From Amphibalanus amphitrite (taxonomy: Eukaryota > Arthropoda > Thecostraca > Balanomorpha > Balanidae): 64,000 nt of DNA. Positions 1-64,000 of this stretch are shown here, piece by piece (position 1 is the first letter of the stretch; each line of letters opens with the position of its first letter). The notes under the pieces are model-generated. The model was not told the DNA's origin and searched no databases. It saw only the letters and a program-made list of their open reading frames with translations. The stretch spans positions 1,089,001-1,153,000 of the forward strand of contig NW_024881522.1 of assembly GCF_019059575.1 (NCBI RefSeq). The letters run 5' to 3'. The position numbers and the translations under genes are program-made.

Positions 1-3000
1 GGTAGCTCGACAGCTCCGTCAGACAGGACCACTGCTCCCTCTGGCAGCTCGATCGCTCCGTGCTTTATCTCCACGCCCTCATCCGCTTCCCCACTCTCCT
101 CCGGCACCTCGGCAGCTTCCTCTATCACCTCCTCCATCTCTTCCTCCGTCTCTTCCTGCGACTGTTCATCCTCCTCCGGTTCCCCCTCCTCACCCTGGTC
201 CTCTGCGCCGGCAGTCAGCTGCTGCAGGCCGCTGGACTCGGCCACCAGACCGGAGAGGCTCTCCTTGAGCCGGCTGGCCAGCTCGGGCGGCAGCGCCAGC
301 ACGCGTCCGCCGTCCTCGGTCACCAGCTGGATCTGCTGCTGGCCGTCGTCCGTCTCGACCACCACGATTTCGGCACCGTCTCCAGCCAGCTCGGCGCCCG
401 ACCCATCCCCGGCCAGCAGGAGCAGCTGCGGAACAGCGGGGCGGCGCGGCGCGGCGTCAGACGGCGCGCCGGGAGGGTGACGGCACAGCAGGGAATGCCC
501 TGGACAGTGGTATTTTGGTTGAGGTTTGAGACCGCGTCAGCTACGACTGTTATTTTGCAGCGATTTGGTGGAATGATGACTTGATTAATTCCTAGCTCAA
601 CTGCAATGATGTCTATAAACGCTGGTGGGATGCTGAACTACCGAGTGTAACGACACTGCAGGATTTGCAAGAGTGTTGAGACTGTGTCTGCCTACAAATG
701 AATGCACTCAGCAAGTCTGAAAATCAACTCTTGCACTTATAGGGGGATGGGGTCAGAGTGATCCCCTTACGATTTTCGCGAATAACACGCGAACAAAGCG
801 GCCGATCGCCACGAAACCTTCAGTATCATAGAGTTAATTTTTATCATTCTATCATTAATTATTGTACACATGCCTTGAAAAATTCCATGACCCTAACTGA
901 AATGACCTTTGACTGTGACGTGTTTCCCAAAATAATGTCAGGCCGTAATCGCGATTCGGCGTAGGTCAGCGCACATTATCCGGGTGATTTCAGACTTTTG
1001 GGGATAAGAAACAAGCCAACACATGAAATTATGTTTCTGTCATGCATTATGGAAGGTGTCAAGGTTACCTAAGGGTCAGATCAGGGTCACTGACTTCTGG
1101 TGACATCGGGAGACTTCTTAGAGTATTACGAATTTAAGCCTTGCATGCGTACGGTGTTTGACAGCGGGGGCATTCCACGATAGATCGTACCACTTTTTTC
1201 CAATTTGACACCCTCATCTCTCGGAATTTGACGAGAATTGGTCTCAGGGGTAATCAGGGGCTCTGAATCCACCTGTAACAATTTCAGGCTTATCAGATAA
1301 GTATTTTTTGAGTTATGGTGTATAACATTTTTTGGATCTTGCTTTGCAGCGCTAAGTTTGGCGGGCTGTAACTCTAAGACGGATTATTCAAATGCCAAAT
1401 GTTATATAACATTGAACTGGCAATGAAACAGAGATTATTTATAATATGCATTTTTGAAATTTCAAAAAATACGCTATTTTTGATATATGACACATCGAGT
1501 TTTCTTACATTTGTATTTTTTGGACTTTGGGACCAAATTTTTTTTTTGAATTTATATTTCTTTAAAAAAATATTCGGCTCATTGTTAAGAAATATGCAAA
1601 AAATTAGGAAGGCGTTCTTTCTATAAATGTATTTATTTTACGTCACGATAACGGTTTCCAATAGTGATTTCGGGAGGGGAGCTTACAAATGGCGTGGTAA
1701 AGCTGCCTTATGACATCACGGGTTACTGAAATTTCAATTGAAGTCTGAGTCATCTGAAAAAAAGTGAAAAGAGGGTTCATCCAACCCTCTTTCTTATAAG
1801 CGCGAGGGTGAAAAAGGCTGTTTGGTTCTGACATTGTTTTGGACGCCAATGACCATAGCTGTCCGAGATGAAAGTTACAGGACGCATACATGGTGTCCTC
1901 CAGAGGTCTCACAACCTGTATATCTGGGAATTTTTTAAGGTTACATGAGGTCAGGTCGGTCACTTGACATCACTGTTATAAATCAATGGGGAAATATAAA
2001 AAAAACTGTTATTTTGGCGCCGAGAATGATCTAAAACTATCTCACGTACATGGTATCGTGATTTCATGCACTCCTTGCAAAGTCCAATGCTTCACTTTTG
2101 CATTGTTAACCTTGCGTGACGTCATTTATGACGTCATTAGGGTCGTACTAGTTTTTCGTCAATAACTCCCGATCAAATGGAGCTAGAGAGTCGGGATAGC
2201 CACCAATGGACTCGGGAAGACCTTCCGAATCGAATGATATGCCATATGATACCCTTTGCCCAGCTTCGTGACCTGAGGGGCTCTGACCTGACCTTGACCC
2301 GAGGTCAACTACTTAAGTTGACCTCACCCTAGCAAAAAGTATACCATTCGATGCACCTGAGCTAGGCGAACACAATGATGCCAAAATCGCGGCTCTGCGG
2401 CCATTTTTTGCGAAGTTATTTACTAAAAACCGAACCCGTAACTTCAGTCACTTGACCTGACCTCAGACGCTACCGGTTAACCTGAGACCTTAAAATAGGG
2501 TACCAATCGCTGCGACTTGTAACGGCACACACGCTCGTTTTTTCCGCGAGGCTCTAGCTCTATTAGAAGCGAAACTGCGTGCTGGGGTCGTATCAACCCC
2601 TCCGAAACCCATTTTGTTTGCGGGAAAATGAGGAACTTATAGAAAGAACACCTTTCTAATTTTTTGCATGTCGATTTGCAATGACATTTAGTTAATTTTG
2701 AAAACAAAATAAAAATGTGAAAAATTTTGGTCCCAAAAGTCATTAGAGGCAAATGAAAAAAATATTAAGGTTTTTTTCTCAACAACGAAATTTTTTCTTT
2801 CGAATCTTTAAAAAGTAATATTAATTTTTGATTCATCGCAAGCTTAGTGTTGTTTACTTTTTGTTGGTTGCTTAACCCGTTCTTGAGTTATAGGCCATCA
2901 AACTCACCGTTACAAACCGAAGTTAAAAAAATGTAATGCAATATAATTCAAAAAGTTTTGATCTGAGAAGTCTGATATTTTGCCAGGCGTCTTTGGGGCA

Positions 3001-4718
3001 TATGATTACCCCTAGGACCGACTTTCATTAAAATCTGAGAGATGAGGGTGACGGGCCTGGTACAATCTATCGTGGAATGCCCCAGCGTCTAACGTGTAGG
3101 GAGGGGGGGGAGGGGTCGGTTGGACCCCCTGCCGTTCGGTCCCTGATCAAAGTAAAACTTCGCGAAAAAACGAGTGTGTTGCCCGTGACGAGAGGAGGCC
3201 GATGATAGCCAATTTTAAGGTCCCAGGTCAATGGTTGACCTTCCAGGTCAGGTCAAAGACCCAAAAATCGGGAAAGTCGGGACCTGCTAGAACTTTGAAA
3301 AGTGGAGCGGTTATGTTTTTTTTTCAGGGTGCTGATCACATATTCCACGTTAGTTTTGATAACAGATGTTGTCTTCATTCATTTAGGCCAGGTCGGGTCA
3401 CTTCAGGTCAACCAGTAGGCGTCATACCGGCTATCGAACTACCATCCAACTAGTAGGTGACAACTACCACTGACGGCGCGAAACATGTTACGAAGGCACT
3501 AAAACTACTTCGTATTACTACTTCGTAAAACTACTTCGTATTACTTCGTATTACTTCGTATTATCGTAAAACTACTTCTCGTATTACTTCGTAATTGTTC
3601 AAATGGGTGCTAAATTCAAAATCAGCCCCAAACATTACCCAAGAAAACATGTAAAACTCGAAAAAGTGAACGAAGGTCATCGAAGGTCTATGACCTTGAC
3701 CTGACCTTCATGTGATCTTGACACCCACCGTAATGCATAGGACGAGCAGCATTTCACATGTTTGGACATTTACAATCACAAAAAGACTGACAACGCGCGG
3801 ATAATGTGAGCTGACATACGCTGAATCGCGATTTCGGCCGAACATGGTCTCGAGAAATAGGTCACATCACAGGTCAAAGGACATTTGGGTTAGGGTCATG
3901 AAATTTTCCGAGTAGGTGTAAAATTGATAAACTCGAGGATACTGAAGGTTTCATCGCGATCGTCCGCTTTTGCACGAATTATTCGCGAAAAACCGAGGGG
4001 GTCCATCCGACCCAACACCCCCCCCCCTCCACACATGCGAAGGTTAACCCGCGCCCCAATGAGGGTCCTGGATTTCCACGCCCTGCTGGGGTGGGGGGGG
4101 GGAAGTGTTTGAACACTCCCCCTTCTAACTCAACTCCTCGGCCACGCGTAGCGATACGCGGAAGGCGGCGTTCGAAAGAGCGCCAAAAATAATGACGAAA
4201 TCACTCTGGTCACTTTTTTGGTCAGGTCAAAGGTCAGGCCACCAGAGGTCATTGAAGGCAAAATTTCGCCGATTATCAGGTCGAATGTCGACAATTTCCA
4301 AGAGGCCAACGCATTACTCGGGAACCAATAGAGCTACAGCGCTGCGGAAACGCGCATTCGATAGCCCTAGTAACGCCTTTTCTGAGAAACTCAGATTTGA
4401 CCTTACGTCAACAGTTTTGCCTGCAGGGGGCAAAAACTGCCAATAACTGCAATAACATGCCCAGAGCCATCGGACGGCACCCCAGCTCATCGACCTAGAA
4501 CCACGCACGATCGATGTCGATCGTACTTTCCAGCATTCTGGGAGAGGAGACAGACAAATTGCCATTATTGTAAAAGATCATTAAACTGGCTTTTCATAGC
4601 AAAGATCTGGCCTGCATGCAGAAAATCAGTAATTGCTCACCTCCCCATTGTCAGTTGTAACAACCATGGGAGCATCTTCTGAAACCTGAAGAACACCTTC
4701 CAGTTTTGAGTCCTTCAT
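1..4718 (-). CDS. Acidic protein of unknown family, 5' part of gene (two coding exons, continues off the left edge)
   Basis: Two minus-strand exons fit together. The first coding exon is 4718-4641: ATG at 4718-4716, 26 codons starting MKDSKLEGVLQ, ending at a GTGAG donor. It is preceded by a TTTTTTTCAG acceptor, so 4756-4719 is 5' UTR and another untranslated exon lies upstream. The second exon is 425-1, begun by a CCGCAG acceptor, and is open to the window edge. Both junctions are phase 0. The second exon encodes a leucine start (LLLLAGDGSG), a stretch like IQLVTEDGGRVLALPPELA, and then a long Glu-rich run. Such acidic N-termini are common in transcription factors with later zinc fingers, but I see no DNA-binding domain here and assign no family. 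The 4.2 kb intron is filled with repeats. The codon bias of exon 425-1 is GC-rich, as in the other genes here. Confidence 0.6.
426..739. other. Intron sequence of the acidic-protein gene
   Basis: Left part of the intron. I see no gene, RNA or clear repeat here, only a pyrimidine-poor GC-rich stretch next to the acceptor. Confidence 0.4.
1167..3083 (-). mobile_element. Non-autonomous TIR element, 1.9 kb, copy 1 (4 bp TSD)
   Basis: The ends are GGGGCATTCCACGATAGATC and its inverted copy. The element is flanked by AGCG on both sides (1163-1166 and 3084-3087), a 4 bp target duplication. Past the perfect tip, the two halves continue as an imperfect inverted repeat for about 450 bp. The middle (about 1671-2607) is a separate GGTCA-rich module homologous to the element at 23081-24074. 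The whole is nearly identical to the reverse complement of 34007-35908. A 4 bp TSD is known for Sola, Chapaev and some other superfamilies; I cannot choose. No transposase is visible. Confidence 0.85.
3508..3592. repeat. Short tandem repeat, ACTTCGTATT-like unit
   Basis: About eight degenerate copies of a roughly 10 bp unit containing CTTCGTATTA or CTTCGTAAAA in a row. Confidence 0.6.
4048..4446 (+). mobile_element. Truncated copy of the TTAA-flanked element at 20591-21780
   Basis: It starts at TTAA (4044-4047) followed by CCCGCGCCC and matches the reverse complement of the right-hand third of the element at 20591-21780, up to the palindromic TGCAGGGGGCAAAAACTGC. The rest of the element is missing. 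It includes the GC hairpin around GTGTTTGAACAC and GGTCA repeats. Confidence 0.75.
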
Positions 4719-4756
4719 GATGAAAAGTGGGCTCACTTGAAATCATACATTTGGAC

Positions 4757-5185
4757 CTGAAAAAAACAAAAACTTCAATCAATTATTTTATTTTATTATA
4801 GACCATAATTGCCCAGGACAACACAGGCAGGCATGAACATTTTACTTAACATCAATAAAATACAGCATGCATTTAAATCAAAGTAATACAATACCCAATT
4901 CTAACAAACAGGCTAGAGTAATGAGCAAAGCAAATATAAAATAAATTACTTGTAAAGCAGATCACAAATGATCAAATCACAAATTAAGAGTACAAGACAC
5001 AGATGACAGAAACACATGGAAATTGTACATAACTGCACTGTAAATACCACATGATGGTTGCATAATTTTTCTTTTCCTAGGTAAATGAGTTTGTCAATTG
5101 CAAAAACAGAGAAAAGGTATTACTTTATTATCTCTTAATAGCTTAGAACTACAAAAGCAAACTGTTAATAACATACAACTTTCCA
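4757..5185. other. AT-rich 5' intron of the acidic-protein gene
   Basis: No gene or defined repeat seen; AT-rich sequence between the first coding exon and a MITE. Confidence 0.4.
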
Positions 5186-5485
5186 GGGCCCTGTTTCACC
5201 GGTGATAGCAGAGCGCTACTATCAAATTGCGCGAGCTGACGTAATGTGGTGACGCCACAGTAATGACGTTTCGTGTAATCCGTGAGTTTTTTCATAGCTA
5301 CGTTTGGAACAGAGTTGCAGTATCGTTGAATGCGTTTGATTTGTTCGCACGGCCGTGAAGATGTTAGCAGCAATATTTGATGACATCACACAATTTGATG
5401 ACGCCATGGCTTGTTGATGTCTCCATGGAAACCCAATTTGACACGTGTGATAGCAGCGTGCTGCTTCACCAGTGAAACAGGACCC
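5186..5485. mobile_element. Small TIR element (MITE), 300 bp
   Basis: The ends GGGCCCTGTTTCACCGGTGA and GGGTCCTGTTTCACTGGTGA (reverse complement of the right end) form inverted repeats of about 35 bp with few mismatches, ending in a shared TAGCAG..GC..CTATCA motif. The target duplication is not clear. One arm carries an RFX X-box-like palindrome at 5419-5432. Confidence 0.65.
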
Positions 5486-5829
5486 AGATGTCTATTTTGA
5501 ATTGCTAGACATTGATCCTTCCAGATCGGCATCAGTATTACATTAGCTCCTCTGTCAAACTGGGCCAGTTGAAAATTGCCGATCTCTTGAGAATGACTTA
5601 CCATACAAAGTATCACTCTCAACAGCCAGGTCAAAATGTTGATGTACCCTATTACATAGAAGCCACATGGCTGAGACAACGCCCATCTGTCCCCACATGC
5701 ATAATAATAAGTGTTAGCCTCTAATTGTATGGTTTGTTGTTTGGTTGCACCAATGGCACATGACTGATGATTCATCTCCAATTGAAGACGGTAATATACG
5801 CTTAATATTCAGGAATAAACGCATTAACT

Positions 5830-6130
5830 AAATGGTAAACGCTTCAAAGATACAGAACACGTGCAAATCGAAACACGTGGTAAGACAAATTATTTTTGTT
5901 AAATGCAACGTCGCAGTCACCGTTGCCTTTTTAAGAAAACCGCAAAAAGGAACTCAAGTGAGACAGAAAAAACAATTTCATACACAAAATCTTGTCATAA
6001 TGACTCAGCTCACCCTCATGAAATAATCGGACACAGCCACGCACAGCTCTCGCCCACGTGCCGTCAATTCTCCGACGAAAGAACGACGCTTCCGACGCAG
6101 AAAGATGGCGGCGGTGTCGTTCATGCTTGC
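5830..6130. promoter_or_regulatory. Probable promoter region
   Basis: It holds three CACGTG E-boxes (5858-5863, 5874-5879, 6055-6060) and a YY1-type AAGATGGCGGC at 6102-6112, with locally high CpG against AT-rich surroundings. It lies upstream of the acidic-protein gene (-) and also upstream of the PHD exon (+), so it may drive one or both. This is inference from motifs; no transcript data. Confidence 0.4.
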
Positions 6131-7151
6131 AACATGCTTGTTCATTTAAGAGCTAATATATTTTTTTAAGATAATTGAAAAAACCGAAAGCTTTTTATTT
6201 TATTTTTTATAATTTTTGTTGCAGGAAAAAATGGATTTTTTTTTGTCACAACTTTCGATTTAATAATTTATTATATAACATCTATTTAATTTCTCAACTC
6301 CTGCGCAGCTGTTTCGTTTTCAACGCAATTTTGAGCTACTAATTTATTGACCTAGGTGTTACCAGATTCCTATGGAGTTACAGGCGGTATTCATAACTTT
6401 TTATTTCAATTTGGGTATATTTGTCGGCCTATTTTGGACACGCCTAAGAGCTGGACTTTTTGATGACGTCTTCGGGTGACGTCATGTCGTGTGTGACGTT
6501 TCGTGAGCAGGTAAGGAAAAGTTACCACCGCTGGCGAACATTGGTGTGGTAAATGGCAAAAACAAATGCTGCGCAGAAAAGACAAATGTGTAACTTCAGA
6601 CAACATTCGTTCGGACGACAATGTCAAGGCGAATCAAGAAGTTCTTCATGCGATTGTTAGTTATCTGTCGTGCTATTTTAGTATGATTGTTATTAGCAGT
6701 TGATTTGTGAAATGTATTATCAAAATCAATGTTTATTGAACGCAGATTCAGTTTATTTTCAGATGTATCTAGGTACCCTTACACTTCACTCATCTCAAGC
6801 TGTTCAAACACCCTTGACAAAGTCGATTAAGATGAAACGTTGGGTATAATTTATACTGTGTTTTCTCTGCATTATTAACATATTCATCATATATACAATA
6901 TAAGGGCCACATGCATTTTACAGGGAGACATGTCAGACAGCCCAGTAGGATGAGGCTTCGTCAAGCGTCATTTTTAGCAAAGCTTTTCTTGCTTAAAATC
7001 CAGTCTGCAAAACATGGCAGGGCTTACACTTTGGCTTACACTTGACTCCCAGCTGTTGTCTTTGCTATGCGATGTTAAACATATAAAACATATTACTTTT
7101 CATGTATGCGCCATGACTCATGTAATCTTTTCACAGCCAAGACGCTCCTAA
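6131..7151. other. AT-rich sequence between promoter and PHD exon
   Basis: It probably contains the first exon(s) and intron of the PHD gene, but I could not support a specific coding exon. No repeat is recognised. Confidence 0.3.
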
Positions 7152-7322
7152 GGTACCTACTGGGAATGTGGGGAGTGCAGCAGCATCAGTGCAGCACCGA
7201 TGGTCGGATGCGACGGCTGCGATAAATGGTACCACTTCCATTGTGCGGGACTGACTAAGGAGCCAGGTAAGCGCAAATGTTTTCTGTCTCAGTATTTTTG
7301 TTGCAGCTGTAGTGATCAATGA
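7152..7322 (+). CDS. PHD-finger C-terminus, terminal exon of a gene
   Basis: This frame reads GTYWECGECSSISAAP, then PMVGCDGCDKWYHFHC, then ends FCCSCSDQ and a TGA at 7320-7322. It is a full C4-H-C3 zinc-binding set: CxxC, CxxC, HxxC, CxxC with the Trp-Tyr-His core typical of PHD fingers (histone-tail readers; the spacing resembles TAF3-like PHD fingers at a protein C-terminus). A stop lies just upstream in frame (7149-7151), so the exon must start there or slightly downstream; the AAG at 7150-7152 could serve as acceptor, which would put the first exon base at 7153. The upstream exons are not identified, so this could also be a retained fragment. GTAAGC inside the exon is not used as a donor in this reading, because the last CxxC lies after it. 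Confidence 0.5.
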   Translation, partial: GTYWECGECSSISAAPMVGCDGCDKWYHFHCAGLTKEPGKRKCFLSQYFCCSCSDQ

Positions 7323-7383
7323 AATATTTTCCGCACTGTTCAGCCAAACATGTATTTCAAACAATCTGCTTCCCAACCAAGGG

Positions 7384-7572
7384 CGTCGCAACAGGGGGGG
7401 GGGGGGGGGGGGAGACGGAGGGGATCTCGTCCCCTCCACTTTTTAAAATTTTAACATTACGCCTATGGCGTTGCATGGAAAGAATCGACTTGAAATGGTC
7501 CCTCGTCTCGTCCCCTCCAAAATGGTCAATGTCCCCTCCAGTCGTCGCACCGTGGCGTCGCCCCTGTTCCCA
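7384..7572. mobile_element. Short MITE with poly-G tract (family with 41560-41702)
   Basis: Imperfect inverted ends (AGGGCGTCGCAAC against AGGGGCGACGCCAC). The centre, TTTTAACATTACGCCTATGG followed by CGTTGCATGGAAAG, is nearly the same as in the element at 41560-41702. It contains a run of about 18 G. Confidence 0.55.
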
Positions 7573-8010
7573 ACTACACAAATTTAGTCAAACAATGTGC
7601 CAATATGGAATTTTCAGGTTCAGTTGAATGAAATAGGAACAATGATAATTGTAGATTACGTATACCTGCAAGAGAGGAAAACAGAATACATTGTATTGCT
7701 TGTCCTTCACCGATACTGTTATTTTTCCATTTCTAGAAACACCGACATGGCGATGCAGGTGGTACTGCCTGGTGAGGCCGCGGTCTCCGGAATCGCCTGC
7801 AGACGAAGTCACCTGGCGTCCATCTGCACATCACTTGCAGCAGTGAGGCCTGCTGACAGCGTCTGGCAGTGTCGGCAACGTGCCAGCCAGCTATCTGGAG
7901 TCCTGCTCACCGCAGGTCGCCGACAGGAGGGGCGACGCATCGTCTCCGAGGTCGCCTCAGCAGCAGTGAGACCCCACTGGCCGTCTTCTTAGGCTTCAAC
8001 TAGATTGCGA
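7573..8010. other. No supported gene
   Basis: A GC-rich stretch (7740-7990) reads open but has no recognisable protein features or splice pattern, so I leave it unassigned. Confidence 0.35.
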
Positions 8011-8557
8011 ACAACCTATGCTGAGACAACGCCCATGACGTGTGATCCGGTACCGCTACCGCACTGCGTGCCTGTGCCCGCCGTGAGCCGCTAGTGCATG
8101 GGTTCGACCATGAGAATATGTGTTTATGTTGCTTTTACTATTGTTTATACGTTGAAGTGACGAATTGTTTATTTTTTGCAAGCCTCCGCTGTCCGGTTGC
8201 CTGCAGCTCCATGCAACGCCAGCTGTACTGTTGTTTTAATGTTGTCTCTCCGCTCAGCTGTACTGTTGCCTCTCCGCTCATAACAACCTATGCTGAGACA
8301 ACGCCCATGACGTGTGATCCGGTACCGCTACCGCACTGCGTGCCTGTGCCCGCCGTGAGCCGCTAGTGCATGGGTTCGACCATGAGAATATGTGTTTATG
8401 TTGCTTTTTATACTATTGTTTATACGTTGAAGTGACGAATTGTTTATTTTTCGCAAGCCTCCGCTGTCCGGTTGCCTGCAGCTCCATGCAACGCCAGCTG
8501 TACTGTTGTTTTAATGTTGTCTCTCCGCTCAGCTGTACTGTTGCCTCTCCGCTCATA
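8011..8557. repeat. Tandem duplication, 272 bp unit, two copies
   Basis: 8011-8282 and 8283-8557 are almost identical; the second has a three-base insertion in the T run after GTTTATGTTGCTTTT and a substitution (TTTTTTGCA to TTTTTCGCA). The high identity points to a recent duplication. I see no coding role. Confidence 0.9.
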
Positions 8558-9174
8558 TATGACACCCTCTATGTGAATGGCACTACTGATTGTCACACCC
8601 ACTGTCCGTATTGTCCGTAGTGGTGTCTACGCCCATGTTAATACAGCGTGCAGAATCCAGATTCTATTGAGGAGAGTTGAGCCAAGTCACCATAGGCTCG
8701 GGAAGAGAGCAACGTGGAGGCCCACTGCCCCTTCCCCGGCCCCCACTGGGGGCGCCAGCCACTCCAACTTTTGACTGGATGTCAAGAGCGTCGCCACGAG
8801 GGGAACGAGTAGCCGGCCAGCCAAGGTAGCCAACGGCGTGTGAAGGTTGCCTGACCTCGAGGAAACTGAGATGGCACCAACGGAGGTTTTGTTAAGTAGG
8901 CGACCAAAATTCGAGCGGCAGCAACCTGGGCACCTTCACAGATAGCAGTGCCGCGTATCAGGGCGCCTTCGACGTTGAGCTGGGCGCCGATCATCAGGAC
9001 GCCGGGGGAATATGACCCAATATCCCCCGTAAATATGTGCCTCGGAAGGGAGACCCAACCATAAAACTGAAAGCTCGCCGTATTTTATTCACTATTTTTC
9101 GAGCAGGTCCATAGATTTCCGTCCTCATAAGTGCGGGGATATTCCCCAGTGTTTGAGTTGGATGGGACTATAGC
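8558..9174. other. No supported gene
   Basis: Mixed GC-rich sequence without splice-consistent coding signal or defined repeat ends. Confidence 0.35.
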
Positions 9175-9238
9175 GGCGTTTACACCGACAGGAGATTCCC
9201 ATTGCCGGCTGTGGGAAACTACTGTCGGTGTAAACGCC
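9175..9238. repeat. Perfect 17 bp inverted repeat (hairpin)
   Basis: GGCGTTTACACCGACAG at 9175-9191 and its exact reverse complement at 9222-9238 enclose 30 bp. It could be a tiny MITE or an internal hairpin of one. Confidence 0.8.
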
Positions 9239-10872
9239 CTTCATATTTCCTGCGTCACCCCTGTGGGGACGCCCTTACTCCATGGTGCCGAGCTTATCAA
9301 TTTGGATATCAATGGAATCAATATCTCTCATCGATCGATGAAGAACTAAATTACCCCGACCCGGAGAGCGTCTTTGGAATCAAAGCAGTAGCACATGACG
9401 CAAGAATTCAGGCAAATAAATCCTTCTTGTCTGAAATAAAACATTTGTGTATTGATAAGCACGTTTTATAAGCAATGGTAGCAAGATTTTCCATGTATTT
9501 GGTTTCAGTGATAATTTAGTAGCAGATACTTACCGTCGCATTTCGTTTTTTTTAATTAATAATTTATATTGTCAGAACTAGCAACATGTCTCTTCACTCA
9601 ACAATAATTACAAAAGTGAAAAAGAAATGATAAATTGCTTATATTTTGGTGAAACTAAAAATTAATTCAGCACACATTTTTTTTACAGCGTTGAAGTCCA
9701 GCTCCAAAGGACAGCTGACGATCGTAGCCGAGCAGGCTGTTTGGTACTTCTTCACTACTTCTTAGAAGTACCCGTTAGTACCGATCATGTCTCACATTAT
9801 AAGCTATTGGAACAAAAATATCCATGTTCTTCTAACTATTCTCCTTTCACACTTAAAATAAATACTTTTGAAATGCATTTACTAATTAATTTAACAAAAA
9901 CGGCTTGAAATTTTACAACGTAAAAATACTTATTCCAATTTCCACCATGAAACCACCACTATATTACTTGCTTACAGAACCGTGCGCACAGTGCGCGCAG
10001 TTTTATTGTGACGTCAGAGGGTGCTTCCTCAGTGGCGCCCCCTGGCGGGGAACGCGTGCAAAAAGTCCAGCTCTTAGGCATGTCCCCTATTTTTGGTTTT
10101 GGTCAGATTGGTCTCCTATGCTAATCCTGTAATTTCAAATTTTGTTTTATTCAGTAGAAAAATAAGCTGTCGTCAGGCAGTTCAAATGTTGATGTGCTGC
10201 ACCGATTGAGTTAATCATATTGATATTGAGTTAATTGTAATCATAATTTGAATTGAGTTAATAATCATAATCATTGTAATCATAATTTGAATCTCTATAT
10301 TGTTATAACGTGGAGTTAATTGTAAAGCCTACAATTATAATTCTGTTATGTTATCAAGATTGAGATTCCTAAAGAGCGCGAGAGGCACCTAGTTAGTAGT
10401 TATCACATCATTATTGTGTCTCTCTGCACCTTTCACCTTATATCATATTCAGGTAGTTTGGAGGCAGAGGAAGTATCAGTTCGAGTTGAAGGCATAACTG
10501 GTTGCATATAGTAAGAAAATTAACCTCACTCTCATTTGATCTAAAAGTAAATTCTGGATTCGAAATAAAACAACGTTATGAAAAGCTTTCGGCATTGCGC
10601 AATCATCAGCTCTCAATGCCCCTCAATGCATAACAGGTTGATCAGATTGATAATTTTCTTGTGTAAAGAAAAAATGATATTGTTTTTGCCCATTAAATTT
10701 TGTGATTTTGGAGAGCTGACATATTGAGATTTCTGATTTGCTTATGGCTTCTCTTCTTCTTCTCACTGAGCTAGATGCACACAAACTTCAAGATTATGTT
10801 GCCTTACAATAATTTGCTGACAAGAAATGCTGCCTCCAGCTGTATAATACTATTATTTTCTGTTTGTTTCAG
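9239..10872. other. Upstream region of ELP4
   Basis: AT-rich with degenerate AATCATAATTTGAAT repeats near 10200-10340. The untranslated first exon(s) of ELP4 should lie here because the first coding exon has a splice acceptor. Only a CTCF-like site is singled out. Confidence 0.35.
10035..10048 (-). promoter_or_regulatory. CTCF-like binding site
   Basis: The minus strand reads CCGCCAGGGGGCGC, which fits the 14-base CTCF core at every position. It lies between the PHD exon and ELP4, where a domain border would make sense. Binding is inferred. Confidence 0.4.
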
Positions 10873-10882
10873 GTGCAGTGCC

Positions 10883-15383
<4,501 letters not shown>

Positions 15384-15934
15384 GAGGGAACCGAACGGTC
15401 GGAGGACGGATCACTGAGAAAGGCAGGCTCCGAACCGCCGGTCGTGGTGGGGAGGAAGGGGGAGGGGACGTATGTGTCGATCATTTTCGGGTCAGTGTTG
15501 CTGTGCTCTTTTTGGATCTTGTATGACCATTACACAGCGCCTTGTGATAAGATAATATATTGTAAAGCACTTGACAATGCTTGGGTATTGGAACAATGCT
15601 TGATAACAAAAGTACAATGAACAGCAGAAGTAGCAGTAGGTTCCACTTTGAATTGCTCTTGACAACCAATAACATCATGCGATAAGCAATCCCTAAAATA
15701 TACGAGTAACATATTGTCTTTATAACCCGTCCTTAAGTATACACCACAGTTAAGAATATCCTGGTAACCACAGCTGCACCGCATTCCTGACTCCCCAGTC
15801 GCCATGGTAACATAACAATGCCGACTATCTATCCCTTTCACCATTAGCCTTGCTTTGAAAGCTCTTCAAGAGCTTTCAAAGCAATTTCATTTCCTCAACA
15901 CATTTCCTTTCGTACATAGGGATTCGCTCAGCAT
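15384..15934. other. Convergent 3' region between ELP4 and the P450
   Basis: No gene. It contains the X-box-like palindrome listed separately and a short inverted word AGCTCTTCAAGAGCT near 15860. Confidence 0.5.
15798..15811. promoter_or_regulatory. RFX X-box-like palindrome
   Basis: GTCGCCATGGTAAC fits the X-box consensus GTHNYYATRRNAAC at all positions. A half-like CTGGTAACC lies 35 bp before it. Position between two 3' ends makes promoter function uncertain. Confidence 0.3.
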
Positions 15935-18900
15935 TCACGCACTCTCGTTCACAGCCTGTGAGTCAGTGGGTCTGAACACCACCCTGAAGGGGGCCGGAGA
16001 GTTGCGGGTGCCGCAGACGTAGTCGAACCGCGGAGCCTTCTCCCCCGCGGGCGTTAGCACCTCGAAGTGGTGTACGATGTTGGCGAGGAACAGAAACTGC
16101 TCCATGCGGGCCAGCGACTCGCCCATACACACGCGCTTACCTGGAACAGGCATGCAGGGATTAATGGAACAACAGTAGTGTAGTTACACTGGCCATGGCT
16201 AGATCTGAGCCTTGCTTGAATTTGAGCTAACATGATGTGTTATTTAGTTCGATTATTCACGGCTAATATAGGTAGATGCGATCGACTCCATTGGCGACAA
16301 GTCGTAAATTTCTGCGCACATACGAGCAGGCATTCTCACCAACACAAACCAACATAATTTCATAAGTAAATGAATTTCTCAAAGAACCATTGTCAATTTA
16401 ATCGCAACCCATAGACCCACCAACCCTATGCTCCAACCATTGAATCCACCGCTCCCCTCCTCACCGACTCCGAACGGCATCAGGTGCTTGTTGGGCCGGT
16501 ACTGGCCGTCGTGTAGGAACCGCTCCGGTCGGAACTCGAGCGGGTCGGCCCAGTACTCCGGGTCGTGATGGATAGCTTACAGGTTCACTAGGAGGCGGCT
16601 GTCCTTGGGTATCCGGTAACCTGCGTGGAGCGAGGGGAGGAGGGTGATCATTATGTGTCCATGGGTGTCCCATGACCATCCCGTGACCGTTCCTTGCCAG
16701 GGGAAGAAGGGAGAGTGTCGCGCCCGATGGCTGAGAAGATATTGCTATTTAGTGTCGGGTATTTGTAAGTACGTGTGTGGTAGATGTTTCTATGCGTTGG
16801 TGAATTTGACGGGGAATTGGGTGTGCGTTGATGTTTAACGCATTTGTATCCGCATCAGTATCGAATAATTGTGCATATTGAATTCTTATTAGGGAGTGGT
16901 GCAATAGTAACTTCAACTTGACATGTATGAGTGGTGATAACTACCTTTGTTGCTCCCAGTCTGCCTAGTCATTCACAGCTTCTTATCTGTTTCCAGTGCG
17001 ATCAAACATTGATATATTTATAGCATCATCAACTATCGAGACCATATACCGAATAACACCATGACTAGTCAAAATAGTGATTCATGAATGGCCTTTGCCT
17101 CCTGATTTTGCGCTCGTTCCTCTCCATATCCCATTCCCTGTACTCATCTACACATCCCTCCTCCCTTTCCCCATCTATTCCCATGCTCTCCTACCATACC
17201 TGCCACCGTAATATCGGCTTCTGCCCGATGCGGCACGGCCAGGGCCAGTGTTGAGCTCCTGCGTAAGACCTCAGCCAGCAGTGCCTGTGTATACGGCAGG
17301 CGGGCCCGGTCCTCCAGGGTCACCAGCCGGCCGGGGCCCACCACTGCGTCCAGTTCGCGGCGCGCGCGCCGGCCGCACTCGGGGTGCAGCAGCAGCAGCA
17401 GCACGGCCCACTCCAGGGTGACGCTGTTGGTGCCCGTGCTGGCCGTGAACAGGTCCATCAGGACAGAGTAGAGAGTCAGCTCTGTGAGACGGAGGGAGGG
17501 AGAGGGGGTCAGTTCGAGGACTGAGCGAGAAAGTGAGGGCATTGTCACACAATCAAGCACTATTTTTTCTCATCGAAAGACGTCTGAAAAAGAAGACGTC
17601 AGGTCGACGTACCTGCCTATGTTAATTGCTAAGCATATTGGAAGTGAAGCCAAAACAATAAGACAATCTTGCTAACGCTAATGACTTAGGTCTTAGGTAT
17701 TCTGTTTTATTGATATTTACTGCTGCTCTCCACACATTATGTCAAAAAACTTGCCTGTGAATTCCTGTGGCGACTTAGCCATCTCGATAAGAAATGCGTC
17801 AATGAAGTCCCTCGGAGACTCGGGGTCCAGCGTCTCTCTGTGGCTTTGTATCTCCTTCTGTGAAATCAAAACCGGATACATTGCACTTATCACTCGTGTG
17901 AAAATACGATCGCACGGTATCTTTTTTACGATCACCTAGCAACTATCGCACTCGTGACAATGACGAGCAAGACTAATACAAGGATCGGAGGTTGATTCCT
18001 TACCTATCTTCTTCTCACACCACCAGTCATCTCTGGTGCTTCATAAGAAACGTGACTCTCGAAGGAAGGCGTTAATCTATTTGAACGGTGTCCCCATTGC
18101 GTCATTCAACGATTCGCATTCGAGCAGCATAGCGAAGGTGAGGTAGGACCACAGGCGATACGGATACAGTGTCATCGACTCGAGCACCGCCTAGTGATGC
18201 GGATACCCTCGAACTTGCACTTTGGCAGAACTCACACATGGTCTAGATAACGGAGATGTCAGATATGGTAGCAACGCGTGATCCTAGGCCATGTTGCGCA
18301 GATAGCTGCGTATGCGGAAGCTGACGATGAGTCAGCAATTTCGTATGACTTGTGTCGACACATTGCAATGAACTGATGAAATTTTCGGTAAAGTGGCACT
18401 TGACTAGTTAGATAAAAGTTTGAGTCTGATAGGGCACTAAATCTATTCAATGGTGAAACTAGGGGTAGTTACCGCATGCGGTTCATCTGTCAACTTAACG
18501 CGGCATGCGTGTTAGCTAACTTCTGCCGAATCAAATTAAGCTATCGATTTCTAACACGTATATCCTTTTTGTGACATATAGATCCTATTTCGTCATTCTT
18601 GGGCTACTCTGCTGTCCCCATCAGTCTACCCCCCCCCCTCTCTCCAGCTGACCTTTAGAATCTCTACCAGTCCGTCTCTGTTGCGCCGGACGCCGCTGTA
18701 CAGTTTTTGGGCGATCGGTGCCCCGAGCTGCGGGCCCAGCAGCACCGGTATGAGGTTCAGCAGGCCCGTACTGCGCGAGCTGGCATCACTGAGCGAGCGC
18801 AGGATGACGGGCAGACGCGGGTCGTCCGGCTGAAACCTGACGTCCAGGGGCGTGTCACGGGGACAGGAAGGAAAAACTAGAATTAATTTCATTAAGAAAA

Positions 18901-21900
18901 CAATCATTAGAAAAACCTCATTTCTCATGATATCGAAGTCGCTTGTCCGACAGCGTTGCCGACCTCTGGATATCACCATTCATCGCTATGATTTAGGAGT
19001 GCCTTATTAAACGGGCGCACTCTTAGATTAATTTGCGTATGCTTTTTATTCGTTTCGGATACCCACCAGTTACCACATGTCTTGTTTTTACCTGATTCCG
19101 GCCACAATCTCCCAGGGCACGTTGAGCACGTTCACGTTGAAGAAGTGATCGACGGCCACCGGTCTACCGGCGGTGTCCCTCAGCCTCTGTACCAGGTCGG
19201 TCACCTCTCGCTGAACGATCCCCTCCAGCGTGGAGCGGCCCATGCCCAGGTCACGGAGGTGGTGCAGCGCGAACCGCCGCTGCCGCTGCCACGAGGCGCC
19301 GTCGTTGAACAGGATGCCTGTAAGAGAGCCGGCGGGAGTTACTGGGAGTGGATAGCGAGAGAGCTTATGGACGTGTGGAAGGTGGAACGGCATAGCTTGG
19401 GAAAACGGATATTTGATGTTAGTTTTTTTCGAGAATAGGATTTCTATGTATATTGCACGGAAGCGGTCATATGTTAATTTTATGCGCGTTACATCTTATA
19501 TTGTCTTTCATCTTACCTTATATAAAATATTAAAAGACCCTTTTTCATTCTTAGTTCTTACATCACCGAAATTGGCTGAAGCTGAGCATCTCAATTCTGA
19601 GTAATTCAGGAATAGTGTGTGACTCGAATCAGACGAGACCCATTACATCACACACTCACCTCTGAGCTCGCCGAATGTTCTCATTTTGAGAATCTCCAAA
19701 TGAGGCCGTCCGGTGCTCTCGTTTTTGGAGAGGATCTCTCGTGCGAGATCTGCGTCAAAGATCATCACCGCCGGCTGGTGGAACGTGAAGTAACCGACCA
19801 GCTGCAACAGAAAATAGAAATCGGCAAATCAGCACAGTCCAGTCATTTTGGCATTATCGTTTGATTCCTTCGGTTGATTTGTTAGTAACTGATGAAGCCG
19901 GTACAAACTACTGGGGAAAATATCCTGCAATGAGAAATGCTTCCAATCCGCATATTATGGGCCCCGACACTGGTGGCCCGACGCGTCACTCACTATCAAT
20001 GGCTTTCTACTGTATGTTAGCGTTACGTCTATGGGCTGTGTAATGTGCATAAAAAGCATAGACTTGCTTTATATTTCTTTCCGCAGCTCAAACTACTCCC
20101 TAGCGTGAGATGACTTTTGTATTCACTGCGGTATCAGGCATTAATGTGTCTGCCCGCTGCAGGACTAGTTCTTTCCATATTGTATGATCAGTAACCAACT
20201 TGTTGGCTGTTGCAGTGTGATAAATGACAATTCCAACTTAACTGTCCCAACTTAGTTACACCCGGATGTTGAGAATTTCCTCCTACCTTTCCGTATTGAC
20301 GAGCCATGGCGCAGTGACGAATAAACGGCGGTCCTCCGCCTCGGTGTGACTTCCACATTGTCCCGATCAAGGGAAGACGCAACGGTCCTGACGAATAAAC
20401 GGCAAAAAATATAAATGTGCTGTAAGGGCACTATTACTATGCACAATCGCATTTGTGAATATCAACATGTGAAGACCACGACAGCCGGCCTCCGCCGAGC
20501 CCGGGCCGCGCCAGCCGCCGAGCGCAGTTATCCGGTACAGTCTAACTTCAGGCGTCGACCACTGCTGCCATCTATCGGCAATAAAGTTAACCCGCGCCCT
20601 GCTGGGGGGGGGTGTTTGAACACCCCCCCTTGTGGTTTTTCGCGAATATCTCAAAAACGGCGGCGCGGAGCGCCGCCGTTTTTGGCACACCTTATCATAC
20701 ATCAATTCTACACATGTTGTGAAAATTTCAGACCAAGGTCATTCAAGGTCAGGTCACCAGGTCACTTGAAGTGACCTCACCTCATAAAAAGTTTCAATGT
20801 CTGTCATAGCTACACCGAGTGACCGATCGCTTTGAAACTTTCATCGATTGATAAGAGTAACAGTATCTATAAAATGTATATCTCGGAATTTTGATATCGG
20901 TGACCTAAGGTCAGGTCAATTTTGCGACCTCCCCATTATAAGTCAATGGGAGAAAATTGAAATGCGCCTCTTTTGGACGAAAGACATTATAAACACTCCC
21001 AAACACTGAATTACAAGTGGTTTAGACACACTGAACATGAAAATGGTGTCCGTGACCCTTGTTTATGCCCTGAGGTCATCTTAGGTCACGAATTGTATCT
21101 AACAGTTTTTCGCAAATAACTTTTGATAGAGGCGTGCTAGAGCGATGAAAACGCCTTAGCTGTGTTCAGCTCGACGATACGGATCGACTGATATGCAACA
21201 TGACCCTTTCCGGTCAGGTCATGACCTTGACCTGAGGTCAAATTTTCAAGTTGACCTTTCAAGGTCAAGTTATAGTTCATTCGATGCGTCTTGACGAGAG
21301 GAACACGATGCCGGTAAAAGTAAGCTCGTACAAGGCTTGGGTCAAAAGTTATTGCCAAAACACTGTTTCCAAAAAAATCAGCTATTTTTGCAGTTTTTGC
21401 CCCCTGCAGGCAAAACCGTTGACGTTAGGTCAAATCTGAGAGAATTACTCAGAAAGGGCGTTAATAGGGCTATCGAATGCGCTTTTCCGCGGCGCTGTAG
21501 CTCTATTGGTTCCCGAGTTATGCGTTGGCTTCTTGGAAATTTTCGATATTCGACCTGGAAATCGGCGAAATTTTGCCTTCAATGACCTCTGGTGACCTGA
21601 CCTTTGACCTGACCAAAAAATTGACCGAAGTGATTTCGTCATTATTTTTGACGCTCTTTCGAACGCCGCCTTCGGCGTATCGCTACGTGGCTCAGGAGCC
21701 GAGTTACAAGGGGGGGTGTTCAAACACCCCCCCCCCCCCCAGCAGGGCGTGGAAATCCAGGACCCCCAGCCGGGCGCGGGTTAACAGACGACAGGCGAAA
21801 GCTTGTGTGCAAAGGCGTAGAGCAAGCTAGTCTTGTAGTATGCATCAGAAATGTTGGGGGGGGAGGGGCAGAGGTCGACAGCTGTAAACTATTGAAGCAA

Positions 21901-22253
21901 TATTTTGGAATTGTAAGTTTCCGTCTACTCCACATAACAAATTCCGTCCCGCATCAAAAATCAACTTGTTTCGGCCCACTGCACTGCGTCGCTGGCAGAG
22001 ATATGGGGCAGTTCCTGCCTCCTGGCATGTTCCTGTTCTCTGGCTTAACCCCATAATCCGGGCCCCCGGGGCCTGACTCAACACCGTGTTGTACTGTACG
22101 TCAGCACGACCTGATCTGCCTGTGTCTGATATCTTTCAATTACCTTTCTGATCCTCACGGCAGCTCACCTGGCGGGTAGCTGGCCGGCTTTCTCGTGTTC
22201 TGGTACAGCCAGTGAAGGACGAGGAGAACCAGGGCGAACCAAATCAACTCCAT
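15935..22253 (-). CDS. Cytochrome P450, clan 2 (CYP2-like), 9 exons, one in-frame stop
   Basis: Exons from 5': 22253-22169, 20387-20287, 19801-19660, 19317-19092, 18836-18653, 17857-17755, 17481-17200, 16620-16465, 16140-15935; phases agree and total 495 codons, the normal P450 length. An ER-bound haem monooxygenase is expected. Order of landmarks: N-terminal membrane anchor (MELIWFALVLLVLHWLY), hinge PPGPLRLPLIG, C-helix WQRQRRFALHHLRDLG, I-helix FTASTGTNS, K-helix EVLR (ExxR), FRPERF, and haem loop FGVGKRVCMG with the ligand Cys. The clan 2 assignment rests on the WQRQRRF and LRDLGMG words. Oddities: codon TAA at 16577-16579 stands where the family has a residue (usually Trp) after VNL, with intact reading on both sides; the exon 6 donor is GC (ACAG|GCAAG); the I-helix lacks the usual acidic residue. 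So it is either a recently dead gene, an allele, or a sequence error. Confidence 0.9.
20591..21780. mobile_element. TTAA-flanked inverted-repeat element, GGTCA-rich, in P450 intron 1
   Basis: TTAA at 20587-20590 and 21781-21784 flank ends that begin CCCGCGCCC on both sides, as in piggyBac-type elements (TTAA target, CCC tips). Inside each end lies a GC hairpin around GTGTTTGAACAC, and at the left a second perfect hairpin (20653-20683). The interior has many AGGTCA/TGACCT words and an inverted-repeat layout meeting at TGCAG..CTGCA near 21390-21410. No transposase. Superfamily by TSD and tip only. Confidence 0.8.
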
Positions 22254-23080
22254 GACAGAGCTCTGGGAGGTGGGGGTACTGTGGAAGAAGCGGTGCTTAG
22301 CCTCAGGGCCTCCTTTTTAGAACAGGAGACTTTGAAAAGATGGGTTATTTGAAAGATGTAGTTGCTGTGAGATTACGCCACGTTTGTTCAAGTTACTTGA
22401 GAAGGTGAACGTTTAGTTCAGCTCAGCATCAGCTTCGTTTTATAATGTATAACGATTAACGATATGCGTTGCATAATGCATGTCTATATCAAATATATTT
22501 GCAACATCGATTATGTTGTCGGAGATGGAAACATTGTGGCATTCTCATTACTCACGGAACTGATTAATGCTCTCAGTTTGTAGAGGGGCAGGCGATACTC
22601 AGTTGATGTACTCTGGAGCGTTGCTGACCTGGCTACCAGAACCTCACCAGGCGACTGGCTAACCGCGGCCGAGCAACGGTCCTCTTACGTCTCGGAGTTC
22701 CGAGTGGAAACGTAGCGTCACCTTGTCATACCTGCCTTGTTGTCAGGCCCGACTATCTGATATGCGTTGCGATACTGCGAGAGACGCCTTGGAACACGTC
22801 ATTTTATACGTGATAGGCAGTGAGACACACCGGCTTTGTGACTATTTTTACTGCGCTGTGTGATCAGGAAGTGGCGAAATGTATGGTGGTGAGTGATGAC
22901 TCAGCATTGATTGCATTGATAGCAACACTTATAATTTATCGGTAATGTTTTGTAGCAGGTTATCGCTGTGTGCCTGTCACGTTACTCAACCGTCTTTATT
23001 TATCACTATTGTGTTAAACGTAATTTATTGTAGATGGGAAAGAAGGGGTAAAACCTAAAATGAAGTTTAATGTTTTCCCT
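22254..23080. other. Upstream region of the P450
   Basis: Presumed promoter region. I see no clear TATA box at the expected distance or known motif; sequence is otherwise unremarkable. Confidence 0.35.
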
Positions 23081-24074
23081 CGCCGGCCGAGGGAAGGGGG
23101 GGGGCGGGTGCCGCCCCCCTATAGTTTTTTTTTGGCGACAGCTCCAAACACGCTGGCGATAGAAAGCTGAAACTTGGCATACCTGACCTTTGATTCAAGC
23201 GGGATCTTTTGACACCAACAGCATTTTCGGGTCAGGTCAGGTCACTGACCTATGACGTCATAAGTGAACCTCTGCACGGTGTTCAGATATCGCAACTTCG
23301 CAACGCCCTCACTGCCAGAGGAGCTTTCACAGGGAAATGAAACTTGCATGATCTAGTATCCATTACGAGTCTCACAACTTGTATATCTCGGATTTTTACT
23401 AAATGACATATGAGGTCAGGTCATTTTCGTGACCTCACCATTATAAGTCAATGGGGAAAAACGAAGACTGCTTTTTTGACGCCGGTTACGGTCTCGAACT
23501 ATCCCAAGCACACAGAATCGTGATTTGATGCACTCCTTGCAAGGTTCGATGCTTCACTTTTGCAACGTTGACCTTGTATGACGTCATTTATAACGTCATT
23601 AAGGTCATACTAGTTTTTCGTCAATAACACCCGATCAAAATGAGTTAGCGAGTCGGGAAAGCCACCGATAGACTCAGGAAGACCTGCAAATTGAATGATA
23701 TGCGACATGATCCCCTTCGACCGATTTCGTGACCTGGAGGCGCTGACCTGACCCGCGACCCGTGGTCAATACCCTATGTAAGTTGACCTCACCCAAACAA
23801 AAAGTATATCATTCGATGCGACTGAGCGATACGATCACGATGCTGCCAAAATCGCGGCTCTGCGGCCTTTTTTGCGAAGTAATTCACCACAAACGGAACC
23901 GTGCCTTGGGGCACTTTACCTGACCTCAGAGATCACCGGTTGGCCTAGGACCTTAAAATCGGGTGTCAATCTATGCGTCTCGTAACGGCACACGCGCTCG
24001 TTTTTTTCCGCGACGCGCTAGCTCCACCAGGAGCGAAACGGCGGGGGGGGGTTCGTACCCCCCCTCGGTCGGCG
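23081..24074. mobile_element. GGTCA-rich inverted-repeat element, about 1 kb
   Basis: Ends CGCCGGCCGAGGG and CGCCGACCGAGGG (reverse complement of right end) are inverted. Just inside are two GC hairpins: 23100-23118 (GGGGGCGG, loop GTG, CCGCCCCC) and 24045-24064 (G7, loop TTCGTA, C7). The interior aligns with the middle module of 1167-3083 and 34007-35908 (shared ATAAGTCAATGGGGAAA, GCCGCAGAGCCGCGATTTTG on one strand). TSD not clear. Confidence 0.7.
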
Positions 24075-25476
24075 CGTATGTAGAAAACCAATAGGTCCGG
24101 CCTAACAAGCATCGTTGTAGGTACTTATGCTTGAGGATAAAAAGTGCCGACGCTACTGATTGCCATTTATTCCGAATAACGCGATGCTCTGAAGCGGGAT
24201 ACACACGGCCGTCCCAGAGACCACACTCTACTAACACAACAGGCCGGCCGTCCCAGAGACCACACGTTCTAAGTTCTAACACAACGGGCCAGATCTCTCA
24301 GAGCTGCGACAGCCGGCCTCTATCACCGAGTGACGTCACCAAATGACGTCATCAATCACCAGGCGCCGCTCTCCGCTCCAACCACAACCAGTTTCTGAAA
24401 CGTGTATATGACGTCATCGATTATACCTGGACGACCACAACCTTACGAACGGTCTGGACTGATCCCTGACTGTCTCGTAAACCCTTCTCCGCCGGCTCCC
24501 ACCGGAGGGATGAGAATATAACTGCACCAAACTGTATAACTCACATCACCTCAGACATAACTATACGACATCATCGACATAATCAGCGGCATCCCCTGTC
24601 AGCCATGCCGCTATTGCACTAGCGGAGACAGTCGTTGGTCCTTGGCAGCAAGCATGTTCCGTTTCAGACAACACTTGCAAACATGAAAGGCATATTGATG
24701 GGCTCTAACATGGTATACGCGACTACATTTAAGAAAGAAGATGAGAGAAAGACTGAAAGGACATTACCCCATGAAGCAATATAGCAAAAGTACAACAGTC
24801 ACTCTGATTGGCTTCAAATTGGATCACAAATCCTATTAATTAGCAACACCTAAATCAATCCTTCGGTAAGTTCGAGCAAACCAAAGCCCAATAAAATAAA
24901 CACTACCTACAGTATATGGAACCAGCGACACTTACACATTTGCCTCGTGTGCATCAGCACTAGTCGAAAGAAACATTCTCGCCTAAAAACAAGGAGAGAT
25001 ATTCTTCCACATTATCGGTGGCACTGAAGTTCATACCACGACCTGGATCACAATATGCAGGGTTTTACGTGTGCTGAATTCTTTCAGCACCACTGAAGAG
25101 TTCACTCCTATCTAAACTCATCACTGTCCGTTATAGACCGGTCTGAACAGTTCATGTGCAAGTCAATGACGACTTGCCTCTGGTGGTCGCCTCGACCAAA
25201 AGGGAGACCAGCTACTTTACATTGCATAAGGCGGTAGAGATGTGCCTGCTTCCTGCTTGGCGTTGAGCTGATCGATACAGGTCACCGACGTTTCACTTGA
25301 CCTTTGTGTCCTGTCGAGGTCTTCACTGACCCATCATCCACGTCGGAAGCAGCACGCTACCAACAGGCCACTTAGGTCAACAAAGGTCACACGAACGCCT
25401 GTCCGGTAAGGTCAGTGCATTGATTCACTGATCATCTCTCCATCCCTCGGCGGAGGTCACGGCCGTGACCTCCAGG
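24075..25476. other. 3' flank / probable 3' UTR of the GRXCR-like gene
   Basis: No gene seen. 24330-24450 has several GACGTCA words. 25270-25480 has many AGGTCA half-sites (see findings). Confidence 0.35.
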
Positions 25477-28400
25477 TCAGCTGAGGCAGAGGTCACAGCG
25501 GATCAGGCCGGACTGGTCGCAGGCGCCGCAGCGCAGCACCACCCACTGCTCGGTGAAATGGTTCCGGTGGCACGACTTTTTGGAGCCGTTACACGAGGTG
25601 CAGGGCAGCATCCGGAAGCCGCCGCACTTGCCGCACGAGCTGGGCGGTCCGACCATCTGTAAGGTCACACAAGGTCACTGGGGGTCAAGCGGCGCCGCAC
25701 GGGCGATGCAAGGTCAGCAATATCGGGCTAATGTTGGCAAGGGTGGCGAAGCACGGCGCGTGACTACTGAGAGCGCCCTTCCGGGTGACTGAAACGGCCG
25801 TGAAATGACTGCCGAAAGGTGATACCCAGAGTGTCGGCTGAATTACCGATTGCACAAGAGTTTATGACAGGGAGTGGGCGTCAGGGGATGTTGATATCAC
25901 GGATATACTGCCCGATGACCTTGCGCTTATACCGGAGCACGAAACCAGAATGTGGAAGTCACGAAGTCGTTTGGCACGGCAATTTCGTTACCATTAGCTA
26001 TCTTTTGGATCTCATGAGTGTGTTGCCATAGCTCATCGATGAGAATCAGCTTTCATAAATTCAGCATTTAATACTTGCCCAACGCTAGACATCCAAAGCG
26101 CTCAGTCATAACAACTTTCACAGTCGTCCAATCGGAACGATTTGTAAGTTTGAATCCATCACTCAGCGTAAACAACCCGGTTTCCACGATGGATGATGGT
26201 CTGACCGACTCGCTAGACCGATCCTCAGGCCTCCTCACGCCACCTGTCACTTACCTTGAAACGTTTGAGCATCCTGCGCAGCTCTCCGGTTTCATTCAGA
26301 CGCTCCACCACCTCGGCTCCCTGCGAACAAAAAAGAATCATCAGTCTCCCGTCTTAGCAGAGTCCAAACTCGGACACAGGCTACATCGGGGGTGATAGAA
26401 AGCGGGCCGTAGTCTCGATCGAGGTGGTCTATCACCCATCCTCTCGTGCATGTGACAGGGCAGAGCTAATGGAGAGGTTAATGGCTGGAAATGTGCCGCT
26501 TCATTGTCATTTTCGGGGCACGCTGGAGCTTCCTTTTAGGCCAGGCGTGCATCTGAATAACTGGTAATAGGAAAGACATTGATGGCAAATTGGTATTGTC
26601 GAGGCGGGTTCCATGAAGAACTGGAAATACACATTCATTGCATACAACCGCGGACCAGACGCCAATTACTTGTCGGTATTATATCCTGATTCGTCATCTC
26701 CGACAAGTGTACACCTTTGATTGTCATCAGTGTGGACGGTAATGAGCTTATCCAGAAAAGTTGCACCTGATCTCAGTTGTCATGTGATGCAGGTGATACA
26801 CATGCTGGTGTCATTGACAGCGCCGAGCAATGCCCGAGGCGACGTGGCGCTCCACAGCGCCGAGCGATGCCCCGGGGCGACGTGGCGCACGTGATGCGTG
26901 CCACGCTCTCCGCTCTGCTCGGCTCGGCGGCCCGTTACATCGCCCTGGTGGTCGGGAACGGTCTCGGCGCCGGCCGGCCGATCCCGTCCGCTCATCAGCC
27001 GGCCGGCTCCTTCGCTCGGCGGAGAGACCGGAGAAAGTCTCATGCCGTTTGGTGACGCGCGCTTCCGGAGAGCGACGACGCTGCGGTCTGAATGGGCACT
27101 TGTGTGAGCCGCGAGATGGGAGGGCTAGTGGGGACGGTGTCGGGCAGGCGGGAATGACAGGAGATAAAAACGAATCAACCGGAATCGGTATTGTGAAAGA
27201 AGCTTGGTGAAACTGCTAGTTCGGTAGAAGTGATATGTTGTGACGGAGAGTTTCGAAATTCCGTTGTTGAGTGACAAGGGATCCGTGAATTTTGTCAGAG
27301 CAATGCTTTAAGTTCGATAGTAATGCAACACCTAATCACCATGCGGCTTCAGGGACCGTTATAATTCAGTGCGTGTTCCGTTTTCTCGCTGAAACACCAG
27401 TGGGCGATAAGAGTACTATAGTATCAGCGATACAGACTGTACTGTAGTGTACAGACTCCTTTCAACCCCAGAATAAAACATATATTAATGTTTGATGTGC
27501 ACTGTGCAGCATGCAGAACCGCAGCCATGGCAGTGTCGCATGCCACCTGACAAACGAGATAAAAACGACCACAGTTTCACCGCAAATTTTATTCGACATG
27601 TGGGACACTTTCTCGGAAAGCTTACTGTTAGTGTTCAAACACCAGATCCATCATTGCTCACGCAAAATTAACGGCTTTAGTGAGTCAGCAGCAGGCGGGC
27701 GGAGGCTGGGAAAATCCCGGGAACGTGATGTGTCCATGGTCGTGCTCGGTCTCTGGTGGGCTGATACGGTGGCCGACGTACATACCAGCTGGTGTCAGCG
27801 GTAACGGGACACGAGGTAACAATGTCACCCGGTGGTGGAAACAGTCACAGAGACCGGCATATCACCTAGCACGGAGGCACCTCTGCGCCCGGCGCGGGGA
27901 GAAACGCGGCAGAGCTGGAAAATGGCCGAGAACGTGGTCACAGTTTAATGACACAAATGTGATAAAATCAGGACAGATAGTACGGCTGCACGGGAAAAAT
28001 GACAACCGTAGTGCATTGAGGTCGGAACGCGTGACGTTGATTGATTTGCATGATGATCTTGAGTTTTACTGGCTATGGCAGACAATCACAATGGTCCATG
28101 TGATTATCCAAGACAAACGATCTCTGAATTTTCTTTGAGAGTTGAGACCGTCTCATTTTTCCTCGTCATCATATGATGGTAATTTACGTGTCAGAGAACT
28201 TGGTTACTGCACTTTCTGATATACAGCCCACGACTCACTGCGTGGTAGGAAGGCATTTCTTTTTGATAAAACCGAGAATATCTCGAAAGCAATGTTATTT
28301 GTCGATCCGAGCTCATAGCACGGAGACGCGCGATGCCTCTCATTCCATTGGGTCTAAATACCTTCCGACATGCAGCCTACGTCTTTGTATAATGACATCG

Positions 28401-31400
28401 CCATCATGGCAAGTTCAAAACACGCATAACGCAGAACCAGGGCGGAAACGCAGGAGCACTTCAGTCTTTCATGATTCATGTCCTGATAACGTGCAGTGGC
28501 GAGGTTACAACGCAATGTCTCAATACCACGTTTTCTGCAATGAGAACTCTCGAGACGTTTTATGTAAGCCCATATTAGATGTGCTGCGAGTAGCAAAGCC
28601 TAAGTATAATTAATTGTTCACTTGCCGTTTTGTCATTGATAGTATCATAGATAGTATCTACTATCTGCACTTATTGCGTATGAGCACGCGGTTAGACGCA
28701 CTCAGACGCGCATTGTTCCTGTACGCTGGGTGTTACATCCGTCACGGAACGTAGCCAAGTGTCACGCGCCGGCCTCCAATCGAGCCGTGACGCGTTACGG
28801 AAATTAGCCCCCGGGTCACGCCGCGCGCCGGGGAGCCCGCCGGCGTCACGTGACGGCCCGTGCACACCGTGACGCGCTACCGTCATGAAATTGTCGTGAC
28901 AATGCCATGGCCGACGGCGGCTCAGACACGAGGCGGAACCCGACCGTCCAGGAGTCCTGACCTTGCCACGGGCGGACACCGGAGCTCGTGTAATGCTGTC
29001 CCGATCGGCGGCAAAAACTTGCCTGGCCACCTCAGCTGAGATGTCCCGACTTTTTGTGGTTTTCGAGCAAGGTCAGCTGGCAGTTATGAGCGGTACCCAT
29101 GAGAGGTAAACCGGAGATTGAGTTCTTGTCACTATTATTTTGTTTATAGCTGTGTTTGTCGAGTGCACGTGCTCATATATGTCCGTATGGAAGGTGAAAA
29201 TGACTATTTCCACCAACAATATGAAGGGATTGAGTCCAAGAATCCGACCCTCAGGGACCACTGCTGGATTGAAGGTGGTCGGCGCCTAAAACCCGGTTAT
29301 GCAAGTAAATGTCATGCTTAGTGATTAATTTCGATCACATCCTTACATCTCTCCCTAGTCCCTACTTAACGGTACATCGATCTTGGCTACCTTTCATTTG
29401 TCAAGGGCAATAAGGCCGGATCAAACAACGTCAGGCACTTAGTCGCGATTCGTGGCACTCGTGTGATAGGTATATTTTGTCAAGACGTTTAGTTATGTCG
29501 GTATGGTAATGATGTCTTATAAGTTGAATTAATACGCGGTCGTTGTGACATTGCCAATTTTGCTGTCTGATAGATCGTGAGGCAGCAGTAGCTTCAGCAA
29601 GGAGGCTTACTGTGAAGCGTACATGATCGAACAGGAAAAAGTTCTCGGGATTGAAGTTCGCCATTGTCTTACACCATGTAAACACCAAATAACAGCCGCC
29701 TTCTTAACATGATACTTGCTTAGTATCAAAGCATTGCATGTGACCGACCCATTGCCCTACCTAGCAACGATATCATTTAGTGGAAATGTTAAACTGATTG
29801 CTACAGATTTTCTGATAGATGCTTGCTTCCCTCGCATCTGGGTTCTTGCCATCATGCTAAAGTTCAAGTAATCGGAAGCTATCAACGCTATCAGCAATGA
29901 CCTGCATTTATGGGCATCGAATGATTTAAACGGTCGTTTGGTCTCGTGACGACGCTGCGGCAGGCACTCACCCCGAGCAGATTTCCGTCAATGAACACCT
30001 GTGGCGGGGTGACGCGGTCGGCGCCGAGCCGCCGCTGCAGCTCCTGCTGGTGGTCCACGCTGAGGAACAGGTCGCGCTCCTCGAACTCGGCCATCAATTG
30101 ACGGAGGATCTGCCGCACGCGCTGACACTGCTGGTAGGTGGGCCGCACGATACCCATTGAGGTGACGTAGACCACCAGCCGGCCCTGTTCGCGAACCTTC
30201 AGCGCCTGGGGGCAGTCACAGGGGAACGGTGGTGTCAAAAAGGGGTCCTGGGGGTTGATGCTATGAAACGTTTTGTAAAGTAATATCTGCGTTTTATTCG
30301 GTTGAGTCGTGTCTTCTGGGTGGGAATATATGTTTCATATCCACATGACCGTACACACTTTCCATGTAGAAGAAAACATCGCTCTATTCAAGTTTCTCGT
30401 TTCCCTAAAGTACAATACGAAATAAATAATAAAGCTTCCGATGTCCACACGCATGGTGGGTCGCAGATGGCCAATTACCTTAGAAACATTAGTTACGCTC
30501 CAATTCGTCAAAAGCATGTTGATGATGGAGGCTAGAGCTTCAGCCTTCATTTCCTCTTATAAAAACAGATAACGTTTAAAGATTATTCAATAAATTGAGG
30601 AAAACAAGAAAGAGTAGAGGATTCAACTAGAAGTGATACTTAACAAACAAGTAAAACTTAAAACTAAGATCAGTAACTTTACTGCTAGGTACACTACGTA
30701 TTGACAAATAAATTAAACAAACGGTATTCGTCAGATAACGTTCGAACGTAGGCAAAGGCCGTAGGTAGTAGGAATATATTTGAGAGAAAATGCTGATGTC
30801 TGGATTCGGAGGATAAGCCTGACATTATCATTAAATCACAAAACATCCGTCAATCCTGGCCATCAAGCCTCACTATTAGCTGATGCTCGAAGGTCCGTGG
30901 CTCCAGTACCGACTCTCATGCCGACACCAGTGGCCCCTCCTAAATGAAATTTGGTCGACAGTGAAAGCTATCTGCCGGCAGTGAAAGTTATTTTGTATTT
31001 TATGTGCCGTCGCGCTTCCCTGAACTCACTTCAGGATGATGTAAAATTTTACATCATAGGTCTATAACCGGCATGGTAGCGACACCATCCATTTTAAAGA
31101 CAAAAATCAGAGAGCTCTGATTTTTGAGTTCTGATTTATATTTCATAGCTCTATGAAATATTTTCCGATTTCGAACATTGTGTAATCCGAGGAGCAGACA
31201 CCTTCACCTTTATCGCACCCCCCCCCCCATGGCCTGTGCACGAATTTCACGCATGAACGCATCTTACTTTCTTGTGGAATTCATGAATGTCAAGTGCCAA
31301 CCACATCACACAATCTCGTATCATCAACTCTCGAGTGTCGACATTGGACTGCCGCACCTTCACTGCGCAGCCGTCGCGTTCCCTAGCAACAGACTGCGGC

Positions 31401-34400
31401 CGCTAACTCTCGGGGCGGTGACCCTTGCTGTCAGTCTGACAGGTCAGTCAGCTGACTGACCGGGGTCTGTCACGAATCTCCTCCTGCAAGGTCACTTGGA
31501 ACGGGTGGCCGGGCCAGGAGCGATCGCTCAGGAGAATTCTCGACCGGGACGTGCTCGGCGTACCAGAGAGGTGAGGTCACTGACGGACGCCGCCTGAAGA
31601 GCGGTGAACGGTGGACAGGGGGGGGGGGCGATGGACGGTGGACGGTGGGAGGTGAAGGTGGTGGACGGAAGCGGTGGACGGCGAGCGGTGGACGGGGGGG
31701 GGGCGATGGACGGTGGACGGTAAATGAACGGTGAATGGTTGGTGATGGGTGATGGGCAGCAGTTGGTAACTGGTGAGTGGTGAGAGACTTGGCTGGTGTA
31801 AGCATGAGATATCAATAAATATACAATGCATGCGTATGCAGAGAGGTATCGTGTAGGGTCTTGAGTCAACCTTCGTCTTTTGCTCTGCTCAAGTCTGGCC
31901 TCGACAGTGATACTGCTCGGAGTAGCGAGGGTAACGCACCCAAGCTCTTATAATTTACATAACCCATGCTCAATGCACGATTGAACACTCCCAGCCACAT
32001 ATACTCTAAAGTCACACGTTGCACAACATCCATGGCTAAATGTGGTCAGCACCAGAGCTCCACGCTCACACGTTCAAATCGGAGAAATAAAATTACGAGC
32101 CAGCGGAGCAGAAGATTGGCCCGTCCGCGCGCCTTGACTTGTGGTGTTGAGATCGGTTGCGCAACATCGCTCCAGGCCTTCACCCAAATAGTTGGGCGCC
32201 AACCGTGAGCTGTCAACTGAGGACCGTGAACGATCGGTGCCGCATTCCATGTAATTTTCGTTTGGTGTCAGAAAACGACACCGGGCGCGTACTCCGTCCA
32301 GGTTTTACTGTGGCCGCTCCGTCCACTCAATATACCCTGGCTCCGTCCCACTGCCTGGATCAAGTGCCGAAGTCCCAGAGGAGGTGAGAAAATTCACTTC
32401 AAACCGGGTACCTCCGGGTCCAACATCCCCAAGCGTGAAAGCTGGTCCGGGAAATTGATCCCGTGGATAAGTTTCGTGCTATTATCTTTATTCTTGACAT
32501 TAGTTACGCCTGATGAACACTTGATTCCAGATCCGGACACACAGTAAAAACCGGTCTTTGTTGTGTTTGGAGGACACCACTACTCGTCACAGAGCGACGA
32601 TAATCGATTGATTCTCACTTTCCATCCGTTATGCCGACCAAAAATAGTCTTTTGTGCGCGGGCGGCAGTCGGAGAATCATTCCTTACTATTTTGACCAAA
32701 AAAGGCCCGGCGCCCCGCCTGGACGCATTTGTTAGCTCTCTCGGGACGCCACAGGTTTGATTCATCATCTCTCGGGTCGGCTATCTATCGGTTTTCATCT
32801 CGCTCCATCACCTCCCATCCGACCCCCGCGGCCAGCCACCGGCTCTTCACCTCTTCTTCCTTCTGCGCCGTTTTTCGGCAGCAAAGAAGCGCGACAAACC
32901 AACCGGAGAGAGAGCGGAGTGATTTGGCACAAAAGCGGCGCAGCTTCGGCTCGGCCGTGTGCAGAGACAAGGGCGGCTCAAGGTGAGCCTATGACGTCAC
33001 AGGTCCCGTGACCGGTGGCCGGTCCGGCGGCGGTCCGAGCTTCGGTAGCGGACCGGCCGCCGTCCGTCCCGACAGGGTCCTGGTCCGCAGACCAGACGGA
33101 GAATTACAACACACTTTCTACTGGGTGGAGTTGGCCCCGAGCTTGTTTTAGCGTATCGTGGTTGAGAACATGTTAGAAACTAGGAAGTAAACAGCAGCAC
33201 AAGATTATTCAGCTTTGTGGTTTCTGAATAAGCAGGTTGTGAGTTTTATCAAATTAGGCACAATTTTGCAGCTTTCCCTCGCTCGGACGGCACCCGTTCT
33301 GCCCCTGGGGAGAGATTAGGAGGATGCTTGTTTCTCGAGCACAGGTCATGACCGCAATATAGGCTGCCCAGTCGGGGGCCACACAAGCCCTAGTTAGGGC
33401 CGCTCCAGCGTCTGCAAACGCTTAGAAAACCAAGATAAAGTCCCACTCGACACCTTCATGGTCAGCCCAGTATGTCATGCGTGTGTAACACGCTAAGGAT
33501 AGCGCGCCCCGTCCATTATCGAATCGCCTGTCAAGTAAACGTCAGGCTGCTAATGACCTATCTACGCCTCGTTGGTATGTCACGGGCTAAAAACTCTGCC
33601 ACGAGCACCGCCGCGACTCCGCCCCGGTAGTCATGGGATCATGATCGTCACATCGCGTCACCCGGGGTCGTCACGTCACGGCTCCCGGCAGAAGTCACGG
33701 TCACGGGGGCCAGCCGGCGTCACGGAGCTGCCTATCTGAGCCGCCGGCTCGGCACGGTGCCCGGGAGCCGAGACCGCATGCCTCAGGGCAACCGCAGGTC
33801 ATGGCCCGCCCGGAACGGCGCATCGCGACTCGCGCTACCACTGCGACTATCACAGAGTCGCGTCATAGGAGCGAGATCTTACACACTTCATGAGCTGCAT
33901 TCCAAGATACGGTATTTACAGCATTGGGCCCAGGTGCATAAAGATAGAACTCGAGTTGGAGACGAGCATTGGCGTAGTATTTACTGGAGAAACTTCTGTG
34001 ATCACTGGGGCATTCCACGATAGATCGTAACCAGGCCCGTCACCCTCATCTCTCAGATTTTGATGAAAATCGGTCCTAGAGGTAATCATAGGCTCCAAAG
34101 ACGCCTGGCAAAATATCAGACTTCTCAGATCAAAACTTTTTGAGTTATATTGCATAACATTTTTTAACTTCGGTATGTAACGGTGAGTTTGATGGCCTAT
34201 AACTCAAGAACGGGTTAAGCAACCAACAAAAAGTAAACAACACTAAGCTTGCGATGAATCAACAATTAATATTACTATTTAAAAATTCCAAAGAAAAAAT
34301 TTCATTGTTGAGCAAAAACCTTAATATTTTTTCATTTGCCTCTAATGACTTTTGGGACCAAAATTTTTCACATTTTTATTTTTTCAAAATAATCTTCATG

Positions 34401-37400
34401 TCATTGCAAATCGACATGCAAAAAATTAGAAAGGTGTTCTTTCTATAAGTTCCTCATTTTCCTCAAACAAAATGGGTTTCGGAGGGGTTGATACGACCCC
34501 AGCACGCCGTTTCGCTTCTAATAGAGCTAGAGCCTCGCAGAAAAAACGAGTGTGTGTGCCGTTACAAGTCGCAGCGATTGGTACCCGATTTTAAGGTCTC
34601 AGGTTAACCGGTAGCGTCTGAGGCCAGGTCACGTGACTGAAGTTACGGGTTCGGTTTTTAGTAAATAACTTCGCAAAAAATGGCCGCAGAGCCGCGATTT
34701 TGGCATCATTGTGTTCGCCTAGCTCAGGTGCATCGAATGGTATACTTTTTGCTAGGGTGAGGTCAACTTAAGTAGTTGACCTCGGGTCAAGGTCACGTCA
34801 GAGCCCCTCAGGTCACGAAGCTGGGCAAAGGGTATCATATGGCATATCATTCGATTCGGAAGGTCTTCCCGAGTCCATTGGTGGCTTTCCCGACTCTCTA
34901 GCTCCATTTGATCGGGAGTTATTGACGAAAAACTCGTACGACCCTAGTGACGTCATAAATGACGTCACGCAAGGTTAACAATGCAAAAGTAAAGCATTGG
35001 ACTTTGCAAGGAGTGCATGAAATCACGATACCATGTACGTGGGATAGTTTTAGATCATTCTCGGTGCCAAAATAACAGTTTTTATATTTCCCCATTGATT
35101 TATAACAGTGATGTCACGTGACCGACCTGACCTCATGTAACCTTGAAAAAATTCCCAGATATACAAGTTGTGAGACCTCTGGAGGACACCATGTATGCGT
35201 CCTGTAACTTTCATCTCGGACAGCTATGGTCATTGGCGTCCAAAACAATGTCAGAACCAAACAGCCTTTTTCACCCTCGCGCTTATAGGAAAGAGGGTTG
35301 AATGAACCCTCTTTCCACTTTTTTCAGATGACTCAGACTTGAATTGAAATTTCAGTAACCCGTGATGTCACTAGGCAGCTTTACCACGCCATTTGTAAGC
35401 TCCCCTCCTGAAATCACTATTCGAAACCGTTATCGTGACGTAAAATAAATACATTTATAGAAAGAACACCTTCCTAATTTTTTGCATACTTCTTAACAAC
35501 GAGCCAAATATTTTTTTAAAGAAATAAAAATTCAAAAAAAATTGGTCCCAAAGTCCAAAAAATACAAATGAAAGAAAACTCGATATGTCATATATCAAAA
35601 AAGCGTATTTTTCGAAATTTCAAAAATACATATTAATCTCTGTTTCATTGCAAGTTCAATGTTATATGTATAACATTTGGCATTTGAATAATCCGTCTTA
35701 GAGTTACAGCCCGCCAAACTTAGCGCTGCAAAGCAAGATCCAAAAAATGTTACACACCATAACTCAAAAAATACTTATCTGATAAGCCTGAAATTGTTAC
35801 AGGTGGATTCAGAGCCCCTGATTACCCCTGAGACCAATTCTCGTCAAATTTCGAGAGATGAGGGTGTCAAATTGGAAAAAAGTGGTACGATCTATCGTGG
35901 AATGCCCCCACTATCCGGAACGTTTGGGCCCTTATTGTCATTTTTAGATCAGGGCACCGACTGGTAGAGTGCCGCTTATGTCTGTGTCTATCAACGCCAC
36001 CGCAAGCTCTAGTGAACAGAAGCACCGTGCTTGTTTTTCCTCACTGATCGCACCGATGCCTGGCTGATCACATTTTCACGACAAATGAAATGCATAGATA
36101 CTCATGCTCGTTTGAAAGTATAAATGAAAGCTCATAGCGATTTCCTTATTATAGACATGCGACGCCAGGCGTCAATGTGTCATTCGTAATCAGCTATGAT
36201 ATCAGATAGATAATATCTAGGTTTTTATCGGCAACCACCCCAACAGCTTTCCCAAATATCGATGCTGTCATCAGATATGTGCAACTTTCCCGTTTGGATC
36301 GGTAATGCGCCGCGCGCACACAGCTATTAAGCTCCAAGTGCACAGCAAATACGCTCACTAATGGCCTCCCCAGTACGACCTGACCCCGGCCAGTTCTTAT
36401 TACCACCTGCCCCGCCCGTCGCCGACAGGGCCTTGGGTGTGGCCGCGCCAGGGAAAGCTCGAAATCGGGCACAAACAGCTTCTTATGGCACCGGCCCTGC
36501 GCGGCAGCGACTCGACTCTGGTTCTCCACGCTCGGCTGGCGCGGCCCCCGTCACGTGACCGGGCGGCGCGGCCAGGCGACAGGTCACGTGATCGGCTCGG
36601 ATCCGGCTGGGTTTTCTCTGTGGGTCAGCCTTGTCGCCAGCGCCGGTGCAGCCGGCCGGCCGGTCATGATTTCCAGCCGAGGTGAATGATCGACCTCGTC
36701 CGGGGGGGGGGGGGCAGACACCGCGCGTGCACCGACACTCGATTGTTGCGCGTGGCGCAGTTAAAGGGACCCTCCCACCTTAACATTAGTTTTGAGTTGA
36801 GATAGCCAAGTTTGCGGCCAGGCTCAGAAACCACCATTTATCCTGGTCACAACCCCCGCAGCTTTATGGTGTTCAAGAAATTTCTTCCCTTTACTTGCAG
36901 GGTGGGACCAGCGTGGTCCCTATCTCTTAACCATTACGGGAATCTGATGACGTCATCAGGCTTTCGAACGTCCGTTAAATGTTTGACTAAAACGTTTTGT
37001 AGCACGCGGTGGTATATGCTGCTTTGCGCGCAACAAATGCCGCACTTTCAAATAAAGTCGCTAGGAACAGCGGAGATCCCAAAAAGTAAACAAAAGTAAA
37101 AGTCTAATATCTTGAAAACCGGTGAATATTTTTCGATGAAATTTGGTAGATATTCGTTTTTGCTCTTTCTGAACCGAGCGACATCACTTTCATGCCAATT
37201 GATTAACTTTTTTGAAGGTGGGAGGGTCCCTTTAACGTGGCGAGTAATTTGGGTTGGCGTCGTGGTGCAGTGATTGAAATAAGGTTAAGAAGCTGTTAGG
37301 CATTCGTGAGATTGAGATGGGATGAAAAGACGGCAGATAAAACGGCGCAGGAGTGGCACAGAGATGTCGAAGAGACAGCTGAGCGACGCATGAGACGCGA

Positions 37401-40400
37401 AAGATATAGGTAACAGAGATATGATATGAAGAGAAACAGCGGAAAGACAGCGGAGATATTGGGAGAGACAGCTCAGAGACAATGGAGATATGTGAAGACT
37501 GTTGATAGAGGCAGAGACACGACTGAGACGGCTGCACAGGCCGTGACAGCCGGGAGGGATAGGCACAGGAGACGCTCGGCATAAAGTGACTCATGACTGG
37601 GGCGCGAAATAACGGGACCGCTGGCGGCGGCTCGTCTGAAGAGGGGCTGCAGAGCGACTGGCGGTTTTTAGATCCATCGTGCAGGCAGGCTGGAGCCGAA
37701 TTTGTCACCACTTGGTACGGTTCACATGGAAACTGTCACTGGGCAACGAAGAGATGCTCTGTGCTAAATGGTAAAAACGCTAGGGATAACCAGACCAGAC
37801 CAGATAACCAGATAACCAGACGCTAAAGAGAGGGGGAGAGAAAGGGTGGTTTGTTGGCCTTGGTTTTTTGCAAGTTTGTGCTACCGCAACAATGTCTATT
37901 GTCTGAGTTAGTGTCATGTATTTTTAGTGGTAACGGTGCATCATGGGCACGATGAATCTTAGAACGGCTAGCCAGTTGACGAGATACTTTTGAAAGGACC
38001 TCATGTATTAAATGTTCTATGTACCGTACCTACACTTATTTTAGGTCGTTGATGTTAATTTATTGTACCTTCTGGCAGCTTAGATTTCGCTTTCAGCTAT
38101 CCCCAAATCGAGCTGTAATAGGGCTGGTCTGACCGTCTCCACTCGGTTGGGTAACTTCTGTGGAGGGGCGGAATTCAGCCAACTGTTGAAAGTGTCCACT
38201 GAACGGACACGCCCTGTCCCGTTTACCGGCCTCAGCTGGCCTCACACGACCACTGTCAGTGACCGCAGCCCTCCTACATATGTCTAGGAGCAAATAGCGA
38301 GCATCGAATCGGCTCAAACCGAGCTTTGAACGACGGTCGTCTCAGACGTTCAGCCACTGTTTTGACTTACTCAACCTCTACAGAGAGCATATTTGTTAGT
38401 TTGGCACAGTGATAATGACCCGCTGCATTAATGCAACCATTCGTATGGAATATCATGTTTGAACTTGGTCTAAAAGTCTAATTGGTAATAGCATACGATA
38501 CAGGTATGCGTATTTCGTTTGTCCGTATGAATACCACGTGCATATATGAATGAACTGTGCATGGCCATTAGCTTATTGATTAGACTAATTGCGATGACAC
38601 ATTATCAAGAAACTCGTATACCTATATAAAAAAAGAAATTGATCAAATGAACTTTGTGTTATCATTAGTACCTATCGATATGTGATGCTTACATCAACAT
38701 AATCCGCGAGGGCGTGACTAATGACTATTGACCGCTTATATATCTCTGAGCTTGTAATTATTTTTTACGTTTTAATGCTTTGAAGCACAACGAAGGAAGA
38801 ACTGAAACGAGCAAGCCATTAGCAAGGGTGTCATCTCGGTTGTTTGCTAGATTTTTACCTCGCACTTGATGGGCCAAAAGGGTCAGTTTGCTGGTTGTCC
38901 CATTACAGGCTTTTAAGTACGATGCGATCCTCCCCAAACCGAAGAGCTATGATTAAAAATCTTAAGAGGCTTCAAGTAAATGCATTCGGGCTTAGATGAA
39001 AAGCTTGGGTTAGTGTATTCCCACGTTAGAACGACACGATCCCCGAAGCCCCCACTGGCCACCTACCTTTGCGGTGGAGTTGTCCTGGAGGAAGGTAGCA
39101 ATCCCGGCGCGGACGCGGTCCTTGACGCCGCGCACCGTTCCGCGGCTGCTGTGGATGGGCGCTGCCGGCGCGAGGAAGTCCCGCACGCCGGCGAACCCGT
39201 CGGCCGATTCTCCCTGCTCTCCCCCCGGCGCAGCCTCGCGCAGGTGGAACTGGAAGCCGGGCTCGGGCAGCGGTGGCATGGCCGGCGCGCTGCACGGCCG
39301 GCGCTGCCGCTCGGCGAAGGTCCGCGTCTGCACGGGACTCGGCGGAGGAGGCACAGGGGCCGGGCTCTGCAGCTGACGGAGCGCGGCACGCGCTGTCGAT
39401 GGGTTTGTCGATGTGGAGTCCACGGAGGGTTCTGGAGATTCTGAGGGAGCTGGGGAGGGGCTAACAGGAGGCAGCGGAGCCGGTGGCTTTCGTGGAGATT
39501 TGGTCTTGCGTAGGGTTTGCTGAGATGGTATCACTCCCAATGACGGTGAAGTAGCTGAAGAGGTTTGTTGCTTTTCAAAAGAGCTGCCTGGTGACGCTGT
39601 TCCATTGGACTTCTGCGCCGACGCTGACTTCGAGTCTGGTTGAGATGGCGACAGGAAGACGGTGGATGTGCTTCCCTGAGTCGAGGCAGAAGCTGGAGGA
39701 GCTGGCGATGCTGTAGGCGAAGGAGACGATGTCGGTGACGTCTTGGAAGAAGATGATAACTTCTTCGCTGTCGTAGAGCCTACGGTAGTCGGCTGCTCGA
39801 GGGTGAGAAAGACTGTCGAAGAACCCACAGACGACGCACGAGAAGTGGTTGGTGAGGGCGAGTTCTGTTTCGAGGAGTTGTTATGTTTTGGCGTCGCAGA
39901 CACCTTGACCGTCTGAGACTGCTTCTGGTCACTGAGTGGAGATACCATGGCTTCAGAGACCTGGACCGGTGAGCTTGGCGCACTAGGCACCTTTCGGGCG
40001 CTCAGCTCAACCACAGACACGGCCTTCGGAGAAGCAGGGCTCGTTGAGACCACGTTCACCGCGCTCCTGTCCAGCCTCCGCTCTTGCACTGTCTCACCGT
40101 TCACAGAGATCACCTGACTCGTCGTTTTCTCCGCCGGCGCTGGAGTCCAGTTGATGGACACCGTCTGTGTTTTCGACGCCTTTCCACCGGCAGACCGAGA
40201 TTCGGACACGGTTCTGGCTCCGCTGCTCTTCTGAGTGGCTCCCGGAGAGATCGCGGCGCCGTCCGTCGAGCCGGCCCCGGGGCTGCGGCGGCCGATCCGC
40301 CTGGCTGGCGGTGAGCTGACCGCCGAGTCAGACGTGACCAGCGACTCCTGGCTGGCGTCGCTGGCGGAGTCGTCCATGCACACGCCCACGTCTGTCGAGC

Positions 40401-40689
40401 TGCCCTCGCTGTCCATGCCGAGCGAGCCACCGTCGGCCGAGTCAGCCGCCGCGCCGACTCCGCGCCGCTCGTACGGACCGAGACAGAAGCGGGCCGTACC
40501 GCGTGCCGGCAGCGGCGGCAGCACGCCGCCCGTCTTCTCCACAGACGTCGGCATCGTCGTCGGCGATGAGGGTGGCGGAGGTGCGCGAGGCTTGCGTCGG
40601 TCTGCACTCCACGGCACTGTCTGGACGAGTGGTGGCGACAGCGCGGCCGTCGGCGGCGCTGCCGGCGCCGCTCGCTTGTTCCGCACCAT
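25477..40689 (-). CDS. Glutaredoxin domain-containing cysteine-rich protein (GRXCR-like), 4 coding exons
   Basis: Exons from 5': 40689-39067, 30205-29972, 26320-26255, 25656-25477; all junctions phase 0, giving about 700 residues. The start ATG at 40689-40687 is in good context (GGAAATGG); the frame is open further upstream, where no ATG precedes it. Residues 1 to about 510 are Ser/Pro/Thr-rich and look disordered; then GTVRGVKDRVRAGIATF, the signature that precedes the domain in insect homologues. Exon 2 is the glutaredoxin fold (LVVYVTSMGIVRPTYQQC, QVFIDGNLLG) without a CxxC active site, so a redox role is doubtful. Exon 3 is GAEVVERLNETGELRRMLK. The last exon has four CxxC pairs (CGKC, CTSC, CGAC, CDLC) forming the zinc-ribbon end with GSKKSCHRNHFTEQW. 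Vertebrate GRXCR1/2 act in actin-rich hair bundles; function in arthropods is not inferred here. Confidence 0.9.
26815..27060. repeat. GC-rich stretch with a short internal duplication
   Basis: GCGCCGAGC followed by ATGCCCGAGGCGACGTGGCGC is repeated 39 bp later with small changes (26820-26851, 26859-26890). It lies in an intron of the GRXCR-like gene. Confidence 0.4.
27061..29971. other. Intron of the GRXCR-like gene
   Basis: No gene or defined repeat seen. 28740-28880 is CpG-rich with repeated GTCACG words. Confidence 0.4.
31036..31161. repeat. Three perfect hairpins in a row
   Basis: 31036-31057 is a 22 bp palindrome centred on AAAATTTT; 31101-31126 is a stem CAAAAATCAGAG with a two-base loop; 31138-31161 is a stem ATATTTCATAG with a CT loop. 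Confidence 0.8.
31610..31760. repeat. GGTGGACGG-type minisatellite with G runs
   Basis: Irregular repeats of GGACGGTGGACGG and related 6-9 bp words, including two runs of eight or more G. Confidence 0.75.
34007..35908 (+). mobile_element. Non-autonomous TIR element, 1.9 kb, copy 2 (4 bp TSD)
   Basis: Same element as 1167-3083 in the opposite orientation. Tips GGGGCATTCCACGATAGATC and inverted copy, flanked by CACT (34003-34006 and 35909-35912). Near identity with copy 1 over the whole length, including the inner GGTCA-rich module (about 34483-35405), suggests both spread recently as one unit. Confidence 0.88.
36360..36720. other. GC-rich intron segment
   Basis: CpG-rich sequence with GTCACGTGA words and a run of 12 G near 36701-36713. 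No gene supported. Confidence 0.35.
36765..37231. mobile_element. TTAA-flanked MITE (467 bp)
   Basis: TTAA at 36761-36764 and 37232-37235 flank perfect 17 bp inverted ends AGGGACCCTCCCACCTT. TTAA targets are used by piggyBac and Kolobok; the AGGG tip favours Kolobok, by family knowledge. No transposase. It lies in the large GRXCR-like intron. Confidence 0.85.
37236..39066. other. Intron of the GRXCR-like gene
   Basis: 37280-37600 is purine-rich with degenerate GAGACAG words. The rest is AT-rich without features I can name. Confidence 0.4.
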
Positions 40690-43162
40690 TTCCGTCGCGC
40701 TTTCTCGGCGTGAACTCGTCGGCCTCCGACAGAACCGGTGTCGCCGGCGGGCGACCGCGGACGGCTCGGCGAGCAGGGGAGATACGGGTGCACAGGGGAG
40801 GCAGGGGGAGCGGAGACTCACCGGAGCTCACCTGGAGCTCACCAGGAGACACGGGAGACACGGGAGACCCGAGCGGCGCCGGCGCCCCGTCCCACGCGGC
40901 TTCTCACTGAGCGCCCGCCGTGGACCGTTCCTCGCCGGCCGGTATGTGTCCGCCACTGGCGCGGTGCACCCGAGCACGGTGAGGCTCCCGACTGGAACGG
41001 TGACCGCCGCCGCGGTGCACCGTGCCGGCGCCACACTGTGCTCGCAGCGGTGTTTGACGCTCGACCTTCTCCGCTCGGTCATGGTCTTCATCTCAGTCCA
41101 GATTGTTTGCTTGAGGTGGCTATTTACATGGTTAAAGAGCACTGGTGGGCTAATTGTGCAGGCTAAGACAATCTTACAGAAATTAAGCACCCGGTTCAAT
41201 GTAAGTTTGAGGGCAAGGGGACTGCTTTTTCCGAGATGCGCGAACGCGATGAGCCCAATGCTGGGAGACTGCCGTTTAGCATAGAACACTAACACCAAAT
41301 CGTAGCATGCTTGCCTACCTGCAATGCTTCTGCCTGCATTGCAGAATGCAGATGTTTCCTATGCAGCAAAGACCTTCGCTAGTTGTCCAGATTGAAAAAA
41401 CCCATCTTTCTACATAACTGTTCTTTGTTTCTTCGCGCTTGTGCTTCTAAAATGTTTTTGATTCGCTACGTCCAAGCAACAGCTAAATCAGATCCAAGGA
41501 AAACGCTCGTTTTCTTTTCGATTTAATTTTGAACGACCCAACTGCTAATACCAACATAGGCGGCGGAACGGGGGTGGCACCGGGGCACCGTGCCCACCTT
41601 TGATTTTGGCATTTTAACATTAGCCCTATGGGCGTTGCATGGAAAGAATGGGACCAAAAGTCGGCAGTGCCCCCCCCCCCCTTAATTGGAGGTGTTCCGC
41701 CGCTACTGAATACCAATTTGTTACCGACTACAGATCATTGCGGTCTCGACATCCTTTCCAACACTAAAGCATTGATCCACATATGTATTTCCTGTTACGG
41801 GTTTAATTACGCAACCGTTCAGCGCCGCTTACCACCTGAACCGACATTCACGCGCTGTTACCGACAAACAAACTATAATTTACAGAAACACTTCCCGCAT
41901 TCCGAGCGCGTCGCCAAGCCATATCTCCTCCGCCTGCTTTCTATCTAGCACCGGCCAGTCTCTGCGGCTGCGACCGCGGGCATCCGTTCTGGAGTCATCG
42001 GCCTCCATCACAGTCTGTTGTAACATTGGTGCGCTGTCAGCTGACGCCTGCGGGCCGCGCTGATCGCTGGTCGAACCGCACACGGACGGACAGCCGTACC
42101 GGCTGAGAGCGCCCGCCGCCGCCCCAGCCGCGGCTGGCGTCTTACAGCGAACAGTTGTTGGGAGGTGTAGGTATGCATTTGAGGATATCCTGTTATACAC
42201 ACCACGGAATCTTTCGGATGACCATCTCTTGATTACGTCTCAATGTAATTAACGTTACAAAAACAGACATAAGTCAGTATCGTCAGCATGAAGTAAATTA
42301 GTGACACCAGCAGCAATTATGTAATAACTACATAAGTAATCCGTGTTTTACCACATTATGAAAATGGCGAAGACAAATTCATAAAAAAACATCACCTAGA
42401 AATTGACGTTTACCGCTAAACGGTCTTACATCAGGTCTCCTTCATCTGCAGTCTGTTGTGTAAATGGCGGCCGGTGGCGGTTACACCGTTCACCTGGCAT
42501 CTCGCTGTCACCCAGGAGGTGCAGTAATCTCGACAGGATGCCAGTCTAGCCCCCCCCCTCCCCCGACCCTCAGGTGTCTCCCGGCACGGGGTGTGCTCAC
42601 TGACCGCCGCTGGCCTTGAGCGAATCGCCCACCGTCCACACCCACCGCGGAGAGCGATGATTTGGACACGCGAATGGCTAAACGACGACATCATCAAATT
42701 CTGCAAAGCTCAGCGCCGAAATGTTTATTTCATAGTCGATAACTGATTGCCAATTGTGGGAACTTTGGTTACGCCTGTCGTAAGCTTGTTGCATGCCGAA
42801 GTTTCAACGAACTTCAGCCTTGAGCTCGGGCATTATTTTTGGATAACATGCTTATAATCCTAATTAACTGCACAGCATAATTACCTATTAGCAAATCTTT
42901 AATATCGCTGTATAAATGAAAGCAGGCAAACTCTGATACGCTCATAATCTACTCCAATATCTATGACTACACCAGGGAGCTGGTTGTCATTATTCGACAT
43001 TATACAGTACTTTTATAAAGTATTATACCTATATATTATATTCATGCAAAGTAGAAGCATGCCATTGCCACTTGCGCTAACAAATCGTAGATATTTACGC
43101 CGGCAGGTAATGTTTTATGTTCAATAGCTTTTAAGCTTACTAACTGCGTGGCTTTTCTTAGC
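40690..43162. other. 5' region of the GRXCR-like gene
   Basis: CpG-rich at 40690-41050 and 41950-42150, probably 5' UTR or promoter sequence. No coding exon could be supported. Confidence 0.35.
41560..41702. mobile_element. Short MITE with poly-C tract (family with 7384-7572)
   Basis: Inverted ends around GGCGGCGGAAC and GCGGCGGAAC; the centre matches the 7384-7572 copy (TTTTAACATTA, CCTATGG, CGTTGCATGGAAAGAAT). Confidence 0.6.
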
Positions 43163-45051
43163 CTTCGCCCCAGGGGGGAGGGGGGCATATGTTACCACCC
43201 TGTCGCGTTTTTTGCGAGTGAATAAGAAACCACGGCGCGTAGCGCCGCACCGCTTGGAATAGCTTTCTGTGCATCAATTTTGGACAATGTGTGAAATTTT
43301 TGACCCCAGGTCATGTCAGGTCAGGTCACCAGGTCAAGTTAACTGGCCAAACCTAAAAAAGTTTGCAATAATGTCCAGCCTGCAGTGTTTGTCAGAGAGG
43401 TTTTAAAGTTGGTGGATTGCATGATGTTATGGGCGCCTATAATTTGTATGTCTCAGATTTTTTTATATCCGTGACCTAAGGTCAGGCCAGTGGCGTGAAC
43501 AATTATAAGTCAATGGAGAAAAATTAAAATGCCTCTAGATCCGTGTGTACGCATAGGAACAGTCCAAATATTTCAGAATCACAATGATTTGGACCACCCG
43601 TGACGACCAAGGTGTCTTTTATGCTGATAGCCTCTAGGAAGGTCATCCGAGGTCATTTGGGGCTACAAACATATTTTTGCCTATAACTCTCGATTGGTAA
43701 GAGATAGAACGCTGGGGATGGCCTCATTGTGTTTGTCTTGTTGAGACGCATCGACTGATATGCCATATGACCTTTTCCGGTCAGGTCATGGCCTTGCCCT
43801 GAGGTCAAATTTTCAATTTTAGTTCATTCGACGCGTCTCGGCGAGAGGAACACGATTCTGGCAATAGAAATGTCGTGGCTTTTTCTAGTAAAATGTTATT
43901 GTCGAAAAACACTTTTCGTTTAAAACAGATATTTTTGGAGTTTTTGCCCTCTGGAGGCTAAACCGTTGACCTGAGGTCAATTTTGATGATGACCTTATCA
44001 AAAGAAGAGTTCAAAAGCTATCGATTGCTTTTCCATGCGTTTTTCTAGCTATCAGAGTGGATAACGGCATGTTTCCTGAAAAATATAATGACTATTGGCA
44101 AATTTCGACCTTTGATGACCTCTGGGGTCCCCAATACCGCTCTAAGATGAGAAATGACTGGAATACTTTCAAACGTACGCATTGAGCGCTATCGACTGCC
44201 TTTTACCGCGTCTTTCTAGCCCTCTTAGTTTTTGAGAGGTGGGTGGTAGGGGAGAGCGGGGTCAAATGTAACACGGGGCATTTGTAACAGTGTTAATAGG
44301 TAATTCATAAACTTGCCAATAGAATGAGCCCTGATGTTAAGACCGAAAATGCGTAATTCTATGCTGCCTTTCCCAACGGAGTTTGAAGCGAAAGTGCCGG
44401 GTATGTCGATGGCTGTGCACAGTAGTCAAGGCGCGACGGGGACAATTGTAACATTTTTGCAGGGGTCAAATGTAACAGGTTATAGGTCAGTGGCCATTAT
44501 GTCAAAGTCGTCAAATTTTCAAGGTAGATGGAACATTGCTAGAATTAAGAGAACTGTAAGTTTTGTCGCAATCGGCAGCTTTTTACGCGATTTATTTGCG
44601 AAAAACTGAGGGAGAGGAGGTCCATCCAACCCCTGTATAAGTGCGAGGTTTTAAGCCTTTTTTCCTGAGAAGAGCCGTACCTACCAAGTCTGGGAGGATG
44701 AACAAGTGTTCAATACTTTTGTTAAATCACAGTTTTGGGAAAAATTGTGTTGCTGTAGCCTGTAAGTTAACATGTTACAATTGTCTCCGGGTGGTGTTAC
44801 TTTTAGTTTTGACCCCGTATCTGGGGTGAATTGTAACAGCTGAATTGACTTTTTCGGACAACAATTTTGACCCGAAAAAGCAGTTATTTCGGAAATGTTC
44901 CAACTGTATTTTTAAGACATAAGATCATAGTTTCTGAAAATAAAAGAAAGAGATTTATAACTGCAAACGTGTTTGCACCAGATGATAAAATGAAAAAATG
45001 TTACAATTGACCCCGTTCTCCCCTAACATATGCCCCCCCCCCATGGCGAAG
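43163..45051. mobile_element. GGTCA-rich inverted-repeat element hosting a TA-flanked insertion
   Basis: Ends CTTCGCC...GGGGGCATATGTTA are inverted at left and right. The interior shares the ATAAGTCAATGG motif, the GACCTAAGGTCAGG word and a CGGCGC-GTA-GCGCCG hairpin (43233-43247) with the 20591-21780 element. The right end is interrupted by the 44249-45023 element; removing it rejoins GGTGG-TA-ACATATGCCCC, which matches the left end. No transposase. Confidence 0.75.
44249..45023. mobile_element. TA-flanked element, GGGGAGAGCGGGGTC tips (775 bp)
   Basis: TA at 44247-44248 and 45024-45025 flank tips GGGGAGAGCGGGGTCAAATG and its inverted match GGGGAGAACGGGGTCAATTG. Internal copies of the tip words (GGGGTCAAATGTAACA, GGGGACAATTGTAACA) occur along the element. 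The TA duplication fits Tc1/mariner-type insertion. No transposase. Confidence 0.85.
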
Positions 45052-47926
45052 TTGGCTGAGATCGCCACTGGGGCGCGAGTTAAGAAGCCAAGCACATTTG
45101 AACTATTACCGGGGATGAGCTTAGCCTAAAGTTACATATTATACTCGGTGATCTGTGACGACAAATATTTAGGTATGCACTTATAAAGTGCTCGCATGTC
45201 TTCCGAGACTTCCCCGTTCCTTCAATAGGTCCAGCAGTAAAGAGTCGGCAATAGGCATAGCCATGAATTGAGCCGCAAGTGAGACGCTGGAGGTGATTGT
45301 TGGTATTGGCCACTTTAGAAAAGTGACGGCTAACGTGACGCCAACTCCTGCTCTATCATTTCGTTTTGACGTTTTCTCAGTCCCGACTGCGGAGCACTTT
45401 CACTTCCATGGGGCCTCAAAAGGAGAAGCTACGGAAGCAGCGAAAGCGACTCCGCAAAATCAGTGAAGCGAGCAAGGCTGGATTCGACGAAAATAAAATG
45501 AATACAAAATGAGACTAAACTGAGCTTGTGCAAGACCTTTCTGACATATACTTGTGCCCTTCTCCTATGGGCAGGGACTCTTCTTGGAATAATTGTGCCG
45601 GCGGCCCCGCATACGTTGTAGGTAATGACTTTATACTTTTTTAGAGGGTATTGTGGGATATACCTATGAACTTTCCTTAATTATTGAACCGAGTTAGATG
45701 GTTTTTATACAGGGTCTACCACTTAAAGCAATCGATGACCAAAATATTTTTCGATTTTAAGTAGGTAGGTATAGCGGCTTTCATAATGCATATAGTGCAG
45801 TTAAGCCTTAATAAAATGGCACGGTAACAGGTTAAAATGCTCTCAATGCTTGTTTTAAATGTAACGAGTCTCTGTAGGCATGTACCGACTACCTGTTATC
45901 AACAGGCTGACAAAGGACTGATATCCACCATCACTCCTTGGCGGGGAGGGCCGAGGGCAAACCAAACATTAGGAATTGATGAATGAAGAGCGATCGTTTT
46001 TCGCTTTCGTGAGATCCGTTGTAGGAGTGTATCTTTCTTGACTGATCTCATGCATTCTATCCCCATACCTCTCCCTCCATCCCCTTCTTTCTCTCTCCTC
46101 TCTCACTCCTTCCGTCCATCGGAGTCCGGAGAGCACCCGCGCCGTCTCGATCTCGGTGTCGGAGCGTTCCCCAGCTTCCCTGGCCGGCCGGCAGCCACTC
46201 CGCGCCGGTGGCCGGTCACGGTGCCCGGGTTTATGGGTCAAGCCAAGCCTGTAATTGTCTTGCGTCACGTTCGGTGCGCCGTCCGTCCGTCTCGGACAGC
46301 TCGCAGCGTCACGTGAGAAACGCTCCGCAGCTGGTCGCCGGATGAGATAAACGTGAGACCGTTTGTCAGCCGCGCCGTCCGCGAAACGGCGCCGTCTCGC
46401 TGACTCGATGAAGGAAATGCCGGATGCTGTGAAATGTGGAATTTAGTAAGCCCCCCCCCCCCACCCAGGTGGTTGGTGGAGAGAGAGTCCGCAGTATGAA
46501 CAGAACGGTGTGGTGGTGGTGAGAGCCCGGTTCGAACCGCTTTGGCGTTCACTATTTTGGCTTTTAGTTCCGATGCTTATGGTGTGTGCGGTCATCGACA
46601 GTTTAGCAATGGTCTCGTAGCAGAGAAGAGGCCAGTTTTACCAACAGAAAAGTCGCTGGCTGGTGGATTTTTTTTTTGCCTCAAGTTCCACGAATTTCTT
46701 CATCTAGGCGAAAAACTAACTACCGACGTGAACGATAATATCAATATCAGGCAGCATAAGTGATACCTATGATTTCACATCAGCGGTTACCTTTTTCAGC
46801 GCGATTGGTTGAACTTCAGGGAGACTTCTAAGAATGAAAATACCGACAGCCGGCTATTTTTTTTCTGCAAGTGAAACTGGCCTCAGGTTAAGTCGGTGAG
46901 AGGGATTGGCTGTGCCCTGGGACCTATACGTCTTCGACGAGTGCGACGGTCGAGGGCTCTGGGCTATGTCTCGTGTCTGTGCAAGTTTGGTAACAGTTGC
47001 GACGCCCTTGGGGTCGGAGAGGGTTCGTATAAGTCGCACCAGCTTCTCCTGCGTGGTTGAACACAGAACGCACCCTTCCTGGTATTAGCCTCTATGGTTC
47101 ATCAATCAGCGTGAATGAAGGTGACGCGATGTCTGTGGGGCGCACTTTCCCCTACAACCGGCACGGCGGTGACTGAGTGAGGGGCTCTTATACAGCCTCC
47201 TACGGGGATGTGGCAGCACTGGAGCAGAACCAGAGTAGAAGCGACCGAACTGACTAAGACGACGATAGTTATGATGCATTGTAAATTGTAATGTGTTGTG
47301 TACTGTACATTCAAGAGCGACCCACGCTAACTAATTGCGTAGGGATTGGGTACTGCTAAGTGCTAATTACCTAATTAGGCTGCAAGAAGTTTGTTGGCAG
47401 GAGATAGCGAGGATACCTACTATATCGGAGAACGCAGATCTTTTACAGTGGCTCGAAGCCTCGAAATGATATAAACTATAGGAGAGACCGTCACCGATGC
47501 CTGCATCCTCCAAGCATCACATACGTCCTGGGACGCGGCCTACGTCCTGGGATAAGGCAAATGACAATGCCCCAAGAAATGTGTGTAAGCTGCTCGGGGC
47601 AGCTCGATAGAGATAAGAAAACCAAACTGCACAGAAACGAATTTGTGGGAAATCATTTTTACTTTTGATAAATCTTTTACGTTTAAAGGAAGACATTTTT
47701 TTTCGGGATTGTGGCGTGGTATCAATAATTTAATTATAAATTTCATTTGTTGTATCAGAATTTATTATTTGCTAGTTCTGTCTTTCTACGAAATTGCGCT
47801 CATCAGACAATTATTGGCTCCTTCACTTTGATAATCGTTTGTTCTAAAAATCATTCAGAAAACAAATATTCAACTTGATACTATGGTTGCCAGGCGATTT
47901 GCGGGCAAATTTCTTAATAGCAGTCA

Positions 47927-47939
47927 GTTGCTAGGCAAC
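47927..47939. promoter_or_regulatory. RFX X-box-like palindrome
   Basis: GTTGCTAGGCAAC is a symmetric X-box; a related GTTGCCAGGCGAT lies 42 bp upstream. Such sites mark ciliary gene promoters in animals. No ciliary gene is seen beside it. Confidence 0.35.
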
Positions 47940-48695
47940 CGATCGGCATTGTAATATCGGTTATTTTGTCGAACAGCTTTGCCGTGGGTTTTTGACTCTT
48001 GCCTCCTAGCCATATGCCTTGCCCAGTAGTTGATTCAGTAAAGGTTGTAAAATTTTAAGTTTACAGCTTCAAGTGTATTTTATCTGGCCGGATTTGCAGT
48101 TATTTAAGGTAAATTGTCCTGAGACCTATTTGGATAACCTGTCACTTCTCATATTTAAGAAATTGCTAAAATTCTGCTGACGAGTGGGTTCGTGATCACT
48201 GCAGAGCCAATGTTAGAATAAAGTGAAGTTTTATGTGATAACATGAAGATGATACGTATAATAAATAATCAATAAGGACTTGTTTGACTGCCGAGGAACG
48301 ATGATATTTGGCGATAATTTGCATAGGCAAGTCAAGAATTTCGACTCAGATTATGGGCATCAGGTAATGGCTCCGTAAGTGATAGTGACTAAATGGAGCC
48401 ATAATAATTATAAAAAGGTCTAAAAACATGTTTAAAGTGTATGAAATCGTGTCTTATGAGCTAAAGCTTGCTAATTTCGATCTCCATTACCACGTTTTCA
48501 GCATGCACGCTGGTGCACTCGCCACCGGATCGATGTTTCAGCGTTCCGCTACCAGGGCGGCCACTTGGTCGCCGACGCTAGTGTTAGGGAATAGGGAGTG
48601 TCCTATCCAGGAATACTTCATCCATGGTATCAGTATGCATATACCATAGGTAGGCTTTGACATTTATAGTGTTGTCAATTTGGCTTATATTTATG

Positions 48696-48738
48696 TGACA
48701 TACATATCTCAAGTTTGCTGCTTGAGATATGTATGTCA
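48696..48738. repeat. Perfect 18 bp stem hairpin
   Basis: TGACATACATATCTCAAG and its exact reverse complement with a 7-base loop TTTGCTG. The stem does not extend outward. Confidence 0.8.
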
Positions 48739-50350
48739 AAATCTGAATCATGTTTTGATTGACAAAATTCATGAAAAGTTTTAATAACTTTGTAGCCAAG
48801 TTGAAATATTTCTTGGAAAAAATTGCTCATCAATTGAAAATATCACATTCTAGTTAAAAGTTTATGCAATAATCTTATGTTGTGATTGAGGAGTTTTAAT
48901 TGTTTATACAAGCCTAAATTGTGACCAGAGTTTAAGATGAAGCTATTTGAAAGCCCTGAAGTAGGGACAAGCATTGCAATTCAGAAAAATTATCAGTTTT
49001 GATTAGTCATGACTCATGCCTCAAGACCCATTCTAAGCAAAGTTTGTTGAGCAGGTCATATCCTAATATCTTGGCTTAGACTTGCCCAAAGCCAGACTGT
49101 AAAACATGGCAGCAGTGCTGACTGCTAACACAAACAGCATCACAAAATGAGAACTTTGGTCTGGTGGCAGCTCAAGGTTGACACCAGCTTTACCAATAGG
49201 TAACATGCTAGCTAGGGTAGTAAATTCACACCAGAGAGAAAAAAAGAAGCAGGCTGAAAACCCACACTACCTGCATGAAACAAGGTCTAAAAGTTACACC
49301 ACATAATTAAGAAAATGTGCTTTTGATGGCAAAAATTGATTAAAAATATCCATTGTTTGTTGCCCAATTATGTTTTTTTAGACCACAATATGTGCTCGCA
49401 GCACAATGGCCCAGTACAGCACAATCTTAGTCCTGCATTGCTTCATGCAAATCTGAATCAGCACCACATCGGGCTCACCACAGGGAACATTGATTACACT
49501 GGCAGTGTGCCTGAGCATCAAGATTTCTTGAATTGTCATTATTTGTGATCTGAATTCCAAGAAGGAATGTTTTGACAGGACAAGTCAGAACACAAAATTA
49601 TGCATGCAAACTGCAAGCATTGACAGTCAGCCTCACTCTTTACTCAGACTCACTTACTACTGAGTAGTTTGACCCTAATTTGGAATTATGTTTGCTCCAT
49701 TGTCTCAGCTTCTGCCCTCAAGCATGTGTATCAGTGTTAGCTGCTCAATATTCATAAAAAGCAGTATTATTTATTACTGATTGGAGCATTGCGTCCACAT
49801 CATTCTGGTTCATAAAATATTATTCACTTATGGTATCATTTTTGTTTTCTGACATCTGTATAATTGGGTGTCTATAATTACAATCTATAATTATATTATC
49901 TATTAATCTATACTTATAATTCGATGATTGTTTTACATGCCTACAAAACAAAGCATTTACCATAGAGATCTGTTTGGTAGCTTTATACAGATACAGGTAC
50001 TGCTGAATGCTGAGTTTTTTCTTCTTCAGCTATGCTATTTGCGAGGGTTTTTTGCCTTTTGATTGATTTGAAGATTGCCTTTCAACCAAGTATGTCCAAA
50101 CTGTATGGTTTGGTCAGGCAAAGGGCTTTTGAAGGCAGATTACGTTGTAAGATGATGCAGACATGTTATCAGTTTTGTTTAGGAGACTGGAATAGGAATA
50201 CTCTAAACTTTTCTGTAAACAAATCAGGAATGCAACAAATTTAAGCATGATTAGATAGTTTCTATAAAACAAAGTTCTGGAACATTTATTTGATAAATAT
50301 TGCTCTGATGTTGATTGCAGATTAAGTAGATTGCATTCTGCCATTCAGCG

Positions 50351-51462
50351 ATGGCAAGTGGCAAAGTACGTGCGAAGGTGGATAAGGCGTCCGGAGGTAA
50401 GCTGAATTTGAAAGAGTCAGTGGGAACTGGGATTTATGTATGTATGTGACCTATGTACAAATTATTAGCTTATAGTATTGGTGGCTGGTGCTTTGCATCA
50501 TTCTCATTCCTTCTTCCAGAAATAAGGCTATGAAGCTGCTTGGCTATGAACTTTATGGGATGACCGATTGAGTCATGCCCCAGCCAGTCACCATTTAATT
50601 CCTTCTTTTTGAAATTTATTAACCATTGGCAGATGCAGTTACAAATACAACAGTCGGATATTGCTTTAGTCTTTAGATACATTTGATGACACCATAACAA
50701 ACATTTCTCATTGCCTGAACACTGTCAAGTCCACAGTGACACTCGGAGCGTTGACGGCCTCCCCTGCTGCGCCCCCAGACACGGTGATGTACAATGACGT
50801 GGCAGTACGGAGCAACTCTGCCGTCATCGAGTACTGCCGCACCTCAATGGCCGCGCTCGGGGGCTCCACGGCTGGAATCCTCGGCTTCACCGGGCTCTAC
50901 GGCTTCCTCTTCTTCCTGCTCTGCAACGTCACACTCTGGGTAGGCGCACAAGGAAGGAAAATAGAGGCCATGAATTGGCGTGCTGTGGAAGCTCTGTTTA
51001 TAACCTTTCTCAGGCGACTTGTCTATTTGTGGCTCGTCTTTGGATATCATATGTCCCTGAAACGTTTTTACCAACTAGGTAGTCGTTGAAACTGTTTCAT
51101 TGAAATATGACATGTTTTTAGTATATTTCTTCAAGGATTACCTTTCTTATTGCTTTATCATCAGAAAATATGGTCTGCTGCCGATAAATGATGATTGTGT
51201 AGTGTGTATAAATGCTGATAAATATGATCGGACTGTCTTCGTGGTATAAAGATTTGCCTGTGTTTATGGTAAGCCTGCTACTGACTTCTGTCAATAAACG
51301 GACGTCTTTCTTTCCCAGCTACTTCTGCTGTTGAAGGCAGGCATCTCGTGGAACCGATTCTTCGTCAGCCGCCGCTCGCTGCTCACCAGTGGCCTCTTCT
51401 CGGGAATGTTCACTTATGTCCTGTTCTGGGTGTTCCTGTTCGGTATGGTGCACGTGTACTGA
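50351..51462 (+). CDS. EMC6: ER membrane protein complex subunit 6, complete, 3 coding exons
   Basis: Exons 50351-50396, 50779-50939 and 51319-51462 with matching phases encode 116 residues (family about 110). EMC6 is a small membrane subunit of the EMC, which inserts transmembrane segments at the ER. Family words: [54 protein letters not shown], and the C-terminus [16 protein letters not shown]. Two to three hydrophobic segments are evident. The ATG is shortly after an acceptor (TTGATTGCAG), so the 5' UTR is split. A variant poly(A) signal ATTAAA lies at 51964-51969. Confidence 0.95.
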
Positions 51463-52145
51463 GTGGACTCCGCGCATATGGTGCACATGCACCTAATGTG
51501 TATGACGTGCGGTGAGCGTGAGTGCTGAGCGCGTTTGTACCGGCCGTGGCTGATCGCTGTTTCAGCCGATCTCCGCATGGTGGCGCCGTGTTCGCCAGAT
51601 GGATGCTCTGCGCGCCGCCCGCCTCCTTGCGTTATCAGGCTGCCATACATTAATTGGTGGCATAACTGATGCACTGTGGGTAATGTACTGAATGAGTTGT
51701 GTCACACTGGTTGCATTATGGGTGGGTAAATGTGGGATTCGGTGTGGAATGTATATTATGCGGCAACTGTGAAACAACAATGGTTGAAGTGAAGAGGCTA
51801 GGTTTTATGTGTGGTGTCGATTTATCGTGATTAAATTTAATGAAATGCCGTAGTATGTCGTGTATTCTTCACCATGAAGCGTTGTTTTTTGTTGGTTTTC
51901 GACGAAAGTTTGTTATACTGGTGTTTGAAAAATAGTTCTTGATTGTATTTCACGGTCATTTATATTAAACTTGCCAATTATCTTTGTTTTATTGCTTTGT
52001 TGTTTTTTTTCGCTGATTTAATTAGCTGTCTAGCGTCCACTTTTCCAGAGCAGGGCTGCGGCGCTCATTTTCAACTTGTATTCCTGAAGATGTGTTATCA
52101 AATAAAATATTGAATGCACTCTTCTTGTCAGTGTATTGTTTCCTG
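51463..52145. other. 3' region of EMC6
   Basis: 3' UTR and intergenic sequence; ATTAAA at 51964-51969 is a possible poly(A) signal. Confidence 0.45.
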
Positions 52146-52430
52146 CAGGGCTGCGGAGTCGATAGATTTACGGCGACTCCGACTCCGACTCCGACTCCGG
52201 CTTTCAAAAACCAACTCCGACTCCGACCCCGACTCCGACTCCGGGCAGAAATGTCGACTCCAATCGACTCCAACTCCCGACTCCGACTCCGCACATCTGG
52301 CAGGGCTGCGGAGTCGACAGATTTTCGGTGACTCCGACTCCGACTCCGGCTGGGGTTTCCAATATCGACTCCGACTCCGACTCCGACTCCGGTCACAACT
52401 GTCGACTCCGACTCCGACTCCGCAGCCCTG
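52146..52430. mobile_element. hAT-type MITE made of GACTCC repeats (285 bp)
   Basis: Tips CAGGGCTGCGGAGTCG and inverted CGCAGCCCTG are flanked by the same 8 bp GTTTCCTG (52138-52145 and 52431-52438). CAGGG tips and an 8 bp TSD are hAT marks. The body is (GACTCC)n with a second internal CAGGGCTGCGGAGTCGA tip at 52302, so it may be dimeric. Confidence 0.9.
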
Positions 52431-52694
52431 GTTTCCTGTAGCAAGCATCACTTATCAACGTCAGATTTTATGCTCGAAAACGAGCTTTGATGATAGAGGT
52501 TGAGAGGTTCGGTCGAGAATGTCAATGAGCGCTTACTCCCCAAACCTGGACACATGCCACCTATATCAACACTGATAACCACCGCAGCCCATGTACCCAC
52601 TCAAATCACCATCACATGCTGCCAGTGCTAAACCTTTGCCAGCTCATGGTAATATGGTTAATGGTAATCCTCTGTCCCTCCTTCCTCTCCTCAG

Positions 52695-53275
52695 GTACGG
52701 ACAGTGCTCTGCTGGGACCGTACTCTGCTGAGACCGTGCTCTGCTGAGACCGTGCTCTGCTGAGACAGTGTCCTGCTGAGACCGTGCTCTGCTGAGACCG
52801 TGCTCTGCTGAGACCGTGCTCTGCAGGGACCGTGCTCTGCTGGGACCGTGTACTGCTGGTACCGTGCTCTGCTGGGACCGTGCCCCACTGGAACCTGTCG
52901 GGACCGTGCCCTGCTGAGACAGTGCCTTGGCTGGGACCGTGCCCTGCTGAGACCGTGCTCTGCTGAGACAGTGCTCTGCTGAGACCGTGCTCTGCTGAGA
53001 CCGTGCTCTGCTGAGACCGTGCTCTGCAGGGACCGTGCTCTGCAGGGACCGTGCTCTGCAGGGACCGTGCTCTGCTGAGACCGTGCTCAGCTGGGACCGT
53101 GCCTGTGGGACAGGCTGAGACCGTGCTCTGATGAGACCGTGCACTGCTGGGATCGTGCTCTGCTGAGACCGTGCTCAGCTGGGGCCGTGCTTTGCTGGGA
53201 CAGTGCTCTGCTGAGACCGTGCTCTGCTGGGACCGAGCTCTGCTGAGACCGTGCTCTGCTGAGACCGTCTAGAAC
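52695..53275. repeat. 16 bp minisatellite
   Basis: About 35 copies of GAGACCGTGCTCTGCT with drift. Because 16 is not a multiple of 3, all frames read as a 16-residue repeat, which gives long but meaningless open frames. Confidence 0.93.
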
Positions 53276-53680
53276 CGCGCCGGTCCATCCCGTCTGGATG
53301 TCCCTCAGACACGGACACCTGACTTGTTCCCGGTTCCTCCGATCCAAAAGGAACCGGTCGGGCACTGATCCGAAATGTTCAGAGACAAGTCGAATGTATC
53401 AACCATCAGCGATATTGGTACCTATAGTGCATAAGCGTTCGACCAAAAGCCTCAAGGTGAGCTTGGTCTGAATTCTGATGTTCAACCAACAAGATGACGA
53501 AGTCTAATTGGGTGGACTTTCAGTCTTGAGTCGAGAGTACCTACTATCTCACCTTATCAATATAACTGGGAAAATCGATGAAGACACTGCTGCAGGACTG
53601 GTGAACTTCACGAGATCGGATCGACTCATGGTAAGTCGAGCCACTCTATCGAGTGGTGGTTTTTGTTTTCTAAATGTGTC
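53276..53680. other. No supported gene
   Basis: Short unique stretch between the minisatellite and the CT tract. Confidence 0.4.
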
Positions 53681-53807
<127 letters not shown>

Positions 53808-53826
53808 AAAATTTGTTATATATGTA

Positions 53827-54058
53827 CAGGTCTCGCTGGTTTTAGCGGTAGGTTTTGCACCTAGAAAATTTAGTGTACTTCAGGCTATATCTTCGTCGTC
53901 TTAAGCTTTTTCAGTGTTGAAGATGCGATCGACTTGTTGGGTAACAAGCCGGCCATGATCGTGTAAAATGGCTTCAATTCATCGTAGATCGGTTAGTTTC
54001 TGAGATATAACCGGAAATGTAAAAGTGCAAAACCTACCGCTTAATCTCGCGAGACCTG
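53827..54058. mobile_element. TA-flanked MITE (232 bp)
   Basis: TA at 53825-53826 and 54059-54060. The ends CAGGTCTCGC...TAGCGGTAGGTTTTGCAC are inverted over about 33 bp with few mismatches. Confidence 0.8.
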
Positions 54059-54060
54059 TA

Positions 54061-55003
54061 GGGGAAGGTGGGGTAAGACGGCCCAGCGGGGCAAGGCGGA
54101 CCACCAGCCCTCCCGGCTGAACCGCTGCTGGTATCTACTGCTTTATGCACTCACTATGTTTGTTTTCTTTCGTAACAATGGCCACCTTGAGCTCATGCTG
54201 CTAGGATGCATAGCTTTTGAGTTATTGAGAAAAATGTTGTTTTTCGTCAAACCGATCTAATATAAGAGGTCTACGGGTGATTCAATTACGACGCCTTTCT
54301 TGGATGATTAGTTTCTATTTTGCACTTAACTGTGAAGAACAAAGTTATAAACTTAGTTATAGTCACACTTTAGGAAAGGCAAGGTTTTGCAATGTTGGGC
54401 TATTTGACATATACGTCATGATAATGACAGAATTTAGATTTAGGGCAAGACGGACCACTGTGGTCCATCTTACCCTGTAGTGGTCCATTGCACCCTGCAT
54501 ATGGAAAGTTCTTTTCCAAAATATTGACACAAGCTTAAGTAAGCTAATTTTTCAGGAAGGAGTCTTTGTTGTATGTGAGCCATGCATGCAAGTGCTCAGT
54601 AGCATGCAGTCATGCCAAACGACAATCAACACACATGTTCCCAGCTTTCAGCTGCACTTCCATCACACATGAGTAAAGAATAAAGGCTCATTTTGTTATT
54701 TTACCATTCTGGTTACTTTTTCTTACAAGAGTACAGAGCAGAAGTGTAACACACATGAACGGATAGCAGGCACTGCTGGGTGGTCCGTCTTACGCCACGT
54801 TTTTTCTTGTCTGAGTTTTTGACATTTCCCTCTTTAAGAGCATCCACCACCTAGATGTCTTTAATTTGAAATTTAGTCTTTACACATATCAACAGAGGAA
54901 GGATTGAGCATTCCGAAGACTATAAATAATATGAATTACGAGAGCAGTGTAGCAAGATATGCGGCCTCAAACCTTAGCTGGTCCGTCTTACCCCACCTTC
55001 CCC
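54061..55003. mobile_element. TA-flanked element, GGGGAAGGTGGGGTAAGACG tips (943 bp)
   Basis: TA at 54059-54060 and 55004-55005. Perfect inverted tips. Inside are several copies of the word GGTCCGTCTTAC or GGGCAAGACGGACCA in both orientations. Its left TA is the right TA of the MITE at 53827-54058. No transposase. Confidence 0.85.
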
Positions 55004-55005
55004 TA

Positions 55006-55815
55006 CCTATCATAAGACAAAACTGATAATCGTCGCCGCTTCATACGGATATCAACCCAATAAGATATCCAACACGGCCAATATCGCCCCCGGCGGCAGG
55101 CCGACACACACAATGGCTGGCTGGCTGGCTGGCTGGCTGATTAAACACCAGCAGGAAGTGGGCGAGGATATGGTACCTTATAAAAGAGTAACATACCACA
55201 CCATTGCCTGCACGTACTCTTGAAAGTCATTGACAAGTCGTGACTTTTCTCATATACCCATTTATCCAGCAATAAAGTATCCACTAATACCAAAGTTTAA
55301 CTAGACTGGCCTCTTCAGCACTGGCTAAACTAGACCCTATCCTAACTCAACAAAAAAGATAAAGTGGACAATCACACGACACCCACATGTAAGAAACCCG
55401 CCTGTCACGCGGCCTTGGACGCGCCGCTGTCACCGATGCCGGCTGGCTATTTCGCCCAGCTGCTGCGCTTGTCATTGGCGAAGCGTGTCATTGTCGCAGC
55501 TATGATCCAGTAACAGGTGCGCGAAATGTGACGGGAGCTGCGGTGGATAGGGCCACGCCTTATGGTCACGCCCTGAGCGGGTGGGTGGGAAATACCGGCT
55601 ATGGAGTTACCTGTCCCTTACTAGAGGCTTCGCCACGAAACGGTCATATTTTTTACGAGAGGAGGGTATATTTTACTTAGCTTTGGTTGATCGTTTACCA
55701 TGAAGGAATGTGTTATTTTAAATATGCAAAAAGTTTTGTTGAAACCTTTGAAAAGTTATTTCTGCTACAATACTTTTTTATAAAAAGAAAAACAAACTCA
55801 TCGTCGGCATGATAT
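55006..55815. other. Intergenic
   Basis: Contains (CTGG)n near 55118-55140. Otherwise no feature. Confidence 0.45.
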
Positions 55816-55819
55816 TTGA

Positions 55820-55825
55820 TTTATT
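55820..55825 (-). terminator. Poly(A) signal of the Pro/Gln/Arg-rich secreted protein gene
   Basis: AATAAA on the minus strand, about 350 bases after the stop codon at 56175-56177. Confidence 0.55.
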
Positions 55826-56174
55826 CAAGGTCAGATCAGTCGTCCATTCAATATCTTGGGTCCTGTCGAACTCAGATGGACGTCTGAAGATGTTAATGCC
55901 TCCATTTTGACAATATTCTGCCGCCATAGAAGGCGACAAACAATGACGCACGTCGAACTCTGCCGCAGCGTGCAGCCATCAGCCACACACTCAGGAACAC
56001 GCAGCAACGTCCCCAACAGTCAACAACGGTTCATCCTCAGTGCATCTGCTGGTGGGACAGCAGGTTCACCCTCTGAACCACCCAACACGCTAATCCTGTC
56101 AGGTCGCCTTTCTCCGCTCTGACCGTGCCGTCCTCCGCTCTTGCCTTACATCCTTCCAACGTCTGTGGTCCCAT

Positions 56175-57341
56175 CTAGCGCCCGTTGGTGGTCCGGTCGG
56201 TCCACGGATCGTTGATGTGCGGCTCCTGGCAGCAGACGCCCACCGAGCGGCTCTTGTTCATGTAGCACCGCGTGAACGCCACTGTGGGCTGGTCGAGCTG
56301 CGGTATCGGGCCCTGTGACGGGTCCATGATGAACCCGGTGTACGGATCGCACGTGTTGGTGTCCACACAGAACAGCGACGCGCCGCAGGCTTTCACGACG
56401 GGACTCTGCGCGCCGTTGGAGCTGGAGAATCCCCCGGAGCCGGAGCCGGAGAAGCCTCCGGAGCCGGAGCCGGCGTACTGGTTCTGGGCTGGAGCGGATC
56501 CGACGCCTCCGAACTGGTTCGGAGTGAACCGAGAGGGCTGCGGCTGACTGGCCGAGGCGAACGAGTGGGAACCAGAGTTAGGGGTGGAGTAGGAGCCGGA
56601 GTTGGGAGAGGAAAAGGAGCCAGAGCTGACAGAGCTGATGGACGTCTGTTGCCGAGAGGGAGACGATGCTGAAGCGAAGGCAACCTGGGTCTGAGGGCGC
56701 GGCTGGGGGCGTGACTGATGCTGAGGGCGCGGCTGAGGGCGCGATTGGTGCTGCGGACGCGGCTGGGGGCGCGACTGATGCTGAGGGTACGTCTGAGCCT
56801 GCACCTGAGGGCGCTGCTGCGGCCTCTGCTGCGGCCTCGGCTGTGGTCTCGGCTGCGGTCGCGGCTGTGGCTGGGAGCCAGCTCCCGGCGGTACGTACTG
56901 ACCGGAGACTGCCGCTGTAGCTTCACGTCCACCATTGGATCCTCCGGCCACGGCAGAGCTCACCCGGCGCACTCCAGTGACGCGCGGCACGCCGCCGGCG
57001 GAGCTGGAGACGGAGACGATGGCGCGTGCCGGGCTCGAGGCCCCGCCGGAGACTCCGAGCTGAGGACGCCGGACCGGAGCGCGGTGACTCGGCGACCCTC
57101 CCGATTGCGACGGGTAGGAGGCCGGGTCGTCGAAGGGGTTGGCGCCCGGCTTGTCCCACCAGAAGTCGTCCGGGTTGAGGCTGTTGCTGTTGGTCTGTCT
57201 CTGCTGGTTGTTTGCTGGCCAGGGGTCGTTGGCTGGCACAGCTGCCGGACGCTGCTGGCTCGCTGCGGGCCACGGATCTCCCTTCCAGGGCGATGCTGCG
57301 GCACAGGCCAGCACCGCGGCCGCCAGAGGTAGCGTCAACAT
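56175..57341 (-). CDS. Secreted Pro/Gln/Arg-rich protein with a C-terminal six-cysteine domain
   Basis: Single-exon frame of 388 residues from ATG 57341-57339 (context GCCGCCATG); the same frame extends upstream only through non-ATG codons. Residues 1 to about 17 (MLTLPLAAAVLACAAA) are a signal peptide. Next is a W/P-rich part with two DPWPA words and DDFWWDKPGANPF, then a long low-complexity part of repeated QPRPQ/HQSRPQPRP units, then Ser/Gly-rich repeats (GSGSGGFS). The last 70 residues hold six Cys: KAC, LFC, NTCDPYTGF, FTRC and VCC followed by QEPHINDPW. This resembles the disulfide-rich N-terminal module of clip-type serine protease homologues (VCC..P..xDPW), but no protease domain follows. 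Likely an extracellular matrix or cuticle protein. Shares the CDPYTGF domain with the protein at 62866. Confidence 0.8.
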   Translation of the reverse strand: MLTLPLAAAVLACAAASPWKGDPWPAASQQRPAAVPANDPWPANNQQRQTNSNSLNPDDFWWDKPGANPFDDPASYPSQSGGSPSHRAPVRRPQLGVSGGASSPARAIVSVSSSAGGVPRVTGVRRVSSAVAGGSNGGREATAAVSGQYVPPGAGSQPQPRPQPRPQPRPQQRPQQRPQVQAQTYPQHQSRPQPRPQHQSRPQPRPQHQSRPQPRPQTQVAFASASSPSRQQTSISSVSSGSFSSPNSGSYSTPNSGSHSFASASQPQPSRFTPNQFGGVGSAPAQNQYAGSGSGGFSGSGSGGFSSSNGAQSPVVKACGASLFCVDTNTCDPYTGFIMDPSQGPIPQLDQPTVAFTRCYMNKSRSVGVCCQEPHINDPWTDRTTNGR

Positions 57342-57413
57342 GGCGGCTTGTGAAGCTCCTGCACGGCCCACCGAACAGCGTCGAGTGGTGCTCGAGGGCT
57401 GCGTCTTGGGCCA

Positions 57414-57419
57414 CTTATA
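57414..57419 (-). promoter_or_regulatory. TATA box of the Pro/Gln/Arg-rich secreted protein gene
   Basis: TATAAG (within CACTATAAGTGG) on the minus strand, with ATTGG about 8 bases upstream. It predicts a start near 57387 and a short 5' UTR of about 45 bases without intron. Confidence 0.6.
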
Positions 57420-57424
57420 GTGCG

Positions 57425-58164
57425 ACCAATGAGCGCTGCGGAAACCCCGGAGCCCGCGGCATCGGCGTCTTCAGCGGCGGCTCGAACTCGACGATTGGCC
57501 ACCGTGATGCGCAGAAAAATGATCACCGAAACGAGAAGAACGGCGTCGTCTCCACCATCTGTCGCGTTATTAATTACCGACCATTACCGGCGGGGACACT
57601 GCAGGGCGGGACGCCGAAAATCGACGACAATGGTCACCATGACGCCGCCGAAGATCGTCCGCCTGGGCGCGCCCTTGGCGGGGGTGGTGGGAGGTGGCAC
57701 GAACAGGATGTGATAATTCGCGTCCCGAGATGATGGTGGGAGTGTGCCTCGTCATCGGCCCCCCCGCGGCCGCCGCAGACAAACAGCCCGGTTAATTGGC
57801 GCGGCTGTCTGACCTCTGACCCGCTCTGACATCACCCGCAACAAATAGCAGGCGAGCGGTGCAGTAACGCTGACCCACGGCGCCCGGGAACCCTGCAAGG
57901 AAGCTTTCAGCAAGCCAACAACTGGGCGAGGCGTGGGCGGCGTGGCAATGTAGGCGGTGCTTCGTCGTTACTACCCGGCGGCTCTTTTGTGATGCATTCC
58001 AGAACCCTCCGGAAGACATTACCGGTGATTGCACAGACGTGTTTTTGACCTTGTGGAGACAGCAGGGGCAGACTGAATCAACTGGCCATAAAAAAATCAG
58101 CTGGGACACCTTCATCCTCATGCTTATGACGCCAACTTATATTTACGGCTTGACTACTCAAGTA
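57425..58164. other. Upstream region of the secreted protein gene
   Basis: CpG-rich to about 57780; no other gene supported. Confidence 0.4.
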
Positions 58165-59340
58165 GGGGAGAGTGGGGTAAGATGCCCAGGGTGGGAAAGA
58201 TGCCCCACCCCCTCTAGCGGGGAAACAAAGAATCGAACCTGGAAATTAATGTTCTTAGCGTAAAGCGGAAGCCTGCCTTGTTAACTGCACAAAAATTTGC
58301 GAAGCTCAGTTGGGCACCGGCTGGCTGGTGATTGCATGTTTTTTATTTGCTGCTTTCAAAAAATATTTTGGCGTCAAAACATTGTAAATATCAAAGAAGG
58401 TAGATAATTTTTGCGTCCCTTGCTATAGTCGTGATACATTAACATGCGTGTACTGTGTCCCAAACAGTTTGTTTCAGGGTGTAGTTTTATGGCTAACAAA
58501 TTGTGCTGATTTAATGTTACTTCGGTACCTTGGGGTAAGATGCTCCCTGTCCTGATGGGGAAAGACGCCCCCCTAAATCCGTAGGCTATCCTTCAAGCAG
58601 CCCGTCAAATCATTTATTACATACTTGTGATGAGAGACAAAAGCCGATCTGGGACTATTGAGAGTCCGGTACGGTCGGGTGCTCCCCATGCCGGTCTCTC
58701 GGCCCACACAGCAACTTTTTGGGCGGCATCTGACTCTAAGAGCCCTCACGACGGCCTCTGTTGGCCCCATTATTGGTTCCAGGGCCCCTCACGACATCCT
58801 TTGAGGGCTCCCACGTTGGCTCCACGGGCCGCGCTGGCATCTGAGGTCCCCACGATGGGCTCGAGGGCCCTCAAGCATCATGAAGACCTATAAGGGCCCC
58901 ACAGTGGTCTCCGAACGCCACCACGGAGGCTTGTTTGGCCACGCTGGACTATGATGGCCCTAACGATGACCTCTGAAGCCCCTTACGACTACTTTTGAGG
59001 GCCCTTACGATGACGTTTGGTGTCTACTGCAGGCTTGAAGGGACTACTGATTCGTTCAGGCGATTCACGTGCCTATTTTTGTCACTTATAGTGCAGGGGG
59101 CATCTTACCCAACGCCAGGGGGCGTCTTTTCCACCCTGTGGGGTAAGATGCCCCCTTTCACTCCTTCAGGAAAATGCTTAATAGCAAAAAAAGTTATCAT
59201 GTTTCAGGCACGAAAGTGTGATATATTTGGAGAAAAATGATGTCGACTTCCGTTAAAACTCCAAGTTTTGGCTTTCCGATCGTCATTTTCGAATAATATA
59301 TGACATAGTCAAACCCTGGGCATCTTTCCCCACTCTCCCC
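58165..59340. mobile_element. TA-flanked element, GGGGAGAGTGGGGTAAGATG tips (1176 bp)
   Basis: TA at 58163-58164 and 59341-59342. The tips match over 23 bp with one change. Internal copies of GGGGTAAGATGC and GGCATCTTACCC occur at about 58530-58575 and 59098-59155. The middle (58740-59020) has degenerate repeats of about 30 bp around CTCACGATGACCTCTGAGGG. No transposase. Confidence 0.85.
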
Positions 59341-59396
59341 TACTCATACTCAATGCCCTTTTTGATGATGCGTGCTCTGTTTCCACTACATCCTTA

Positions 59397-59832
59397 AGGC
59401 CGCCCCACACTGGACCTCGCATGCGGGTTGCGGGTTTTTGGGTTTTTGGGTTTCTTCAAAATTAAATAACACAATCTATGCTGAATGACCCACACTACCA
59501 TCAAACAAGCGAGTCTGCATGTTTTTTAGCTTGGGAGCTACCTTGCATCGCATTCCAAAAGTTGGTTTTGAGTCAACTTTCGATTTTCCTTGCTGCGAAG
59601 TGCGAGGTCTGCGGGTTCTGCGAGGTCTGCGAGTTTTTCGTTGGAGTCTAATTTTGTTTCATTGTGCTGGTATTTCGACAATATGTTATTTTCTGAAGGT
59701 GTACCGGCTCCACTGCATTCATGGAGTGACCATAAGGGAACGATGTAATCACTCTATGAATTAGTATTTTGCCCGCAAACTCAAAACCCGCAAACTCGCA
59801 ACCCGCATGCGAGTTCCGGTGTGGGGCGGCCT
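59397..59832. mobile_element. TTA-flanked MITE, PIF/Harbinger-like (436 bp)
   Basis: TTA at 59394-59396 and 59833-59835. Ends AGGCCGCCCCACACTGGACC and its inverted match agree over about 45 bp. A 3 bp TWA duplication is typical of PIF/Harbinger. Confidence 0.85.
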
Positions 59833-59835
59833 TTA

Positions 59836-62800
59836 GAGTACTGTCGTTGACTCGTTACTCTCCAGTGATGGACGTGGCCTCGCAGTCGTAAATTTCACCT
59901 CTGACCGGTGTCGATTCGGATCTCCCGCTAATGCCATACCCATTTCATTGTGCGGGAGTGCGGGAGTCGGCGTTTTTGAGCTCGAAGTTTGATCATTAGA
60001 TTGGAAAAGTTTGTGTTTCGATAATAGATTTAGTTGAGAAGCACTGAACTGAAACTTTTTACGACAAAAGTTTATGCTGTTTGCATAGTTTTGAATAAAC
60101 TCGATAAACCAGAGATAACGGAGAAGTGCGCCGCATTTTTTTCATACGCTTCGATGAAAACTCTTCGAAAGAAAAGAATAGCAAATGATTCTCATTTCTC
60201 ATTCAACATGTGGTTTCGGCTCAGAAGTTTTTGCAGCTTGCTTTGATAGCTTATGGAGCACCGTTGTGAACTGGTGACGAAAGTTTAAAAGTAGTTAACT
60301 ATGCATTATGCAATATGCAATGTGCACGGCAGCTTGCTTACAATTACCAATTTCAAGGTGAAAGATCACGGACACAATTCAGTGAATCGTGAGCTGGTGC
60401 TTGCTCCCCGACACTGACAAACGACCAGCCTACATGCATGATAAATGAGCCGCCCAGCCCCATGGGGTGGATATGTTGTGCCGCAGACTTCGGCGCTATG
60501 CGGTACAGTCTACCAACAGGCGCACGGCTAGCGCCAGTGCGGCGTCGCAGTTCCTGACGTCCCGATGGGCGCTGCCAAAGTTATTCAACGGGGTCCTCGG
60601 CTCAATCTCGGGCCGGTGTGCGATATTTTCACTGCAATGCACGACATGATGATGACGAAAGCAGCTGCATATATTTGAACATGGAAAATAAATGAGTGAT
60701 TAGGTCGCATCAATTCTCAAATTGTGTATGAGGAAAATACAAATAAGATTATTTTTGAAATGATATAGAGATTCTAGTCACCTCAGTAGCTCAGCGATAA
60801 GAGCATGAGCCGATGGAGCGGTGGCGCGACTACCGCCCTGATATTGAGCATTGCGCGTCTTCTGTGCTTGCTATGCTGCTGACTTCATTGCATGCAACCA
60901 GCGGTCGGTGGCAGGAATTCTCGAATGAAATGGGCAATGGTCGATTGGTGCAGGCCGTTTTCGGCTATGTGAGCCTGTTCAACTTTTGAACTCTGGCACC
61001 CACCCATCATTCTCTAATCGAGCGGTAGAACTTAGAAGTAAGGACGCGCAATTGCGCAGGATGGAACTACTCTAGGCGTGGGACTGAAGAAATAGGAACA
61101 CTCATCAAAACATCCGGTTTCAGTTAAAAAAAAAAAAAATGCACAGGGGTCGCTCAGTTTTGCGCTGTCGGTTACATCACTTATTCTCGATACCGGTTCT
61201 CGAGCGCGCTTACCATCCACCCACCGTCATCCGCGCCCCATCCCCATCCGCCACCCCCCCCCCCTGACAGACTCGCACGACTATTGTGTCGTTGGACAGG
61301 GCGGGTGTCTGACCTTGAGGCTCGCTGTATCCGGCTCCCGACCGAGAGAATCGGCTGGTGACGGAGGATGAGGGGGGGGGGGGGGAGCTGAGACGGTCTC
61401 AGCACGGGCCAGGGAGATCTTCGGAACAAATTGGTGCACATTGCACAATCAGGGATAGTGTAATTTATTTGTTTGGCTTTTTAACTCGTATTTTTTAGAC
61501 GTAGGTTTCACATTCACCCGTTTCAAGTCAATGTGTCTATTGTCATGAAAAATATCGAATACATTGAATCATGGACTAACTGCTGAAAAGAGGACACTGC
61601 TGATAGATGGCTTTTTGGAGCTTCTTATCTAAAACGCAGGGGGTGGGTTGGGGATGGGGATTTAAATCGAAGCATCAGAACAATTACGGCATCTGTGTGA
61701 GGTGGACAAGTTTTGTCCGTCATTTGCTGTTGTCATCCTGATGCCTAATCGGTAATAATTATTTCGTTTCACCGAACCTGTTTGGCACTGTTGCCCTTGA
61801 AGCTGCCTATTTGAGGTAGCCCATCGGAGCAACAATAACAATAGGTGTTTTTCTTCTCAAAACCAGTTACTTAGTGCAGCTGCAAAGTGTCATTCACTTT
61901 TTCAGCATTTCCATCTGCACTCCTTGAGTAGACATTGGCAGAATGACTGAATTGAAGTATTCCAACTAGGTCTCGGAAATATAGGTACTGGTGGGGGCAC
62001 AATGACGCTGATTTTGTTTTTACTCATAGTGCCGGCTTCGGTTTGTTGTCACTGATGCTATTTCTTTGTGATTTATCTACCGAGGACTGCTCAAGTGTTC
62101 ACTGAGAGTCCTTCCAGCGTCACCCCGGGTGATCCGCCGGTGTAGTGGTCTGCATCCTAATCATATTAGCTCGGCCTTTGATATTATACTCGTATTCGAA
62201 GTTTACTTTTGGTGCATGGCATCGAGGAAAGCCTTATCTTTGTTTTGCAACCTCTAATGCATGCATAATTCACTAAGCATTATGAAATTTGGCAAGCATT
62301 GCTAGATTAAAAAAGGCAGTTATTGCACGAATTTGGAATACGTTTTCTATGTTATTTTCGAGCAATTCTGTGAAAAAGTTGTCCGGTATTTGGTAACCGT
62401 GGTCAATATTTTACCATCACCTCAAAGTATCGTCGCAATTCCGTCGCATTCTGCGCAGTGCCTCGGGGATCGAGATGGTTCACATTCGTAATCGAACTTG
62501 AATTAACAGCGCGACTCTCCAAGTCCCAACACCTCTCAAAGAAACTGAACGGAGCTGTATGCCGGAATGCGGGGTTTTCAGGCAGCTGTCATTGCACTTG
62601 TATCCTTCCAACGATCATTGCGTGTTGGTGACTCAGCCTGCAGTTACCTGTGATAGCGGGTCCGAGGCTGCTTGCTACCTGTCAGAGGCCAGGGCGGGCG
62701 GCACGGGAAAGGCCTTGGGCGGCGCTCTTCTCAGGAAGACTGGACGGCCGCTGGCGTCGCTCCGCTGTGGGGCCGGGCCGGCGGGGGAGGAGCGTCGGGC

Positions 62801-62865
62801 ACCACTAGAGCCGGCGCCGGCGCCGCGGCGTCAGTCGCCAGTCGCCAGTCGCCTCTGCTGCCGAG
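59836..62865. other. Intergenic region before the His-rich gene
   Basis: No gene supported. Poly-C and poly-G runs at 61251-61264 and 61372-61385. 62700-62865 is GC-rich and should contain the promoter and 5' UTR of the His-rich gene, with three CAGTCGC words at 62832-62850. Confidence 0.4.
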
Positions 62866-64000
62866 ATGCGGTGCGTCGTGTCGGTGTGTCTGCTGCTGCT
62901 GGGCGTGGCCCTGGTGGGCGCCGCCCCCAGCCTGCTGCCCGGAGACCCCAACTACTCGGAGCACGACCACGGCCATCACGGAGAACACGCGCACGGAGAG
63001 CACGCGCACGGAGAGCACGCGCACGGAGAGCACGCGCACGACGGACAGGCGCACCCGGAACATCACGCGCACGACGGACAAGCCCACCCGGAGCATCACG
63101 CGCATGAAGGACAAGCTCACGATGGACAAGCCCATGCCGGTCAAGCTCACTCAGGACAAGCCCACGACGGACAAGCGCACCCTGAGGGACAAGCACACGC
63201 AGGACAGGCTCACCCTGAGGGGCAGGCTCATGCGGGACAGGCTCATCCAGGACATGCCCATGATGGACAAGCTCACCCAGGACAGGCTCACCCTGAGGAG
63301 CAAGCCCACGCTGGACAGGCTCACGCTGAGGGGCAAGCACAGGATGGTTTCCCTGCCTTCCCTGGCCAAGCTTTCCCTGGTCAAGCCTTCCCCGGCCAGG
63401 CTTTCCCAGGTCAGGCGTTTGCTGGTCAGGCGTTCCCCGGCCAAGAGTTCCCTGGTCAGAACCCTGGTCAGGTAGCCGCTGACGTGGCCGCCCCTGCGCC
63501 GGTCGTCCCCGCCCCGGCCGCCTCAGCGCCGGTGGGTTCAGCTCCCGTCGCTCCCGCGCCGGGTTCGTCTCTGTCGCAGGGCATCCCTGACCTCCCTACG
63601 ACCTACGCCACAGGCGCCGCCAGCGCCGACTCCACTCAGGTATCGTCTGGTGGCTCGGCGGCTCCGGTGCAGCAGACGCGGCCCTCCAACCCGTTCCTGT
63701 CGGGCTCCCTCGCCCTGCCGCCGTCCAGCTCGTTCCAGGTGGCCGTGAAGCCGGTGCCGCCGCCGGCGCAGCGTCCCACGCCCGAGCCCATCAAGGAGCT
63801 CAACACGAACCCGCTGGGCGGCCCGGCCGGCCCCAAGGGTCCGGTGCGCGCCAGCTGCCCGGGCCCGGCCAGCGCGCTGCCCTGTGTGCCTGACGAGCAG
63901 TGCGACCCGTACACGGGTTTCCTGAAGTCGGACGGCGTGAAGCTGCCCTACCCCATCACTAAAGACACACCGACTGTGGCCATCGGCCAGTGCAAGCTGG
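62866..64000 (+). CDS. Secreted His-rich repeat protein with the CDPYTGF cysteine domain (3' end beyond window)
   Basis: ATG at 62866-62868 in good context (CCGAGATG), open for 378 codons to the window end. Residues 1-21 (MRCVVSVCLLLLGVALVGAAP) are a signal peptide. From residue about 30 to 150 there are repeats GEHAHGEHAHGEHAH, AHPEHHAHDGQ and GQAH/PEGQAH, with about 35 His in some 125 residues; then FPGQA repeats, a Pro/Ala/Val-rich part, and from about residue 330 the domain SCPGPASALPCVPDEQCD, PYTGF, ..TPTVAIGQC. This domain is shared with the protein at 56175-57341 (CDPYTGF and PTVA at matching positions). His-rich repeats bind divalent metals such as zinc or copper in known proteins; a matrix, cuticle or adhesive role is inference. 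The codon use is GC-rich as in its neighbours. Confidence 0.85.
   Translation, partial: MRCVVSVCLLLLGVALVGAAPSLLPGDPNYSEHDHGHHGEHAHGEHAHGEHAHGEHAHDGQAHPEHHAHDGQAHPEHHAHEGQAHDGQAHAGQAHSGQAHDGQAHPEGQAHAGQAHPEGQAHAGQAHPGHAHDGQAHPGQAHPEEQAHAGQAHAEGQAQDGFPAFPGQAFPGQAFPGQAFPGQAFAGQAFPGQEFPGQNPGQVAADVAAPAPVVPAPAASAPVGSAPVAPAPGSSLSQGIPDLPTTYATGAASADSTQVSSGGSAAPVQQTRPSNPFLSGSLALPPSSSFQVAVKPVPPPAQRPTPEPIKELNTNPLGGPAGPKGPVRASCPGPASALPCVPDEQCDPYTGFLKSDGVKLPYPITKDTPTVAIGQCKL

Follow-up and report, generated by a model that had tools for sequence, protein, structure and literature searches.

Four mobile elements in a 64,000-nucleotide window of the Amphibalanus amphitrite genome (contig NW_024881522.1, positions 1,089,001 to 1,153,000), namely A, its partial copy A2, E and probably O, are quite likely non-autonomous and mobilised by at least one transposase of the piggyBac superfamily that is encoded at another place in the genome. 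The palindromes near their ends would then be sites at which a protein dimer binds duplex DNA. Their target sites, tips and repeat offsets, the repeat identity at the ends of A and E, and a core shared between families are all directly observed (Table 1).

Table 1. Elements, end repeats and hairpins, numbered from the first base of the window
Feature	Position	Strand	Details
A	20587-21784 with target sites (body 20591-21780)	+	TTAA on either side (20587-20590, 21781-21784)
A, left subterminal palindrome	20606-20629	+	stem 11 bp, loop 2 nt; 16-39 bp from tip
A, right subterminal palindrome	21710-21733	-	same sequence as the left one; 48-71 bp from tip
A, second hairpin	20652-20684	+	stem 15 bp
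A2, partial second copy of A (its right-hand part)	4044-4443	+	about 90% identical to A
A2, palindrome	4099-4122		one pair mismatched
E	43158-45083 with target sites (body 43162-45079)	+	TTAG left, TTAA right
E, left subterminal repeat GGGGGGCATATGTTACCACCC	43180-43200	+	weak imperfect dyad; 19-39 bp from tip
E, right subterminal repeat, outer 15 of 21 bases	45024-45038	-	remaining 6 at 44241-44246, separated by N
N, separate element (44249-45023)	44247-45025 with flanks	+	TA on each side, inverted ends GGGGAGARCGGGGTCAAWTGTAACA
O	724-4047 with target sites (body 728-1166 and 3088-4043)	+	TCAA left, TTAA right
O, left palindrome	749-766		imperfect; merely 4 G/C pairs, then a bulge
O, right hairpin	3999-4013		sequence unlike the left palindrome
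O, inner hairpin	3112-3128		stem 6 bp; C-type
B copy 1	1163-3087 with duplications (body 1167-3083)	+	26-bp ends GGGGCATTCCACGATAGATCGTACCA; AGCG on both sides
B copy 1, core	1660-2604		between arms of about 475 bp
B copy 1, core hairpin	1771-1789		stem 7 bp (10 with flanking bases)
B copy 1, core hairpin	2584-2600		stem 5 bp
B copy 2	34003-35912 with duplications (body 34007-35908)	-	CACT on both sides; 95.7% identical to copy 1
C	23081-24074	+	core between its two hairpins
C, left hairpin	23099-23119		stem 9 bp
C, right hairpin	24045-24064		stem 8 bp

Target sites, tips and subterminal repeats

Seven tips of these elements were compared for their target sites. Five adjoin TTAA (both tips of A, that of A2, and the right tips of O and E), the left tip of E adjoins TTAG and that of O adjoins TCAA; a perfect TTAA pair is found in A only. 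The TTAA at 4044-4047, with which A2 begins, also forms the right end of O, an element interrupted by B. The terminal inverted repeat of A is 18 bp long, CCCGCGCCC(T/G)GCTGGGGG, with one mismatch. All tips of A, E and O start with the pyrimidines CC or CT: CCCG in A, CCTT and CTCG in E (9 of 12 bases alike), CCTT and CTCT in O. Terminal repeats of 12-19 bp beginning CC[C/T]T are described as the piggyBac-type hallmark (PMC2872659), from which A departs in its fourth tip base, G.

Inside the tips lies a subterminal repeat, which is identical at the two ends within A and within E and different between the two families. E is about 65% identical to A across A 20593-21597. The left and right ends of A agree at 24 of 24 positions in the repeat and then at 10 of 30 inward; in E, with N removed, the figures are 21 of 21 and 5 of 30. 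The repeats stand at unequal distances from the two tips, the right repeat of E being 42-62 bp from its tip once N is removed. In both elements the right end has an additional segment of about 27 bp, outside the palindrome in A, that contains a second copy of the tip motif. The subterminal repeat of O is weaker than those of A and E and dissimilar at its two ends. The insertion point of N is the right subterminal repeat of E itself. N also contains an O-like end piece (44470-44648).

For piggyBac of Trichoplusia ni, minimal ends of 35 and 63 bp (LE35/RE63) are described, with 19-bp repeats 3 and 31 nt inside the 13-bp tips (PMC7351741, PMC12324416). For piggyBac-like elements, subterminal repeats are reported as well, and the two ends of an element may carry matching or unlike ones (PMC12324416). 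Asymmetric palindromic subterminal repeats are a feature of some, not all, members of the superfamily. The ends are better explained by the palindromic subterminal repeats known from piggyBac-like elements, which stand at comparably asymmetric offsets, than by recognition of a hairpin.

Other superfamilies share the target preference, and Sola3 is one that duplicates TTAA. It is nevertheless very unlikely that the TTAA elements belong to such a superfamily (Kolobok or Sola3) and resemble piggyBac only. Kolobok too duplicates TTAA, with termini of the form 5'-RR...YY-3' (PMC9587614); this candidate was rejected on the CC or CT tips of A, E and O, and the asymmetric subterminal repeats match piggyBac. 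Among open stretches of at least 90 codons, 18 overlap the elements; the 10 tested against Pfam gave no match above the cut-off (best E 0.17), neither to a transposase such as the DDE_Tnp_1_7 type of piggyBac nor to any other family. No Rfam match reached its gathering score anywhere in the window. Exact-pattern searches of viral and prokaryote contig collections, which say little here, returned no copies.

From these ends we infer a transposase, its dimeric binding and its co-evolution with the repeats. It is proposed that the transposase core would hold the tip of about 13-18 bp at TTAA, while a dimer of its C-terminal domain would bend the subterminal palindrome, which it would bind in normal duplex form. 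The same repeat at unequal distances, as at the ends of A and E, could thus lead to synapsis of two unlike ends. The repeat sequence would be family-specific because it follows the family's own transposase, and dyad symmetry would be retained because the binding domain is dimeric, not through hairpin extrusion. The non-coding core of about 1 kb may have stayed similar across families while the ends changed.

Hairpins, folding and covariation

All six hairpins named by the sequence-only reading are present as it wrote them, although they are not uniform and the one at 20606-20629 has a longer stem than it gave. Its view that they sit just inside the ends does not hold for B, in which they lie about 480-600 bp inside the tips of both copies (1167/3083 and 34007/35908). 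The longest stem in each of 11 end or edge regions was compared with 2000 dinucleotide shuffles. The observed stem was clearly beyond the shuffles in four regions (reached by 0 at A left, 4 at A right, 9 at C left and 1 at B 1771) and marginally so at C right (81). In the other six, it was not above them: 157 at O left, 362 at O mid, 700 in A2, 703 at B 2584, 707 at O right and 1753 at E left, where no stem longer than 4 bp is present. The longest stem at O left is in fact another hairpin, TTCGCG..CGCGAA, and not the G/C palindrome.

The whole window holds 15 rows of GC-rich stems of at least 7 bp, against 7.6 (sd 3.3) in 10 simulations, and just six of these rows, at four sites, fall within elements. 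Pairs of G-runs and C-runs (runs of at least 4, gap 2-14) number 10 rows in elements and 5 outside, the former being reduced to 7 by hand removal of second copies and one overlapping row. In folding energy (z against 12 shuffles each), A alone stands out, with -13.5 for the entire element and -6.9 for the inner part once the end hairpins are cut away. Seven control stretches range from 1.4 to -2.3 apart from one at -3.3, a mark that C (-3.5), the left part of E (-3.7) and the right-hand part of O (-3.4) barely pass and that the B core (-2.3) does not reach. The counterpart in E of the second hairpin of A has kept its pairing only in the inner 6 bp.

These figures bear on a very doubtful alternative, in which each end folds into a single-stranded hairpin or a cruciform and is recognised in folded form, the hairpins themselves being under selection. 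The long stems at both A ends, C left and B 1771 speak for it, and such repeats are called theoretically capable of forming hairpins or cruciforms in PMC12324416. At sites in elements, complementarity also goes deeper inward than at sites outside: with runs of at least 3, pairing continues for at least 2 more bases at 5 of 10 element sites against 5 of 65 outside (p 0.003), or at 7 of 15 before thinning (p 0.001), where only element rows were thinned and the element borders come partly from the earlier reading. The alignment of A and E has 72.7% of cells paired, a value reached by just 16 of 500 shuffles, and the other alignment has 94.6%, against at most 70.7% when slid. However, two-sided changes are few, 0 among seven sequences and 1 among five (the latter reached by 104 of 500 shuffles), and a one-column slide yields more of them (3 pairs). 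The claim that stems differ but stay complementary thus finds no excess of compensatory change over shuffles in the hairpins alignable within the window, a comparison of low power, and covariation was rejected as structural proof. E, moreover, has kept the repeat at each end even with no good stem.

IS200/IS605 elements and Helitrons are not known to have a terminal inverted repeat or a target duplication, and a hairpin guides their single-strand cutting. A hairpin-recognising class of this kind, which had been suggested for these ends, is unsupported because inverted repeats terminate both A and E and their target sites are of the TTAA type, features that indicate a double-strand cut-and-paste transposase. 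Both classes were rejected, given the inverted repeat and flanking TTAA of A and the inverted ends with 4-bp non-TTAA duplications in both copies of B.

Alternatively, the palindromes could be by-products, G- and C-runs at the ends together with template-switch copying in quasi-palindromes making and repairing stems without selection. G and C runs do form a large share of the stems, six of the 11 regions fail to beat shuffles at 5%, and copying from arm to arm would yield the single two-sided change of A2. This account is rather unlikely, as it leaves unexplained the piggyBac-like offsets and the identity of left and right repeats within A and within E, with little likeness just inside them. 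Of the original proposal, the superfamily of related elements stands, with GC-rich palindromes near several of the ends that are probably related to a transposase.

The shared core and its AGGTCA sites

A profile built from A, E, C and the two B copies recovers all five, together with A2 and parts of O, so the shared core of about 1 kb is real. The right 700 bp of C are about 80% identical to the B core. The core common to A, B, C, E and portions of O sits between differing ends, and C and B show no TTAA. Not every family that had been grouped together fits piggyBac, since C has no recognisable target duplication (none convincing on inspection by eye) and B has a different one.

The elements, 9.8 kb in all, contain the motif AGGTCA/TGACCT 81 times, and the remaining 54.2 kb contain it 38 times. 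From A to E it is kept at 12 of 20 sites, against 14% for all hexamers, about four times as often as hexamers generally, and from E to A at 12 of 15; repeated motifs can, however, align by chance. The corresponding values are 4 of 17 from A to C (7% of hexamers) and 2 of 14 from E to C (4%). Between C and B (4 of 13, and 4 of 8 in reverse, against 21%), the excess is slight or not clear.

It seems highly improbable that the core is a parasitic module that swaps ends between unrelated transposon types, here piggyBac-like TTAA ends (A, E, O) and, in B, ends that have 475-bp arms and 4-bp duplications, with AGGTCA as host nuclear-receptor sites driving its success. A literature search on MITEs and nuclear-receptor sites gave no matching report. 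With a core shared under two end types, the exchange of modules among kinds of transposon would become open to test across a whole genome.

Relation to known transposons

With the piggyBac reading, what was suspected to be a hairpin-recognition system becomes an example on which end recognition of the piggyBac type can be tested. A and E are two related families with the same asymmetric layout and different subterminal repeats, and they offer natural material for studying the co-evolution of a transposase C-terminal domain and its site.

The layout resembles that described for piggyBac (Ifp2) of T. ni and its relatives, with TTAA, a short terminal repeat, a palindromic repeat nearer to one tip than to the other and, at the far end, an additional segment with a duplicated motif (PMC7351741, PMC12324416). 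Unlike in Ifp2, the repeats here are rich in G/C runs, and the elements are apparently non-coding, without a transposase in the tested stretches.

The Pokey MITEs (mPok) of Daphnia are likewise large (about 750 bp), piggyBac-type and from an arthropod, and about 10% of Pokey and mPok insertions are reported at non-TTAA sites (PMC3849761). They differ in having apparently arisen by deletion from an autonomous element that is known, and the words palindrom- and subterminal are absent from the main text of that paper.

The elements CMITE and CMITE-IN of Acropora corals are also described as piggyBac-type, with TTAA, an inner region more similar between families than the ends, and composite forms arising by insertion (PMC2872659). 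Whereas CMITE is about 100 bp long with a 75-base inner region (PMC2872659), the core described here is about 1 kb and AGGTCA-rich, and one version of it lies between ends with 4-bp non-TTAA duplications.

Repeat elements and their shared core

The element map was built from self-comparison of the window together with a core profile search. Both place a core of about 1 kb in four elements (A, E, C and B) and parts of it also in O, bearing out the kinship as one superfamily that the sequence-only reading had claimed. Self-comparison also reveals an imperfect inverted repeat close to the centre of the A, B and E cores, and long inverted arms are found in B (~475 bp) and O (~390 bp).

Repeat elements and AGGTCA arrays (window coordinates)
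Feature	Position	Remarks
Element A	20591-21780	from self-comparison
A2	4048-4443	second A copy, right-hand part only
Element E	43162-45079	~65% identity to A across most of A
Element N	44249-45023	separate element inside right end of E; TA on each side
Element O	728-4043	split by B
Element B, copy 1	1167-3083	
Element B, copy 2 (B2)	34007-35908	inverted; 95.7% identical to copy 1
Element C	23081-24074	right 700 bp ~80% identical to B core
AGGTCA/TGACCT half-site arrays	20736-21605, 23184-23921, 43308-44116, 3225-3871	dense, often overlapping

The AGGTCA arrays are around 12-fold denser in the elements (8.3 per kb, against 0.70 outside). Neighbouring copies most often overlap as AGGTCAGGTCA, with a 5-bp period (10 neighbour pairs). 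From A to E, 12 of 20 AGGTCA are retained, against 14% for all hexamers; between C and B there is little or no clear excess of retention. That the arrays act as nuclear-receptor sites is a guess.

Pfam matches above the cut-off occur in five of nine window stretches tested: cytochrome P450 (two), EMC6, PAXNEB and Scarface, a homologue of clip-domain proteases (27.0 bits; cut-off 25). By these matches the window is eukaryotic and probably from an arthropod. Separately, a unit of ~272 bp is duplicated in tandem at 8010-8557 (98.6% identical), while in the tandem arrays at 12026-12471 and 52699-53271 long open frames track the repeat unit and are probably not genes.

Hairpins, chance and compensatory change

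The hairpins named at the element ends are present as strings at their sites, as seen by sequence reading and a stem scan; their excess over chance held only in part. For each 75-bp region, the longest stem (loops of 2-9) was tested against 2000 dinucleotide-shuffled versions of that region. Clearly beyond chance, it was reached by 0 shuffles for A left, 4 for A right, 1 for B 1771 and 9 for C left; for C right, reached by 81, the excess is marginal. The other six regions do not exceed the shuffles: O left (157; here the longest stem differs from the G/C stem), O mid (362), A2 (700), B 2584 (703), O right (707) and E left (1753). Window-wide, paired G/C runs of at least four give 10 rows in 9.8 kb of elements (7 distinct sites after hand thinning) against 5 in 54.2 kb outside. 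For runs of at least three, complementarity extends inward by at least two bases at 5 of 10 element sites (15 rows minus two B second copies, A right and two overlapping rows) against 5 of 65 outside, element rows being thinned, outside rows unthinned and element borders partly taken from the earlier reading. Outside these elements, at 58174-59331, TAAGATG or CATCTT-like cores are also flanked by several G-run/C-run pairs, perhaps another repeat family.

The varied yet paired stems had been read as selected for their structure. In an alignment of seven ends (B, B2, O mid, C right, O right, O left and an inner piece of E), stem pairing holds in 94.6% of cells, where sliding gives 70.7% at most; 284 of 500 shuffles pair equally well, and two-sided stem changes number zero, at low power. 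Five A/E ends show 72.7% paired cells (reached by 16 of 500 shuffles) and one two-sided change, a number reached by 104 of 500 shuffles, while sliding by one column yields three. The paired shares in both alignments suggest, therefore, that pairing tends to persist where present. Neither alignment, at this low power, gives evidence of co-variation, and with none and one two-sided changes, selection for the hairpin is unsupported among the alignable hairpins.

Element ends and their flanks

In A, the tip directly adjoins TTAA at both ends. The offset of the palindrome from the tip is 16-39 bp on one side and 48-71 bp on the other; at the right end, a further ~27 bp contain a second tip motif. 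E carries an identical 21-base repeat, GGGGGGCATATGTTACCACCC, at both ends (offsets 19-39 and 42-62 bp), which is a weak dyad only and was read with N left out and the flanks joined at its TA. The ends are alike through the subterminal repeat and then mostly unlike (10/30 in A, 5/30 in E), as would be the case if both had to be recognised by a single protein. N, with ends GGGGAGARCGGGGTCAAWTGTAACA, interrupts E within its right subterminal repeat and contains an O-like end piece; by its TA site, we take it to be a Tc1/mariner-type MITE. A single TTAA is common to O and A2, and the palindromes at the two ends of O are unlike, the left one being weak.

B does not fit TTAA: its 26-bp ends, which include the dyad ACGATAGATCGT, are flanked by 4-bp duplications, AGCG around copy 1 and CACT around copy 2. 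By eye, C has no recognisable target duplication. Two or more kinds of element thus carry the common core. By eye, the borders of the core in B show neither TTAA nor any other clear duplication; a core element may have inserted into B, with later spread of the composite, or else ends were exchanged.

Comparison with known systems

According to PMC7351741, certain activities of piggyBac need no more than ends of 35 and 63 bp; its C-terminal domain, as a dimer, binds a palindromic-like 19-bp repeat, and the right end contains both an insertion and a duplicated sequence. In PMC12324416, these repeats sit 3 and 31 nt inside ~13-bp tips, and an 'inner inverted repeat' class is named, to which the unlike palindromes of O may correspond. 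The relative PiggyBat, according to PMC11707139, has imperfect palindromes of unrelated sequence at one end only, bound by a C-terminal domain of different fold; palindromes differing between families are, therefore, already known. The repeats of A and E at unequal distances from the tips, and the extra segment with a second tip motif in A, resemble the piggyBac arrangement. Rather than hairpin-recognising transposons, piggyBac-type MITEs with subterminal palindromic repeats and a CMITE-like shared core fit A, A2, E and probably O better, prior description of such an arthropod family having been checked only in the open-access literature. Insertion followed by spread of the composite, one option for B and its core, is like the coral CMITE-IN of PMC2872659.
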